Source: Kineothrix sp. MB12-C1 (lineage in GTDB: Bacteria; Bacillota; Clostridia; Lachnospirales; Lachnospiraceae). Taken from it: 64,000 nt of DNA. The position numbers and the translations under genes were made by a program. The notes below the pieces were generated by a model. It was given only the letters and a program-made list of their open reading frames with translations, made no database searches and was not told the DNA's origin. Shown here in pieces: positions 1-64,000 of this stretch; the first letter of the stretch is position 1, and every line of letters begins with the position of its first letter. The stretch covers positions 1,674,001 to 1,738,000 of the forward strand of contig NZ_CP132957.1 of assembly GCF_030863805.1 (NCBI RefSeq). Direction: 5' to 3'.

Positions 1-20
1 GTTAATTCATATTTGTTCAT
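1..20 (-). CDS. rpsF: Ribosomal protein bS6, 5' tip only (partial)
   Basis: Only the first six codons plus two bases lie in the window; they read MNKYEL, the usual N-terminus of ribosomal protein bS6 of the small subunit. The ATG (18-20) is preceded by a textbook AAAGGAGG site. The neighbouring upstream gene encodes DUF951, which commonly precedes rpsF-ssb-rpsR in clostridia. That context plus the N-terminus supports the call, but six residues cannot prove it. A short hairpin (49-64, stem CTCAT/ATGAG) sits in the leader. Confidence 0.6.
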
Positions 21-121
21 GTGCGTTACCTCCTTTTGGTCTCTGGCCCTCATTCTCAGATGAGAGCAAGGAATTTAAAATATATCACGAATTACTATGA
101 TATCATACGAACTCAACATTT

Positions 122-304
122 TCAAGACTTTTGTTTGATTTCTCTGACATTTTTCTCAAGCATCTTGCGCGCTATCATAATCTGATGCCCGCACCCTTCA
201 CACTTCAAACGAAAATCAGCTCCTATGCGAAGCACCTCCCACTCCTTGCTTCCACAGGGATGCTGTTTCTTCAATCGTAAAACATCACCTACCTGAATCT
301 CCAT
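122..304 (-). CDS. DUF951 family protein
   Basis: A 60-residue protein beginning MEIQVGDVLRLKKQHPCG, which matches the short DUF951 family. An HPCG motif and a CEGCGH motif supply three cysteines and a histidine that could bind a metal. The start is set at 304 rather than at the upstream ATG (349), because a GGAGGG ribosome binding site lies five bases before it and the family begins at this residue. The gene precedes rpsF in the same direction with a gap of about 100 bases, an arrangement common in Firmicutes. Molecular function is not established; a nucleic-acid or ribosome-linked role is only inferred from the context. Confidence 0.8.
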   Translation of the reverse strand: MEIQVGDVLRLKKQHPCGSKEWEVLRIGADFRLKCEGCGHQIMIARKMLEKNVREIKQKS

Positions 305-414
305 CTGTCCCTCCTCTTTCCTCAACATTCTTCCGAATATTACATTCATGGTATATAACTGTCATAAACTATCCGGTTGCAATTATCTAACCCTTCCTAT
401 TTATTAAAGAACCC

Positions 415-1131
415 TTAAAGCTGATGAATAACTTCCCCTATACTTCCTTGTACGATTACATCCGCCACATGATCTCTCATTGTGGCTGTTTTATTGATAA
501 GAATTAATTTATTTCCCTTATAGTCATCAATCATGCCTGCTGCCGGATATACTGCCAGGGAAGTTCCTCCAACGATAAGGACTTCCGCATTCCTTATATA
601 TTCCATAGTCTCCTGTACCGTCTGTGAATCCAAGCCTTCTTCATAGAGCACCACATCGGGTTTAATCGGTCCGCCGCATGCATCGCAGTGAGGCACCCCT
701 TCGGAATGAAGCATATACTCTGCCGAAAATAGCTTCCCGCAATCTTCACAATAATTACGGTGTACCGATCCATGGAGCTCGAGTACCTTCCGACTTCCGG
801 CCGCTTGATGCAGCCCATCTATGTTCTGTGTAATAATAGCTTTTAATTTCCCTGTCCGTTCCCACTCAGCAAGTTTGTAATGAGCTGCGTTAGGTTTCGC
901 TGTCAGACACAGCATCTTATCTTTGTAAAAGCGATAGAATTCCTTCGGATTTCTCCGGTAAAAGGTATGGCTTAATATTGTTTCCGGAGGATAATCATAC
1001 TTCTGACTATACAGCCCATCCACACTTCGAAAATCAGGGATACCACTTTCTGTAGACACCCCTGCTCCACCGAAGAAAACGATATTACTGCTGTCATCTA
1101 TTATTTTCTTCAACTTCTCTATTCCGTTCAT
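415..1131 (-). CDS. cobB: NAD-dependent protein deacylase, Sir2 family
   Basis: Sirtuin that removes acyl groups from lysines using NAD+. Visible family signatures: GAGVSTESGIPDFRS (NAD site), TQNIDGLH, the catalytic histidine in LELHGS, a four-cysteine zinc site (CEDC ... CDAC), and GTSLAVYPAA. Length (238 residues) is typical of bacterial class sirtuins. The start at 1131 (MNGIEKL) is chosen because AAGGAGGATGG directly precedes it; the ATG at 1167 has no such site. It stands alone, divergent from the chemoreceptor gene. Symbol by homology class only; whether it deacetylates or desuccinylates cannot be read here. Confidence 0.9.
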   Translation of the reverse strand: MNGIEKLKKIIDDSSNIVFFGGAGVSTESGIPDFRSVDGLYSQKYDYPPETILSHTFYRRNPKEFYRFYKDKMLCLTAKPNAAHYKLAEWERTGKLKAIITQNIDGLHQAAGSRKVLELHGSVHRNYCEDCGKLFSAEYMLHSEGVPHCDACGGPIKPDVVLYEEGLDSQTVQETMEYIRNAEVLIVGGTSLAVYPAAGMIDDYKGNKLILINKTATMRDHVADVIVQGSIGEVIHQL

Positions 1132-1222
1132 GCCATCCTCCTTCTTTTTCCTATTACTATACACCATTTTAAGGCGATAAGAAACCTTTGTAAAATTATT
1201 TTTACCTTAACTTTACATGTCC

Positions 1223-1251
1223 TTGATAGAATATCTGCCTCATATTACATA
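1223..1251 (+). promoter_or_regulatory. Possible sigma-A promoter of the chemoreceptor gene
   Basis: TTGATA (1223-1228), 17-base spacer, TACATA (1246-1251), upstream of the chemoreceptor gene. The -10 is imperfect, and no other element supports it. Confidence 0.3.
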
Positions 1252-1377
1252 AAATGTGCATAACCGATTATCTTCATTTATTTTTCCATGTATTTATACG
1301 GTCAGCGCAGTAAATGCGCATATCTGCTGAATAGTTATTTTACATATGCAAATTACAAGAAAGGTATGGCTACTTAT

Positions 1378-3429
1378 ATGAAACGCAGAAATCACTCTTT
1401 AAGAATACAATTCTTCAAAAATCTCTCCCTGACTTTCGTCCTCCCTTTTCTTCTTCTTTTATTTATTATCACTATTTACACCTATCAAGTAATAAAAGAA
1501 GAAACCGAACGCAAAAATACTATTTATGTGTCCATGCTCTGCAATCAAATGAGAACAGAAATCGATAAATATACATCTATTGTAGAAACTGCTGCCATGC
1601 AGGAAAGTGTACAAAGTATGGATTACACACAAGCGGAACCTTATCTGCAAGCCCTATTAGCCGTTGAGGGAACTGATGTCTGGTCTCATTTCTTAATTGC
1701 TAATGAATACGGCACCGAACAGGTGCATACTGAAGGAAAGGATGGACATGGTTATTCCATTCGCACACAAGAAGCCTTCGCTATACCTTGGAAGGAGGAA
1801 CGGACCTATGTGAGCGAACCATCCATCTCCATAAGTACCGGCCGCTCCGTCCTCGGTATCAGCACCCCTATCTATCGAGGTGATTATAAAGTTGGTGTGC
1901 TCATTGGTTACCTGCGTCTGGAATGTATCTCCGACATATTGAACAGCTATCAATTCACAGGCAGTGGATATGTTTTCATGCTTAACTCCGACGGTACTGT
2001 CTCCGCCCATCCTGACCAATCACTCGTACTGAACGCCATCTACGGACTTCCTGACGAAAGCGATGCTGAAGCCGTGGAAGCTTATGCGCAAATACCGGAG
2101 AATCTGAAACAGGTTTATCTCGCTATGACCCAAGGGAAAAATGACAGCGTTATCATAAAAAATGAGAAAGCAGACTTTCTTTACTCCTATTATCCATTGG
2201 GGATACGAGATATGTCCGTATGCATCGTTTCTCCCTTACAGGAATCCTTCGCTCTCGTATATGGACTAATCAAAACAATGATCATAAGCATGCTCCTCAT
2301 ATGCCTGACCGGAAGCCTCGGAACCATTATGATGTCCCAAAGAATCTCTTCCTTATTTTATTGGATTATGAAACAAACCTCCCTATTATCCTCGGGCATT
2401 ACCGAACTGCAAATGAAAAAGCTTCCCTATGAAAAAACAAAAGAAATCACAGCATTAAAATCTTCCATATTCACTCTTGCCACCGGCCTGGAGGATGTAC
2501 TGTCCGGACTCGACGCTCAATCCAAGGACCTGACCCTTACTGTAAGTGATGTCTCAGAACGTATCGCTTCTTCCGATAGCAGCATTAATCATATATCTTC
2601 TCACCTCCAGCAAATCGCTTTAGGTACGAAGGCCGCCTCCGATGCTACACAAACTTTAAAAAGCAGCTCTTCCAAGAATCTAAGCTTTGCAACTGCTATT
2701 GCTGATTTCTCAAAAGAAGGAAAAACTTATACCTTGGATATGATGCAGAAGGCAGAAGGACTTGAAACAAATGCGGCGCAAGGAAAAACAACGGCAATGG
2801 AAGTCTTCTCCTCCATGCAGGAAAATCTGAAGCTATCCATGGAGGAAAGCAGTAAATCCGCATTGATAGGTAAATTGACCGATGAGATTCTCCAAATATC
2901 CAACCGGACAAACCTTTTATCCCTAAATGCTTCTATCGAAGCAGCAAGAGCCGGCACATCCAGCCACGGCTTCTCTGTCGTAGCTGCTGAGATCCGCGCC
3001 CTTGCCGAATGCAGCCGAAATGCAGCCGGCAAGATACAAGATATTAGCGAAGTCGTAACCACCGGTATCGCACGATTAACTCACGATGCCGATAATCTTT
3101 TGTCCTTTATTGACACCTCTGTCATAAATGACTATACCTTTTTTACGAATATTGCCAATCATTATTATAGGGATGCAACTGAAATTTCTCGAATGATGGA
3201 ACGTTTCTCGGAACATGCTGAACAGCTCAGGGCCTCCTTTGCCCTTATGGACGATAATATTTCTCACATCTTTGCTACCATGGATGAAAACAGCGGAAAT
3301 ATTACAGGAATCGCTCAATTATCCTCCGAGTTCGCCATAACCCTTCACAGTATTCGCGAAGAAGTGAATGCGTGCGATGAAATATCCGCCCACCTTCGCA
3401 AGAGCCTCACTTCTTTCCGCCCGGAGTAA
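1378..3429 (+). CDS. Methyl-accepting chemotaxis protein with extracellular Cache-type domain
   Basis: Membrane chemoreceptor feeding CheA/CheW. It has an N-terminal membrane helix (FVLPFLLLLFIITIY), an extracellular region of about 250 residues with dCache character (ending in a GSGYVFMLNSDGTVSAHP-like segment), a second helix (MIISMLLICLTGSLG), then a cytoplasmic signalling hairpin containing [15 protein letters not shown] and GFSVVAAEIRALAE. The usual HAMP linker is hard to recognise, and the tip differs from the consensus GE.G(R/K)GFAVVA. The start is uncertain: ATGs at 1288, 1366 and 1378 are possible and none has a well-placed ribosome site. Ligand unknown. No operon partner; OhrR follows downstream with its own promoter. 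Confidence 0.85.
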   Translation: MKRRNHSLRIQFFKNLSLTFVLPFLLLLFIITIYTYQVIKEETERKNTIYVSMLCNQMRTEIDKYTSIVETAAMQESVQSMDYTQAEPYLQALLAVEGTDVWSHFLIANEYGTEQVHTEGKDGHGYSIRTQEAFAIPWKEERTYVSEPSISISTGRSVLGISTPIYRGDYKVGVLIGYLRLECISDILNSYQFTGSGYVFMLNSDGTVSAHPDQSLVLNAIYGLPDESDAEAVEAYAQIPENLKQVYLAMTQGKNDSVIIKNEKADFLYSYYPLGIRDMSVCIVSPLQESFALVYGLIKTMIISMLLICLTGSLGTIMMSQRISSLFYWIMKQTSLLSSGITELQMKKLPYEKTKEITALKSSIFTLATGLEDVLSGLDAQSKDLTLTVSDVSERIASSDSSINHISSHLQQIALGTKAASDATQTLKSSSSKNLSFATAIADFSKEGKTYTLDMMQKAEGLETNAAQGKTTAMEVFSSMQENLKLSMEESSKSALIGKLTDEILQISNRTNLLSLNASIEAARAGTSSHGFSVVAAEIRALAECSRNAAGKIQDISEVVTTGIARLTHDADNLLSFIDTSVINDYTFFTNIANHYYRDATEISRMMERFSEHAEQLRASFALMDDNISHIFATMDENSGNITGIAQLSSEFAITLHSIREEVNACDEISAHLRKSLTSFRPE

Positions 3430-3444
3430 ACCTCCTCTCATGTA

Positions 3445-3473
3445 TTGACAAGTTTAAAATGATTGTGTACAAT
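3445..3473 (+). promoter_or_regulatory. Promoter and candidate OhrR operator
   Basis: TTGACA (3445-3450), 17-base spacer, TACAAT (3468-3473): a near-consensus sigma-A promoter. ATTGT-GT-ACAAT (3462-3473) is an inverted repeat covering the -10, resembling the TACAATT/AATTGTA-type sites bound by OhrR in Bacillus. This suggests autorepression. The ATG at 3503 follows an AAAAGGAG site. Confidence 0.7.
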
Positions 3474-3502
3474 TCACTTCATACATGTAAAAGGAGATTT
3501 TT

Positions 3503-3949
3503 ATGACGGATAAATACAATGCCTTAAAATTAGAAAACCAACTATGTTTTCCTCTATATGCCTGTTCCAAAGAAATCGTGAAAAGATATAAACCTTACCT
3601 GGATAACATCGATCTGACCTATACTCAATATATCGCTATGATGGTGTTATGGGAACATAAACAGATGAATGTGAAGGAATTGGGCAACTATCTTTATCTG
3701 GATTCCGGAACTCTCACTCCGGTCTTAAAAAAGCTGGAACAAAAGGGCTGGGTCATACGAAGCCGTGATAAGGAGGATGAAAGAGTATTGAATGTCACCC
3801 TTACGGACACCGGCGAAGCCTTAAAAGAGAAAGCAATAGATATTCCCAAGCAGATGGAAACCTGTATCGATCTTGAACCCGGTGAAGCGGCATTCTTATA
3901 TCAGATTTTATATAAAATACTGGGAAAATCCGGTGCTTCTCTTGAATAA
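3503..3949 (+). CDS. ohrR: Organic hydroperoxide-sensing repressor OhrR (MarR family)
   Basis: A 148-residue MarR-type winged-helix repressor very close in layout to Bacillus OhrR: KLENQLCFPLYACS near the N-terminus, LYLDSGTLTPVLKKLEQ in the recognition region, and a DKEDERV wing. The peroxide-sensing cysteine falls at residue 15, the same number as in B. subtilis OhrR. Cys22 could matter as a second thiol. It has its own promoter with an operator-like inverted repeat over the -10. The usual target, a peroxidase gene ohrA/ohrB, is not adjacent and not present in the window, so its target is either elsewhere or only itself. Confidence 0.9.
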   Translation: MTDKYNALKLENQLCFPLYACSKEIVKRYKPYLDNIDLTYTQYIAMMVLWEHKQMNVKELGNYLYLDSGTLTPVLKKLEQKGWVIRSRDKEDERVLNVTLTDTGEALKEKAIDIPKQMETCIDLEPGEAAFLYQILYKILGKSGASLE

Positions 3950-3960
3950 GCACCGGATTT
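3926..3960 (+). terminator. Stem-loop at the 3' end of ohrR
   Basis: A 13-bp perfect stem (3926-3938 with 3948-3960; arm AAATCCGGTGCTT) and a 9-base loop. The loop and second arm cover the ohrR stop codon. The T-tract after it is poor on the plus strand, while on the minus strand it lies beyond the end of murP. It may act in both directions for these convergent genes. Confidence 0.6.
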
Positions 3961-4000
3961 CAGGGGTATTTTATGTTAATTGGTAAGTTAACTTTAATAA

Positions 4001-5425
4001 CTATGTATTTGCTACATCTTTTTCCTTAATCGTAAACTGTGTAATAATAAATCCTGCCACATAGGAGATTAACAAGCCGATAAAGAAGTTCATCATACTT
4101 TCCGGTTTCATGATCGCGATGGCAACTAAGCCCGAGGGTCCCCAGGAATTGGCCATTACATGTGTCAGCATTACATAAGCACCGCCGAAGCCCGCTCCCA
4201 AACCTGCAGTAATAAAAGGCTTGAACATCGGAAGGGTAACTCCGTAAATCAGCGGTTCTCCAACTCCGAGGAAACCTGCGGGAAGAGCACCGGTAATTAC
4301 TTTCTGTAAACGATGGTTGCCTGTGCGTTTTGCCTTAAAGTAGATTGCGAGGGACGCGCCGACCTGACCCGCACCAGCCATTGCTAATACCGGGAATAAA
4401 CTAACCCCGCCCATCGCCTCTAACTGGAGTGCATAAATCGGAATGAGTCCGTGGTGTAAGCCAAGCAGTACCATAGGTAAGAATAATGCCGATAAAATAT
4501 ATCCGCTGATTACACTTATAATCGGATTCGATGAATTAATAATCACGCTAAGCATCGCTACCAGTCCATCCGATAAAAATCCTGCAAGAGGCATAATTGC
4601 AAATACAAATACGACACCGGTAATCAGTAAGGACAAGAACGGTGTAACGACCAAGTCCAGTACGTCCGGAATATGCTTTCTAACAAACTTCTCCACCTTA
4701 GCCAGAATCCAAACGCCGATGATAACTCCGATAATACCGCCCTTACCCGTCGTTAAGATAGAGTTTAGCGGTGTTTCTTCGTTATATAATCCAAAGAAGG
4801 TGGAGATCGCTACAATATTCGCTCCAATGGATATACCGCCGATCATACCGCCTAAAGCTTCCGTTGCACCAAACTGCTTCGCGGAATTAATACCCGTATA
4901 GATAGCAAAATAGCCTAAGAAAGCCGTTCCGATTAAACCAAATAATAACTGTAATATCTGCCAGAATCCATCTGTCGCCAACACTCCCTGCCCTTGAAGG
5001 GTAGTAATTAAGCTTGTCAAGCCATTGAATAAACCTGCTGCGATAATTGCCGGAATTAAAGGGATAAAAATATCGGCGATAGTTCTGATTGCCTTTTTGA
5101 AAGGACTTTGTTTCTGCATACTTTTTACAGAGGCCTTATTATCTTCCCAACTATCGTCTCCTGATTTTACTTTAGGAAGTCCCAACTCATTTGTGCAGAT
5201 ATCGGTAACTTTCTTTGCCTTTCCCGGACCTAAGACAACTTGAAGAGATGCGCCGTCCGTAATATAACCTAAGACACCATCTGCCCCCTTTATTTCTTCC
5301 CCTTTTACAATAGAAGTATCCTTAACAATAAGACGCAGTCTTGTCATACAGTTAGTTGCACTTACAACATTCTCTTTCCCGCCAAGCAGTTCTACTAATT
5401 TCTTGGCTAATTCTGAATTTGTCAT
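4001..5425 (-). CDS. murP: PTS transporter subunit EIIBC, N-acetylmuramic acid type (MurP-like)
   Basis: Phosphotransferase permease that imports a sugar and phosphorylates it, here presumably N-acetylmuramic acid to MurNAc-6-phosphate. The N-terminal EIIB domain carries the phospho-cysteine in SATNCMTRLRL (residue 26); the rest is a multi-helix EIIC domain with GVGEPLIYGVTLP. No EIIA domain is fused, so a separate EIIA-Glc is required, as with MurP of E. coli. The start at 5425 (MTNSEL) is chosen because GGAGGAGG precedes it; the ATG at 5452 lies inside the murQ stop. It is the last gene of murR-murQ-murP. The substrate is inferred from this neighbourhood, since the EIIBC family also includes sucrose and trehalose transporters. 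Confidence 0.87.
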   Translation of the reverse strand: MTNSELAKKLVELLGGKENVVSATNCMTRLRLIVKDTSIVKGEEIKGADGVLGYITDGASLQVVLGPGKAKKVTDICTNELGLPKVKSGDDSWEDNKASVKSMQKQSPFKKAIRTIADIFIPLIPAIIAAGLFNGLTSLITTLQGQGVLATDGFWQILQLLFGLIGTAFLGYFAIYTGINSAKQFGATEALGGMIGGISIGANIVAISTFFGLYNEETPLNSILTTGKGGIIGVIIGVWILAKVEKFVRKHIPDVLDLVVTPFLSLLITGVVFVFAIMPLAGFLSDGLVAMLSVIINSSNPIISVISGYILSALFLPMVLLGLHHGLIPIYALQLEAMGGVSLFPVLAMAGAGQVGASLAIYFKAKRTGNHRLQKVITGALPAGFLGVGEPLIYGVTLPMFKPFITAGLGAGFGGAYVMLTHVMANSWGPSGLVAIAIMKPESMMNFFIGLLISYVAGFIITQFTIKEKDVANT

Positions 5426-5451
5426 ATACCCTATTCCTCCTCCAACTATCA

Positions 5452-6354
5452 TTATTTATTCTCATTAAGAGCATATCGTATATGCCCATGTGAGCGGTTC
5501 AATTGTTCTATGGCTTCGTCTTTCGAGCATTGTAAAAGTATCATTGTGATCGCCAGTTTGACGCTTCCTGACGCTTCTTCCAATTTTTCTTTTGCTATCT
5601 CCTGGCTGCAATCTGTGGCGGTTATAATTATATTTTCCGCTCTCTTAACCAACTTCTCATTCGTCTGCATTACATCCACCATAAGATTTTTATATACTTT
5701 TCCAATCCCTACCATACTGCCTGTGGATATCATATTGAGGACCATCTTCTGTGCAGTTCCTGCTTTTAACCTGGTAGAACCCGTCAAAACCTCCGGCCCC
5801 GGCACCGGCTCGATTGCAATATCCGAATATTTCCCTATCTCCGAATTCTTATTACAAGCTACGATAGCCGTCTTACAGCCGATTTCCCTCGCATATTTTA
5901 ATCCGCCTATTACATACGGCGTCCGTCCGCTGGCTGCGATGCCTATAACGATGTCATTTTCATTCAGATTAAGAGCCTTCAGATCCTCTTTCCCCAGCTT
6001 CACACTATCTTCGGCGCCTTCTACCGCCTTTATAAAAGCTTTGCTGCCTCCGGCAATCAGGCCAACTACCATCTCCGGCGGAATACCGAAGGTCGGCGGA
6101 CATTCTACGGCATCCAGCAAGCCCAGGCGTCCGCTTGTTCCGGCGCCCATATAGATAATTCTTCCGCCATTTTCGAGGGATGTGGTGCACCATTCTATGA
6201 CAGTAGCGATTTCCGGCAATACCTCCTTTACTGCACGAACTGCATTCTCATCTTCTTTATTCATAACCATCGCAATCTCCAAGGGAGACATACCGTCCAG
6301 ATTCACTGTGTTCTCATTGCGTGCCTCAGTTGTCAGTTTTGTTAAATCAAGCAA
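5452..6354 (-). CDS. murQ: N-acetylmuramic acid 6-phosphate etherase
   Basis: Cytoplasmic etherase that cleaves the D-lactyl ether of MurNAc-6-phosphate to GlcNAc-6-phosphate and lactate, part of peptidoglycan sugar recycling. The SIS fold is visible: GAGTSGRLGLLDAVECPPTFG carries the catalytic glutamate (about residue 84), followed by GGSKAFIKAVEGAED with a second acidic residue, and AASGRTPYVIGGL. Length 300 is standard. The start is a TTG at 6354 with GGAGGA seven bases upstream; that ribosome site overlaps the end of murR, suggesting translational coupling. Lies between the regulator and the PTS permease. Confidence 0.96.
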   Translation of the reverse strand: MLDLTKLTTEARNENTVNLDGMSPLEIAMVMNKEDENAVRAVKEVLPEIATVIEWCTTSLENGGRIIYMGAGTSGRLGLLDAVECPPTFGIPPEMVVGLIAGGSKAFIKAVEGAEDSVKLGKEDLKALNLNENDIVIGIAASGRTPYVIGGLKYAREIGCKTAIVACNKNSEIGKYSDIAIEPVPGPEVLTGSTRLKAGTAQKMVLNMISTGSMVGIGKVYKNLMVDVMQTNEKLVKRAENIIITATDCSQEIAKEKLEEASGSVKLAITMILLQCSKDEAIEQLNRSHGHIRYALNENK

Positions 6355-6357
6355 TTC

Positions 6358-7251
6358 TCATTCCTCCTTGTCGCTTTCTTCCTTGCTATTTTTTTCCTCG
6401 GTGATAGCATGGTAAGGCTTCTCAATGTGTGTCCTTTGAAACTGCGTCAAACCAGCTTCATACTGTTTATTCAGAAACCCAGTATAAAGGATATCAATAA
6501 TATTGAGTTGGGCAATTCTGGATGACATTGCTCCGCTTCTGAATATAAACTCCGTTGCTGCAACGCTTAAATTGTAATCTGCCATGCCGGATAAGGGAGA
6601 GTTCTCAAATCTGGTAATTGCTATGATCGGAGCCCCTTTTTGCTTTACTTCTGCCGCACACCTTATCATTTCTTCGGTTAGCCCTGAATAGCTGATTACA
6701 ATGGCAACATCATCTTTCTTGATGTTTCTCGCTTGCAATAACTGCGCATGCCAGTCCTCACTGATTAAGCAAGGCTTATTCATTCTCAGGAACTTCAAAT
6801 ACGCATCCTTAGCGACCAAAAGAGAGGAACCCATCCCAAACAGGCAGATGGTATGGGACTTACAAAGTAAATCCACACATTCTTCTAAAATATCGAGGTC
6901 AATTAACTTTCTTGTGCTTTCTAAGGAAACAATATTTTTATAAGTAACCTTATCTACAATAGATTCCAATGAATCCTCTTTTGTAATCTCCTTCCTTTTT
7001 TCCAGATTTGTGGATTTACGAAGGGCTAACTCATAAAGAAGAGACTTATGCAGCTCCTTGTACCCGTTAAAGCCTAATTTCTTACACAACCTAATAACAG
7101 TAGAAGGGGATGAGAAGGTCACCTCAGCAAGTTCATGAATGTTGCAGTTTGCCGCTTTCTCAGGATTCTCTATCAAATATCTAATGATTCCCTTTTCAGC
7201 CCCGCTGGCCTGCTTAGAAAATTCCTGTAAACGCACCAGAACACTTTTCAT
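6358..7251 (-). CDS. murR: RpiR/MurR-family transcriptional regulator
   Basis: A 297-residue regulator with an N-terminal HTH_6 domain (ANCNIHELAEVTFSSPSTVI and onward) and a C-terminal SIS domain (FGMGSSLLVAKDAYLKF, ISYSGLTEEMIRCAAEV) that binds a sugar phosphate. As the first gene of murRQP it is inferred to respond to MurNAc-6-phosphate. RBS TGGAGGAAAGAG lies just ahead of the ATG. The short acidic lysine-rich tail (EEKNSKEESDKEE) is unremarkable. A promoter and two direct repeats lie upstream (7283-7360). Whether it represses or activates cannot be read from the sequence. Confidence 0.92.
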   Translation of the reverse strand: MKSVLVRLQEFSKQASGAEKGIIRYLIENPEKAANCNIHELAEVTFSSPSTVIRLCKKLGFNGYKELHKSLLYELALRKSTNLEKRKEITKEDSLESIVDKVTYKNIVSLESTRKLIDLDILEECVDLLCKSHTICLFGMGSSLLVAKDAYLKFLRMNKPCLISEDWHAQLLQARNIKKDDVAIVISYSGLTEEMIRCAAEVKQKGAPIIAITRFENSPLSGMADYNLSVAATEFIFRSGAMSSRIAQLNIIDILYTGFLNKQYEAGLTQFQRTHIEKPYHAITEEKNSKEESDKEE

Positions 7252-7282
7252 CTCTTTCCTCCATTCTCATGTCTATATCTCA

Positions 7283-7360
7283 TATATAACACATTGAATC
7301 TTTTATATCAATTTATAGAAATAACTATGAAACTTTATACCACACTATGAATACTTTATA
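7283..7360 (-). promoter_or_regulatory. murRQP promoter and candidate MurR binding repeats
   Basis: On the minus strand, TTGATA (top-strand 7306-7311), 17-base spacer, TATATA (7283-7288). Upstream of the -35 are two direct repeats, CTATGAAACTTTATA (7325-7339) and CTATGAATACTTTATA (7345-7360), whose starts are 20 bp apart, i.e. about two helical turns. Each is partly palindromic. The location upstream of the -35 would fit activation or looping as well as repression. Confidence 0.5.
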
Positions 7361-7478
7361 TAGTATTTTACCGATTATTTGACTTTCTTTATGCAAAATA
7401 TATAATTAAAACAGGATATTTTCCTACCGTTAAAAAAATATATGAAAATAGTTATTAACCTAAAGAATGTTCTGAATC

Positions 7479-7508
7479 AAAAAAAGAATGGGAATCCCAT
7501 TCTTTTTT
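7479..7508 (-). terminator. Intrinsic terminator of chemoreceptor gene
   Basis: Stem GAATGGG/CCCATTC with a very short loop, flanked by A7 on one side and T6 on the other. It can act on both strands, but directly follows the stop codon (7514-7516) of the minus-strand chemoreceptor. Confidence 0.8.
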
Positions 7509-7513
7509 ACGTT

Positions 7514-9586
7514 CTATACAGTAAACTGCTTCAAATTCTCCTCCAGGTTCTTAGAGCAATTCTTCAACATAACTGCCATATTCTCAAGTTCTTCCAAGGT
7601 ATTAAGCTGCTCCTGGGTGGATGCGGATACTTCTTCCGATGCGGCAGCCGCTGCCTCGGAGGCTTCCGCAATGTGATTAATACCGCCCAGAACACTATTT
7701 TTATCTTGGTCTATCTTATGGATTACTTCCATAATCTTCTTCATATCCTGAAGCAATTCATTCATTGCCATATCGATCTTACCAAAATACTCCGCGGAAG
7801 CTTTTGTTGATTCCGCCTGTTCTTTAATTACCGCATTGGCTTTCATGATAAACTCGGTGGACGATTTCGTTTTAAACAAAATCTCTTTCGTCAGACTCCC
7901 TATCTTCTCTGTCTGCATACCGGATTGCTCTGCGAGTTTCCTGATTTCTTCAGCAACGACTGTGAATCCTCTCCCGTATTCTCCGGCTCTTGCCGCCTCA
8001 ATCGATGCATTTAAGGATAATAATTCCGTCTGCTCCGAGGTGGTATTCAGAATCTCTGTAAACTGATTAATGACCGTTATACTTTTAGCAAGTCCTGATA
8101 TTTGCTCAGCAACTCCTTCAGTAATAGAAATGACCTCTAATGCCTTCCCATCCAGTAACCTCGCCGCTTGAATTCCTTCTATCGTATAACTTTTAACATT
8201 TCTGGCTGCAGATTCCATGGCATTGGTACTGCTTACCGCATCGCTAATACCCTCAGCTAAACTGGAAAAAATCTGTGCACTTCTATCAATTTCTTCATTC
8301 TGCCTTCCTGCTCCCATCGCTACATCGTCAATCGCACCGGATATCTCCGATGCAGTACGGGTGGCTGCCACAGATATCTTAGAGAGTGATTCCGCTGTTT
8401 TGCTTACTTCCTCAGACAATTCATTGCTCTGTGATATGAGTGCCCGAATGCTCTTTACCATGGAATTAAAGGAAGCCGCCACCTTTCCAATCTCATCCGT
8501 ACGCTTTGTTCTCGCTGTAACAGTCAAGTCCCCCCCAGCAGATAGAGACATCGTCTTCTCCACCCCCTTCAAAGCCTTTGTCATATTCAACGCGAAGAAC
8601 AATCCTCCTAATACGGCTAATAGGGAAAAAATAGCACCCACCAGCACAATTAGGTTTTTAATTTCGTTGGATCCTTGCAATACTTCCGATTCCGGAACTG
8701 TAATTATGTAAACAAAGCCTGATTTATCACATTTCTTATAGGTAACAATGGTACTGACACCATTTATCTCCGTGTAAAAAGTATCGGCATCCACTGACTG
8801 TACCCTTTGTTCCACTTCTGCAAATACCGGTTCTTCTTCACTTTGTATCATCTCATTATATGGCAATGCGGAGATTCTGCTGCCATTGGATGCGATCAAA
8901 TAAGATCTGTCATTTTCACCAACCTTAATATTAGTCAGCATAGATTGGAAGGCATCATAGTTTAGTTCGACCTTAACCGCTCCGACCGCTTCCGTATTCG
9001 AGTAGTAGAAGCTTTTCACTGCTTTTCCTACAGCGAGATACCCGTTATTCACATAAGTATCCACCTCGTTCGCATTTAACCATATCATATCCGCATTATC
9101 GATTATATTCCTGTACACGAGAGTTTCACGAACATCTGTAATTCCTTCCGGCAGAACACTTACCGGACCTATGACATCTCCTGTTACATACATTAACGAT
9201 AGGCTGTCGATAAACTTGTTGGTAATCGTAATGCTTTGAATCTCTTTATCGAGCACCTGCAGAAGATTCTTTCTCTTCATACTCCACTCTGCTTTTTCTT
9301 TATCATCCAGCCCCTTGGGAGATTCCAGATTATTGACAACATCCTGGAATGCCGTACTTAAAGAAACCTGTAAGAACACCTGATTGATACGCTCCATCTC
9401 CTGATCGATCATATCAGCCGTCTGTGAAGCAAGGGCTTCCTTCGATTTCCTTGACTGCTCCTCAAGAGCCGTCTTCGATATCCCGGTAGCCATAATTCCG
9501 ATAATCAATATCGGTACAAAAACAACCGTCACTATGACACCGATTAACTTCTGTAGTAAACTCATTTTTCTCAGGAATTTTCTCAT
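7514..9586 (-). CDS. Methyl-accepting chemotaxis protein (dCache, HAMP, signalling domain)
   Basis: Chemoreceptor of about 690 residues. The order is: N-terminal helix ([18 protein letters not shown]), extracellular double-Cache region of about 260 residues, second helix ([20 protein letters not shown]), HAMP ([20 protein letters not shown]), and the four-helix hairpin with [20 protein letters not shown] and [11 protein letters not shown]. The start at 9586 (MRKFLRK) is favoured by GGGGG eight bases upstream. It follows the sensory block SBP-HK-HK-RR in the same direction after about 150 bases and ends at a strong terminator, so it may be under control of that response regulator or at least belong to the same sugar response. 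Ligand not readable. Confidence 0.92.
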
Positions 9587-9735
9587 TCGTATTACCCCCA
9601 TAGATAATAATACATACTGATAGCAGTATAAATCATAAATACTCTTAATAATATTCGAGATTTATACTGATTTCCCCCAAAATATACCACATTCTTAATG
9701 TCTTCTCACTTATACAGCCATTTTTGTCTTTCCTG

Positions 9736-11388
9736 CTACTCTGTCTCCCGTCTTCCCTGATTTCTATATTCCTTCGGTGTAAGTGCCACATACTTTTTAA
9801 ATTGAACGGAAAAATATTTATAATCGCTATATCCTATCATTTCCGCTATCTTATAAACCTTATAATTTGTGTTTACCAGTAATTTCTTGGCCTCCTGCAT
9901 ACGGAGCTTCTGGATATAATCGATATAAGTAATTCCAGTCACTTTCTTAAATAAGAAACTAAAATAAGTTTCTGACAGGTACACATGCTCACTGATCATT
10001 TTCAAAGTAAGTTTCTCACTTAAGCATGTGGCAATATACGCTTTCGCTTTATCGATAACTATTTGCTGCTCCTTTATTTCCATCGGGGCAATGGTCTCAT
10101 CTATCGCTTTTGCAAGCGTTACCATAATGTTAATAACATAAGCTGACAGTTCCTTAACGGTTAACGCCTCTTTTACAAATTCGCTGAACTCGTCTCCAAT
10201 AATTTCCTCCATCTCCCCATTGCTATTGGTAATCTTGGACTGAACCATTAGCTTAAGAGCAATGCAGTAATTTTTAACGATTTCCGGCAGCAAATTCTGC
10301 TCCGCAAGGGCATGGAACATGGATATTAAGTATTTTCTCGTATCCTCATAGTTTCCATTACTAATAGCAACAGCCACATGCTCCATCTCCTCCGGATAGA
10401 AGCGGATAAAGTTCTGTTCATATTTCGACTCATTATTATCCTGATATACCTGAACTCTGTATTCTCCAAGGTAAAAATTATTCTGAATGGACTTTTTGGC
10501 CTGGCTGAAGGATTTGGCTATATGATGAATGGAAGGATAGCTCAAACCAACCCCGATCGTATAAGGCACTGCCACATGCTTGAACAGGCAGTTGTGTATA
10601 CTTTCGCTAATGCTTTCCAGACAAGGAATCATCAGTGCATCTTGCCTTTCTTCAGACGGGAAACAGAATACAAAATTAATTCTGTCGCAGTCCTCCACAA
10701 TATAATAAACATCATCGATATTACACAATTCTTCATTTATAATATTTCGGTATGCAAACGTAAGAAGCCGTTTATCGGTTCCCCAAGTGGATTCTAGTTC
10801 TCCAAACACACTTTTTCTATCGAATTTAATCGTTGCCGCCGCAAAATAATGTCCGGTAAAATCAAGCTCCAAGGATGCTGTCTTTTCCTCAAAATCATTG
10901 AACAAGCTGATATCTCCATCCAGCATAGACTGGAGAAATTCATTTCTGAGAGTTTCATATCCTGCATTCAAATAAACATTGCTATGATATATTTCTTCTT
11001 TAATCTCCCTTTTCCGATCCATATTCTCCTTCAAAGCGGTAAAGGTATCCAACAACTTTTGTTTATTTACAGGCTTCACCAAATAATCGAAGGTCTTGAA
11101 ATTAATTGCCTGACGGGCATATTCAAATTCTGCGAATCCGCTCAAAATAATAATTTCGATATCGGGATACCGCTGCCTCGCTGTCTTCGCCAGCTCCATG
11201 CCTCCCATCACCGGCATTTTAATATCTGTTAATAAAACGTCTACCTGAACCTTCTCCAACAGTTCCAAAGCCGCCTTTCCATTCGAGCTTTCTGCCACGA
11301 CCACAAATCCTAAGGATTGCCATAGGATGCTGTTCACGATACCTTTTCGTATCATATTCTCATCTTCTACTACCATCAATCTATACAT
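9736..11388 (-). CDS. Response regulator, REC plus AraC-type DNA-binding domain (YesN-like)
   Basis: A 550-residue YesN-type regulator. The receiver domain spans residues 1-120, with acidic residues in VVEDE, phospho-acceptor aspartate in DVLLTDIKMP and lysine in DYLVKPVNK. A middle region of about 280 residues lacks a recognisable domain here. The C-terminus has two AraC helix-turn-helix units (LTLKMISEHVYLSETYFSFLFK and KIAEMIGYSDYKYFSVQFKKY). RBS AAGGAG lies six bases ahead; the gap to the kinase stop is three bases, indicating coupling. It is expected to activate the adjacent ABC/araB operon or itself. No sequence evidence yet identifies its binding site. Confidence 0.93.
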   Translation of the reverse strand: MYRLMVVEDENMIRKGIVNSILWQSLGFVVVAESSNGKAALELLEKVQVDVLLTDIKMPVMGGMELAKTARQRYPDIEIIILSGFAEFEYARQAINFKTFDYLVKPVNKQKLLDTFTALKENMDRKREIKEEIYHSNVYLNAGYETLRNEFLQSMLDGDISLFNDFEEKTASLELDFTGHYFAAATIKFDRKSVFGELESTWGTDKRLLTFAYRNIINEELCNIDDVYYIVEDCDRINFVFCFPSEERQDALMIPCLESISESIHNCLFKHVAVPYTIGVGLSYPSIHHIAKSFSQAKKSIQNNFYLGEYRVQVYQDNNESKYEQNFIRFYPEEMEHVAVAISNGNYEDTRKYLISMFHALAEQNLLPEIVKNYCIALKLMVQSKITNSNGEMEEIIGDEFSEFVKEALTVKELSAYVINIMVTLAKAIDETIAPMEIKEQQIVIDKAKAYIATCLSEKLTLKMISEHVYLSETYFSFLFKKVTGITYIDYIQKLRMQEAKKLLVNTNYKVYKIAEMIGYSDYKYFSVQFKKYVALTPKEYRNQGRRETE

Positions 11389-11391
11389 AGC

Positions 11392-13068
11392 TTACTCCTT
11401 AATCGGGATACACAGGCTCACTGTAGTACCTTCGTTTATTTTTGATTTAATACTTATGCCATAAGGTTCGCCAAAGTATATCTTAACTCTCTGATTCACA
11501 TTTCTCATACCGATACTATCCCCTACTCCAAGAATCGAGCTGTTCATTCGGAGTGTTATCCAATCACAAACCTCACTCTCCATACCCCTTCCATTATCCT
11601 CTACCTCGAAGATAATGGTATCCGCTTCTTTCTTCCCCGTAATGTGAATGATTCCCCCTCCTTCTATTCCTCCGAATCCATGGGAAATGCAGTTCTCAAT
11701 AATAGGCTGAAGAATAAGCTTTACCGTTTTATAGTGGATGATTCCCGGATCTATGTTCCATATAACATCGAATTGATTCTTATGCATGATTTTTTGTAAG
11801 CATACATAACTTTTAACATTCTCAATCTCTGTATTAATAGATACAAAGGCTCCCTTCTCGGATACGCTCGTTTTGAAGAATTCACCGAGGGCCGATACCA
11901 TCTCCCCAATCTCTTCATAATTCTTCATCTGTGCAATCCAGAAGATATTATCCAGAAGATTATACAGGAAATGGGGATTGATCCGCTGCTGTAAGGCTAC
12001 CAGTTCCAATTCCTTGATTCTCGTTCTAAGTTGGGTTTCATTTATATTCGTAGTATAGGTTTCTTTCAATACCTCGTTGAGCTTATTAAGCATGGAAGTG
12101 AATACTCTATTCAAAATCTCATTTTCGTCCTGAGAATTAATATCTGCTTCTTCCTCCTGTTCAATAAATATATCTCCTTCCTCAATCCGTTCCATTCGCC
12201 CGAGCAAACGATTCAAAGGAATCTTAATACTTTCATTTACCAGATAAGAAGCGCTTCCCGTACAGATCAATATGAACAGGAATATGAAAGTTACCGTCAT
12301 CAATCCCCTCAACTCATATTTTGTTCGAATAAAAGTATTATTGATCTTAAGCCCCGTATCCAAAATCGGAGTTGTCACCTCATAAAACAACGCTTGCTTT
12401 TCGAAGCAGGAGCCTGCAACGATTCTACCCTGAGTATCCGTAATTGCAATTTTCTGTTTTGCGGAACCTGCTGCATTATCCAATATGCCCTTTACCGCGT
12501 TTAAATTGATAAGTATCACATACCTTGCCCTTAGCCCGCTGGTGTAGTCCACTTCAACGAGTTCCGTCCGGCATAGTGCCGGCTGCTGCCCGTAATCCAG
12601 ATAACTCCAGTTAGGCCCATCTTCTAGCCCACTGCTAATCTCTTTCGCATCAATTAATGTCTTCGTATAGGAGAAAGCAGTTCCATCTTCCAGAATAATT
12701 GCTGCATAGCTTATTTCTTCCTGATTAGAAACGATACTCGCTATCGTATTCTCAACCCGGTTATTGACCTCCTCCGTCCGATATACAGTAGAAGTCGCAT
12801 ATAAATATATATCTGTTAAAATATCATTGTTCTCTTTTAAATATTTGAACTTCAATTCTAACTGATCGAACATATCATTGACTCTGATATCGGATTCATA
12901 AGCAAAATTATCATAATTACTTCTAATGTTATCGTGATAATAGAGAAACTCGATAACTGCGCTAATAATAATCATGATCGAGATTGGAATAATGCATAAT
13001 ATAATAAAGGCATAAATAAGGCGTCTGCGTATCGAAATTTTTCTGAGATATCCTACAAACTTATCCAT
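11392..13068 (-). CDS. Sensor histidine kinase, YesM/LytS-like, intact catalytic domain
   Basis: Membrane histidine kinase. An N-terminal helix (LIYAFIILCIIPISIMIII) precedes an extracellular sensor of about 220 residues, a second helix (LMTVTFIFLFILICTGSASYL), HAMP, and the His_kinase domain with phospho-accepting histidine in QRINPHFLYNLLDNI. The ATP-binding lid is complete: N-box LQPIIENCISHG, DNGRGM, and IGMRNVNQRV. The start is placed at 13068 (MDKFVGY), overlapping the end of the upstream kinase by eight bases; 13092 is the alternative. It is the second of two tandem kinases and the only one able to bind ATP by its motifs, so it is likely the active partner. Confidence 0.93.
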   Translation of the reverse strand: MDKFVGYLRKISIRRRLIYAFIILCIIPISIMIIISAVIEFLYYHDNIRSNYDNFAYESDIRVNDMFDQLELKFKYLKENNDILTDIYLYATSTVYRTEEVNNRVENTIASIVSNQEEISYAAIILEDGTAFSYTKTLIDAKEISSGLEDGPNWSYLDYGQQPALCRTELVEVDYTSGLRARYVILINLNAVKGILDNAAGSAKQKIAITDTQGRIVAGSCFEKQALFYEVTTPILDTGLKINNTFIRTKYELRGLMTVTFIFLFILICTGSASYLVNESIKIPLNRLLGRMERIEEGDIFIEQEEEADINSQDENEILNRVFTSMLNKLNEVLKETYTTNINETQLRTRIKELELVALQQRINPHFLYNLLDNIFWIAQMKNYEEIGEMVSALGEFFKTSVSEKGAFVSINTEIENVKSYVCLQKIMHKNQFDVIWNIDPGIIHYKTVKLILQPIIENCISHGFGGIEGGGIIHITGKKEADTIIFEVEDNGRGMESEVCDWITLRMNSSILGVGDSIGMRNVNQRVKIYFGEPYGISIKSKINEGTTVSLCIPIKE

Positions 13069-14788
13069 ATTGTTTTTTTCCTTCGCTTCCATTGTCCTTG
13101 TAAACAGGCATTATTACCTTGATCTTCTCCGACTTATCATCCAAAATAACCCCAAAGACATCCCCATAGTAAAGCCTTAACCTCTCATCCACACTGTTAA
13201 TGCCTCTGATGTTTACCTCCCTTTGCTTAAGCTGGCTTAAGAAATATTCCACGGCATTTCCTGTCATAGTCACCTGGATCGTATCCCGTTCCCCTACAAT
13301 CGATATGCCAATCTCAATCCGGCTTTCCAGATCGTCCAGATTGGCAGAAATCACATCCTCTACAATCGGGTGGATCGCCAATTTTATGATCTTTGTATGC
13401 TTCATAGATATGGATACATCCCAACGATTTACAATTCGATTCTCAAATCGTTTATTTTGCAGGAATATATAATTATTTACACTTTCAACTTCATTTTCAA
13501 TGGTAATGTACTCCCGGCCTTTTATAATAATGACCCTTAGATAATTACCAAGTGCATTGACAATCTCGCTGATTTCCTCATCGCCTTCCAATTGTCCATT
13601 CCAATAAATAGATTCCAATGTATTATATAGAAAGTGAGGATTTATCTGTTGCTGCAGCGCCGAAAGCTCAGCTTCCCTACGGAGCTCTCTCAACTTCGTT
13701 TCCTGCAGTTTGATTTCATATTGTTGCTGAAGCGCTTCCACAAGATTACTGCTCATTTTATTAAAGCCATCTATCACGGTATGGTATTCATCATTTCCAT
13801 CATCCTCTACATACTTCTCCACCTTCGGTTGCTTCATTTCCTCCATCAATCGGTTAATGGGTCCTGTAATGCTTCTCGTAAATAAGATGGCAAATGTAAA
13901 GGCAAGCACAGCGAATAAAACGGCTGTAAATAAGGTGATTCCAAATTGAATAAATGCTGACTTAAGAAGGGTCTGTATATCTATGCGATTAACGATAGTA
14001 AGATTCGTGTTGGAAATAGGAGTGGAAACGGATATGGACAGCATCTTATCTCCACCGAAAACAGAGCCTACCTGTTCTTCATTAGAAGCGCTGATAACGA
14101 TATTGTTCTCATCGATAATCATTACCTCATTTAAAAGATTCGTAACATTCTCATAACATACCTTATTAAAATAAGATAAATCCAAGGCTGCCACAATATT
14201 CCCCACGCATCCTTCATTGCTATAGATTCCCCTTGTCAGTATGACATAACTGTTCTGGTCGCTCGGAACCTCCTTGGGGCTTACCTTCATCAATACTTTT
14301 CTCGCCGATCTGGAAAGCAGCTTACTCGTTTGAAAATCACCGTTCGATACGGGAGAAGGATAATAAAAGTAAGAGTGATTCACTGAAGCTATCTCACAGG
14401 CATTAACTGCACCGCTGGAGCCAAAAGTACTTCCCAAGACGAGACGTATATGATTCTCAATATCACTTTTTTGATTCCAGTCCACTTGATGATAGATCAT
14501 GAGGTCATTCACAATCTCCGGATTCATCGCAACTTCTTCCAGCAGATTCATATGGGAGAACATGTAATAAGAAACGTTGTTCGCGATCTGAGAGGAAGAT
14601 TCCTGTAGAAATACTTTCGCTTCCTGCTCATTTTTGGAAAAGGAATACACCGCATTATAGCCGCCGATTAAAAGTATAGGTAAAACAGACATATAAACAA
14701 AACACCAGATCAGCCTTCTATAAATACTGTATTTATATAGGTTATTTAAGCCCCATTCTTTTATTATGCCAAAACATCTGTTAACCAT
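13061..14788 (-). CDS. Degenerate sensor histidine kinase (probable pseudokinase)
   Basis: Same architecture as its downstream neighbour: two helices around an extracellular domain, HAMP, coiled-coil linker and a His_kinase motif LSALQQQINPHFLYNTLESI with the histidine kept. The ATP-binding domain is eroded: the N-box reads HPIVEDVISANLD (Asn and His-Gly lost), the DNGxG loop is replaced by MTGNAVEYF, and the glycine-rich last loop reads DDKSEKIKVIMP, though NSVDERLRLYYGD is recognisable. The frame is intact, which argues for a retained function such as a heterodimer partner phosphorylated in trans. The start at 14788 (MVNRCF) has GGGAG upstream; a GTG at 14827 overlapping the previous stop is the alternative. 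Confidence 0.9.
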   Translation of the reverse strand: MVNRCFGIIKEWGLNNLYKYSIYRRLIWCFVYMSVLPILLIGGYNAVYSFSKNEQEAKVFLQESSSQIANNVSYYMFSHMNLLEEVAMNPEIVNDLMIYHQVDWNQKSDIENHIRLVLGSTFGSSGAVNACEIASVNHSYFYYPSPVSNGDFQTSKLLSRSARKVLMKVSPKEVPSDQNSYVILTRGIYSNEGCVGNIVAALDLSYFNKVCYENVTNLLNEVMIIDENNIVISASNEEQVGSVFGGDKMLSISVSTPISNTNLTIVNRIDIQTLLKSAFIQFGITLFTAVLFAVLAFTFAILFTRSITGPINRLMEEMKQPKVEKYVEDDGNDEYHTVIDGFNKMSSNLVEALQQQYEIKLQETKLRELRREAELSALQQQINPHFLYNTLESIYWNGQLEGDEEISEIVNALGNYLRVIIIKGREYITIENEVESVNNYIFLQNKRFENRIVNRWDVSISMKHTKIIKLAIHPIVEDVISANLDDLESRIEIGISIVGERDTIQVTMTGNAVEYFLSQLKQREVNIRGINSVDERLRLYYGDVFGVILDDKSEKIKVIMPVYKDNGSEGKKQYG

Positions 14789-14823
14789 TAGCACTCCCAT
14801 ACGCCACTTTCTCAGACGCCCAT

Positions 14824-15960
14824 TCACTTATTATATTGGAATCCCCACAATTTTTCTGCAACATACGACCAATGCCTGATATCATTGCTGTTATCCGCAT
14901 TGATAATATATGGCGGAATCGTCACCTTAGCCTGCTCACCTGTAATGCTGATATCACACGTCTGCCAGTAAGTTCCTTCACAAAAATACTCCCCTTCCGG
15001 GATTTCTTTTCCGACTAATACATAATCAGCCAATAGATCCACCGTAATATCGCCATATGCAATAACATCCTGAGCGATGGCAGCATCTACATATCCTTTG
15101 TTGATCAAACTTACAAAATATGGTTCCGCATCGATGGTCACAAGAATAACATGCCCCTCCTTCCAAAAGGGATACCAATGCCCTGATTCCTGAAGAGCTT
15201 CCACCAGGCCCCTGCCCGGATGTTCACTGGAACAATGAACGGCATCGATTTCTATTCCATCTTCAAACGCCTTCATAAGCTCTTCCTTCACCAGCTCAGG
15301 CATTCCTTCCGTTGCCCTCGGCAAATAAGTGATATCAGGATACCGGCTGATCACCTCTTCAAACCCTTCCTTCCGAAGCCTCCATGCATTGCTCGTTAAC
15401 TTCCCATAAGCATTGAATACGGTCCCCCTCGCTTCTCCGTATCTTCCGATCAACTGTTCCACAATCACTTCCGCCGCTAACTGCCCGGCCTTATAATTAT
15501 CAAAACTCACATCGATTGCCAAAGTTCCTCCTACAGCGTTCGTATCGACGGTGCACATAGGTATTCCCGCATCATTTCCCCGGCGTATTACCTCCTCAAT
15601 GGAAATACTGTCAATGGCAGTCGTAATAATCGCATCAGGCTCCTGCTTGATAAAATTTATAATCTGTTGATTCTGCCTCATAGGATCATAATCGGCAACA
15701 GAGTTTTGGAAAATCCATCCTCTTTCTTCTACCGCCTTCTTAACCGATTCATTCATAATAGTATAGAAATAGGAATTAAAGCTTTTGTGTGCGAATGTAA
15801 TAGTAATCGGTGTTTCTTCTATATCGGCAACATCTTCTATTATCATACTATCAGATTCCATGCCGGCACATGAAGCGAACAGCATTATACACCATATCAT
15901 TATAATGCTCATCCATATTTTATTGTGCCGTATCCCATCCTTTTGTCGCTTTATCTCCAT
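14824..15960 (-). CDS. Membrane-anchored sugar-binding protein, LacI/RbsB fold, of a sensory block
   Basis: Periplasmic-binding-protein-like lipoprotein. Signal helix IWMSIIMIWCIMLF ends in lipobox FASC. The body has type I sugar-binding features: ITFAHKSFNSYF, a QQIINFIKQEPDAIITTAID hinge segment, and late NKGYVDAAIAQD. It precedes two kinases and a response regulator rather than a transporter, the arrangement described for XylFII-LytS-YesN in Clostridium beijerinckii, where an anchored xylose-binding protein activates the kinase. By analogy it is inferred to present a pentose or pentitol to the kinases. Starts at 15972 and 15960 are both possible. A second, transporter-type binding protein lies at 21209-22273. 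Confidence 0.85.
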   Translation of the reverse strand: MEIKRQKDGIRHNKIWMSIIMIWCIMLFASCAGMESDSMIIEDVADIEETPITITFAHKSFNSYFYTIMNESVKKAVEERGWIFQNSVADYDPMRQNQQIINFIKQEPDAIITTAIDSISIEEVIRRGNDAGIPMCTVDTNAVGGTLAIDVSFDNYKAGQLAAEVIVEQLIGRYGEARGTVFNAYGKLTSNAWRLRKEGFEEVISRYPDITYLPRATEGMPELVKEELMKAFEDGIEIDAVHCSSEHPGRGLVEALQESGHWYPFWKEGHVILVTIDAEPYFVSLINKGYVDAAIAQDVIAYGDITVDLLADYVLVGKEIPEGEYFCEGTYWQTCDISITGEQAKVTIPPYIINADNSNDIRHWSYVAEKLWGFQYNK

Positions 15961-16011
15961 ACTTCTTACCATCCTTATATTACTACTCTGGATATGTTTC
16001 TTAATCTGAAA

Positions 16012-16017
16012 ATTATA
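16012..16017 (-). promoter_or_regulatory. Possible -10 box for the sensory block
   Basis: TATAAT on the minus strand, about 50 bases before the binding-protein start and downstream of the araB terminator. No good -35 is seen (TCCACA at 17 bases), as expected for an activated promoter. Confidence 0.35.
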
Positions 16018-16057
16018 TCATATTTTTCATTACTTGTGGATTTCATTCCTTCTTATT

Positions 16058-16094
16058 TTTAAAATGGGATGCCCCTATAAGCAGGAACATCCCA
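16058..16094 (-). terminator. Intrinsic terminator of the araB operon
   Basis: Directly after the araB stop. The minus-strand hairpin has arms TGGGATGTTCCT and AGGGGCATCCCA (12 bp including two G-U pairs) and a 6-base loop, followed by TTTT. It separates the transport/catabolism operon from the sensory block. Confidence 0.75.
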
Positions 16095-16099
16095 ACATA

Positions 16100-17779
16100 C
16101 TACTTTCTGGATTTTATTGCATTATTTTTAATGCTTTTGAGGCGCTTCATAACATTATTTCCGCCTCTTCCGAAATAATCGTGCAAAGTCTTATACTCCT
16201 GAAACAGATCTTCATATCTTTGCACATTATCTGCATTGGGTATGTATACCTTATCCTGAAGACGGGACATATGCTCGGATGCTTCCTCAATGGTATCATA
16301 ACCGCCTCTTTCCTTACCGGCTGCAACTGCCCCGAACAGTGCCGCTCCAAGAGCCGGTGCCTGCTTCGACGCGGAAATATGAATTTCTTTATTGGTTACA
16401 TCCGCATAAATCTGCATCATCAGCTCACTTTTGCGAGCGATGCCTCCGGCCGCATAAAGCTCCTTAATAGGAACTCCTCCTTCTTCAAAAGCTTCTATAA
16501 TAATTCTCGTGCCATAAGCAGTCGCCTCTATTAAAGCCCGGTAAATTTCCTCCGGCTTAGTCTGAAGGGTGGCTCCTAACAACATTCCACTCAGATCGGC
16601 ATCCGTCAATATACTACGATTTCCGTTCCACCAATCCAGTGCAATGAGCCCACTCTCTCCCGGAAGTTGGTCTTTTACCTTATGCTCCATAAGCTGATGA
16701 ATGCTGGTTCCCTTCTCTGTAGCTTCTTCTTCATAGCTTCCCGGTGCACAGTTTCTGACCAGCCAGTCAAAATGATCCCCTACGCAAGCCTGACCTGCCT
16801 CATAAGCATAATATCCCGGGACCACACCATCTTCTACTACACCTCCAACCCCCGGAATAAAATGCTCTTCCTCGCTCATCATAATATGACAAGTGCTGGT
16901 TCCCATAATCATAAGCATCTTACCCGGTCCTGTAATCCTGACAGCAGGCAGGGCCACATGCGCGTCTATATTCGCTACCGCTACAGGGGTTCCTTCCATA
17001 AGTCCGGTCAACTCTGCCGCATTCTTTGTCAGATATCCCGCAAGGTCTGTTGTAGCATATATATGATCGCTTAATTTCTCCTCTACGAAGTTCTCCATTC
17101 CGGGATTCAACTCGGCAAAGAATTCCTTATCAGGATAACCATCCCGCTTAGACCATACTGCTTTATATCCGGCTTGGCATAAGCTTCTCTTTTCTTCTCC
17201 GATAAGCATCATAACGACCCAGTCGCCGGCCTCCATGAAACGATCCATCACCCGATAGATTTCTTCATCCTCACGCAGTATTTGCATTGCCTTGGGAACT
17301 ACCCACTCGGAAGACATTCTTCCGCCATAACGATGCATAAACTTCTCACCTCTGCGATGGGCAACTTCATTGAATAGATCCGCTTCTCCCTGTGCCGCAT
17401 GATGCTTCCACAACTTTACATAAGCATGAGGTCTATCCTTAAATTCCTCCTTAAAGCAAAGGGGGGTACCGTCCTTATCCACCGGAAGCACCGTGCAGGA
17501 TGTGAAGTCAACACCGATTCCAATGATCTCTTCTTTACTTACCTTACCCTTTCTGAGCACTTCGGGAATTGTCGTTTGTAAGACATCCAAGTAATCCTGC
17601 GGATGTTGCAATGCAGTTTCACTTGCCAGACGCTGCGTAGAACCCGGCAAATACTTATCCATAACACCATGTTTATATTCCAATACGCTGTCACAGATTT
17701 CTTCGCCATTCTCCACATTTACCAATACAGCACGCCCGGACAGGGTTCCATAATCGACACCAATGGTATATTTTTTCAT
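16100..17779 (-). CDS. araB: Ribulokinase
   Basis: FGGY-family kinase that phosphorylates L-ribulose (and some other 2-ketopentoses and pentitols) with ATP to the 5-phosphate. It matches AraB of Bacillus over its whole length: [14 protein letters not shown] at the N-terminus, [38 protein letters not shown] and [10 protein letters not shown]. Length 559 is normal for AraB. The start at 17779 (MKKYT) has GAGGAG seven bases upstream. Neither araA nor araD is nearby; instead two dehydrogenases share the operon, so L-ribulose may come from a pentitol such as L-arabinitol rather than from arabinose. The C-terminal 14 residues ([16 protein letters not shown] region) are conserved in Bacillus AraB. 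Confidence 0.95.
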
Positions 17780-17824
17780 TATTCTTCTCCTCTTAGCATC
17801 TAAAGCCAATAAAAGCTACCCGGA

Positions 17825-18601
17825 TTAGAAGCAGCTAAATGCTCCATCAATTACAAAATCCGATCCTGTAGTGAAATCACTCGTGTCGCCTGCAAGATAA
17901 ACGGCGATTGCCTGTAATTCATCCGTACGCCCCATTCTTCCCATAGGTGCCATGGCGTTCCACTGCTCTATTAAGGCTTTTAGATGGGGTGCATTCAGTA
18001 CAAGTTCGGTGCCCATATATCCCGGACTGATGCTGTTAACCCTTACGCCGCGCTTAGCGAATTCAACAGCCATAGACTTCGTCAATTGGATGACGCCTGC
18101 CTTGGAAGCATTATAAGAACACTGGGGTTGAGGTACGTTAACAATATGTCCTGACATAGAAGCCGTATTAATAATCGAGCCCTTACCCTGCTTTAACATA
18201 ACCTTAGCTGCTGCCTGCGATGTTAGGAATACGCCGGTCAAGTTAATATCGATTACCTTTCTGAATTGATCCAAAGTCATCTCTTCTGCCGGTATATTCA
18301 TACAGATTCCGGCATTGCAAAATGCAACATCCACTTTACCGAATTCCTTTAGAATCGTATCGATCATTTGATCCACATCTGTCTGATCGGTAACGTCTGT
18401 TTTAATTGCAATTGTCTTAACTCCTGTGGACTCCGCGATTTCTTTCGCTGTTTTTTCCGATTCTTCTATATCCAAATCAACAATTGCCACATCGCTTCCT
18501 GCCTCGGCAAGCGCGAAAGCTATCGCCTTACCAATACCTCTTGCTCCCCCCGTAACAAAGGAAGCTTTCCCATCCAGTCTCATTCTTTCCATAATACCCA
18601 T
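17825..18601 (-). CDS. Short-chain dehydrogenase/reductase, polyol type
   Basis: NAD(P)-dependent classical SDR, 258 residues. Cofactor site GGARGIGKA, with VDLD after the second strand (an aspartate favouring NAD), structural NAG in CNAGI, catalytic serine in ASMSG and the Tyr-Lys pair in YNASK; the C-terminus DFTTGSDFVIDGAF is typical. Similar enzymes oxidise arabinitol, xylitol or mannitol to ketoses. Located between the ABC permease and araB, it is inferred to feed a ketopentose to AraB. The exact substrate is not readable. RBS AGGAG is nine bases before the ATG. Confidence 0.88.
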   Translation of the reverse strand: MGIMERMRLDGKASFVTGGARGIGKAIAFALAEAGSDVAIVDLDIEESEKTAKEIAESTGVKTIAIKTDVTDQTDVDQMIDTILKEFGKVDVAFCNAGICMNIPAEEMTLDQFRKVIDINLTGVFLTSQAAAKVMLKQGKGSIINTASMSGHIVNVPQPQCSYNASKAGVIQLTKSMAVEFAKRGVRVNSISPGYMGTELVLNAPHLKALIEQWNAMAPMGRMGRTDELQAIAVYLAGDTSDFTTGSDFVIDGAFSCF

Positions 18602-18673
18602 ATGAATTTTCTCCTTTATCTTATATTTAATTTGAATTGTTTCCTACCTTGCCACTTTTAACTCTCATAAGCC

Positions 18674-19621
18674 TTAAGTGAGTGCTCTTTTTTTCTGTAA
18701 ACTGTCAAAACCTACTGCCAATACGAGCACAATACCTTTTACGACCATCTGCATATAAGTGCTTACGTTCATAAGAACCATACCGTTAGTAAGAATTCCT
18801 ATGATCAATACACCGGCCACTACGTTCGACATCTTACCATAGCCTCCGGTAATGGATACTCCACCGAGTACCACACAGGTAATTACATCGAATTCATATC
18901 CGAGACCTGCCGTAGGTTGTGCCGAATTCGTACGGGATAACATAACAATGCCGGCAAGACCGGCAAATAAACCGGATAATGCATATACCAGATACTTCGT
19001 AACTCCTACTCTAATACCGGAAAGCTTAGATGCCTCTTCATTACCGCCGACTGCATAGAAGTAACGGCCAAAGTAGCTCTTATTCAAAATAAAGGAACCG
19101 ATCGCGAAGCAGACAATCATAATGATTACCGGGACGGGAACCGGTCCTAAATATCCCTGTCCTATTACTTTAAATCTTTCATCAAATCCATAAATAGGTG
19201 TACCTCCGCTAATCAGATAGGAAGCACCTTCGAAGACAATCTGTGTCGCAAAAGTAGCGATAATCGCAGGAATCCCGATTGTGGATATTAAGCATCCGTT
19301 TAAAACACCGACGAGCATCGACAGTATTAAGGATACAATCACCGCCGCCACCATACCAAAGCCCATATGTACCATCAAATATGCCGCAACGATATTAACG
19401 AAAGTAATGATGGAACCGGTCGAAAGATCAATACCTGAAATTAAGATAACAAATGTCATACCTATGGATGCAATACCTAACATAGATACTTGACGCGCTA
19501 TGGTAAACAAATTGCTTGAAGATAAAAACCTTGGGTTTGCCAGTGAGAATGCTATAAACAGAATGATAAATACCATCCAGATAGCTTTTTCCTTTAATAT
19601 TCTTATGATTGTGCTTTTCAT
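18674..19621 (-). CDS. Sugar ABC transporter permease, CUT2 (RbsC/AraH-like)
   Basis: Membrane permease of a monosaccharide ABC importer, 315 residues, hydrophobic throughout with about eight to ten helices. Family features: GIDLSTGSIITFVNI in the first third, YAVGGNEEASKLSGI loop (ATPase contact), and LGGVSITGGYG. A single permease gene forms a homodimer in this class. RBS AGGAGGTAAGG immediately precedes the ATG, ten bases after the ATPase gene, so the two are coupled. Confidence 0.94.
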   Translation of the reverse strand: MKSTIIRILKEKAIWMVFIILFIAFSLANPRFLSSSNLFTIARQVSMLGIASIGMTFVILISGIDLSTGSIITFVNIVAAYLMVHMGFGMVAAVIVSLILSMLVGVLNGCLISTIGIPAIIATFATQIVFEGASYLISGGTPIYGFDERFKVIGQGYLGPVPVPVIIMIVCFAIGSFILNKSYFGRYFYAVGGNEEASKLSGIRVGVTKYLVYALSGLFAGLAGIVMLSRTNSAQPTAGLGYEFDVITCVVLGGVSITGGYGKMSNVVAGVLIIGILTNGMVLMNVSTYMQMVVKGIVLVLAVGFDSLQKKRALT

Positions 19622-19630
19622 CCTTACCTC

Positions 19631-21121
19631 CTAAACGGCAGATGCCATTTTCATTATAGTTTCTTGATTAAATTCTTCTTTTTCCAGTTCACCGGTAATC
19701 CGGCCTTCTGCCAAAACTATAATTCTATCTGACATTCCCATTAATTCTTCCATTTCTGATGATATTAATAAAATTGTTTTACCACTTGCAATTACTTCGT
19801 TCATCAGCTTATAAATCTCAGCTTTGGCACCCACATCGATTCCACGGGTGGGCTCATCAAAGATAAGCAATTCTGAGTTCGCAGCAAGCCATTTTCCGAT
19901 AATGACCTTTTGCTGATTGCCGCCGCTTAGGTTCTTTACCAATTGATGCAGTGTGGGAGTTTTAATCAACAATTCCTCCTCACATTTCTTGGCTATTTCT
20001 AATTCCTTTTTATTGTTAATTACTGACGCTTTGGATATTTTCTTGTAGATTGGCATGTTGATATTATTTTTTATAGATATACCGAGCAACGCACCATGGC
20101 GTTTGCGATCTTCAGGTACGAGCGCAATTCCAAGGTTAATCGCTTCCCTCGGAGATTTCGGATTGATTTCTTCTCCTTTAAATATCATCTTTCCGTCTGT
20201 CTTCTTCGCCGCACCGAAAATCATCTGTACAAGTTCTGTACGGCCGGCACCTACCAGACCGCCCAATCCAAGAATTTCACCTTTACGAACCCGTAAATTA
20301 ATGTCCTTATCTCCATTGCCGCTTACATTTTGTAACTCCAGAATAATTTCATCTTTCTTATAACCTGTCTCACGCGGAGGAAAGGTTTCGCTCAAGGAAC
20401 GCCCCACCATTAACTGAATCAGTTCATCTACATGGGAATCCTTGGTAATCAATGTCTTGATATATTCCCCATCACGCAATACAACAATGCGGTCCGATAA
20501 CCTATATATCTCTTCAAGCCTATGAGATATGTATATAATAGATACTCCCTTTTCTTTTAGTAATTCACATACTTTGAACATGCTTTCAACTTCAGCGGTC
20601 GTAAGAGGAGCGGAGGGTTCATCCATAATAAGAACTTTCGCATCCTGCAGAATTGCCTTGGCGATCTCAATCATCTGCTGATAACCAACGGTAAGATCCC
20701 CGACAAGAGCCTTGGGATCTATTTTAATATTTAACTGTGCAAAAGCCTTTTGCGCTTCCTTCTCCATCGCCTTTTTATCTACGACGATCCCTTTTCTGAT
20801 CGGATTCCCCAGAAAAAGGTTCTCGGCAGCCGAAAGCCCTTTTACATTATTGAATTCCTGATAGATAATTGCTATCCCATTCTCAGCAGCGAGCTGAGGG
20901 GACATGTGGGTGAATTCCTTCCCATTAATCACTATTTTACCCGAGGTAGGAATAACCGCACCGGAACAGGTCTTAATCAACGTGGATTTTCCGGCGCCGT
21001 TTTCTCCAATCAGTGCGAGAATCTCACCTTTTTTTACCTCCAGAGAAACGTCCTTTAATGCAACTACACCGGGATATTCTTTTCTGATATGTTGTAGTTC
21101 CAAAATATATTCATCTTTCAT
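19631..21121 (-). CDS. Sugar ABC transporter ATP-binding protein, CUT2 (RbsA/AraG-like, double NBD)
   Basis: A 496-residue protein with two fused nucleotide-binding domains, as in RbsA, AraG and MglA. First domain: Walker A GENGAGKST, Walker B LIMDEPSAPL. The second lacks a classical Walker A (GLGGLVGAGRTELV), has the signature LSGGNQQKV and Walker B LLIFDEPTRGID. This asymmetry is normal in the family. It energises uptake through the downstream permease with the binding protein encoded upstream. Start at 21121 (MKDEY); the ribosome site is weak (GTGGTG). Confidence 0.95.
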   Translation of the reverse strand: MKDEYILELQHIRKEYPGVVALKDVSLEVKKGEILALIGENGAGKSTLIKTCSGAVIPTSGKIVINGKEFTHMSPQLAAENGIAIIYQEFNNVKGLSAAENLFLGNPIRKGIVVDKKAMEKEAQKAFAQLNIKIDPKALVGDLTVGYQQMIEIAKAILQDAKVLIMDEPSAPLTTAEVESMFKVCELLKEKGVSIIYISHRLEEIYRLSDRIVVLRDGEYIKTLITKDSHVDELIQLMVGRSLSETFPPRETGYKKDEIILELQNVSGNGDKDINLRVRKGEILGLGGLVGAGRTELVQMIFGAAKKTDGKMIFKGEEINPKSPREAINLGIALVPEDRKRHGALLGISIKNNINMPIYKKISKASVINNKKELEIAKKCEEELLIKTPTLHQLVKNLSGGNQQKVIIGKWLAANSELLIFDEPTRGIDVGAKAEIYKLMNEVIASGKTILLISSEMEELMGMSDRIIVLAEGRITGELEKEEFNQETIMKMASAV

Positions 21122-21149
21122 TATTTACACCACGCATTCTTGTTTTTGA

Positions 21150-21182
21150 ATGTGGGGTTATCCTTCTCAAATAACCCCACAT
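21150..21182 (-). other. Intercistronic stem-loop after the binding-protein gene
   Basis: Perfect 12-bp inverted repeat (arm ATGTGGGGTTAT) with a 9-base loop, and no T-tract on the minus strand. It lies between the solute-binding-protein gene and the ATPase gene. Such hairpins commonly protect the upstream message and let the binding protein be made in excess. Confidence 0.75.
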
Positions 21183-21208
21183 CCATAATTTGTGCCACTA
21201 TCTTCTAT

Positions 21209-22273
21209 TTATTTATAATCTGCTAAGTATTCCGCTGCATTTGAGCTATCAATAACAAGAAGAGGTCTTACTAAATTCTGCTCTGCAAAGGTTTCTCCAT
21301 TGAGGAGTCTTTCATAAAGATCAACAACTGCTTCTGCTGTTTTCTTATTGGATCCTTCAAAGCCTACGGATGCTCTTGTCGCTTCGCCATTCACAATTGC
21401 TTCTAACTGCTGCTGTGTAGCATCTGCCGAGAAGATACCCATATCGTCAGGAATATTACCTTCCATCTTAGTCATAAATGCCTGGTTAGCACCGATGTCA
21501 CCGCCTGCACCGATGGAGCAAACAATCTTAGTATCAGGGTTAGCCTGAAGAATTGTTTCCATATTGGTGATTGCTGCCTGAGCATCCAGTGCCGGCTGCT
21601 GTGCTACAACCTTATACTTGCCGCCAGCGATTTCTTCGAGAGCATTCAGGATACCTGTTTCTCTTTCAAGAAGGATAGGAGTCTGAGGATAATTCATAAT
21701 TGCCACTTCTGCTACACTTCCATCCGGATAGTTCTCATTAATGAAGTTAGCTGCTTCCTGTCCGATTACATATCCTAACTTGGTATTATCGAGAATCCAG
21801 TTAAGATCTGTGTTCGTCATCGCATCATCCCAGCACATTACCTTAATGCCTGCATCCCTTGCTTGCTTCAAATAGTCTTCGATCGCATTAGGATCGGACG
21901 GATGAACCATAATGAGGTTAACCTGATTGGTTATAAAGTTCTCAATCTGCTGAATCTGTGTTGCTGAGTTATCGTTACAAGCGAGAATGGTATATTCCCA
22001 TCCCTTTTCCTTCAACAGCTTCTCTACTTCGCCGAATACTCCTGCCCAATAGCTGTTCTCAAGTGATTGTAGTGTAATACCAACTTTGAAGTTATCAGCC
22101 GCTGCTGTATCTGCAACCTCTTCTTTTGCGGGTTCCGCCACAGCTTCCGCTTCCTTGGCTGTTTCCGTCTTCGCGCCTGCAGCTTCCTGTGCGGGTGCCT
22201 TTGCACCGCATCCTACTAATCCGGAAAATGCCATAACCCCAACTAGTGCCAAGCTAATGATTCTCTTTTTCAT
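21209..22273 (-). CDS. Sugar ABC transporter substrate-binding lipoprotein (RbsB fold)
   Basis: Extracellular lipoprotein that delivers a monosaccharide or polyol to the CUT2 permease. Signal peptide MKKRIISLALVGVMAFSGL with lipobox VGCG, then an Ala/Glu/Lys-rich linker, then a Peripla_BP_4 body beginning FKVGITLQSLENSYWAGVF, with QIEQIENFITNQVNLIMVHPSD in the hinge region. Length 354. Strong RBS (AGGAGGAAAG). Located between the zinc dehydrogenase and the ATPase. Ligand is inferred to be a pentose or pentitol from the araB operon. Confidence 0.94.
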   Translation of the reverse strand: MKKRIISLALVGVMAFSGLVGCGAKAPAQEAAGAKTETAKEAEAVAEPAKEEVADTAAADNFKVGITLQSLENSYWAGVFGEVEKLLKEKGWEYTILACNDNSATQIQQIENFITNQVNLIMVHPSDPNAIEDYLKQARDAGIKVMCWDDAMTNTDLNWILDNTKLGYVIGQEAANFINENYPDGSVAEVAIMNYPQTPILLERETGILNALEEIAGGKYKVVAQQPALDAQAAITNMETILQANPDTKIVCSIGAGGDIGANQAFMTKMEGNIPDDMGIFSADATQQQLEAIVNGEATRASVGFEGSNKKTAEAVVDLYERLLNGETFAEQNLVRPLLVIDSSNAAEYLADYK

Positions 22274-22364
22274 TTACTTTCCTCCTAATAAATTTTATAG
22301 TTTCTATATCATAAACAGCCTTGGCCTTAAGCTGCTTATTTCACAATAGTTACCTAGTCTCCGA

Positions 22365-23393
22365 CTAGTCGTTCAATTGAAGAACAACCTTCCCTTTTCT
22401 TCGATAATTCTCATCCTCGAAAGCTTTCACACAATCTTCGAGGGGAATGATATCACTGATCATATCTGTCACATTCAATTTCCCGGATTCCAGGATCGCA
22501 ATAGACCTTTCAAAGGTATAAGGGTTGATAAAAGATGAGGTAAGCTTTAATTCTTTCTTAAATACTATTTCAGGATCAACGGATAAGCTTGTATTCGGTC
22601 CGGTCAAACCGAACATCATGACCGTCGCCCCTTTTCCTGCACATTTTATCGCTGTATCGATCGTTCTGACATTCCCCACACATTCGATTACCACATTGAC
22701 ATTCTTGCAACTTGCCTGTAGTACAGCTTCTATATCTTCCTCCAGGGGATTGATTACGACATCTGCTCCCAGCTTCCTGCCCATCTCTCTTTTCTCTTCC
22801 ACCGGTTCTGAAAGGATAATCTTGCCCGCTCCGGCCATACTTGCCAACTGTAACATAATAAGACCTATGGGACCTCCGCCGATTACCAACACCTCATCGC
22901 CAAGCTTGATATTACATAAGTCAATACCATGAAGACAACAGGATACCGGTTCCGTCATAGCAGCCGTTAATGCGTCCATTCCTTTTTTGAACTTGAAAAC
23001 CTGTTTTTCACAGACAACACAGTATTGTGCAAAGCCGCCATCGCAGGTCGTTCCGATTCCAATTACGTTTTCACAAAATTGCTCCATCGCATTCTTGCAA
23101 TAGTAACATTCACCGCACATGTTATTGGGATCCACAGTAACTAAATCTCCAACCTTGATTTTACTTACCTTCTCTCCGACTCTTTCTACGATTCCGGAAA
23201 ATTCATGTCCCATAATTAAGGGTGGGGTTGCCTCAAAAGCTCCGCCGTCTCCGCTGTATATATGGATATCCGTACCGCATACCCCGCAATACTGCACTTT
23301 AATTAAGACATCTGTATCACCGACTTCAGAAACCTTCACATCCTCTACTCGAATATCCTTCGGTCCGTTATAGATTAGCGCCCGCATGTTCAT
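22365..23393 (-). CDS. Zinc-dependent medium-chain dehydrogenase, polyol/sorbitol type
   Basis: MDR-superfamily NAD(P)-dependent dehydrogenase, 342 residues. Catalytic zinc ligands sit in CGVCGTDIH and GHEFSG; the structural zinc loop has four cysteines (CGECYYCKNAMEQFC); the nucleotide fold reads VIGGGPIGLIMLQLA, followed by LSEPVEEKR. Relatives oxidise sorbitol, xylitol, arabinitol or threonine. As the first gene of the transport operon it is inferred to act on the imported polyol or a derived sugar, alongside the SDR. RBS GGGGGT is six bases from the ATG (an alternative ATG is two codons in). Confidence 0.9.
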   Translation of the reverse strand: MNMRALIYNGPKDIRVEDVKVSEVGDTDVLIKVQYCGVCGTDIHIYSGDGGAFEATPPLIMGHEFSGIVERVGEKVSKIKVGDLVTVDPNNMCGECYYCKNAMEQFCENVIGIGTTCDGGFAQYCVVCEKQVFKFKKGMDALTAAMTEPVSCCLHGIDLCNIKLGDEVLVIGGGPIGLIMLQLASMAGAGKIILSEPVEEKREMGRKLGADVVINPLEEDIEAVLQASCKNVNVVIECVGNVRTIDTAIKCAGKGATVMMFGLTGPNTSLSVDPEIVFKKELKLTSSFINPYTFERSIAILESGKLNVTDMISDIIPLEDCVKAFEDENYRRKGKVVLQLND

Positions 23394-23612
23394 GGCAATA
23401 CCCCCTTCAGTTAAGATGTTATTAGCTTACCTAACTTTCGAATCGATTAATATCCCATTAGATTTCTAATTATCCGAGTATCTTATGAAGTTGTTTTAAA
23501 AAGTATTTGATTTTGGCTATCATGTGAATTATCATATGATTACTAAATATTCAGAAGTTTAATAATGAGGTATTGAGAATAGAAAATCTTACCATTTAGG
23601 AGGAAATTCATT
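23394..23612. other. Divergent intergenic region of the pentitol operon and a small-protein gene
   Basis: AT-rich region of 219 bases. On the plus strand a weak promoter, TTGATT (23507-23512), 17 bases, TATCAT (23530-23535), could drive the small gene at 23613. A short palindrome ATCATATGAT overlaps it. No convincing -35/-10 pair is seen for the minus-strand dehydrogenase operon, which fits an activator-dependent promoter. Confidence 0.35.
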
Positions 23613-23825
23613 ATGAAGAAGGTAAAAGTATGTAAAGAATGTTCTAAATTCAAGAAAAAAGAAATTAAATCATACGCGGAAGAAATCGGCTGCAAGTTGA
23701 AGTTCGAATGCATAGGAAAATGTACTAAGAAACACCCTGAACTGGCTGATAAATATTTTGGAAAAATAGACGGGAAATTTGTTGTATGTTCTTCGAAAAA
23801 AGAATTCTTCGAGCAAATGAAATGA
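23613..23825 (+). CDS. Small cysteine-rich protein, DUF1450/thioredoxin-like ferredoxin-like
   Basis: A 70-residue, lysine-rich protein with six cysteines: VCKEC near the start, one at residue 24 region, a CIGKC motif in the middle, and one in KFVVCSS near the end. The arrangement plus the GKIDGKFVV strand resembles small thioredoxin-like [2Fe-2S] or DUF1450 proteins, but similarity is modest. The ATG follows AGGAGG by nine bases, strong evidence that this frame, not the overlapping minus-strand frame, is coding. It is a single gene with no operon partner. Function unknown; metal or cluster binding is inferred. Confidence 0.7.
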   Translation: MKKVKVCKECSKFKKKEIKSYAEEIGCKLKFECIGKCTKKHPELADKYFGKIDGKFVVCSSKKEFFEQMK

Positions 23826-23914
23826 CGAAATGATGAATGAAAAGATTTGATTCGTTCTATAGGATCAATAATTTTACATACTGCTTCATAAAAAAGCGTA
23901 GGATATGGATCGGC

Positions 23915-23961
23915 AAAAAAACAGAGCGGCGGGATAGATGAAAAACCTATCCGCCGCTCTG
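23915..23961 (-). terminator. Intrinsic terminator of the xre-DUF2975 operon
   Basis: GC-rich stem with arms CAGAGCGGCGG and CCGCCGCTCTG extended by ATAG/CTAT, 9-base loop, and a run of seven T on the minus strand. It lies downstream of both the minus-strand regulator and the plus-strand small gene, so it may serve both. Confidence 0.85.
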
Positions 23962-24009
23962 CTTTCACTATGAGGGTTATTGTTTATAAGATTGAATAGT
24001 ACAGGGTGG

Positions 24010-24228
24010 CTATTCAACATCTTGACTCTTTCTGTATTCCAGAATATCGCCCGGCTGGCAATCCAACGCTATACAAATAGCCTCCAAAGTTGCGAACCGA
24101 ACTCCCTTTACTTTTCCATTTTTTAATAAGGATAAATTAGCCATCGTAATTCCAACTCGTTCTGAAAGTTCCGTGACACTCATTTTCCTTTTTGCAAGCA
24201 TAACATCAATATTCACTATAATAGCCAT
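24010..24228 (-). CDS. Small Cro/C1-type HTH regulator (YozG-like)
   Basis: A 72-residue protein made almost entirely of one helix-turn-helix domain: MSVTELSERVGITMANLSLLKNG, then FATLEAICIALDCQPGDILEY. This is the YozG type that usually pairs with a DUF2975 membrane protein. The start at 24228 has GAGGTG six bases before; that site overlaps the stop codon of the upstream gene, so translation is coupled. Probable autoregulation through the repeats near the operon promoter. Confidence 0.9.
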   Translation of the reverse strand: MAIIVNIDVMLAKRKMSVTELSERVGITMANLSLLKNGKVKGVRFATLEAICIALDCQPGDILEYRKSQDVE

Positions 24229-24238
24229 ATCATTCACC

Positions 24239-24721
24239 TCAAATTATCATGTCGTTATCTGCCTTAATATTAATGGCATCTTGCAAAAGTCGTTTCAGAA
24301 TAGAGGAAAATACAGCGATTATGAATGCGGAACCGGATATAACAAACCCGATCAGCATTAAACCCGGGGCGTCCTCCAATTGAGCTACGCAATAAAAGAA
24401 AGGCAAACCGCCTACAGTGCAAATCACAAAGATTGCGATGGCGCATCGCATAATAATCTGTAACGAATTGACCGCCATTATCGAAAATGCACAGTTGGCA
24501 TCAATATAGCCTAAAAGTTTTAGTGCCTGATATAGCGCGATAAAGAACGGTATGGCGGATGCAAACGTACCGAAAATCAAAATATAGTATAGGGAAGCAT
24601 AAATTGAATTAGGATCCCGGTCTGTAGCCGCCAACCAAATACAAACGACACAAAAAGCAAGCACAATTGCCCCTGCAAATAAAGTTGCTGCTCTTAGGAT
24701 GAGTGTCGAACCAAGTTTCAT
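24239..24721 (-). CDS. DUF2975 family membrane protein
   Basis: A 160-residue protein with four predicted helices (residues about 12-32, 45-65, 85-110, 125-145) and a cytoplasmic KRLLQDAINIKADNDMII tail. The family is almost always encoded next to a YozG-type HTH protein, as here. Function unknown; it may modulate the regulator from the membrane. A GTG at 24730 is an alternative start, but the ATG at 24721 is better placed after AAGGCGG. Confidence 0.88.
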   Translation of the reverse strand: MKLGSTLILRAATLFAGAIVLAFCVVCIWLAATDRDPNSIYASLYYILIFGTFASAIPFFIALYQALKLLGYIDANCAFSIMAVNSLQIIMRCAIAIFVICTVGGLPFFYCVAQLEDAPGLMLIGFVISGSAFIIAVFSSILKRLLQDAINIKADNDMII

Positions 24722-24754
24722 AAAGTCCACCGCCTTCTATTAAATAGTAAACTA

Positions 24755-24805
24755 ATATTATCATTATATTTATCGTATGTCAATAAATAAATATTGTATC
24801 GTATG
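24755..24805 (-). promoter_or_regulatory. xre-DUF2975 promoter with repeated TATCGTATG boxes
   Basis: Minus-strand TTGACA (top 24778-24783), 17-base spacer, TAATAT (24755-24760). The 9-mer TATCGTATG occurs twice on the top strand (24771-24779, touching the -35, and 24797-24805), 26 bp apart: candidate sites for the small HTH regulator. Confidence 0.6.
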
Positions 24806-24933
24806 CTGTATTTATTGTTTTTATTGTTTTTACACAAAAACCAAGAACATTGAAAAAGGCAGTTTTGTGCTATACTATTAAAAAGAATAAAAAGTATAAA
24901 TGGAAGAATCGCTACAGAGGAAGGATAAATTAT

Positions 24934-25215
24934 ATGACAGCAAAGGAAAAAATGTTAAACGGCGAGTATTATATTAGCTGGGATGAAGAGTTAACTAAAG
25001 AGAGAGAAAAAACAAAAGATATGCTGTTTGAATTTAATAATGTGAAACCTTCCCTTACAAATTGCTGCATTTTAGATTGTGCAAAGATTGCAATCGGAGA
25101 CAATGTATGGATATGCGGAGGCGTTACAATTACAGGGGGAGTTAAAATAGGCTCGAATACAGTTATGGTGCCGGAAGCGTTGTAACAAAGGATGATTTGT
25201 TCCTTTTCCTAAGTC
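24934..25215 (+). pseudogene. Sugar O-acetyltransferase (Maa/LacA type) remnant
   Basis: The N-terminus MTAKEKMLNGEYYISWDEELTKE matches maltose/galactoside acetyltransferases, but about 90 central residues are missing: after FEFNNVKPS the reading jumps to CCILDCAKIAIGDNV and then directly to WICGGVTITGGVKIG. The second jump lies where intact homologues have two similar IGDNV/IGNNV turns, so recombination between those repeats is plausible. Near the end a frameshift occurs: the frame shown ends VMVPEAL, whereas the +1 frame gives VMGAGSVVTKDD. The gene also loses its C-terminal coil. Not functional as an acetyltransferase. Confidence 0.85.
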
Positions 25216-25217
25216 CC

Positions 25218-26288
25218 CTAATAGGATATCTCCTCAACAAATTCTGAAAATACCTCTTCGAAATCTCCTTGAAATGCTTCTTCAAAGGTCTGCCTTCCTA
25301 TCATAACCTCTACTACTGTATCGAGCCCATAATTTTCTGCTAAATATTCTGAAAATACATAAGCTTGGGGATAGGTAAGTCTATTTGCCCCTTTTCCGGA
25401 AGGCTTATCCAACCCGCCCATTCTCCGTTGATAAACATCTATAATAGCCATATTCAAAGAAGTAGACAATTCGGGTTCTTTTAATGTGATTTTACCTACT
25501 GTTTCATAAAAAAGTGCAAAATCTAAATCCGCAACTCCCATGGGCATAGGCGCTTTCTCTAAATAATATTCCTTAATATGATTCATAAAAACCTGATCCT
25601 CTTGTGGTATCTCATAGAGAAACGCCTTATCTGTTATACATTCCCAAAAGAGTGCCTTACTCTCCCCCATGTAATCAGACTCTATCTGGATCGTAAGCAA
25701 TGTGGTAACGCCTTCTTCCAGCCAGATTTCTTCATCACGTTCGCCTGGCAATAATATATGAAATACTTCATGATATATATCTGATTTATCGGCGATATAT
25801 ACACCGCCATTCTCCAAGGCATAAGACATCGGTTCATCCGAATTTATAAAATACACATCTACTCGCTGTTCCTTCATCCGTTCCGAAATAATTTCATAGG
25901 TAGCCGGTTCCCTTACTTCCAAATCAGAAAGGATCGCATTACGCCCTTCCACCCAATCTGCAAAAAGAACATAAACATCACCTGCCTCCTTCAGCCAATC
26001 GGTAGGTGCTAAATAAAACATGCAATTCTCATGCTCAATCACCGTAGAATATGATTCTATCTCAAAGGTCTTCATAGTATCACCATTAATTTTAAAAGAA
26101 TCAGGTATCTCCGCTAATCCTATCTCTTTCAACCATTTCTTCCGGTATTCATCCATATTTCCCATGGAAAGATATTCTGAAAGTCCTACCTCCTCCATCA
26201 CATATTCCGTAAAGGATAAGGCTGTACTTTTAGCCATGTTTCTATCACTTTCATCAGAGAAATCCTCTAAGAAATATACAGGCAGCAA
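25218..26288 (-). CDS. Putative zinc metallopeptidase-like protein, possibly 5'-truncated
   Basis: A 356-residue acidic protein. A central HEVFH motif followed 13 residues later by a WLEEGVTTLL segment resembles the HExxH plus W(L)xEG(x)A layout of gluzincin / peptidase-MA proteins, so zinc proteolysis is possible. No other domain is recognised. The frame has no ATG near its beginning: the first candidate is TTG at 26288 without a clear ribosome site, and the open frame continues upstream to a stop at about 26340 reading EEENIPILSLLPVYF. An out-of-frame ATG-AGG-AAG-AAG starts just above. An N-terminal signal sequence may have been lost by frameshift or deletion. Confidence 0.6.
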   Translation of the reverse strand: MLPVYFLEDFSDESDRNMAKSTALSFTEYVMEEVGLSEYLSMGNMDEYRKKWLKEIGLAEIPDSFKINGDTMKTFEIESYSTVIEHENCMFYLAPTDWLKEAGDVYVLFADWVEGRNAILSDLEVREPATYEIISERMKEQRVDVYFINSDEPMSYALENGGVYIADKSDIYHEVFHILLPGERDEEIWLEEGVTTLLTIQIESDYMGESKALFWECITDKAFLYEIPQEDQVFMNHIKEYYLEKAPMPMGVADLDFALFYETVGKITLKEPELSTSLNMAIIDVYQRRMGGLDKPSGKGANRLTYPQAYVFSEYLAENYGLDTVVEVMIGRQTFEEAFQGDFEEVFSEFVEEISY

Positions 26289-26373
26289 GGAGAGTATGGG
26301 TATGTTTTCTTCTTCCTCATAATAGGACTTCAGATCCTATCTTCTTACTTTATGGATTGGGGGTACTATAACT

Positions 26374-27285
26374 ATGCAGATATATGCAAAAAAACTTAAT
26401 CCTCAAATATTTTTGGAGATTCTATGCTATTTTACATTTGCCGCTCTGATAATCTCTCTGCTTGGCAACGGAAAATATCTTTCTTATGTTACACCACGCA
26501 TGAAACCCTACTTAATTTTTTCGGCAATCACCATGGTGATTTGGGGCCTTGCCGCTGCCCGCCGCCTGTTTCGCCCCCAGTACAAGATACGATCTATGCA
26601 CTGTTTTGTTCTGGCGATTCCGATCTTATTGATTTTGCTTCCTCACAGTTCCTTGGGTATATCGGATGTTTCCGGAGGATATGTCAGCGGAAATGTTCTT
26701 TCCGGCCAGACAAACCAATATAACTCGTTTCAGAGCCAGAATACGGCTGAAAACTCTAATCCGAATTCATCCGCAGAAGTTACAACGGAAAATCCCTCTG
26801 TAAGGGAGTCGGAACCTGATGTAACGGATACATATTCTTCAAACGATGCCTTTGAAACGCAGTCTGATGTTTTTGATTCCGTCGATTTTCCCGGCTTGGA
26901 TGAAGCCAACAAAACTATTACTGTTTCCAATGAAGATTTTGGCATGTGGATTTATGAGCTCTATGTAAATATGGAAAAATATGCCGGATACAAGATTATT
27001 ATGACCGGTTTCATCTTCAAAGACCCTGAATTTCTGGAAGCGGATGAATTCGTTCCTGCCCGATTATCAATGTCCTGCTGTGTTGCGGATTTGGTGCCGA
27101 CTGGACTTATCTGTAAATATGATAAGGCTTCTGAACTGGAAACGGACTCCTGGATAACAGTGGAAGGAACGCTTTATATTGAAGAATATAAATACGATGA
27201 CATGTCATTTGACGAACCTCTCATTCACGTAACAAAGATTACTCCGGCAGAGGCAGTAGATGAATATGTCTATCCATATTATTGA
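26374..27285 (+). CDS. DUF1980 / TIGR03943 family membrane protein (YcgQ-like)
   Basis: A 303-residue protein with three N-terminal helices (ILCYFTFAALIISLL, LIFSAITMVIWGLAA, CFVLAIPILLILL), a Ser/Asn/Glu-rich linker and a C-terminal extracellular domain carrying SMSCCVADLVPTGLICKY and a WITVEGTL segment. That matches the YcgQ family, normally encoded directly after a DUF318 permease (YcgR) and tied to metal stress in some Firmicutes. The permease partner is absent here. The nearby DtxR regulator (convergent) makes a metal-related role attractive but unproved. The ribosome site is weak (GGGGG 11 bases away). Confidence 0.8.
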   Translation: MQIYAKKLNPQIFLEILCYFTFAALIISLLGNGKYLSYVTPRMKPYLIFSAITMVIWGLAAARRLFRPQYKIRSMHCFVLAIPILLILLPHSSLGISDVSGGYVSGNVLSGQTNQYNSFQSQNTAENSNPNSSAEVTTENPSVRESEPDVTDTYSSNDAFETQSDVFDSVDFPGLDEANKTITVSNEDFGMWIYELYVNMEKYAGYKIIMTGFIFKDPEFLEADEFVPARLSMSCCVADLVPTGLICKYDKASELETDSWITVEGTLYIEEYKYDDMSFDEPLIHVTKITPAEAVDEYVYPYY

Positions 27286-27386
27286 CCGGAAAGTAAGATC
27301 ATCTTGTAAACGAACCAGATATGGGGATCGTGAAGTTCGCTGTCACTTGTTTTTATATGGAAACCCCCTAAATAATATATTTTGTG

Positions 27387-28043
27387 TTACAACCCTTCTG
27401 TCTGATCCACATAGATTTGACAGGCAGCTTTATAACTAATTTGAACACGCCTGCCTTCCAAGTCAAGCGTGAGCGGCCCTTCATAGGCAGCCATTCCGAT
27501 AATACATATAGAACTTCCAATCACAATTCCATTTTCCTGAAGATAATCCAGCAGTTCCTTTTCTTCCGTAACCCGCCGAACGTGGGAGTTTACGCCGACT
27601 GGAAGAAGATTCAAAGTCTGCATCGGAACAAGATCAACCTGCCCGTCGGGATGAGGAATTGCACTGCCATGAGGGCAGTACGCCGGGTAATTCAAAAAAT
27701 TATCCAGCCTGGAAGTGAGACGCGCAGGAGTGATATGCTCTAAGAGTTCTGCGTCTTCATGAGCCTCACTCCAGGAATAGCCCAAATGACGCATAAGAAA
27801 TACTTCCCAAAGACGATGTCCTCGAACTAATGAAATAGCAGCATGCATACCTTTATCTGTCAGATAGGTCCCTTTATAGGGCTCATAGTGAATTAATTCT
27901 TCCCGTTTCATCTTTCCCAACATTTCTGTCACGGAAGCCGGAGCGACCTGCAAAGTCTCCGCAATTTTCTTATTATTTACCAGTTCATTCAAACCACCAA
28001 GTTTATAGATAGCTTTCAAGTAATCCTCTTTATTAGGTGTCAT
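27387..28043 (-). CDS. DtxR/MntR-family metal-dependent transcriptional regulator
   Basis: Winged helix at the N-terminus (NKEDYLKAIYKL, ETLQVAPASVTEMLGKM), a central dimerisation and metal-binding region (GHRLWEVFLMRHLGYSWSEAHEDAELLEH with the His/Glu ligands expected for the family), and a C-terminal SH3/FeoA-like domain (LLDYLQENGIVIGSSICI). 218 residues, longer than MntR and closer to iron-responsive DtxR/IdeR proteins. The start at 28043 (MTPNKED) follows GGAGG by eight bases. It follows a tiny membrane ORF behind a promoter with a conserved inverted repeat, so it is probably autoregulated by manganese or iron. Confidence 0.92.
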   Translation of the reverse strand: MTPNKEDYLKAIYKLGGLNELVNNKKIAETLQVAPASVTEMLGKMKREELIHYEPYKGTYLTDKGMHAAISLVRGHRLWEVFLMRHLGYSWSEAHEDAELLEHITPARLTSRLDNFLNYPAYCPHGSAIPHPDGQVDLVPMQTLNLLPVGVNSHVRRVTEEKELLDYLQENGIVIGSSICIIGMAAYEGPLTLDLEGRRVQISYKAACQIYVDQTEGL

Positions 28044-28104
28044 CTTATCTTCCTCCGTTTTTTGCAAATACGCCGTATTGCTGTATCTTTAAATATTTTT
28101 TATT

Positions 28105-28209
28105 TTACTTTGCAAATATTTCTAAAAACGCTCCAATTAATAAAATAAGAGATGTGACAATCAAAGTTGGTATCTTACGGCAAAACAACCGCCTTGTATA
28201 AGTATTCAT
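28105..28209 (-). CDS. Small single-pass membrane protein, 34 residues
   Basis: Too short for routine gene calling, but the ATG has a GGAGG six bases upstream. It begins MNTYTRRLFCRK, a positively charged N-terminus, followed by one hydrophobic stretch (PTLIVTSLILLIGAFLEIF) and ends in AK. It sits between the DtxR-type operator/promoter and the dtxR gene, in the same transcript. No known family is recognised. A role at a metal transporter or as a leader peptide is only inference. Confidence 0.65.
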   Translation of the reverse strand: MNTYTRRLFCRKIPTLIVTSLILLIGAFLEIFAK

Positions 28210-28257
28210 AGAATCCTCCATTTATTATTTGCATTTTTTATTATATATTTTCTTTAT

Positions 28258-28311
28258 TTTAGGTGTGCCTAAATTCAATTATATTATATGCCTAACACTG
28301 GGGAGTTGCAA
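28258..28311 (-). promoter_or_regulatory. Promoter with DtxR/MntR-type operator
   Basis: Minus-strand TTGCAA (top 28306-28311), 17-base spacer, TATAAT (28283-28288). Just downstream, at about the transcription start, is the inverted repeat TTTAGG-TGTG-CCTAAA (28258-28273), the classical MntR/DtxR box shape. It precedes the small ORF and the DtxR-family gene, implying metal-dependent repression. A half-site TTAGGC lies in the spacer. Confidence 0.85.
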
Positions 28312-28405
28312 GTAGTTTTTTAAAAATTACTAAATATAGTGAATATCGACTTTGAAATACAATACTACTGACCTTTTCTAATACAATACACGAGTTCGTT
28401 CGCTC

Positions 28406-28434
28406 TTGTTTTTAGCAAATCTCTTTCGTATAAT
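28406..28434 (+). promoter_or_regulatory. Sigma-A promoter for the 28466 gene
   Basis: TTGTTT (28406-28411), 17 bases, TATAAT (28429-28434), about 32 bases before the start codon. Confidence 0.6.
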
Positions 28435-28465
28435 AAAAGCGAAGTATTAGAGAGAGGAGCTTCCT

Positions 28466-28798
28466 ATGAATTTTGAAAATGTCTTTTTTGCCGTTATCTG
28501 TTGGTTATGTTCTTTGATTTTTGGGGCGATCGCCCTTTGGGCATATAGGCGCCGTGACCCAATGCACTTTTGGTCAGGCAGCACGGTAAAGCCGGAGGAA
28601 ATAGAAGATATACCCGGATATAATCGAGCAAATGGTTTGATGTGGGCAATTTACGCCTTTTGTATGTTTACGGCAGGTGCTTTATCGCTTATCAGTATTA
28701 CAGTGGGTGTTATTTTAATAGTGACTCTATCTTTTCCCGGTCTTATTGTTCTAATTATCGTTTATAAGCGAATCTATAATAGATACAAAAGTAAATGA
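28466..28798 (+). CDS. Small membrane protein of unknown function
   Basis: A 110-residue protein with an N-terminal helix (VFFAVICWLCSLIFGAIALWAY), a short loop RRRDPMHFWSG, and two C-terminal helices (GLMWAIYAFCMFTAGALSL, ITVGVILIVTLSFPGLIVLIIV) before a basic tail KRIYNRYKSK. Preceded by a promoter and a GAGAGGAG ribosome site, followed by a stem-loop, so it is a single-gene unit. The FWSG/YNRANG layout recalls short Lachnospiraceae membrane proteins, but no family is firmly recognised. Confidence 0.8.
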   Translation: MNFENVFFAVICWLCSLIFGAIALWAYRRRDPMHFWSGSTVKPEEIEDIPGYNRANGLMWAIYAFCMFTAGALSLISITVGVILIVTLSFPGLIVLIIVYKRIYNRYKSK

Positions 28799-28829
28799 CA
28801 CGGTAATATCGAGAAGATACTACCGTGTC
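28797..28829. terminator. Bidirectional stem-loop between convergent genes
   Basis: Arms GACACGGTA and TACCGTGTC extended by TATC/GATA. It lies between convergent genes; T-rich tracts are modest on both sides. Confidence 0.55.
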
Positions 28830-28842
28830 GTAAAAAAATACC

Positions 28843-29622
28843 TTAACATTTTCTATTACTCTCTATCCAACTTATGGCAAAGTCAACAAGCTCTCTCATA
28901 TTCATACATTTAACAACTGCATTGCCTATGCCTATTTTCTTAATAGAATTAAAACGCTCAAAGTCTATTCCAATTTGAACAAAATCTTCTCCATCAACTG
29001 CGAGTGTTTCATAGTCTATCCACTGTCTTTCCCCGCCAATCTTTACAACACTGCTGGCAATTTCATTTTTCTTCGAAGGATATTCTGCCAATACATCCGC
29101 AAGATGAAGAGAAGTATTTTTATCGTAATCAACACCGATCAGAAGAACCTTTCCATCAAGCTCATATAGTTTTCCAATAGGAGAGCTCTTACCGAAAATA
29201 TCACTTAAATCATGATTTTCAACTAAGTATTTAGCGTTCGCTCCATTCGCCGAAAACGAACGTGCCGGATGATCGCTTCTGATCGTTCCTTTCCAAGTTC
29301 GAAACATCTCAGCAACAATACCCATCGTATTGGTAGGTGTAATATCTTTATCATAAGCAGGCAAATTTTCTATTAATATCTGCCAGTATTCCTCCGGCAC
29401 TTCATAATGTACCCCAGATTCAGGGGAGAGGTTTTTCCAGCTTTGTGTAGGCATTAAAATTGTGCCGCTATCTCCAACAGTCTCCAATAAAGATTCAATT
29501 ATTGTTTGTGCACCGCCGCAAACGTAGCCTAAACTACTTAAGGAAGTATGAACAATAACATTATCTCCTTTCTCAAGACCTAAGAATTGATAACTCTTCA
29601 TAAAGTTTTCTTTAATTAACAT
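28843..29622 (-). CDS. AAC(3)-family N-acetyltransferase (Antibiotic_NAT)
   Basis: Member of the aminoglycoside 3-N-acetyltransferase fold, which transfers acetyl from acetyl-CoA to an amine. Family landmarks: GDNVIVHTSLSSLGYV, DSGTILMPTQSW, DITPTNTMGIVAEMFR, and SDHPARSFSANG with the family-typical His. 259 residues. Many chromosomal members have no drug substrate, so resistance is not implied. It follows the GH13 gene by 46 bases and could be the last gene of the maltodextrin operon. Start at 29622 (ATG); a TTG at 29646 is the alternative. Confidence 0.85.
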   Translation of the reverse strand: MLIKENFMKSYQFLGLEKGDNVIVHTSLSSLGYVCGGAQTIIESLLETVGDSGTILMPTQSWKNLSPESGVHYEVPEEYWQILIENLPAYDKDITPTNTMGIVAEMFRTWKGTIRSDHPARSFSANGANAKYLVENHDLSDIFGKSSPIGKLYELDGKVLLIGVDYDKNTSLHLADVLAEYPSKKNEIASSVVKIGGERQWIDYETLAVDGEDFVQIGIDFERFNSIKKIGIGNAVVKCMNMRELVDFAISWIESNRKC

Positions 29623-29667
29623 CACTTTTTCCAACCCTATCCTCAATTTTTTTAATAAAGCAAGATA

Positions 29668-31434
29668 TTACGAGGAAGATATTTGAAGGATTTTATATCC
29701 ATATCCATCCAGGTAATCTCCCTCTACACCTTTCTCCAGAAGTACCTGTCCTCCCTCCAAATAACCCCGTATCTCCGCCCGGTTATCTTGAGCATTGAGA
29801 ATAATTCTTATCCTGCGGATTCCTCTTCGTTCAAAGATGAGAAGGCTGGAATCGGCAGAAGCTTCCACAAATTGCAGCGTGTCCCTTGGATTTATGTATT
29901 TATTCCTGATCCTAATGACCTCCTGTACAAAGGCTTCGGTCTCTTCCATACGGCTTTGCCAAGGCATAGGCTGCCTGTACTCCCACTCCTTCATTCCGCA
30001 TATCTTTTTTTCATCTCCATAGAATACACTGGGGATACCCGGAGTCATAAACAGGTAAAGAAATGCCAATCTCCACTTTTCCTCCTTTTCTCCGCACAAG
30101 GAAAAGAAACGCCCTACATCATGACTATCCAGAAGATTTAATTGCGCCCTGGCAACAGGAAGAGGATAGCGCAGCAGCATGTCGGTCATAGCCCCTGCAA
30201 ATCTCCCGACTCCTATTTTATCCATAGCAAAGAAATCTCTGCAGTGCTTCCTGAAATCATAGTTCATGACCGAATCAAGCATATCTCCCCGAAGCCAGTC
30301 TTCCGCATTTTCCCACACCTCACCAATCAGAACCGCTTGAGAGTTTGCCTCCTTTATCTCCTTTCTGAATCTTCGCCAGAAATTTTTGTCAACCTCATTA
30401 GCAACATCCAGACGCCAACCATCCACCTGAAAGTTTTCAATCCAATAGCGGCCCACATTTGCAAAATACTCCTGCACTTCGGGGTTGGCCGTATTTAACT
30501 TAGGCATCTTTGGTTCATAAGCAAAGCAGGCATATTCGGGAATCTCTCCCTCCTTTGGACGTCTTACCGGAAACTGTAAATGATAGAACCAATCCTTGTA
30601 CAAAGAATCTTCTCCTTTTTCTATCACATCTTCAAAGAAAGGAAATTCCCAACTGCAGTGATTGAACACACCATCAATAATAATATGCATTCCTCTTCTA
30701 TGTACTTCCTTGGTTAAATTCAGGAAATCCTCATCGCTTCCCATACAGGGGTCCACATGGAAGTAATCTATAATATCATACTTATGATATTCTCCGGCTC
30801 TGAAAATAGGGTTTAAGTACAGGCAGTTAAATCCCAGGTTTTGTATATAATCCAGATTTTCGCGAATTCCATTTATCGTACCTCCGCATTTAGAACGGTA
30901 TATTTTCCCATCCTCTCCTTCAACGGCACTTTCCTGACCGGCAATCTTCTCTTTCCCGGAAGCGAAGCTGTCAGGAAAAATATTATATACGATGGCATGT
31001 TCGAACCATTCGGGAACTTCCAGGATTTCCGAACGTAAAATGTAGGGATATTGGTAATACTCGCTCCTACCCTCGACTACAAACCCATCTTCCAAAGTAA
31101 AGTCCGGCAGTTCTTTATGGAAATCATCCCCATAATAATAATACCACTCCTCCCCCTTCCTAATCAGAAAATAGTAACATACCCTTTCAGGCACTCCAAC
31201 TAAAGTCTCTTCATAGAAATCGAAGATTTTATTCTGCCAGCAAACCTCCATTCTCTTTTCTGAAAAAAAGACAGGGGAGGAAATACATGCCCTATCTCCC
31301 CAAAAAAGTGTACAACTATCCAAGTCTCCTTTTGCGGCCCGCAAGCGAATCGTTAAAACATCTTTCGCTTGAGCAAACGCATACTGAGATGTGGGAATGT
31401 GCAAGAGTGCACTCTTATTTATTTGAAAATTCAT
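29668..31434 (-). CDS. GH13 alpha-glycosidase (cyclomaltodextrinase/neopullulanase-like)
   Basis: Alpha-amylase-family hydrolase, 588 residues, cytoplasmic (no signal peptide). An N-terminal beta domain precedes the barrel. Catalytic residues: nucleophile Asp in DGWRLDVANEV (about residue 340), acid Glu in LIGEVWE (about 370), transition-state Asp in LLDSHD (about 436); region I is DGVFNH. The N-terminal CBM34-like part and NLGFNCLYLNPIF indicate a cyclomaltodextrinase, maltogenic amylase or neopullulanase type. It follows the MalFG permeases in one operon, so imported maltodextrins are its likely substrate. Confidence 0.93.
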   Translation of the reverse strand: MNFQINKSALLHIPTSQYAFAQAKDVLTIRLRAAKGDLDSCTLFWGDRACISSPVFFSEKRMEVCWQNKIFDFYEETLVGVPERVCYYFLIRKGEEWYYYYGDDFHKELPDFTLEDGFVVEGRSEYYQYPYILRSEILEVPEWFEHAIVYNIFPDSFASGKEKIAGQESAVEGEDGKIYRSKCGGTINGIRENLDYIQNLGFNCLYLNPIFRAGEYHKYDIIDYFHVDPCMGSDEDFLNLTKEVHRRGMHIIIDGVFNHCSWEFPFFEDVIEKGEDSLYKDWFYHLQFPVRRPKEGEIPEYACFAYEPKMPKLNTANPEVQEYFANVGRYWIENFQVDGWRLDVANEVDKNFWRRFRKEIKEANSQAVLIGEVWENAEDWLRGDMLDSVMNYDFRKHCRDFFAMDKIGVGRFAGAMTDMLLRYPLPVARAQLNLLDSHDVGRFFSLCGEKEEKWRLAFLYLFMTPGIPSVFYGDEKKICGMKEWEYRQPMPWQSRMEETEAFVQEVIRIRNKYINPRDTLQFVEASADSSLLIFERRGIRRIRIILNAQDNRAEIRGYLEGGQVLLEKGVEGDYLDGYGYKILQISSS

Positions 31435-31476
31435 TGTATAATTTCCTCTCTTAACTCTTTTTCTATTTTTCTGCTT

Positions 31477-32367
31477 CTACCCCTTTACTCCACCTGCGGT
31501 AAGCCCTGATACCATATATTTTTGAATCATAAAAAAAATAAGGAGTATCGGCAGAGAAACTAAAATTGCAGCCGCTGTAAACAAAGGCCAGCTCCGGCTG
31601 TAATCATTAGCCTGAAGCTGATAAAGCCCTCCCGCAAGGGCATAACTTTCTTCTTTCAGCATAAAGGTGGTAGCGAACAAATATTCATTCCAAACAAAAA
31701 TCAATACCATAACTGCGGTAACAATAATGGCTGGCCTTGCCAGTGGGAGGATAATCTTTTGTATCAGTTGAAAATCTCCTGCCCCGTCTATTTTGGAGGC
31801 TTCTTCTATTTCTATCGGTATGGAATCAAAATACCCCTTCATATTCCATATGCTGAAAATGCACATGGTCCCCGCATAGACAAAGATAAGTCCCGCATGA
31901 GAATTTAAGAGATTCATCAATTTAAACAGACGGAATACTGCAAACAAAGTCAGTATTTGCGGAAATGCATTCAACAGAAGTAAAAGTCTTAGCATCCCGC
32001 TTCTGCCCGGGAAACGGAACCTCGAAAAGGCATAAGCGGCTGTCACACTTGTCCCCATGGCTAAAAACATTGTTCCTACGCTCAAAATCACAGAATTTAC
32101 AAGCCACTGCAGAAATGGTTCCTCAAACAGTATTCTTTTATAATTTTCCAATGTGAATCTTCGCGGTAAAAGAGATGCCTCAGAGGTCAGGGCTTCAGTT
32201 CCCCCGCTCACTGATAGGAGTAAGGCGTATAGAATGGGAACAAGTCCGATCAGGCATAGCCCCAATAGAAAAAAATTCACCCCCAGCAGCTCTAATTTCT
32301 TTTTTATCTTTCTCCTATTTCTGTTCATACTGTCTTTTCTAATTTTCCTTTCCATTTTTATACCCAT
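31477..32367 (-). CDS. Maltodextrin-type ABC permease (MalG-like)
   Basis: Second permease of a CUT1 importer, 296 residues, six helices. The EAA loop reads EIEEASKIDGAGDFQLIQKIILPLARPAI; the C-terminus YMVSGLTAGGVKG is the standard MalG ending. The charged N-terminus (MERKIRKDSMNRNRRKIKKK) is cytoplasmic. The start is uncertain among 32367, 32355 and 32328. A GC-rich inverted repeat (GCGC...GCGC around 32371-32386) lies just upstream of the first start. Pairs with the permease encoded before it. Confidence 0.93.
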   Translation of the reverse strand: MGIKMERKIRKDSMNRNRRKIKKKLELLGVNFFLLGLCLIGLVPILYALLLSVSGGTEALTSEASLLPRRFTLENYKRILFEEPFLQWLVNSVILSVGTMFLAMGTSVTAAYAFSRFRFPGRSGMLRLLLLLNAFPQILTLFAVFRLFKLMNLLNSHAGLIFVYAGTMCIFSIWNMKGYFDSIPIEIEEASKIDGAGDFQLIQKIILPLARPAIIVTAVMVLIFVWNEYLFATTFMLKEESYALAGGLYQLQANDYSRSWPLFTAAAILVSLPILLIFFMIQKYMVSGLTAGGVKG

Positions 32368-32412
32368 CTGCGCGCTCCGTGCGCACTCAAATCAATAGGT
32401 TAAATACATATC

Positions 32413-33303
32413 TTATTCAACCTTTTCTCCTTTTATCGATGGATTCATACTGAAAGAGAACAAAATAATAATTCCAAAGATTACGATGGATACCGCCGAG
32501 GACAATCCATAGTTATTCGATACAAAAGCTTTCTGATGAGCATAAGTCAGCACTGTCTGCAGGGTAGCTCCGGACAGAGAACCTTTTTGCATTGTCAGCA
32601 AATATACGATATCAAATTGTTTGAATGTAGTGAAAGTGGTCAGAATAATAGCGGGCATGATGATTTTCTGAAGGGAAGGTATCGTAATATATATATTCTT
32701 CTTTACAAATCCCGCCCCATCCAATTCCGCACTTTCATACATACTTTTATCAATACTTTTCAATGCACCATCTATCATCATAATCATAAATGGCAGTGCC
32801 ATCCATAAGTTCAATACCAGACAGGAAAAAAAGGCCGGTATGTTTCTCGAAAGGAAGTCGAACTTGGAAAAACCCATTTGACTTAGCCACTTGTTCAACA
32901 AACCAAATTCGGAATTGAACATTCCTACCCGCCAGACCAGAATGGATACATAGGCAGGCATAGCCCACGGAAACATCAAAAGGGTCTTATATAATCTCCT
33001 CCATTTCAAATCTTCCCTGTTTAAGGCCAGAGCAATAAAATAAGAAACGACTACCTGAAGAACAATATTCACTACTGTCCAAAGCAGAGTGATACCCAGT
33101 GCTTCCATAAATCCTGAGTCTATTTTAAGAAGCGCTCTCCCGTAGTTGGCAAACCCCACTATTTGAAAATCTGTCCAATGATACAAATTCATATTGGTAA
33201 AGGAAATATAACCTGTGTATAAAATGGGGAATACCACGATTGCTCCGATTAGCATCATTGCAGGAAGGCTGTATATCCACGGCAGAACTTTTCTTTTTTT
33301 CAT
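32413..33303 (-). CDS. Maltodextrin-type ABC permease (MalF-like)
   Basis: First permease of the CUT1 importer, 296 residues, six helices. EAA loop: ESAELDGAGFVKKNIYITIPSLQKIIMPA. It lacks the large periplasmic P2 loop of E. coli MalF, as is usual in Gram-positives. Encoded between the binding protein and MalG. The start ATG at 33303 follows GGAG. Confidence 0.93.
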   Translation of the reverse strand: MKKRKVLPWIYSLPAMMLIGAIVVFPILYTGYISFTNMNLYHWTDFQIVGFANYGRALLKIDSGFMEALGITLLWTVVNIVLQVVVSYFIALALNREDLKWRRLYKTLLMFPWAMPAYVSILVWRVGMFNSEFGLLNKWLSQMGFSKFDFLSRNIPAFFSCLVLNLWMALPFMIMMIDGALKSIDKSMYESAELDGAGFVKKNIYITIPSLQKIIMPAIILTTFTTFKQFDIVYLLTMQKGSLSGATLQTVLTYAHQKAFVSNNYGLSSAVSIVIFGIIILFSFSMNPSIKGEKVE

Positions 33304-33328
33304 CGGCTACCGGCTCCTTTCTCTTTCA

Positions 33329-33350
33329 CGGCAGGACTTAAGTCCTGCCG
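33329..33350 (-). other. Intercistronic palindrome after the binding-protein gene
   Basis: A perfect 22-base palindrome (arm CGGCAGGACTT) in the 96-base gap between the solute-binding-protein gene and malF. No T-run follows. Same position and kind as the stem-loops at 21150 and 44358. Confidence 0.7.
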
Positions 33351-33399
33351 CTGGATCACTTAATTTATTTGTAACTGTTCATTACCCTCACAGTTACAT

Positions 33400-34680
33400 T
33401 TATTTCATATCGGCTATTGCACTCAAAGCATCATTTTGGTAGTTCTCCGCAATAGTGTTCACATCTTCCCCTGCCTTATTTACTGCGGTAAAGAACGCCT
33501 CTGAAGGTCCCCACATAGCGCCCATCTCCGGAACATTAGGCATAGGTACAGCCACTTCTGCCGTTTTCTTCATAACAAGAATCATTTCATTATTAGCGAC
33601 CTCTGTATCTTCATAAGCCTTCATATTAGCAGGTGCACAGTTGAAATCTTTTGCAAGACGAATTCCTACTTCGGGTTCTGCCAAAACCTCCAATACTTTT
33701 ACAAGAGCTTCCTTCTTACTCTCCGCCGCATATTTTAAAACACCCAAGCACTGTACTCCTGAAAAAGGTTTCAGAGAATTTCCATTCGGCAGTGTAAAAT
33801 CTGCCAGAGATTTATATCCAAGTGAAATACCGGCCTCTTTGATTCCGGATATAAGCCATGGTCCTCCCAGAATGGCGGCGGCTTTTTTCTCATTAAACAG
33901 GGCCGTTACCGTATTATAATCTCCATCGGCTTGCAATGCAGCAAATTTCTTGTTGTAGTTAATTGCCTCCATGGTAGCCGGATCATTCAGTCCGGGCAAA
34001 GCCTCCTCATTGATAACAAAACCTCCAAATCCATAGATAAAAGGAGATATGTTATAAGCATTTGAATGCTGATTTACCAAAGCATATGTACCTGCGCTTG
34101 TATCCGTATGAGATACCATATAATCATATAACGCTTCTGTAGTAGACGGAACTTCCCCCTCCCAGAGTTCCTTATTATACAGGAACAGAAGAGTTTCATA
34201 ATATACCGGCATCAAATACTGCTGACCGTCATAGGTAGCCGCCTGTATGGTCATGGGAAGTAAATCCTGCTGCTTTTCCTGAGAAATCAGATTATTTACC
34301 GGCTCTAAGATTCCCATTTCCGCAAAGCTTCCCAAAGAATCGTGGGCAAACAGATACATATCCGGTCCATTTTTTGAATCGGTACCATACAATCGTATCT
34401 GTCCCGTCACGTCACTTTTTTTCTCAAATTTTAAAACAATGTTCTCCTCTTTTAGCTTTTCATTTACTATCTCCGCCAAGGCATTCATCATAACATCATC
34501 ATTGTCATGCCATGCCATAATTTCCGTAGCTTCACCGGCCGCGTTATCCCCTTGCTGTTCCTGTTCCACGGTTTCCACTGTACTGGTACCGGATGCCTCC
34601 TCCTGTTCTGCCGCACCACAACCTGCCAAAATACCAACCAAAAGTATTCCGGTAAAACCTAATCCCCATCTCTTTTTCAT
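33400..34680 (-). CDS. Maltodextrin-type solute-binding lipoprotein (MalE-like)
   Basis: Extracellular binding protein of the CUT1 importer. Signal peptide MKKRWGLGFTGILLVGILAG with lipobox LAGC, then a glutamate-rich linker, then the body (EIMAWHDNDDVMMNAL, GPDMYLFAHDSLG, AAAILGGPWLISGIKEAG, and APANMKAYED near the end). 426 residues is typical. First gene of the operon, divergent from the LacI regulator, with a CG-centred operator candidate just upstream. Substrate inferred from the GH13 gene. Confidence 0.93.
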   Translation of the reverse strand: MKKRWGLGFTGILLVGILAGCGAAEQEEASGTSTVETVEQEQQGDNAAGEATEIMAWHDNDDVMMNALAEIVNEKLKEENIVLKFEKKSDVTGQIRLYGTDSKNGPDMYLFAHDSLGSFAEMGILEPVNNLISQEKQQDLLPMTIQAATYDGQQYLMPVYYETLLFLYNKELWEGEVPSTTEALYDYMVSHTDTSAGTYALVNQHSNAYNISPFIYGFGGFVINEEALPGLNDPATMEAINYNKKFAALQADGDYNTVTALFNEKKAAAILGGPWLISGIKEAGISLGYKSLADFTLPNGNSLKPFSGVQCLGVLKYAAESKKEALVKVLEVLAEPEVGIRLAKDFNCAPANMKAYEDTEVANNEMILVMKKTAEVAVPMPNVPEMGAMWGPSEAFFTAVNKAGEDVNTIAENYQNDALSAIADMK

Positions 34681-34704
34681 ATTATCCTACCTCGCCTTCT
34701 TTAC

Positions 34705-34716
34705 GAAATCGCTTTC
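34705..34716 (-). promoter_or_regulatory. Candidate LacI-family/CcpA operator upstream of malE
   Basis: GAAATCGCTTTC, a near-palindrome with GAAA/TTTC arms and a central CG, the form of LacI-family and cre sites (AANCGNTT). It lies between a TATAAT (top 34752-34757, minus strand) and the malE start, where a bound repressor would block transcription. Confidence 0.5.
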
Positions 34717-34866
34717 CTTAATATGTTTAATAATATCTTGCGCGCAGTTTAATTATATCAATATATATTCGTATTTACTACATTAAATCTTTCATTTCTA
34801 TTGACTTTGTTAGGAAACCGCTATACTATTTTAGTAGAATTATACATATTTACAAGGAGGTTTTCT

Positions 34867-35883
34867 ATGGCCATTACCATAAATGATGTTGCAAAAGAAG
34901 CAGGTGTTTCCACTTCCACCGTTTCCAAAGTCCTCAATCACTGGACTTCCATTTCTCCCGAGACCACAGCAAGGGTAAATGAAGCGATCCGGAAACTAAA
35001 TTATACTCCCAATGCGAGAGCTGTCAGCTTTGCCCGGGGTTCTACTTTAAATATCTTATTCCTGTCCACCCTTGCCAGAGAGCAGGCTTATAACAACCCA
35101 CATATGTTCGATATCTTATGCGGTGCGCAAAAAGAACTGTCTGTCCGGGGATATACATTAATGCTGTCCGATATCCCTCCGGATGTTTCTCATGAGAATT
35201 ATCTGGAAACCCTGATTTCCCAGAAAGCAGTGGATGGTATCATTATTCACGGTTCCGCTTACTCTCCCAAGATGGTAAAACCTCTACTGGACAGCCAATT
35301 TCCTCACATTTTAATCGGGCACCCCGGCTCCGGCAGCCGCCTTTGTTGGATCGATACCAATAATAAATTAGCCGGACAGTTTGCCGCAGAGCATCTTCTG
35401 GAATGCGGTTATACCAAGACGGCTTTTGTCGGCAGCAAGAAAACTGACCACATCTCCACTCAGAGACTAACCGGATTTTTAAGCGGCATGTACGACTATG
35501 GATACCGAATTCCCGAAGAGTATATCAGCTATACCGATTCTTCCATCGAAGAAAGCCAAAAAGCGGTTCAGAGCCTGCTTTCTCTGCCCGAACCGCCTTG
35601 CGCATTAGTATGCGAGAATAACACCATTTCCTTAGGTGCCGTGCGGGCAATCTCCGAATCCCGCTTAAAGATTCCTGAAGATATAGCGCTTCTCACTTTT
35701 GATCGATACCCCTATTCCAATATCATCTCTCCCACTCCTACGATTATTGATATTGATGTATATGATTTGGGTGTTCAAGCTGCTACTATGCTCCTCAGGA
35801 AAATTGAAAATCCCTCTCTCCTTGTACAGAGCTATACGACACTTCCTGTACTGAAGCAAGGCCTTACCACTTTAAATAAATAG
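34867..35883 (+). CDS. LacI-family transcriptional regulator
   Basis: 338-residue repressor. N-terminal LacI HTH (ITINDVAKEAGVSTSTVSKVLNH) with hinge LNYTPNARAVSFARG, then a Peripla_BP_3 ligand domain (DGIIIHGSAYSPKMVKPLL, LLTFDRYPYSNIISPTPTII, DVYDLGVQAATMLLRKI). Start at 34867 after ACAAGGAGG; the upstream in-frame ATG-less extension is rejected. Divergent from the maltodextrin operon, which it most likely represses in the absence of sugar. Promoter: TTGACT at 34801 and TATACT at 34822, with a short 15-base spacer, and TACTA-TTT-TAGTA (34825-34837) overlapping it. Confidence 0.94.
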   Translation: MAITINDVAKEAGVSTSTVSKVLNHWTSISPETTARVNEAIRKLNYTPNARAVSFARGSTLNILFLSTLAREQAYNNPHMFDILCGAQKELSVRGYTLMLSDIPPDVSHENYLETLISQKAVDGIIIHGSAYSPKMVKPLLDSQFPHILIGHPGSGSRLCWIDTNNKLAGQFAAEHLLECGYTKTAFVGSKKTDHISTQRLTGFLSGMYDYGYRIPEEYISYTDSSIEESQKAVQSLLSLPEPPCALVCENNTISLGAVRAISESRLKIPEDIALLTFDRYPYSNIISPTPTIIDIDVYDLGVQAATMLLRKIENPSLLVQSYTTLPVLKQGLTTLNK

Positions 35884-35926
35884 AAAGAATTCTTTAAAAT
35901 AAATTGATGTGCAACAGTTTCTTACA

Positions 35927-37063
35927 TTAGTAAAGTAACACCCTATTCAAACGACTCCCCAAACAGCTTAACAATTCGTTGGTAATTGTTCCTGCTGCCT
36001 CCGCAAGATCATAGACTGTTATTTCATGTTCCCCAGACTTTCCAATAATAACGGCTATATCGTCAGTGTTCACGTTAGGGATATCTGTAACGTCAATTAG
36101 CATTTGGTCCATACAGATACGCCCGATGATAGGGGCTTGTTTTTGATTTATCAAAACTTTCCCGCGCCCACAAGAAAGAGAACGCGGTATTCCATCAGCA
36201 TACCCGATTGTCAGGACAGCTATCTTCCTATATCGGTTCGCAATATATTGTAACCCGTATCCTGCGTTCTCTCCTGCATATAAATCTTTTGTCAACGCAA
36301 CCCGCGCTTTGATAGACAATATCGGAAGTAAAGATATGGGGCAGTTCTCTAAATCAGCGCGATTGCTTAAAACCCCATATAAGGCAATACCAATTCGGGC
36401 ATAATCTCCTACAAGCCCGGGATAATTTATAAGCCCATAACTTGCCAATAAATGTAGTTTGCCGCAATCATACCCACGTTTTTTCAAATCAGAAATAACC
36501 TTACAGAACACAGTTCCTTGTTGCATAGTAAATTTCCTGTCTTTTTCAGAAGTGCTTTCATCAGAGCATAAATGAGTATATGTGCCTGTTATCATAAGAT
36601 TTTTACATTGAAAAATACTGTATATTTCCTCTATTCTTTCAAAGCGTTCTCCTAAACGGTGCATACCCGTATCAATTTTCAAATGTACTTCTATTTTTTC
36701 TCCATAAGAGTTTAAGAGCTTCGCATATGAGCAGTCAATGACAGTTTGCGTAAGTCGGTACTTCCGAAGCATTGGGAATAGGTTTGGGTGGGTATAGCCT
36801 AGAATTAAAATCTCGCCTTGAATACCATGGCACCGCAATTCGATGCCCTCTGAAACAGTAGCTACACAAAATGAGCTTATCCCTAATCGGTTGAGTTCCT
36901 TTGAGAGCAATACGGCTCCATGCCCATAAGCATTTGCCTTAACCACAGGCATTAACTTCCCGCCTTGTGGCAGCAAGCTTTGTAAGGCAACGATATTTTG
37001 GAGCAGATTATTTCTATCTATCTCTATCCATGCACGGTCTTTGCAGTTGTTGTTATTCTTCAT
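35927..37063 (-). CDS. PLP-dependent alanine/serine racemase (Alr / VanT catalytic domain)
   Basis: Fold III racemase, 378 residues. PLP lysine in MPVVKANAYGHG, GYADGIPRSLS, and IGRICMDQMLIDVTD near the C-terminal Tyr-containing domain. Its start overlaps the end of the VanG-type ligase gene by four bases (ATGA), so the two are translationally coupled. In vanG, vanC and vanE clusters the racemase VanT makes D-serine, but VanT carries a long N-terminal membrane domain that is missing here. The protein is therefore either an Alr-like soluble racemase or a VanT catalytic domain alone. Substrate preference for serine is inferred only from the ligase neighbour. Confidence 0.88.
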   Translation of the reverse strand: MKNNNNCKDRAWIEIDRNNLLQNIVALQSLLPQGGKLMPVVKANAYGHGAVLLSKELNRLGISSFCVATVSEGIELRCHGIQGEILILGYTHPNLFPMLRKYRLTQTVIDCSYAKLLNSYGEKIEVHLKIDTGMHRLGERFERIEEIYSIFQCKNLMITGTYTHLCSDESTSEKDRKFTMQQGTVFCKVISDLKKRGYDCGKLHLLASYGLINYPGLVGDYARIGIALYGVLSNRADLENCPISLLPILSIKARVALTKDLYAGENAGYGLQYIANRYRKIAVLTIGYADGIPRSLSCGRGKVLINQKQAPIIGRICMDQMLIDVTDIPNVNTDDIAVIIGKSGEHEITVYDLAEAAGTITNELLSCLGSRLNRVLLY

Positions 37064-38139
37064 TTTTCCACCGCCAGTTCAATGGCTGCGGTAATAATCT
37101 GTTCAAAGGATAGGCCAACAGCCTTTAACATGGTTGGAAAGCGGCTGTGTGCTGTAAAACCCGGGATGGTATTTACTTCGTTAAACACGATTTCCCCCTC
37201 TGAGGATAAGAACATATCGACACGTGCAAATCCTCGACAATCCAGGGTCTTGTAAATGACTTTTGCTGTTTGTTTTACTTTGTTTACTGTGGCAGCGTCA
37301 ATCCTTGCAGGAACATGGATAGCCGAGGTTTTAAGGGTATACTTCTCTACAGAATCAAAGAAACCATCCGAAAGCTCTATTTCATCAACTTCGCCAACCG
37401 TTAGCGTATCGTTGCCTAAAACGGCGCAACCAACCTCAAAGCCGGATATATTTTCTTCAATGATAATTTTGTTATCATATTCAAAAGCCTGCTCAATCGC
37501 GGCAGGAAGCCCGTTTCTGTCAGATACCTTTGTTATGCCAAAAGAAGAGCCGGCCTTTATGGGCTTAACAAACAACGGATAGCCTATTTCTTCAGCTTGA
37601 GAAAGAGCCATTCCCGCGTTCATATTATTATCCAAAACGTAGGAACGGGGAACAAGAACACCAGCAGCATGAACAAGCTTATGCGCCCTATCCTTGTCCA
37701 TACAAAGGGCAGATGCAAGAACGCCGCATCCTGCCATTGGAATATTGGCAAGCTCAAACACCCCTTGTACCGTGCCATCTTCACCATTTCTTCCATGTAA
37801 GACAGGAAAAACAACATCAATATAAATTTTTAGGGCCTTATTATCCTTATACTCAAGGATAACGTGTTCCGAACGACTTTGAGATACAACCGCAGGAATA
37901 CAGGCAATGTCATCATGCCATGTATTGTCTTTAATTTTTTCAATACTGCCGTTAAAGTGAAACCAATCTCCTTGTTTTGTAATACCTATCAAAACAGGAA
38001 TATACCTTTCCTTGTCCATGTGGCTGATTACCGCATATGCGGATTGCAGGGAAACCTCGTATTCCGGGGAGCAACCTCCAAAAATTACAGCAATCCTTTT
38101 TTTATAAATTTCTTTTTCACAATTATTATTGAAGTTCAT
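37060..38139 (-). CDS. vanG: D-alanine:D-serine ligase, VanG type
   Basis: ATP-grasp ligase that joins D-Ala to another D-amino acid. It follows VanG along the whole length: IAVIFGGCSPEYEVSLQSA, VFPVLHGRNGEDGTVQG, CMDKDRAHKLV, IKAGSSFGITKV, FFDSVEKYTLKTS and VNTIPGFTAHSRFP. The EKYTLK omega-loop is the VanG/C/E form rather than the Ddl form, so the product is expected to be D-Ala-D-Ser. It is preceded by AAGGAGG and lies after a vanRS pair. VanXY, the D,D-peptidase that removes the normal D-Ala-D-Ala precursors, is not next to it. Whether it confers glycopeptide resistance is not established; many clostridia carry silent copies. Confidence 0.88.
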   Translation of the reverse strand: MNFNNNCEKEIYKKRIAVIFGGCSPEYEVSLQSAYAVISHMDKERYIPVLIGITKQGDWFHFNGSIEKIKDNTWHDDIACIPAVVSQSRSEHVILEYKDNKALKIYIDVVFPVLHGRNGEDGTVQGVFELANIPMAGCGVLASALCMDKDRAHKLVHAAGVLVPRSYVLDNNMNAGMALSQAEEIGYPLFVKPIKAGSSFGITKVSDRNGLPAAIEQAFEYDNKIIIEENISGFEVGCAVLGNDTLTVGEVDEIELSDGFFDSVEKYTLKTSAIHVPARIDAATVNKVKQTAKVIYKTLDCRGFARVDMFLSSEGEIVFNEVNTIPGFTAHSRFPTMLKAVGLSFEQIITAAIELAVEK

Positions 38140-38214
38140 TTTTCCTCCTTAGGATAAGCTTTAATCACCTTGCATAATTTTTTTCTACCCATACCGCTTT
38201 TCTTTACAAATGCT

Positions 38215-38275
38215 AAAAAACAGTCTGCTTATCTTTTGTATATAAATCATACCCAAAGTAAGCAGACTGCTTTTT
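38215..38275. terminator. Long-loop inverted repeat between vanS and vanG
   Basis: 11-bp perfect arms CAGTCTGCTTA (38221-38231) and TAAGCAGACTG (38259-38269) around a 27-base AT-rich loop. T-runs follow on both strands (TTTTTT on minus, CTTTTT on plus). Likely separates vanRS from vanG-racemase. Confidence 0.6.
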
Positions 38276-38328
38276 AATATAAAATTATTTATTTCCTAAG
38301 AAAATCCTAATTCTGCATTGACATTTTC

Positions 38329-39459
38329 CTAATTTTTTACCGGCAGCGTAATAATAAATACAATGGTTTCGCTTTTGCTGTTTGCCGTAATCGTTCCTCC
38401 ATGTAATGTAATGATTTCCTTTGCTATTGCCAATCCCAAACCGGCTCCGCCTGTATTTGAGGTACGGGCTTCATCTAAGCGATAGAACTTTTCAAAAATT
38501 GAGGACAGTTTTTCTTGTGGAATCGTCTTTCCCTTATTCATAAACGAGATAACTACCGAACCGCCCTTTTCCTCGGCAGAAATGTGTATTTCTGTATTTG
38601 GATAGCTGTATGCCATAGCATTTTTCAAAACATTATTGAATACCCTTGCTAATTTATCGGGATCACCATAAATGGTTAAGTTTTCATCGCTTTTAAGAGC
38701 TGCTGTATTTCCATTCTCGCATAGTGTAGGCGAAAGCTCATCGATAAGCTGCACAAGCATGTAATACAAATCTATGTTTTCTTTTGATAGACTTATTTGC
38801 TGCAGATTATAGCGTGTTATCTCAAAAAATTCGTTTATCATTTTTTCTAAACGGTAAGCCTTATCGAGTGTAATATCTACATACTTTGCCTTTTGATCCG
38901 CGGGCATGTCCGGAGCTTCTGCCAAAAGATTGAGATAGCCGATTACTGACGTCAGCGGTGTACGTATATCATGTGCCAAATACATAACCAAATCATTTTT
39001 ACGCTGTTCGGCTAACTGCGCTTCTAAAGTACGCTGCCTTAATTCCTGCTTTACTGCATTTAGCTTACGTTCTATTGCCGCCATTTCAGATGGTAAATAT
39101 ATCTCGCTATCATTGGATAGTAAGGTATCGATTCCCTGATTGATCATATCGAAATATCTGGTGAACCAATTAAAGACCACCCGCAGCAAAACAAAGAATG
39201 TGACGACAATAGCAATCGTCCAAATGATATATTTATAATTGCGAAAGACCAGTTGATATATATTAACCGCATTCCTATAGTCCATTCTAAAAACCTTCCG
39301 GAAAACAGAAACCATCCATTCACCGCCGCGCCCACGCCATCCCAACGTATATAAAACCGAAGTAATAATTAAAGCTATAACGGCAATACCCAAAAGCCGA
39401 ATGTGCAATTTTGACCTAAACTGAGCATAGTCAGCTTTGTTTTTATCATTATATTTCAA
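38329..39459 (-). CDS. vanS: Sensor histidine kinase, VanS type
   Basis: 376-residue kinase. Two membrane helices (LLGIAVIALIITSVLYTLG, IIWTIAIVVTFFVLLRVVF) flank a short extracellular loop of about 45 residues, then HAMP, HisKA with histidine in YLAHDIRTPLTSVIGYLNLL, and an HATPase with NNVLKNAMAYS, GKTIPQEKLSSIFEKFYRLD and GGAGLGLAIAKEI. This layout matches VanS of VanG/C/E clusters. The start is a TTG at 39459 that overlaps the end of vanR, with GGAG upstream. In this orientation it would control the vanG and racemase genes downstream. Confidence 0.88.
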   Translation of the reverse strand: MKYNDKNKADYAQFRSKLHIRLLGIAVIALIITSVLYTLGWRGRGGEWMVSVFRKVFRMDYRNAVNIYQLVFRNYKYIIWTIAIVVTFFVLLRVVFNWFTRYFDMINQGIDTLLSNDSEIYLPSEMAAIERKLNAVKQELRQRTLEAQLAEQRKNDLVMYLAHDIRTPLTSVIGYLNLLAEAPDMPADQKAKYVDITLDKAYRLEKMINEFFEITRYNLQQISLSKENIDLYYMLVQLIDELSPTLCENGNTAALKSDENLTIYGDPDKLARVFNNVLKNAMAYSYPNTEIHISAEEKGGSVVISFMNKGKTIPQEKLSSIFEKFYRLDEARTSNTGGAGLGLAIAKEIITLHGGTITANSKSETIVFIITLPVKN

Positions 39460-40150
39460 TTTTATATCCCACTCCCCATATTGTTTTTATATACTTCGGA
39501 TTGTCAACGGTATCATTTAACTTTTCTCTTAAATGTCGAATGTGAACCGTAATTGTGTTGTTGCTTTTGCTGTAATATTCGTCCTGCCAAATCTTATGAA
39601 ATAGATCTTCCGCACTAACTACACTACCCTTATTCTCTAAGAGAATACGCAAAATAGAAAACTCCGTGGGGGTTAGTACGAGTGATTTCTCATCCAACAA
39701 GCATTCGTGCGTTTTAATATTCATTATTAAGCCAGAATGAGAAATAACATCCTTTGCTGTCCCTTCGGAATGGATCGCATTATATTTCTTGTATCGACGC
39801 AGTTGAGCCTTTACTCTTGCAACCATTTCAAGCGGGCGAAATGGTTTCGTAATGTAATCATCTGCGCCGAGTGTAAGCCCTGTGATTTTGTCGGTTTCTT
39901 CATCTTTTGCTGTCAGCATAATAACAGGATAGGTATATCGTTCTCTTATTTTCTGACATAGTATAAAACCGTTAATATCAGGTAACATAATATCTAAAAT
40001 AGCAAGATCAAGCTCTGTTGTGTTGATAAATTCAAGAGCTTCCTTTGCTGTATAAAATTTAAAGACAGTATAGTTTTCGTTATTCAAATAGACTTCTATT
40101 AAATCTGCAATTTCAACTTCATCATCAACGACAAGTATTCTATCAGACAT
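39449..40150 (-). CDS. vanR: Response regulator, VanR type (OmpR family)
   Basis: 233-residue OmpR/PhoB-class regulator. The receiver has VVDDE, phospho-Asp in LDLAILDIMLP, and lysine in DDYITKPFRP; the C-terminal winged helix contains LTPTEFSILRILLENKG and SNNTITVHIRHLREKL. The ATG follows GGAAGGAG. Together with VanS it forms the first two genes of the vanR-vanS-vanG-racemase set. Confidence 0.9.
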   Translation of the reverse strand: MSDRILVVDDEVEIADLIEVYLNNENYTVFKFYTAKEALEFINTTELDLAILDIMLPDINGFILCQKIRERYTYPVIMLTAKDEETDKITGLTLGADDYITKPFRPLEMVARVKAQLRRYKKYNAIHSEGTAKDVISHSGLIMNIKTHECLLDEKSLVLTPTEFSILRILLENKGSVVSAEDLFHKIWQDEYYSKSNNTITVHIRHLREKLNDTVDNPKYIKTIWGVGYKIEI

Positions 40151-40386
40151 ATGACAACACTCCTTCCGATGGCAATGCTTTTATTTTACCACACAGCGGA
40201 CTCTTTATTTATTATTTTTTAAATAAGATATTATTAAGATTTCCCTAAGTCGACTTTTTATATTAAGGTTAACCTTTTGATTAACTTATTCAGTGTAATT
40301 GTACACGGCCAATCGGGTTTGACTTTCATACAGATGAAGAAGGAAAAGAACGAAGACATATATCTAAAAATAACACTTTTGAATGG

Positions 40387-40483
40387 CAACAAAAAACCCC
40401 GTAACATCAACGTTTACGGGGTTTTAAAGAGAGACGTCTAACGGATTTGAACCGATGATCAGGGAGTTGCAGACCGGTGCCTG
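40387..40483 (-). repeat. Partial tRNA-Cys and terminator copy (direct repeat of 55397-55493)
   Basis: About 97 bases align without gaps to the 3' part of tRNA-Cys plus its terminator at 55397-55493 (offset 15,010) with roughly 16 differences by eye, densest near the end. Weaker similarity (CGAAGACAT segment) continues outward to 40351 / 55356 after a five-base shift. The terminator hairpin (arms AAAACCCCGTAA / TTACGGGGTTTT) is intact. The 5' half of the tRNA is absent, so it cannot be a functional tRNA. It looks like one end of an attachment-site-like pair or a duplication scar. Confidence 0.75.
40391..40425 (-). terminator. Terminator inside the tRNA-Cys-derived repeat
   Basis: 12-bp stem AAAACCCCGTAA/TTACGGGGTTTT followed by T-run on the minus strand. 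It could terminate the GH127 operon, which ends at 40623. Confidence 0.6.
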
Positions 40484-40622
40484 TACGTTTATAGCCTCTT
40501 TATCCATGGGCTTTCCACCTAATTGATATTTCTTTAATAATGTTACCGTACTCATTTTGTTTCTCTCTGTAAACGGGGAATATAGTTATAATTTAAAAAC
40601 TTAATACTAATATTTAGCGCTG

Positions 40623-42533
40623 CTATTCTGTTTCCAATACCCAGACCTTCATCTGGTTCAATCCTCTGTTTCCCCAAGCGAAATAAGGTATTGCCTTTAT
40701 TCTTACATGTTCTGCTATCGGTTTTTCTTCCGTATAAAGTGCCTTACTGCCATGCATCCGAATTCCGTTCAGTTCAATAATCACCATACCCTCCAGCGGC
40801 TCATTTTCACATACAGATACTGCAAATTCTGTTTCTTTCGGAATTCTAAGTTCTTGTAAATGTTCTCCATTGTCTACACCTTCAAAAGCGTAAACGAAAG
40901 GTCCTCTCATTAATGCTACACAACCTTCATTTTCCCTTACTTTGGTATTACAATAAATTTTTCTAATTTCCATGGGAAAAGTAATTTCAACCTTGTCACC
41001 CTTTTCCCATATCCTGGACAAATACAAGTATCCATCCTTCTCCTCTGCATCCTTAATTAATTCCCCATTTAACTGAATCGTTCTATTTTTTACATAGGAT
41101 GGGATTCTGATTGCAAGTGTGAAACATATATTATCTTGCTTAGGATTTATGGTATAGATTATATTTCCTTCCCATGGATAGAGGCTCTTCACTTCGATAT
41201 CAGCATATTTAAACTCCGCATTACCCCCCAGGTAAAGATGTGAATAAATCGTATCCTCTGACTCACTCCACGCATATTTTCCAAGAGACATCAGCAGTCT
41301 GACCACATTAGGCGGGCAACAAGCACAAGCATACCAACCTGGTCTTTCGGGAAGGACATGCTTATGTCCATACAGCTTCCCTGAAATCTCAGGATTAACT
41401 TCCAATGGATTTACATAGAAAAATCTCTTCCCATCCAGCTGCATACCGCTCAAAATTCCGTTATACAATGCTCTCTCCATCACATCAGCATATTTATTGG
41501 ATGGATGGATATCCAACATTTTTTTAGCAAAGAAAACAAGACCAATAGATGCACAAGTTTCAGCATATATTGTATCATTGGGCAAATCATAATCAAGGGA
41601 GAAAGCCTCTCCTTCCACAGTAGAACCAATACCTCCGGTTAGATACATTCTCCTTTCAGTTATATTATCCCAAAGAGTTTCACATGCCTGCAAAAGCTCT
41701 TCTTCTCCTGTCTTTCCTGCAATATCTGCCATTGCAGTATACATATAAGCAGCTCTGACACTATGCCCTTCCGCCGTTTTCTGTTCCCGAACGGGTGCAT
41801 AACTCTGGTTATATTTTGTATCCATGGGATCTATTCCGAAATGCGTCCAACCCCGTTGCTCGTTCTCATCTTTAAAAAAATAAGGGTTCTTACCTCGTTC
41901 GTCAATAAAATACTGGGCCAGATCGCTATATTTTTCCTTTCCCGTAGTATGATATAACCTCATCAACCCAATTTCAATTTCCTGATGGCCTGGAATTCCG
42001 GATCTTTTATCCGGTCCAAACTGATCCATAATATGATCCGCCATCCGCTCCATGACCCTGAGAAGTTTTTCCTTGCCTGTTACCTCATAATATGCAACTG
42101 CAGCCTCCATCATATGTCCTGCACAATAAAGCTCATGACATTCTTGCAGGTTTTTCCATCTGCGCTCCGGTTCCTTAATCGTAAAGTATGTATTGAGATA
42201 TCCATCTTTTTGCTGAGCTTTCCCGATCACATCGATAATCATATCAGCACGCCTCTCCAACACTTCATCCGGCCTTATTGCTAATGAATATGCGACACCC
42301 TCCAACCATTTTGCCACATCACTGTCTTGGAATACCATGCCATAAAAATCACCTTTCTCCAATTCAGCAGCAATGCGAAAGTTTGCGAATGCATGACTTT
42401 TCTCTGCACCCTCAATATCATCATTCAAAATTGCCTCCTGATAGGGAATCACTACATTTATTATCTGACTCTGTCTTTTTGACCAAAATTCATCACTGAT
42501 TTTTATATTCCTTAAATCAACTTCTCTATTCAT
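40623..42533 (-). CDS. GH127 beta-L-arabinofuranosidase (HypBA1-like)
   Basis: 636-residue cytoplasmic glycosidase that removes beta-linked L-arabinofuranose. The zinc/cysteine catalytic site is visible: Glu and Cys in YAETCASIG (about residues 325-327) and the double cysteine in CACCPPNVV (about 402-404), matching Glu338, Cys340, Cys417 and Cys418 of HypBA1. No signal peptide. Start at 42533 (MNREVD) after AAAGGAATGG; the ATG at 42551 overlaps the permease stop. It is the last gene of the operon SBP-permease-permease-GH127, so imported arabino-oligosaccharides are the likely substrate; L-arabinose would be the product. Confidence 0.94.
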   Translation of the reverse strand: MNREVDLRNIKISDEFWSKRQSQIINVVIPYQEAILNDDIEGAEKSHAFANFRIAAELEKGDFYGMVFQDSDVAKWLEGVAYSLAIRPDEVLERRADMIIDVIGKAQQKDGYLNTYFTIKEPERRWKNLQECHELYCAGHMMEAAVAYYEVTGKEKLLRVMERMADHIMDQFGPDKRSGIPGHQEIEIGLMRLYHTTGKEKYSDLAQYFIDERGKNPYFFKDENEQRGWTHFGIDPMDTKYNQSYAPVREQKTAEGHSVRAAYMYTAMADIAGKTGEEELLQACETLWDNITERRMYLTGGIGSTVEGEAFSLDYDLPNDTIYAETCASIGLVFFAKKMLDIHPSNKYADVMERALYNGILSGMQLDGKRFFYVNPLEVNPEISGKLYGHKHVLPERPGWYACACCPPNVVRLLMSLGKYAWSESEDTIYSHLYLGGNAEFKYADIEVKSLYPWEGNIIYTINPKQDNICFTLAIRIPSYVKNRTIQLNGELIKDAEEKDGYLYLSRIWEKGDKVEITFPMEIRKIYCNTKVRENEGCVALMRGPFVYAFEGVDNGEHLQELRIPKETEFAVSVCENEPLEGMVIIELNGIRMHGSKALYTEEKPIAEHVRIKAIPYFAWGNRGLNQMKVWVLETE

Positions 42534-42550
42534 AATTACCATTCCTTTCA

Positions 42551-43393
42551 TTACCCTTTTACTGCTGCTCCGATTGTAAGTGCATTCTCTACTTGTTTAC
42601 TGAAAATCAGATACAAAATAATAGGTGCTATACTAGCAATCGTCAACGCAGCAGCGGAGGCACCCCAATCAGTTGCAAATTTACCTTGAAAATAAACCAA
42701 TCCGAGAGGTAATGTTTTTAAAGCATTATTTGAAATTACAATAAGTGCAGTAAACAACTCATTCCACGAATTCAGAAAAATAAATATGGAAGCTGACGCT
42801 ATCGCAGGTTTAACCAAAGGCATAATAATTAAAAAAAAGCAAGTATATATATTGGCTCCATCAATTGCAGCCGATTCCTCCATCTCATATGGAATTGATC
42901 TGAAAAAAGCATAGAATACCATGGATGTAAAGGAAAGATTAAATACAATATAAGGAATAATCACTGATAACAACGTATCTTGCAGATGAAGATCTCTGAC
43001 AAGAATAACAAGAGGTATAATAATAATCTGTACAGGAATAAACATGCCCAAAATTGCATAAATTCTCACTGCATTTGATAACCTCCATCTCATCCTGGCT
43101 GTGGCATAGGAAAACATTAAAGCAATCAATATAGTAAATGTTACAGTTATAATTGCTACAAATGTACTATTTTTAAAAAATAATAGTATATTAAATTGCG
43201 TTATTGCATTTACATAATTTTCAATACGGAAGTTTGTTGGAAAACCATATACATTAGTTGAAAATATCTCTTCATTATTTTTTAGAGAGTTAAATGCCAT
43301 CCAGATAAGCGGATAAATTGAAGCAAATGAGAATGTTGTTAAAACAAGATAAAGTATTGATTTTAAACAGATTTTTTTAAATCCTTCTGTCAA
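42551..43393 (-). CDS. Carbohydrate ABC permease, CUT1 second permease (AraQ/LacG-like)
   Basis: 280 residues, six helices. The EAA loop reads EMEESAAIDGANIYTCFFLIIMPLVKPAI; ends VENALTIGAAVKG. Start is a TTG at 43393, with GGAGGG eight bases before it. It pairs with the upstream permease and overlaps the GH127 gene region. Confidence 0.93.
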   Translation of the reverse strand: MTEGFKKICLKSILYLVLTTFSFASIYPLIWMAFNSLKNNEEIFSTNVYGFPTNFRIENYVNAITQFNILLFFKNSTFVAIITVTFTILIALMFSYATARMRWRLSNAVRIYAILGMFIPVQIIIIPLVILVRDLHLQDTLLSVIIPYIVFNLSFTSMVFYAFFRSIPYEMEESAAIDGANIYTCFFLIIMPLVKPAIASASIFIFLNSWNELFTALIVISNNALKTLPLGLVYFQGKFATDWGASAAALTIASIAPIILYLIFSKQVENALTIGAAVKG

Positions 43394-43407
43394 GCGAACG
43401 CCCTCCT

Positions 43408-44295
43408 TTAATATATAATTCTTTCTCGCGCCATAAATTTATTAATAATCAGTGTAAACAGCAAGCATTCTGCTACCAGTATGACTGCAGAAACACATCC
43501 GTACCCAAATTCTCCTTTTTGGAATGCCGATTTGTACATAAGGTAAGAAAGTGTCATCGTTGATCCGCCTGGACCACCGCCAGTCATAACAAACATATTG
43601 TCAAAGGCTTTTAGACCACCTGTAATCGACATAACAAAAGTGAACTTATAGGTTTCCGCTATCAGCGGGAGCGTAATTTTCCTATGAATTGTCATAGACG
43701 ATGCTCCATCAATCGTTGCCGCTTCATAATATTGTTCCGGTATTGATTTAATTGCAGTATAAATAAATACAAACATAATCCCCATAAATTGCCAGGCATT
43801 AGTAAATGCTACAGAGTAAATTGCTACTTTGGGATCAGATAGAAATGCTATCTTGTGATTTTCACCGAATATTCCCAAAATATTATTGATCAATCCATGA
43901 TCGTAGTTATATAGTTGAGACCACAATTGTCCAACAACCGTTACTGATAATACAACCGGAATGAAAAAACTAGTTTTAAAAAATGCCCTACCTTTAATAC
44001 GGAGTGTCTTCGTTGAAAATATGAGTGCCATAACGGTCGCTACTCCTTGTTGGTAAATGAAAACAACGGCAGCAAAAATAAGCCCATTCTTTAAAGAAGG
44101 AATAAAATCAGGATCTTTTAATATTGTTTTATAATTTTCTAATCCGGTAAAAATAGGCTCAGTAATACCATCCCAATCATAAAAGCTTTTTATTAATGTC
44201 TGAAATATCGGATATATCATCATCAATGTGTACAACGCTAAAAATGGCATTACAAATATAAATATTGCAGATTTCTTGTTTAAAAATTTATTCAT
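43408..44295 (-). CDS. Carbohydrate ABC permease, CUT1 first permease (AraP-like)
   Basis: 295 residues, six helices, EAA loop EQYYEAATIDGASSMTIHRKITLPLIAET. The last cytoplasmic turn is KFMARERIIY. ATG preceded by GGAGAAG. Gap to the partner permease is 14 bases. No ATPase gene is nearby, so the operon probably shares a MsmK/MsmX-type ATPase encoded elsewhere, as is common in Firmicutes. Confidence 0.93.
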   Translation of the reverse strand: MNKFLNKKSAIFIFVMPFLALYTLMMIYPIFQTLIKSFYDWDGITEPIFTGLENYKTILKDPDFIPSLKNGLIFAAVVFIYQQGVATVMALIFSTKTLRIKGRAFFKTSFFIPVVLSVTVVGQLWSQLYNYDHGLINNILGIFGENHKIAFLSDPKVAIYSVAFTNAWQFMGIMFVFIYTAIKSIPEQYYEAATIDGASSMTIHRKITLPLIAETYKFTFVMSITGGLKAFDNMFVMTGGGPGGSTMTLSYLMYKSAFQKGEFGYGCVSAVILVAECLLFTLIINKFMARERIIY

Positions 44296-44357
44296 ATTAT
44301 GTCTTCTCCTTGAAGGACGTACTCCGGTTAAATTTATTAAATATAATATTTAAAATA

Positions 44358-44403
44358 CCCCAAATTTCTATCCAAGTGATACTTATTAGATAAAAACTTG
44401 GGG
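44358..44403 (-). other. Intercistronic stem-loop after the binding-protein gene
   Basis: Arms CCCCAA and TTGGGG, extended by T/A-rich pairs, with a long AT-rich loop, in the 138-base gap after the solute-binding-protein gene. Third example of the same placement in this window. Confidence 0.5.
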
Positions 44404-44433
44404 CACACCAATAATCATAGTCTTACTTTTTTA

Positions 44434-45801
44434 TCATTGTCTGTTCTTTTCAAGAAAAGCGTTAACATTTGTAGCAAACTCATCCGGGGCATATTCACCG
44501 GTAAATAATTTTTGTACCTCACTACCTAAATCTGTCTGGATTTTGCTGCTCTCAAAGCCCCATCCCATTATGGTGGAATATTTTACATTGGCAACTGCCT
44601 CTGAAAGCTGATTTGTCAATGCGTTGGGAGCTTTTTCCGGAGTAAACGATGCCTCTAACATTGTATTAAGCTCGCCGGTCTTTACAATTCTTGCTTCGAT
44701 ATTTTTTAAAGCGAATTGCACAGCATATTCGGCAGCAATGTCCTTGTATTGGCTATTTGCAGCTACCGCAAATCCACCTGTGAAACCTCCGCCACTCATC
44801 ACTCCGGAATCTTTTACAGCTTGAGCCTCTGAAGCATCAGCTAATACATATGGCAGAAGTAATGTTACATCATCTCCCATCGTATCTCCAAATTCCTGGG
44901 CCATCCAATTTCCGCATAATAGCATCGCCGATTTTCCGCTCTTAAAATCAGCAACAGCCGAATCATAGTCCATTGAAAATGCATCCTTTGAGATAAGTCC
45001 TTTATTAGCAATTTCTTGAATTTTAGAAGCTGCATTAAGATACGCCGGATCCGATGCATTTGCAGTGCCATTCAAATCCAAATCTGTAATACCCTTTTGA
45101 CTTTGAGTTAAAGAAAACATATCAAAAAGCTGTAGGGGAGGCCATGTTTCTTTCAGCCAAATTCCAAGCGGTACAATACCTTTCGCTTTTAACAATTCTC
45201 CAGCCTGAAGGAACTCTTCATAATTTTCAGGAACTTTTGCTCCCGCCTCTTCAAACAGAGCCTTATTAACATAAATTACAGCAAAATTTGTGTTGGAGCC
45301 AATTATTCCCCAAGTATGCCCATCTTGTTGCATTAAAAGCGACTGCCCTGTAGGGGTAAGCTGATCTGCTATATTTAGCTTTTGAATATAATCATCTAGC
45401 GGAACAGCACTATTTGAATTGACTGCCGTAGCAATATCAGAAGTAGATACCTCAAATATATCCGGCAGGCTGCCTGTTGCAAAATATGTTTTTAACTTCG
45501 CTCCACTGTCTTGCGGCATAACATCAACTTCTATTTCAACATTTGGCATTATTTTTTTCATTTCTGCCATTGCATAATCGAGCTGAGACTTTTCATCTTC
45601 AGAAGTATAATGAGCATACATCTTCAATTTTACAGTTTCAGCGGGAGTATCAGCTGCCGGTGTTTCAGTCGCGGTAGTCTCTGCTTCAGAAACTGTATCA
45701 GATACATTATTATCCGGGGTTTGAGAAGCACAAGCAGTCAGTGATATAGCCATAATTGATACCATTAGTAATGCTTTAAATTTCGAGAAAAATTTATACA
45801 T
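44434..45801 (-). CDS. Carbohydrate-binding lipoprotein of CUT1 transporter
   Basis: 455-residue extracellular solute-binding protein. Signal peptide ending in lipobox LTAC; Thr/Glu/Ala-rich linker; body with VKLKMYAHYTSEDEKSQL, ALFEEAGAKVPENYEEF, KSAMLLCGNWMAQEFG and GGFTGGFAVAANSQYKD. AGGAGGAGG ribosome site. First gene of the GH127 operon, and its promoter carries the conserved YesN-type box (45862-45918). Substrate inferred as arabinofuranosyl oligosaccharide. Confidence 0.93.
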   Translation of the reverse strand: MYKFFSKFKALLMVSIMAISLTACASQTPDNNVSDTVSEAETTATETPAADTPAETVKLKMYAHYTSEDEKSQLDYAMAEMKKIMPNVEIEVDVMPQDSGAKLKTYFATGSLPDIFEVSTSDIATAVNSNSAVPLDDYIQKLNIADQLTPTGQSLLMQQDGHTWGIIGSNTNFAVIYVNKALFEEAGAKVPENYEEFLQAGELLKAKGIVPLGIWLKETWPPLQLFDMFSLTQSQKGITDLDLNGTANASDPAYLNAASKIQEIANKGLISKDAFSMDYDSAVADFKSGKSAMLLCGNWMAQEFGDTMGDDVTLLLPYVLADASEAQAVKDSGVMSGGGFTGGFAVAANSQYKDIAAEYAVQFALKNIEARIVKTGELNTMLEASFTPEKAPNALTNQLSEAVANVKYSTIMGWGFESSKIQTDLGSEVQKLFTGEYAPDEFATNVNAFLEKNRQ

Positions 45802-45861
45802 TTAGCCTCCTCCTATAAATTCAATTTGATATGTTGTTTTCTCTAAGCTTAGGATGATTTT

Positions 45862-45918
45862 ATTCTAACAGGTCCATTGTATGAACAGAAGGAAAAATCC
45901 GATACCTTTTTGTAATTT
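45862..45918 (-). promoter_or_regulatory. Promoter with conserved 18-bp activator box (GH127 operon)
   Basis: Minus-strand extended -10 TG-T-TAGAAT (top 45862-45870) with no consensus -35. The box AAATTACAAAAAGGTATC (top 45901-45918) lies 39 bases from the -10. The same box with one base changed occurs at the same distance upstream of the chemoreceptor gene (51837-51893). It is the best candidate binding site for the response regulator at 46056. Confidence 0.75.
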
Positions 45919-46055
45919 GAGGTGTATTATTCAAATATGGTAAAGAAGAGGTCATTAAAAGACCCTTTCCAATAAAGCTATAAGCAAGCACAGTTAGAAA
46001 AGGCTACTCCTATAAGCTGATATGTAATTAACAGAAAAGAACGTTATAAATTATG

Positions 46056-47648
46056 CTATTTCTTACTATTTCCGTATTCACTGGGAGATAATCCTGTATA
46101 CTTTTTAAAGCATTTGCTGAAATAACCGGCATCACTATATCCGATCACTTCTGATATTCTGGATATTGCAATATCTTTGTCGGAGGTCAACAATTCCTTG
46201 GCTTTTTGCATTCTTGCACTAGTGATATAATCGGACACTGTTATACCTATTTCTTTTTTAAAAGTTTTCCGTAAATAACTGGAATTTATAAAAACATTCT
46301 TCGAAATCTTACCAATATCCAGCTCATTATCCTGTAAATTAGAGTCAATATAATCCTTTACCTTTTTTACTAATAACTTTGATTTTGTTAATTTATGTTT
46401 ATCCAAATAATAGATGACTTTTTCAAATAACTGAGTAAACCAAAGTAAAGACGTTTCCAAGGAACCGATATTATTAATTTCTGAATAAGGAGAAAAATTC
46501 TTACCAAAAACATCCTCAATACTTTTGCCAAGTTCAACAATATAGGAAAGGCATAATGAAACTAAGCCCGCAAAAATAGTCATGGTATAATCTACCGACA
46601 GTTTTTGTTCCTTTATAAAAGAAAAAATATTAGCCAGCTCTTCTTTAATAACTTCAATATCACCCATTTTTAACCCCAGAAGCAGATTTTCATTAATTTC
46701 ACTGGGGTAAAAACCAATATTCATTCCATTTGACTCAACGCTGCTATAATCTATTACCTTTGAATTACTCAAAATAAGTTTGTTTTGCAGCGCAGCCAGA
46801 GCATCTTTGTAAGAACCACGGACGGCTTCAAATCCCCTGGCAGGTCTGCCAATGCCGACCGTCACAGTAAAGTCAAAGTATTTCCTTACTACCTCACAAA
46901 GTCTCTGGTATCCATCTGTACTGAATTTTATCAAATCTTCGTCATCTTCAAATTGAATCAGCGAAATAATTCTTCCTTCTGGCCCGTTGAAAATAATATT
47001 TTTCCCTTTGATGTTGGTAATTTCATTTAAAATATTGGCAAGAGCAAATTGCCAAAGTACAATTTCACTTGCCTCACTCCACCTTTGATACATGTTGTCT
47101 ATCTCCACAATTGCTACACGAAATAAAAGTGAATGAATATTAATACCCAATCGGCTTAAGCGGGCTATCATTTCATCCTCCTTCAAAATAAATTCATTGC
47201 TAATCAATAGGTTAAGCAGCCTTCCTTTTATCATCTCTGTTTCTGCTTTATGAGCCGTTATTTCAAGCCTGTCTTTCTCAATACTTTCTTTTATCTTAAG
47301 TAGTGGAACCATCAATTCATCGTTATTAAATGGTTTTAGTATATAGTCCAGGGCGCCTAGCTTTATCGCTTTTCTTGCATAATCAAATTCATTATGTCCA
47401 GTTACCAATATAACTGCTATGTTAGAATACTGGTCCCTAAGCCTTTCTATTAATTCCAGACCATTCATAAATGGCATATTAATATCAACAAGAGCGATAT
47501 CTGGTTTAAAGGTTCCAATCTTTTCCAATGCATCCAGCCCGTTCTTTGCTTCGCAGCATATTTCAAATCCGTAATTTTCCCATTCCACTGATTCAACTAG
47601 ATACTGTCTGTAAAGAGGTTCATCATCAACAACGATTAATTTCAACAT
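46056..47648 (-). CDS. Response regulator, REC plus AraC-type DNA-binding domain (YesN-like)
   Basis: 530-residue regulator. Receiver domain: VVDDEPLY, phospho-Asp in DIALVDINMP, LDYILKPFNN. Middle region is unassigned. The C-terminus has two AraC helix-turn-helix units (DIGKISKNVFINSSYLRKTFKKE, RISEVIGYSDAGYFSKCFKKY). Its ATG lies inside the end of the upstream kinase gene (23-base overlap) after GGAGGTAGCGG. Probable activator of the GH127 operon and of the chemoreceptor, through the shared box. Confidence 0.94.
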   Translation of the reverse strand: MLKLIVVDDEPLYRQYLVESVEWENYGFEICCEAKNGLDALEKIGTFKPDIALVDINMPFMNGLELIERLRDQYSNIAVILVTGHNEFDYARKAIKLGALDYILKPFNNDELMVPLLKIKESIEKDRLEITAHKAETEMIKGRLLNLLISNEFILKEDEMIARLSRLGINIHSLLFRVAIVEIDNMYQRWSEASEIVLWQFALANILNEITNIKGKNIIFNGPEGRIISLIQFEDDEDLIKFSTDGYQRLCEVVRKYFDFTVTVGIGRPARGFEAVRGSYKDALAALQNKLILSNSKVIDYSSVESNGMNIGFYPSEINENLLLGLKMGDIEVIKEELANIFSFIKEQKLSVDYTMTIFAGLVSLCLSYIVELGKSIEDVFGKNFSPYSEINNIGSLETSLLWFTQLFEKVIYYLDKHKLTKSKLLVKKVKDYIDSNLQDNELDIGKISKNVFINSSYLRKTFKKEIGITVSDYITSARMQKAKELLTSDKDIAISRISEVIGYSDAGYFSKCFKKYTGLSPSEYGNSKK

Positions 47649-49428
47649 ATCCGCTACCTCCAGTCAAAAAAGGAATTGTTACAGTTATTACCGTCCCTTT
47701 CCCCAATTCACTCTCGATCTTCAAACCATAATTTTCGCCGAAAAATAATTTAATTCTTTCATCTACACTACGCAATCCAAAGGATTCCTTAACAGTTTCA
47801 GGGTGCTGATAGTCAAAAATTTCCTTAATCTTTTCTTCAGAAATCCCCACACCATCATCAAAAACTTTTATTAATACGTTATCGCCTTCCATATATCCTT
47901 CGACAAATATCCTCCCAAAACTTCCTTTTGTTTTAAGCGCATGATAGATGGAGTTTTCCACTAACGGCTGCAAAGTTAGTTTCAAAATCTTACTTTTCTT
48001 TATCTCATCTTGCACCTTTATTTCGTAGTCAAAAACATCATAATACCTATACCGCTGAATATTTAGATAATCATTCACATTTTTTATTTCTTCTTCCAAT
48101 GAAATTATTTCTTTTCCTTTACTCAAAGCTATTCTATAAAAATCTGCAAGGGATTTTGTTGCAATTTGAGCTTCCTTCGCCCCGGCCATTCCACATAAGG
48201 TATAAATCAATTCAAGGGAATTGTATAAAAAATGGGGCTTTATCTGAGCTTGAATCAGAGCCAATTCATATTCCCTTAGCTTTTTTTGCTCCTGAGTCGA
48301 TTTATTTAACAACTCTTTAATTCTTTCAACCATTATATTAAAGCCCGAAGCCAACCTTCCTATTTCATCCTTTGAGTTCACATCACAAACAACATCCAGA
48401 TTCCCATCCTTAATCTCATCCATCTTTTTAGTGAGTTTCACGAGAGGTTTTGCTATTACTCTAGATAGCACCGTTGCGGCTAATAATGCCAAAATCATAC
48501 ATATAAAGCCTAATATTACAACAACTATTGTGTTTTTATTAACATCGGCCGTCAATTCCTGTATAGGAATAACACTTACTAGTTTCCAATCAAAGTACTC
48601 TAAAGACGTAGACGTAACCAGCATGTTTTTTCCATCGATATTCTTAATTTCACTGAAATTTCCTCTGCTTAGAATTAATTGTCTCAACTTTGTGTTAGCT
48701 AAAGGTTTCAATACATCATCTTTTTTTTGAGATGACATAATTTTGCCTTGTCCATCCAATATAAAATAACTCGTTATATTTTCAGGTCCTACACTTACAT
48801 AGATGTCGGAAATTGAACTTTCTTTTATATTTAATATGAGTATTCCAAGCTTTTTACCGCTTCGCGGGTCAATTACTTTTTTAGCAAGAGTTAATACCGA
48901 AGAATTCATATCCGTTACTAAAAACTCCCTTTTTTGCATTAAAAGCCACTTATTTTGAGTGTTACTATTATCGATCTCATTAAAAAGTCCACTTTCACAA
49001 GCTTTATTTAAATTATTTGCTAAGCTATTATTTATAATAAAGGCATTCAAATCTTTATCTATAAATGCTGAAGATTCAATATCAGGAAATGTTATTTTTA
49101 TAGTATTTAACTCGTTTTCAATTTTACCTCGCATTTCAAGATAGGAGGCGCTATTTTCTCCATAATTTAAATTGCTTTGAATAATTTTAATAAGGCTTAA
49201 AGTAGTAATATTGGCACAGTTCTCCGTATTAGCCATCATTGTATTTATTCTTGTGACAATTAAGGTTGAGTTGTCAGCTACATTCTTCACTGTTTCCTTG
49301 ATTATCGCCTGAGAAAATATATAATTTGAAATATATCCCAAAAAAAATAAAGGTATTATAACAAGCGGTATGTATATATATAATATTTTGTTTTTTATCA
49401 GTTGATTCTTAAACCATTGTTTATCCAA
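47626..49428 (-). CDS. Sensor histidine kinase, YesM-like
   Basis: About 600 residues. N-terminal helix (YIYIPLVIIPLFFLGYISNYIF), extracellular dCache-type sensor of about 250 residues, second helix (NTIVVVILGFICMILALLAATVL), HAMP, then His_kinase with IKPHFLYNSLELIYTL and a full HATPase domain (LQPLVENSIYHA, FDDGVGIS, FGLRSVDERI). The start is taken as TTG at 49428 because GGAGG lies about ten bases before it; the GTG at 49437 sits too close to that site. Its partner response regulator follows, overlapping by 23 bases. Confidence 0.92.
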   Translation of the reverse strand: MDKQWFKNQLIKNKILYIYIPLVIIPLFFLGYISNYIFSQAIIKETVKNVADNSTLIVTRINTMMANTENCANITTLSLIKIIQSNLNYGENSASYLEMRGKIENELNTIKITFPDIESSAFIDKDLNAFIINNSLANNLNKACESGLFNEIDNSNTQNKWLLMQKREFLVTDMNSSVLTLAKKVIDPRSGKKLGILILNIKESSISDIYVSVGPENITSYFILDGQGKIMSSQKKDDVLKPLANTKLRQLILSRGNFSEIKNIDGKNMLVTSTSLEYFDWKLVSVIPIQELTADVNKNTIVVVILGFICMILALLAATVLSRVIAKPLVKLTKKMDEIKDGNLDVVCDVNSKDEIGRLASGFNIMVERIKELLNKSTQEQKKLREYELALIQAQIKPHFLYNSLELIYTLCGMAGAKEAQIATKSLADFYRIALSKGKEIISLEEEIKNVNDYLNIQRYRYYDVFDYEIKVQDEIKKSKILKLTLQPLVENSIYHALKTKGSFGRIFVEGYMEGDNVLIKVFDDGVGISEEKIKEIFDYQHPETVKESFGLRSVDERIKLFFGENYGLKIESELGKGTVITVTIPFLTGGSGYVEINRC

Positions 49429-49464
49429 CGTTATCACACCTCCATATATTTTTTAAACCTTTAT

Positions 49465-49497
49465 ATAAAACAAAGAAACAAGCCTTTCTGCTTGCTT
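49465..49497 (-). terminator. Terminator or attenuator ahead of the kinase gene
   Basis: Minus-strand stem with arms AAGCAAGC and GCTTGTTT (one G-U pair), 6-base loop, then a T-rich run. It is about 175 bases beyond the chemoreceptor stop and 37-70 bases before the kinase start, so it may terminate the chemoreceptor message or attenuate the kinase. Confidence 0.5.
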
Positions 49498-49670
49498 CTT
49501 CTTTATTGGGAGCTAAGCGAGCATAGTCTTTGTGAAAGCAACCAATATCATTTTTTAATTATAACATACATTCACTTAAGTATAGATTTAATCACTCAAA
49601 ATCAAACTGTAATTATTCATATTTCGATTTACGTTTGTTTTACACTCCTTCTTGTTTATCCATTAAGGAT

Positions 49671-51788
49671 TCACCCTACCTTGTATTCCTGTTCCATCTT
49701 AAATCCTGAAATAGCTTCGCTAAGTTCTACCGACAATCCTTGCAAATTAACTGCTAAGTTAGCAAGCAATTTTGCTTCCACAATCTGCCTTTGCGTATTT
49801 GTCGATACTTCTTCGGTTGTTGCCGCAGTTTCCTGTGCAACCCCTGCAACACTTTCTATTTTTGACAAAGTTAAATTCTTAATTTCAAGAATTTGACTTA
49901 CTGCATTACTTACATCATTAATCTGATCTGAAATATTTGCCATTGCCTCAAAAATTGCTTTGAATGAATTATCAGTTTCTTCTACAACATCCATTTGTTC
50001 CGAAATTACTATGTTGGCACTATTGGCAGCACTGACTGTTAATTCCGTCTTTCTTTTAATATTTAACAGAATATCACTGATCATTACAGAGGCGCTTTTT
50101 GATTGATTTGCAAGTTTTCTAACCTCCTCAGCTACTACCGCAAAGCTTTTTCCCGTTTCTCCAACCCTTGAAGCTTCTATCGCAGCATTTAATGCAAGTA
50201 AATTTGTTTGCTCCGAAATATCTACTATTATTCTTGTTATTTTCTGTATTTCCTGCATTTCTTTACTTAAGTCATTTATATTATCAATTATCTTGGTAGA
50301 AACAGATTTTGTTTCAACTGTCTTATCATTTAAAGACTTAACTGTAGACATTGCTACATCACTTAATCCCTTTGTATTTTTAACAACTTCAGCAACATTT
50401 CCTATTACTACTTCAACGCTATTGATATTACCTGAAAGCATATTTAAAAAATTGGCACCTTCTGAAATGTCCTCGGCCTGATTTGCTGCTCCCGTGGCAA
50501 TTTCCTGAATTGTTATTCCAACTTGCTCTGAACTAATTTGTGAACGCGAAGTTGAAATGATTATTTCTTCCGAACTTTTTAAAACTTTTTGCGCAGAAGT
50601 ATTGACTTTTGACACAAGCGAGTTAATATTTTGTGACATCTCATCGAAATTGGATATAACATTAGCTATTTCATCTTTACTTTTATCTCTCAGCTTATTT
50701 GAAAAGTTTCCCTTTTTAGCTTCGTTAATCAGTCCTACCAAACGTTTTAAGGGTGTAGATATGCTAATTGTAATTGTGTAAGCTAAAAAAAGGGCAATAA
50801 TAAGACATAGTATTGTTATAAAAATAATTGTATTCCTCACACTATTTGTCTCAGTATTCAGGAAAGAATAAGGCACTGCTGCTACCATATACCAATCCGT
50901 ATCCTGTATTTTAGAAAACGTAACCAGATAATCCTTCCCACCAATATCAGTTGAAAAACCTTGTCTTTCGCTTTCAAGTTTTTTTATTAATAGTTTATCT
51001 CTATATGGAATCCCAAATGTAGATACTGAATTTTCACTTGCAATTACGATACCATTTGAATTGATTATAAATATATCTAAGCCATTGCCTAAATTAACAT
51101 CTTTTAGTACATTAGAAAAAGTTTCCGGTTTTAAAAACATGTACATTTGCCCAAGAACATTTCCATCATCATTTGATTGAATTTTACTCAATAATAGCAA
51201 CTGCGGAGAGCCATCTTCCGCCTTAATCATACTTAGTACCGAGTTATTGTTTGAAATTTCCATTTTTTTTTGAATTTTTTCTTTGCTTTCATCGGATACC
51301 ACACTATCTCCCAGATGGTTATCACCAATTGTAATACTCTCACCAATATTGATATAAAGTTTTTTAATTGATTGATTAATACCTGTAGTATTCGTAAGAA
51401 GTGACTCTATCTTCCTTGTGGAATCTAGCTTTTTCAAATTATCATTCGAATAAAAATCATCAACACTATTCTGTAATTCTTCGGATATAATTATATTTTT
51501 ACTTACAGCGCTAATTTTCTGAATCTCAGCATGAACATTTTTCCCAATTTGTTTTACAACTTCCGTTGAATATGAACTTATTTTTGCTTCAATAGCATCA
51601 TTGGATTTTTTATATGCAATAGAACCAACCACAGATAGAGGTATAAAAGTAATAATAAAAAAGGACACAAACAATCGAGTTTGTATTTTAACATTTCTGG
51701 ATATTCTGCCAAATCTACACAAAGTTTTAAATAAAACTCTTAACCGCTCTGTTATCACAATATTTTTTACTTGTCTTTTATGATTCAT
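49671..51788 (-). CDS. Methyl-accepting chemotaxis protein (dCache, HAMP, signalling domain)
   Basis: 705-residue chemoreceptor. N-terminal helix (RLFVSFFIITFIPLSVVGSIAY), extracellular double-Cache region of about 270 residues, second helix (IIFITILCLIIALFLAYTI), HAMP, and signalling hairpin with QTNLLALNAAIEASRVGETGKSFAVVAEEVRKLA. The stretch GETGKSF differs from the usual GxG(R/K)GF at one glycine. The C-terminal segment lacks a CheR-binding pentapeptide. ATG after AAAGGAG. Its promoter has the same 18-bp box as the GH127 operon, so the sugar response probably also raises this receptor. AT-rich codon use like its neighbours. Confidence 0.93.
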   Translation of the reverse strand: MNHKRQVKNIVITERLRVLFKTLCRFGRISRNVKIQTRLFVSFFIITFIPLSVVGSIAYKKSNDAIEAKISSYSTEVVKQIGKNVHAEIQKISAVSKNIIISEELQNSVDDFYSNDNLKKLDSTRKIESLLTNTTGINQSIKKLYINIGESITIGDNHLGDSVVSDESKEKIQKKMEISNNNSVLSMIKAEDGSPQLLLLSKIQSNDDGNVLGQMYMFLKPETFSNVLKDVNLGNGLDIFIINSNGIVIASENSVSTFGIPYRDKLLIKKLESERQGFSTDIGGKDYLVTFSKIQDTDWYMVAAVPYSFLNTETNSVRNTIIFITILCLIIALFLAYTITISISTPLKRLVGLINEAKKGNFSNKLRDKSKDEIANVISNFDEMSQNINSLVSKVNTSAQKVLKSSEEIIISTSRSQISSEQVGITIQEIATGAANQAEDISEGANFLNMLSGNINSVEVVIGNVAEVVKNTKGLSDVAMSTVKSLNDKTVETKSVSTKIIDNINDLSKEMQEIQKITRIIVDISEQTNLLALNAAIEASRVGETGKSFAVVAEEVRKLANQSKSASVMISDILLNIKRKTELTVSAANSANIVISEQMDVVEETDNSFKAIFEAMANISDQINDVSNAVSQILEIKNLTLSKIESVAGVAQETAATTEEVSTNTQRQIVEAKLLANLAVNLQGLSVELSEAISGFKMEQEYKVG

Positions 51789-52165
51789 TCAACATTCTCC
51801 TTTAAGTAAATATCCCGAGGAAACTAGAATATAATTATTCTAGCAGGTATACTTTTTAGACAGAATGTAAAATTTGATACGTTTTTGTAATTTAAGGGTA
51901 TTTAAGGATACTGTACTTGTATTGATTATGAAAAAGTATCATAATAAAAGCAATATTCTTAATTATGTATGATATTTTACAAATACAATACTTTACCAAA
52001 GCAATTAATTGAGACACACCATTTTACCTATTAGTAATTATTGAAATCAATTAACCTGTTGTTATTATTTAAATCATTACATTCTAAATAAACCATTTAA
52101 TTTATAAGTAGAAAATAATTAATTTAGCAAATCGGTATAAATCCTAAAGAAAGTGGTATTTTTTG
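51789..52165. other. Divergent intergenic region between chemoreceptor and AraC regulator
   Basis: 377 bases without a gene. The half nearest the chemoreceptor carries its promoter and the 18-bp box. The rest is very A/T-rich. Toward the AraC gene GGTATAAAT (about 52134) is a possible -10, but no matching -35 is seen. A further AAAAAGTATC on the plus strand (near 51932) resembles part of the box, too weak to call. Confidence 0.6.
51837..51893 (-). promoter_or_regulatory. Promoter with conserved 18-bp activator box (chemoreceptor)
   Basis: Extended -10 TG-C-TAGAAT (top 51837-51845) and box AAATTACAAAAACGTATC (top 51876-51893), 39 bases apart, exactly as in the GH127 operon promoter; 17 of 18 bases of the box are the same. 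Confidence 0.75.
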
Positions 52166-53014
52166 ATGAAGTACAAACATGGACTTTTTGGCATCCTTAA
52201 TGCAGATGAAATGAGTAACCCACCTCTATACTTATCTGATGGTGGTATTGAAAGTCGTTACCAAGAGGTATACGACTTGGATAATCGTAAACGAAAAGGC
52301 TACGGTGGATTTGTTTTTCAGTATACTTTATCCGGATACGGTTATCTTGAAATGAATCAAAAAGTGAACAGAGTGAACCCCGGGATGGGTTTTGTCGTAA
52401 GCGTTCCTGGAGACAGCCGCTATTATATAAATCCTCAAGAAGAGGTTGCATGGGAATTCATCTATTTGCATTTTTACGGTGATTCTACGAGACCATTTAT
52501 TGAGAAGCTATCCACTCTGTGTGACTGTTTATTCCATATTGATAAAAGCAGCTCACCTATCCAACAACTATTTAAGCTGCAAAATCGTATGATTACTGGC
52601 GGCTATCTTCATAAGTATGAAGGGCAGGAAATCCTCTATCACTTCCTTTGCAGCCTCTTACGAGAGATTGAATTTCCTTCTAAAAAAACTGAAGACTCCC
52701 TCGTTAGTCACGCTATTCGCCTGATTGATGCCGAATACAATACATTGGAAGGTATCTACGAAGTTGCTAAACGTCTAAATATTTCTCAGGAGCACCTAGC
52801 ACGTAATTTTAAAATAGAACAAGGAGTTACACCAATCAAGTATTTGACAAATATTCGTATACAAGCTGCTATTAATATGTTACTTAGTACTACGAATACC
52901 ATTAAAGTAATTGCTGAAAACTGCGGATTTTCGAATAGCAATTACTTTTCAAAAGTATTCAAGAAGTATGTGCACTTATCACCTGAAAAATATCGAGAGC
53001 AATACAAATTCTAG
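52166..53014 (+). CDS. AraC-family transcriptional regulator (cupin sensor, RafR/MsmR-like)
   Basis: 282-residue regulator. The N-terminal cupin half (QYTLSGYGYLEMN, MGFVVSVPGDSRYYIN, EVAWEFIYLHFYG) binds a sugar; the C-terminal AraC domain has GIYEVAKRLNISQEHLARNFK and VIAENCGFSNSNYFSKVFKKY. Start at the ATG 52166, with AGAAAGTGG as a weak ribosome site; the frame could be read from a TTG one codon upstream. It lies convergent to the alpha-galactosidase gene, the usual target of RafR/MsmR-type regulators, so regulation of that gene is likely but indirect. Confidence 0.92.
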   Translation: MKYKHGLFGILNADEMSNPPLYLSDGGIESRYQEVYDLDNRKRKGYGGFVFQYTLSGYGYLEMNQKVNRVNPGMGFVVSVPGDSRYYINPQEEVAWEFIYLHFYGDSTRPFIEKLSTLCDCLFHIDKSSSPIQQLFKLQNRMITGGYLHKYEGQEILYHFLCSLLREIEFPSKKTEDSLVSHAIRLIDAEYNTLEGIYEVAKRLNISQEHLARNFKIEQGVTPIKYLTNIRIQAAINMLLSTTNTIKVIAENCGFSNSNYFSKVFKKYVHLSPEKYREQYKF

Positions 53015-53100
53015 ATAAAAGTTGAAATCCGAGAAAGGAGTTATTCTGATATCTATACTGCCATATAAATACTTCTCTGTGTCACTTTTCTTTTCCCCTC

Positions 53101-55188
53101 TTAAGATAAGTACACGGCCACTGCCTTCCAGTTTTCCACCGGACGATAGATTAGCTTTCCATCTTTAATTTGCACCGTTTCTTCTGTGTCTGAGAATACG
53201 TTAATATTTTTGTACCCTTTTGGTAGTGTCATGGTAACTTCCCCTGGCAACTGTCCTCCGAAGGTGTGAATTGTCCCGTAACTCTCGCCATTTTTACCAA
53301 CTCGCAAAATCCCTTGCCACCCTTTAGGATGTCTGATACTTTCAATCTTATTACCGAAGTGATAAGACTGACCTTCCTTGATGATTGGCGCAATTACCCG
53401 ATAAAAAGCCATACCGTCGTCAATAACCTTCCATTGCTTATCATCTAGCTTTGTCACATCACCAGAGATACACATTCGTCCAAGGAAGGTGTTGATCACG
53501 GAATAAGCTATTCGCTTCAGAGAATCTTCGGAGCGAATCACGGCCCAAATTTGACTCTGGCGCGGATGAATTACCCGATGCAGATCCGCAGCTACAATAG
53601 GGATTTCCGGACATTCATGAGCATCAGAAAATGATGCCATACTGGTTAGCCCCATGAAGGATGGCTCTAAACGATGTCCACCTGATGCGCAGTTCTCCAG
53701 GATGATTCCCGGTACCTCTTTTTTTACTTTTTTAAAGAAAGTCTGCGTTGCTTCCATATTTTGTCTGAGCGCTTCTCCCATAGACTCGGCACCGTCGCAG
53801 CCTACACCGATGGTTTCATTGTAATCTACCTTCATATAGCCAAAACCATAATCTTTTAGGGTGCCGATGACTTTATTCGTCAAGTACTCTTCTACCCAGG
53901 GATCACACATATTCCAAAACCGTCTGGCGTAGGTGGTCAAAACACTACCATCTTTATGCAGCAAATGATCGGTATTGTTATAGGTCTTCGCCGCCTCTCC
54001 CACATTTTCAATTTCAAACCAAATACCTGGAATCATTCCCGCTTCCTTAATCTTCGCTACAGTTTTATCTAAGCCATCAGGAAATAAATCCTTTGAAGGT
54101 ACATAATCACCCATACTGATGTCCCAAGGCACGCCGTTTTCTTTATACCAGCCACAGTCGATGACGAAATATTCAAACCCCTTATCCCTTATACAGTCGA
54201 CAATTTCACAAATATTATTGTGGGAAGGATTCCCCCAAGTGGTACAGTATTCATTGAAAATAATCGGTAAGTCTTGTTCTACCGACGGACCTTGGTTGAT
54301 TCTTTCTGTAGCCGCCTCAACCAAACGGTTGGTAAATTCCTCAAAACAGTCTGTAGCTGCCACACTGACAATCGCCTCCGGAGTAGTAAATCTTTCTCCA
54401 GCAGGAATATTCTTTAGCCAGTGACCAAAATCTCTGTCAGCCAGACCACCGCTAATGCAAAGTGCATCATCTTTGCGATAGGCTTCCATTTGCCATGACG
54501 CCGGATGGGCCAGCTGAGCGCCCCAAAAAATGTTATTATGTTTATCTTCTACAGCAATAAATGGGAAAAATTTATTGACCGGCATGGAGCCTACCTGTCC
54601 ATAGCGCTCGTTACGTACCGCATGAGGTGACCAAGCCGGTTCCAATTGTAAATCTTCCACCGGAATACATTCGTGCCGTCCTTCCTGAGACCATACTGCA
54701 CGAATTCGATGGAGGTTCAAGGAGCCTGGACCGTCTTTTTCTACATATGGCGACAAGCCAGAAAGAGAGAAGCTTTCAAACATCTCTAAAGCCACTTGTT
54801 CCTTACTAGTGTTCTTAAACGTACAATAAATTCGTATATAAGGAGCTTCCTCCGGCCAACTTAGCACATGCTCCACTTCGTAGCCACGAGGATCAACCAA
54901 GACAGTCTTAATCTGTGTCTGCTTATCAGCGGTCGTCTGTGTCTGCTCCTTTAGGATCAAGTTACGCATTGATTGGGAATTACGCATGCTATTGCCAATT
55001 ACATACGCTTTCTCGTAGATATCACCGACAATCTTATATTGTACTAAGGAGTTTAGTAACTCTTTCTTTTCCTGTTCTTGCTTTCGAATATTTAGTGGTA
55101 ATAAATATAGGCTCAGTCGTTTACCTTCTTCATCTGTACGATAACTAGCCACCATATCGCCTAATATATACTCTTTATAAATTTTCAT
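53101..55188 (-). CDS. GH36 alpha-galactosidase
   Basis: 695-residue cytoplasmic alpha-galactosidase acting on melibiose, raffinose and similar alpha-galactosides. N-terminal beta-sandwich, then the barrel: nucleophile Asp in YMKVDYNETIG (about residue 453), acid/base Asp in SFSDAHECPE (about 522), plus the family motif ENCASGGHRLEP. No signal peptide. The start at 55188 (MKIYKE) has GGAGG five bases upstream; the ATG at 55200 is part of that site. Codon use is richer in G/C than the 42-52 kb genes. The protein resembles the Firmicute Aga/RafA type. Confidence 0.94.
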   Translation of the reverse strand: MKIYKEYILGDMVASYRTDEEGKRLSLYLLPLNIRKQEQEKKELLNSLVQYKIVGDIYEKAYVIGNSMRNSQSMRNLILKEQTQTTADKQTQIKTVLVDPRGYEVEHVLSWPEEAPYIRIYCTFKNTSKEQVALEMFESFSLSGLSPYVEKDGPGSLNLHRIRAVWSQEGRHECIPVEDLQLEPAWSPHAVRNERYGQVGSMPVNKFFPFIAVEDKHNNIFWGAQLAHPASWQMEAYRKDDALCISGGLADRDFGHWLKNIPAGERFTTPEAIVSVAATDCFEEFTNRLVEAATERINQGPSVEQDLPIIFNEYCTTWGNPSHNNICEIVDCIRDKGFEYFVIDCGWYKENGVPWDISMGDYVPSKDLFPDGLDKTVAKIKEAGMIPGIWFEIENVGEAAKTYNNTDHLLHKDGSVLTTYARRFWNMCDPWVEEYLTNKVIGTLKDYGFGYMKVDYNETIGVGCDGAESMGEALRQNMEATQTFFKKVKKEVPGIILENCASGGHRLEPSFMGLTSMASFSDAHECPEIPIVAADLHRVIHPRQSQIWAVIRSEDSLKRIAYSVINTFLGRMCISGDVTKLDDKQWKVIDDGMAFYRVIAPIIKEGQSYHFGNKIESIRHPKGWQGILRVGKNGESYGTIHTFGGQLPGEVTMTLPKGYKNINVFSDTEETVQIKDGKLIYRPVENWKAVAVYLS

Positions 55189-55316
55189 ATTTTCCTCCAT
55201 ATTATAAACCTTCAGTAATCAGCTTACTTAGAGTATAATTTCTCATCTCCACCTTTAAAAGAGTACATTTTTGATAACAGACGGTAACTTTTTGACTTTG
55301 GTTAAAAAATGTGAAG

Positions 55317-55343
55317 AACTCAACCCTATTCTGGGGTTGAGTT
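55317..55343 (-). other. Stem-loop between GH36 and the tRNA cluster
   Basis: Perfect 10-bp stem with arms AACTCAACCC/GGGTTGAGTT and a 7-base loop. A T-run follows 6 bases later on the minus strand, so it may be a second terminator for the rRNA/tRNA operon. Confidence 0.5.
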
Positions 55344-55399
55344 CTATTAAAAGGACGAAGACATGGGTCTAAATATGTAATAAAATTTTTAAATTCCAA

Positions 55400-55435
55400 C
55401 AAAAAACCCCGTAAAATCAATATTTACGAGGTTTT
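55400..55435 (-). terminator. Terminator of the rRNA-tRNA operon
   Basis: 13-bp stem (arms AAAACCTCGTAAA/TTTACGGGGTTTT) followed by T-run, six bases after the tRNA-Cys 3' end. A nearly identical hairpin occurs at 40391-40425. Confidence 0.9.
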
Positions 55436-55441
55436 AAAGAG

Positions 55442-55512
55442 AGGCGTCTACCAGATTTGAACTGGTGCTCAGGGAGTTGCAGTCCCATGCCTTACCACTT
55501 GGCTAAGACGCC
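55442..55512 (-). tRNA. tRNA-Cys (GCA)
   Basis: 71 bases; acceptor GGCGTCT/AGACGCC, anticodon loop CTGCAAC reading GCA, discriminator U73, T-loop GTTCAAATC. The CCA end is not encoded. Last tRNA of the rRNA operon. A 3' fragment copy lies 15 kb away at 40.4 kb. Confidence 0.95.
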
Positions 55513-55588
55513 ATATCACATGTAATTATAACAAATCGACAAAAAACAGTCAAGCTGCAACTTATCGACCTAACTTAAATAACTTAAA

Positions 55589-55660
55589 TGACTCCGACGG
55601 GAATCGAACCCGTGTTACCGCCGTGAAAGGGCGGTGTCTTGACCGCTTGACCACGGAGCC
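55589..55660 (-). tRNA. tRNA-Glu (UUC)
   Basis: 72 bases; acceptor GGCTCCG/CGGAGTC, anticodon stem CCGCC/GGCGG with loop CTTTCAC (UUC), T-arm GGGTTCGATTCCC, A73. CCA not encoded. Confidence 0.94.
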
Positions 55661-55692
55661 TTCTCTTTTTCCTGAGTATTTTTACACTCGCA

Positions 55693-55764
55693 CTCCCCGA
55701 GTAGGGCTCGAACCTACAACCCCGCGGTTAACAGCCGCGTGCTCTACCATTGAGCTATCGAGGA
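55693..55764 (-). tRNA. tRNA-Asn (GUU)
   Basis: 72 bases; acceptor TCCTCGA/TCGGGGA, anticodon loop CTGTTAA reading GUU, T-arm AGGTTCGAGCCCT, G73. First tRNA after the 23S gene. Confidence 0.94.
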
Positions 55765-55931
55765 ATCTGTTACTGAGTGGTCTCCCACTCTTTTTAGGGT
55801 CCATACCCTCAAAACCGAATACCTACAGACCTTCTTATGTTTCCACCTTCCGGTCCTTTCACTCTCTCATATCTTTTCATCCGTTTTTTCTTCTTTTGTA
55901 AGAGTGTTCTCCACTCTTTATCCCAGCCTAT

Positions 55932-58853
<2,922 letters not shown>

Positions 58854-59210
58854 TAATGATAAATATGCCACGCTCCTTAGGAGTCGATGGACCTTTTTAT
58901 CACCGGACATCTAGCGTGATGTCCTCGGCTGGTCCGCTGTCCTCATACACCGGTCCGTAGACCGATCTATCATTTCAGCCCTTCTTCCTTGCGGTTGAAG
59001 GTAAATCTATTTGAGTTTAAAACTCATTTGTTCGGCCATCATGACTTGCATCACGATGAACCTCGGATGTCTTTGATACTTGATTGTTTTTGGTATTCGG
59101 TTTTCAAGGTACGGTCTTGCAGGTCTTTGGCACTTCCTTTTGTCTTTTCAGACAGACTTTAGTGCTGCGTCCTGTCCCGGAACTCCTATCATAAATAGTC
59201 CTTCCGGTAA
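58854..59210 (-). other. Spacer between tRNA-Ala and 23S rRNA
   Basis: 357 bases of internal transcribed spacer without a gene. Holds short inverted repeats around both 23S ends (CTTAAGG-type sequences) suited to the rRNA processing stem. Confidence 0.6.
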
Positions 59211-59283
59211 TGGAGACAGAGAGATTCGAACTCTCGACCCCCTGCTTGCAAGGCAGGTGCTCTCCCAACTGAGCTATGCCCCC
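59211..59283 (-). tRNA. tRNA-Ala (UGC)
   Basis: 73 bases; acceptor GGGGGCA/TGTCTCC, anticodon loop CTTGCAA reading UGC, T-arm AGAGTTCGAATCTCT, A73. Lies between the 5S and 23S genes of the operon. Confidence 0.95.
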
Positions 59284-59292
59284 ATAAATTAA

Positions 59293-59409
59293 TCTGGCAG
59301 CCACCTGCTCTCCCATGCCGTCTCCAGCATAGTACCATCGGCCGCTTAAGTCTTAACCTTCGTGTTCGGGATGAGAACGGGTGTCTCCCCTAAGCGCATC
59401 GCCACCAGA
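59293..59409 (-). rRNA. 5S ribosomal RNA, between 16S and tRNA-Ala
   Basis: About 117 bases, TCTGGTGGCG...CTGCCAGA ends, with the CCGAACACGAAGGTTAAG core and GGTACTATGC segment typical of 5S. Located upstream of the 23S gene, not after it, which is unusual. Confidence 0.93.
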
Positions 59410-59506
59410 TATATTTCTGAGTATTCTCTACTCATTCGCTTCGATTCTTAGTGCTTTCCCACTCTTCCTCAACAGCTAAACAGTAATGCAACCCCTACTT
59501 CTTCTT

Positions 59507-61043
<1,537 letters not shown>

Positions 61044-61657
61044 AGATTCGTCGATGCATGCCATTTCTGGTAGGCCATGTCTGATGCTCGCATCAGCACT
61101 CGGTATGCCATGAAATGATTTGAGGAGTAAATTCAATGAAGTAAGCTTCGCTTACGAATTGGCATTTGCTCCCATGCATGTCACATGTTTGCCCGGTCCA
61201 AAATCAACTTTGGCTTTAAATCCTTGCTAATTTTTTCCCGTAATCTCACATCTGCTCCTTGCGGTGCTTCTGTGCGATTCTTTTACTGTTTTTTAGGTTG
61301 TTCTTCTGAATTTTCTCTTTGGGCTCTTTCTGCAAAAGCAGAGGCCCGTTTTAGAATTTTCAGGGTTGCATTACTGTTTACTTGTCAAGGTTCTGTGTTT
61401 CTTAAGTTCGGCTTGTTTTGTCTTTCGTTTCAGACGCAACTTTGATATCTTATCATGTGCATTTCGGAAAGTCAATACCTTTTTGAACTTTTTTGAAACT
61501 TTTTCTTTTTTCGATTCCGTTCGTTATATTCACACCGAATGGCTCTTTTGCAGCTCCTTGTTTGTTGTTCTTCCCTCAAGGTGCTTTGCTAGTATACTCA
61601 ATATACTAACAAATGTCAACATCTTTTTCAAAATATTTTTTATATATTTTTATTGCC
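61044..61657 (-). promoter_or_regulatory. rRNA operon promoter and leader region
   Basis: 614 bases without a coding gene. Two sigma-A promoters are seen on the minus strand: P1 TTGACA (top 61614-61619), 17 bases, TATACT (61591-61596); P2 TTGACT (61470-61475), 17 bases, TAAGAT (61447-61452). The leader holds a hairpin CTGATGC-TC-GCATCAG (61081-61096). The region also lies about 40 bases beyond the cvpA-like gene, which reads toward it. Confidence 0.85.
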
Positions 61658-62131
61658 TTACAAAGAGGCAATCCAGTTGGCAATATAGTTCTTATTATAT
61701 ACATTTATCATAATTGTACTCTGCGTTGTCCACTCCATTATCTTTTCCCCAAAGGCCCCTGTAGGGAAGTTTCCTATTATTACATATATTATCCAAAACA
61801 CCACCAATACTTCCAAAGCACCTGCTGCCATTCCAAGTAACATATTAATAAGATTAATGACCGGAAGCTTTGCGATAGTCTCTATCGACTTCATTACTAA
61901 TGAAATCAGGCGATACAATATACTCATTCCTGCAAGAAGGATAACAGCGACTACTATTGTCTTCGTATTCTTCTCTACAATACCTGCTACCAATACAAAG
62001 GCTGCAGAAAGTACGATCAAGGCCATGAACAGTGAAACCAAGCTATTTACTTCGCGCGCAAATCCACCACGCAGTCCTTTATAAGCACGCCACAGCACCA
62101 ATAAAACAAAAAAGATTACTAATAAATTCAC
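61658..62131 (-). CDS. CvpA family membrane protein
   Basis: 157-residue protein with about four to five membrane helices, matching the CvpA (colicin V production) family: VIFFVLLVLWRAYKGLRGGFAREV at the N-terminus and a KLPVINLINMLLGMAAGALEVLVVFW segment. Start is a GTG at 62131 after GGAG. Follows the DUF5711 gene by 11 bases, so the two form an operon. The last codons lie directly before the rRNA promoters. Function in Firmicutes poorly defined; envelope integrity is suggested by the family. Confidence 0.88.
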   Translation of the reverse strand: MNLLVIFFVLLVLWRAYKGLRGGFAREVNSLVSLFMALIVLSAAFVLVAGIVEKNTKTIVVAVILLAGMSILYRLISLVMKSIETIAKLPVINLINMLLGMAAGALEVLVVFWIIYVIIGNFPTGAFGEKIMEWTTQSTIMINVYNKNYIANWIASL

Positions 62132-62142
62132 CTGTTCTACTC

Positions 62143-63348
62143 CTATTTCATTTCCATTATATTCATCGCATCCTGCGTCATCACAACAAATCGATTTGTT
62201 TTCCCTGTAGGGGAGAATAGGAATACTGTTTCATCAAATTGATCCCTGAAACGCTCCACTCCCTGAATGTTGCTTACGCTATATTCCGTTTCACTGTAAA
62301 TAATAATATCATCATTATTAAAGATAATATCTTTATACTCTATGTCGAACTTTTTAGTTCCTGCAAGTTTTCCTTCTGTATTATATACATCCAGGCGATA
62401 TTTGCTCTCCCCTTCTGTATCCAGAAATACCAACCCAATGTATTGATTGTTATAGAAAATCCCCTGTGCCTCTTCACTGAGAAGATTTTCTGCCGCACTT
62501 ACGGGCTTTTGGTTGCCGGTGAAGAACATGATCCGTTCATCCGATATAGCAAAGACGGTGTTTCCATTGATAAACTTAATAAATGGAATAATTGTTCCCT
62601 GATAATCATAACCACTGACAAAACGATCCGAGGATTGGTTCTGCCCGACATCTCCGAAATTATGAAAGGCTACAGAAGATTTCATCACCCCACTATCCAC
62701 GTAGAAATAAGAAATAGCCAGCAACTCTCCATTAGGAGAAAGACTTATATCGATAGGATATCCTGACTTGTCCATTGTCGTCTCCGCTTTTACTAAGATA
62801 TTCCCTTCCGTATCGAACAAATTGATTCTGGTAATGTCTGCATCATCCAGGATTGCTGCCACCACACCATTTTCCGCAACACAGAAATTACGGATAGGCA
62901 TATTAGTCGTTATCTCCCCCATGCTGCCAGTCTCATTCATCACGTATATCGTTCTGCCATTATAATCTCCTATAGCAACTACCGAACCGTTAATATCCAC
63001 CATAGGATTTTGCATTTCATAAGTCCTATTCCACAGTACATTTCCTTTGCTATCCATGCAGTTAGCGCCGTCCTTACTGTAAGTGAGAATACTCGTCCCC
63101 AAAGAGAGATAGGAGGCTCCTTCTACCTTCGAGACCGAAACAACATTCGTCATAATGCTCTCACTATACGCTCGATTCTTCCAACTTACGAAAACCGTTG
63201 CCACAATAGCACCTACCAGCAATAGCCCCAACAGACTTCTATAGAAAATAGTTAATTTATGACTTCTTATTTTCTCTTTATAATTAATACTGCGGTTTCC
63301 GCTCTTTCTTTTCTCTTTGGAGCGCAAATATTCCCTGACATTTGCCAT
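62143..63348 (-). CDS. DUF5711 family membrane-anchored beta-propeller protein
   Basis: 401-residue protein. Short basic cytoplasmic N-terminus (EYLRSKEKRKSGNRSINYKEKIR), one helix (SLLGLLLVGAIVATVFVSW) and a large extracellular domain with repeated short blades such as LGTSILTYSKDG, VVAIGDYNGRTIYVMN, GVVAAILDDADITRINLFD and TVFAISDERIMFF, giving a WD/PQQ-like propeller. Widespread in Lachnospiraceae and usually next to cvpA. Function unknown. The ATG has a weak ribosome site. Confidence 0.85.
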   Translation of the reverse strand: MANVREYLRSKEKRKSGNRSINYKEKIRSHKLTIFYRSLLGLLLVGAIVATVFVSWKNRAYSESIMTNVVSVSKVEGASYLSLGTSILTYSKDGANCMDSKGNVLWNRTYEMQNPMVDINGSVVAIGDYNGRTIYVMNETGSMGEITTNMPIRNFCVAENGVVAAILDDADITRINLFDTEGNILVKAETTMDKSGYPIDISLSPNGELLAISYFYVDSGVMKSSVAFHNFGDVGQNQSSDRFVSGYDYQGTIIPFIKFINGNTVFAISDERIMFFTGNQKPVSAAENLLSEEAQGIFYNNQYIGLVFLDTEGESKYRLDVYNTEGKLAGTKKFDIEYKDIIFNNDDIIIYSETEYSVSNIQGVERFRDQFDETVFLFSPTGKTNRFVVMTQDAMNIMEMK

Positions 63349-63428
63349 TATTATAACCGGGCTCCTTTTCCTTTAATATATTTTCTCATTTTATCACACT
63401 TGTAGGTCGGCTTCAATTCCTTTAGTTT

Positions 63429-64000
63429 TTAATATCCGGAAACTCCCTCCTTTAATGCATTACTCATCCAAATAGCTGCTTCTTTGAATTCCTCCAATGC
63501 CTCAAAACTATTTACAGTGGTGATCGCGATAACACAAATAACAATAAATATACAGATCACTATTGCCCGAATCACATCATAGACCGGCGGAATCGGTAAT
63601 ATTTGATCCTCCTTATCATCATCTTTAGGCCTGTCCTTTCTCGCATATAATCCTCTTTTTATTTTTTCTTCATGGGAATAGCCGAGATATTTAGCCATAA
63701 CAGGGCTTTCTTCGTAGAAAATATAATAACCCTCCAGAGGTTGTCCTCCATTACCATCTCCAAGCAAAATACCTTCGCACACTCCTTCTGCCCGCCTCCA
63801 CATATCCACATTCAAGCAACCTACTTCTTCAAAGTCAGCAAAAAGGCTCTCCGCCTCATCCGGCTCCTTTATTTTTCTTTTTCCGGCCCCGTATATGACA
63901 TAAATTTCTGCTGAAATATCTTTTGTTTTTCTTCCATATAAAATAATCTGCTCGCCTTCCTTGAGTTCCTCAAACTTGAACTGCTCCAGATAAGAAAGTA
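63429..64000 (-). CDS. Unknown membrane protein, 5' end beyond the window (partial)
   Basis: The frame stays open to the right edge, so the start lies outside; a TTG at 63815 is only internal. The visible part reads EQIILYGRKTKD and EIYVIYGAGKRKIKEPDEAE first, followed by LLGDGNGGQPLEGYYIFYEESPVMAKYLGYSHEEKIKRG, a basic/acidic linker, and a C-terminal helix (VIRAIVICIFIVICVIAITTV) with a short tail. Its likely orientation is a cytoplasmic or extracellular domain tethered by a C-terminal helix. I recognise no family. It precedes DUF5711 and cvpA in the same direction, so it may be part of that operon. Confidence 0.75.
   Translation of the reverse strand, partial: LSYLEQFKFEELKEGEQIILYGRKTKDISAEIYVIYGAGKRKIKEPDEAESLFADFEEVGCLNVDMWRRAEGVCEGILLGDGNGGQPLEGYYIFYEESPVMAKYLGYSHEEKIKRGLYARKDRPKDDDKEDQILPIPPVYDVIRAIVICIFIVICVIAITTVNSFEALEEFKEAAIWMSNALKEGVSGY

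Follow-up and report, generated by a model that had tools for sequence, protein, structure and literature searches.

The importer operon and the chemoreceptor gene of the window (the whole stretch of 64,000 nucleotides analysed here) are each preceded by a copy of the same promoter element. Both copies are probably operators of the YesN-type response regulator encoded at 46056-47648, which would activate the operon for a solute-binding protein (SBP), two permeases and a GH127 glycosidase as well as the chemoreceptor gene. This reading, made from sequence comparison, starts from four observations: the element itself, its spacing, its rarity in the genome and its conservation beside the regulator's relatives.

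The locus and its two promoter elements

The genes lie on the minus strand in the order chemoreceptor, kinase, regulator, SBP, permease, permease, GH127. Together with a neighbouring gene and two intergenic features they are:

49671..51788 (-), chemoreceptor with dCache, HAMP and MCP signalling domains (Pfam)
47626..49437 (-), sensor histidine kinase, the regulator's partner, with dCache, HAMP and His_kinase (PF06580) domains (Pfam)
46056..47648 (-), YesN-type response regulator, proposed binder of both elements (Pfam; related loci have the element)
44434..45801 (-), extracellular SBP, first gene of the target operon (Pfam SBP_bac_1)
43408..44295 (-), ABC sugar permease 1 (Pfam BPD_transp_1)
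42551..43393 (-), ABC sugar permease 2 (Pfam BPD_transp_1)
40623..42551 (-), GH127 glycosidase (Pfam PF07944, 8.6e-112)
52163-53014, gene for an AraC-type protein, divergent, beside the chemoreceptor promoter (Pfam)
49472..49501 (-), terminator-like hairpin between the chemoreceptor and kinase genes, 12-bp stem with a weak T tail
49555..49614 (-), weak candidate element upstream of the kinase gene (AATTAC ... TGTTATAAT)

According to Pfam the regulator is composed of a Response_reg domain (residues 5-113), a GGDEF-like domain (GGDEF_2, 157-288) and an AraC-type helix-turn-helix domain (HTH_18, 449-526). It thus combines the features by which YesN-type regulators are recognised, namely an N-terminal receiver, a C-terminal AraC-type HTH and an adjacent sensor kinase of the His_kinase family. 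The GH127 gene touches the stop codon of permease 2 and is therefore taken as part of the same operon. Close to the membrane, the sensor region of the chemoreceptor is related to that of the kinase (27% over 141 aa, E 7e-9). The CheA dimerisation domain has one match in the genome.

The 18-bp box with which the preliminary description started is found where it had been placed, as AAATTACAAAAAGGTATC at 45918-45901(-) on the SBP side and as AAATTACAAAAACGTATC at 51893-51876(-) on the chemoreceptor side. It forms the upstream part of an element of about 60 bp, in which AAATTAC is followed 20 bp on by a second half-site, [AG]ATTTT[TA]C, that runs into the -35 position and had been overlooked, and then by an extended -10 of the form TGnTAGAAT:

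45862..45918 (-), full element upstream of the transporter operon; rank 1 of about 128,000 positions with related-locus matrices
45918-45912 (-), SBP-side half-site 1, AAATTAC
45900-45890 (-), SBP-side half-site 2, GGATTTTTCCT
45890-45885 (-), SBP-side TTCTGT at the -35 position
ending at 45862 (-), SBP-side extended -10, TGTTAGAAT, with TAGAAT at 45867-45862
51837..51893 (-), full element upstream of the chemoreceptor gene; rank 2 (22-row and 18-row matrices) or 3 (27-row matrix)
51893-51887 (-), chemoreceptor-side half-site 1, AAATTAC
51875-51865 (-), chemoreceptor-side half-site 2, AAATTTTACAT
51865-51860 (-), chemoreceptor-side TTCTGT at the -35 position
ending at 51837 (-), chemoreceptor-side extended -10, TGCTAGAAT, with TAGAAT at 51842-51837

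In both promoters a gap of 33 bases separates the 3′ end of the box from the -10, and the TG stands one base upstream of TAGAAT; the spacing of 39 bases reported earlier fits at both sites if the six bases of the -10 are counted in with the gap. The TTCTGT segment, previously called similar, is in fact identical in the two promoters. It lies precisely 17 bp upstream of the -10 and agrees with TTGACA at two of six positions, which bears out the earlier view in so far as this -10 has no good -35.

The best ungapped 60-mer alignment of the two elements, from CCTnAAATTAC to TAGAA, contains 46 identities. Among 1000 dinucleotide shuffles of both 254-nt upstream regions none reached this value (mean 31.6, sd 1.3, maximum 39). 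Counted in blocks of ten bases from the box, the agreement is 1-5 upstream, 6-10 across the element and then 5, 2 and 3 downstream; since it drops at both edges of the element, there is no long duplicated stretch. The promoter region is A+T-rich. A loose promoter scan also returned an overlapping TTCATA-17-TAAAAT (9/12) at 45885-45857, and loose matches in the region are at background (57 found against 59.9 expected).

Sigma-D chemotaxis promoters have the consensus TAAA-N15-GCCGATAT. A sigma-D promoter for the chemoreceptor gene was considered and rejected, as this consensus has no match with up to two mismatches in 51789-52162; in the whole window 13 such matches were found against 9.5 expected.

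The box is rare. When S was allowed at its variable base and up to three mismatches were accepted, the window contained three matches against 0.29 expected. Throughout the genome, a single contig of 3.94 Mb, there are three matches with up to two mismatches, and the backward control gave one. The third genomic match has two mismatches and is located within a frame whose translation reads as pyruvate kinase (locus L003). The preliminary description had proposed a genome-wide search for the box with its spacing, a random scatter of copies being the outcome that would speak against it. With the spaced pattern of half-site 1, half-site 2 and -10, which was derived from the two window sites themselves, no third site was found in the 3.94 Mb at up to three mismatches (backward control 0), and the two known sites were the only ones. 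Among 61 genomes, the 57-bp element with up to three mismatches was present in one, its own. In the 16 genomes of the genus, with up to 92 candidates scored per genome, a regulator match at E 1e-80 was obtained in the own genome only, and the chemoreceptor threshold of E 1e-60 was passed in the own genome and in G299 (26% identity). The searches at the level of family, order and class scored the top two to four candidates per genome, and misses in them are weak evidence.

The motif in related regulator loci

Similarity to the response regulator was the sole criterion for choosing related loci, the best 80 of 561 being used. Among these, 36 have an SBP gene on the same strand within 1200 bp downstream of the regulator gene; removal of near-duplicates left 30, and 27 of them were long enough for motif search. 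The first motif obtained by Gibbs sampling was the conserved end of the regulator gene and was discarded. After trimming of coding sequence, the 27 intergenic regions (window excluded) yielded a 60-bp motif of 25.5 bits in 14 of 24 runs, whereas letter-permuted regions gave at most 14.3 bits in 12 runs. In the motif, ATTTTAC is the first half-site; the second lies 20 bp further on and contains TTCC, and TATAAT stands at the same distance as in the window. A comparison with orthologous promoters had been suggested earlier; here a matching element with an equally distant -10 precedes the transporter operons of the regulator's relatives. As judged from these alignments, the element appears common to related loci, with the same distance to the -10 and beside related regulators. 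When the window consensus was searched without gaps in the intergenic stretches of the 36 regulator-SBP loci, most scores fell inside the shuffle range.

Matrices made from these rows recover the window sites. With all 27 rows the two sites rank 1 (21.3 bits) and 3 (12.9 bits) of 127,882 positions. Without L035 and L063 (poor) and L054, L057 and L060 (near-duplicates), the resulting 22-row matrix ranks the SBP site first (24.0 bits) and the chemoreceptor site second (14.6 bits) of about 128,000 positions, and its direct-repeat signal peaks at lag 20 (0.124; next lag 21, 0.059). An 11-row subset gave ranks 1 and 3, and an 18-row matrix scored in two parts gave ranks 1 and 2 (25.4 and 17.2). With column-permuted versions of the 27-row matrix both sites were never in the top two (0 of 200), and either of them was in the top 20 once in 200.

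The chemoreceptor-side site is a clear copy of the SBP-side site but matches the family motif less well, as three kinds of ranking show. When the -10 columns are removed from the 27-row matrix, the SBP site ranks 3 and the chemoreceptor site 31. Random halves of the rows placed both sites in the top two in 44 of 200 draws and in the top five in 103 of 200. The first 33 columns alone rank the SBP site at 7 and the chemoreceptor site beyond the top 12; when these columns are taken from the 11-row subset, the top 12 include neither site in register.

Outside the training rows, SBP promoters were matched in L043 (7127(-), 28.8 bits), L046 (1261, 19.9 bits) and L048 (2890, 18.5 bits), by a matrix that included the window sites. 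The element also occurs upstream of the kinase gene in two Cohnella loci, L034 (28.3 bits) and L036 (23.4 bits), and more weakly in L068 (18.8 bits). Of the 17 loci scanned, L035 and L042, whose regulators are 43% and 36% identical, contained no match of at least 11 bits, and neither did the pyruvate kinase locus L003.

Predicted regulation and competing explanations

The half-sites of the window elements are direct, 20 bp apart, and the second adjoins TTCTGT. Read from the sequence, this is the anatomy of a class II activator target: the two half-sites share one face, the second lies beside a -35 that is of no use, and the -10 is extended. The arrangement likewise conforms to a tandem-repeat operator whose two direct half-sites, spaced by about two helical turns, reach the -35. 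In a study on Caldicellulosiruptor bescii, AraC-type regulators with tandem repeats upstream of mapped promoter elements were read as activators, and such repeats were described for three of five AraC-type two-component systems (PMC8579813). Because of this anatomy and these tandem-repeat activators, both window promoters are taken as targets of the regulator. Concerning the earlier statement that the regulator at 46056 activates both, its YesN-type identity by Pfam and the recurrence of the element beside its relatives speak for it, while activation itself is what we infer.

In the proposed sequence of events, the dCache histidine kinase would detect an oligosaccharide, directly or via a binding protein, and phosphorylate the regulator. 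The AraC-type domain of the latter would bind the two direct half-sites, which at 20 bp are two helical turns apart on one face, and the downstream half-site would bring it to the defective -35, so that RNA polymerase could be recruited to the extended -10. The targets would be the SBP-permease-permease-GH127 operon and the chemoreceptor gene. Importer and chemoreceptor would then be made together once the sugar is present, the chemoreceptor would respond to the same sugar as the kinase, and swimming towards the sugar may start only after it has been detected.

Which sugar this would be is suggested by GH127, which points to a beta-L-arabinofuranoside or a related pectin sugar as putative ligand. 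In the preliminary description arabinofuranoside uptake was coupled to chemotaxis gene expression; for the arabinofuranoside part GH127 is the one indication. Among NCBIfam models, the GH127 protein scores best with aceric acid hydrolase, at 449 of 950 bits and so below the cut-off. The enzymes found beside related regulators instead of GH127 are GH94, GH4, GH95 and GH36.

The strongest competing explanation is that the chemoreceptor-side element serves mainly autoregulation, with a chemoreceptor-kinase-regulator transcript selected for positive feedback on the regulator. We give it rather less than an even chance. The preliminary description had overlooked that the chemoreceptor promoter may serve the downstream kinase and regulator genes. 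On the one strand that carries all three, the element is followed by the chemoreceptor gene and then the kinase gene, and the Cohnella loci L034 and L036 carry the same element directly upstream of their kinase genes, which fits feedback. The terminator-like hairpin with its 12-bp stem bears on the question in two ways: it parts the chemoreceptor gene from the kinase gene, but its T tail is weak and its fold only moderately better than that of shuffles (-16.9 kcal/mol for 81 nt, z -1.6, 12 of 200 shuffles equally good). A further argument against a common transcript is that the kinase gene is preceded by a -10-like sequence of its own and by the weak candidate element at 49614-49555, upstream of the hairpin (49501-49472); this candidate scores 9.8 bits and rank 6 with the 22-row matrix and ranks 18 and 14 with two split matrices. 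Autoregulation does not conflict with a chemoreceptor under shared control, and feedback on the kinase and regulator genes downstream may be an additional, or the main, role of the chemoreceptor-side site.

That a different regulator binds the boxes, such as the AraC-type protein encoded at 52163-53014 or a global factor, is improbable. In its favour, the AraC-type gene is divergent and adjacent to the chemoreceptor promoter, but the motif stems from loci picked solely by similarity to the response regulator. No match to the AraC-type protein was retained in L031-L110, though this test is a weak one, because overlapping matches of lower score had been discarded. Of a global factor one would expect more than two sites in the genome.

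Still less probable is that the two promoters are copies by descent that lack shared control. An identity of 46 out of 60 at two places 6 kb apart could be the trace of a duplication, but it is limited to the element, with the drop at both edges described above, and distant loci show conservation at the same spaced positions; moreover, duplication followed by selection would be compatible with control of both promoters by the regulator. Chance similarity, to which the A+T-richness of the region might contribute, is practically negligible given 0 of 1000 shuffles, the lack of a third genomic site with a control of 0, and the independent matrix ranking.

Known systems and chemoreceptors in related loci

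YesN regulators of sugar importers, tandem-repeat operators and chemoreceptors in sugar loci are already known. A chemoreceptor as direct second target of an AraC-type two-component regulator looks like a new variant; searches of open-licence PMC papers brought up no account recognised as one of a YesN-type two-component regulator acting directly on a chemoreceptor gene. Arabino-oligosaccharide sensing with a YesN-like regulator is known from AraPST of Geobacillus stearothermophilus; that system is not known to have a chemoreceptor target.

Carbohydrate uptake in Caldicellulosiruptor bescii is under AraC-type two-component regulators that resemble the one of the window in having an AraC-type DNA-binding domain and tandem-repeat sites; the word chemotaxis occurs 0 times in the main text, whereas the window has a chemoreceptor gene as second target (PMC8579813). 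CuaDSR of Ruminiclostridium cellulolyticum likewise combines a regulator of the YesN/AraC family, a kinase and an SBP in the control of an oligosaccharide transporter, but it senses cellobiose with a binding protein, and the available portion of the paper describes neither a chemoreceptor target nor an operator (PMC10384115). In Shewanella, as far as the accessible text goes, mcpNag is similarly a chemoreceptor that is an auxiliary gene of a sugar pathway, that of N-acetylglucosamine; it differs in belonging to a gammaproteobacterium and in having NagR, not a two-component system, as its listed regulator (PMC2996990). Among the Gram-positive polysaccharide utilisation loci of Roseburia, Ros-7 likewise contains a methyl-accepting chemotaxis transducer, an ABC transporter and a kinase, and Ros-8 contains GH127 with GH51 and an ABC transporter, but the regulator of Ros-7 is of the LytTR type, and operators or co-regulation are not described in the part of the article at hand (PMC5320581).

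A somewhat broader reading, which we regard as quite possible if short of an even chance, is that some Clostridia and Paenibacillaceae have a compact module for sensing, import and swimming, run by YesN/kinase pairs that sense oligosaccharides. The regulator would switch on the importer and a dedicated chemoreceptor, and the taxis repertoire would be added only when the sugar has already been sensed. The window would do so via two operator copies, and L047 perhaps via a chemoreceptor gene in the importer row. The related sensor regions of chemoreceptor and kinase would, as part of this reading, be of shared ancestry. For many chemoreceptors and YesN-type regulators of Firmicutes the ligand is not known; in a regulon of two promoters, for importer and chemoreceptor, the inducer of one would hint at the attractant of the other. 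This suggests that substrate-specific two-component systems, beside the flagellar sigma factor, may set the chemotactic repertoire.

A chemoreceptor (MCP) gene is present within the fetched stretch in only five of the 36 regulator-SBP loci (from the best 80 of 561), namely L034, L036, L039, L047 and L049. L047, from an Anaerolineaceae MAG, has the order kinase, regulator, element, SBP, permease, permease, MCP, GH36, with a gap of 95 bp before the MCP gene and an element of 32.2 bits in a matrix that includes the L047 site. No terminator-like site was seen upstream of this MCP gene. The gap contains five promoter-like matches, on both strands, against 1.2 expected, and the MCP gene may therefore have its own promoter. 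Pfam found no dCache domain in the L047 MCP.

L049 (Paenibacillus psychroresistens) has the order of the window (MCP, kinase, regulator, SBP, permease, permease), and its MCP is 45% identical to that of the window over 681 residues. Its SBP promoter is one of the Gibbs rows, with a register shifted by one base. A candidate site before the MCP gene ranks 5 of 35,084 positions with the split 18-row matrices, from whose top ten the locus's own, one-base-shifted SBP-promoter site is absent; on twelve positions picked after inspection it ranks 2 of 35,152, and in wider comparisons 20 and 74. This candidate site is only suggestive. In the Cohnella loci L034 and L036 a hairpin followed by a T run was seen by eye upstream of the MCP gene, which is therefore probably separate there.

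The class search (top candidates per genome) gave 24 MCP matches in other genomes, and for these 15 stretches were fetched. In L138, L139 and L140 the MCP gene lies beside sugar permease genes on the same strand: the order is permease-permease-MCP in L138 and L140 and MCP-permease-permease-SBP-GH53 in L139, divergent from a regulator-kinase pair. In L149 the permease genes adjoin the MCP gene on the opposite strand. The other 11 stretches gave no permease match by tblastn with the window permeases. Between the MCP and permease genes of L138, L139 and L140 no terminator-like site was found, and in L139 and L140 there is a promoter-like match on the gene strand. None of the three best ortholog-matrix matches listed for each of L138-L152 is upstream of the MCP gene, and these loci therefore support gene order only. 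The order search, again with top candidates scored per genome, produced six MCP matches of 31-32% identity (L118-L123), and tblastn of their 1.5-kb flanks revealed no kinase-regulator pair. Next to the MCP gene of L120, on the same strand, is a permease-like match; L123 contains AraC-HTH-like matches.

Element copies in related loci

In two Cohnella loci, retrieved by similarity to the response regulator of the window, the element is located upstream of the kinase gene (L034:5989 and L036:5949), an arrangement in the sequence that suggests autoregulation. An element-like match is also present in the Paenibacillus psychroresistens locus (L049:974-1033; 17.9 bits with a matrix that included the window sites), and a short response-regulator-like frame (1180-1425) lies downstream of it.

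A row of genes headed by a chemoreceptor

The stretch fetched around a homologue of the window's chemoreceptor harbors the gene row MCP-permease-permease-SBP-GH53, with the chemoreceptor gene first (L139:3194-14235) and a regulator-kinase pair in divergent orientation. This row is possibly a galactan counterpart.

Other features of the window

29668-35883, ABC operon that includes a gene for an alpha-amylase-like enzyme
35927-40150 (-), VanG-like cluster
51774-51833 (+), motif-like match

The motif-like match, ranked third (12.8 bits) in the window scan with the related-loci matrix, covers the chemoreceptor start on the other strand and faces the AraC-type gene; it is probably due to chance. 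In the VanG-like cluster, a VanT-G type serine racemase catalytic subunit, a VanG D-Ala-D-Ser ligase and a VanR-family regulator score above the NCBIfam cut-offs, with the VanS-like kinase marginally under its cut-off (398/400 bits). The ABC operon is divergent from a LacI-type regulator, all roles being read from translations.
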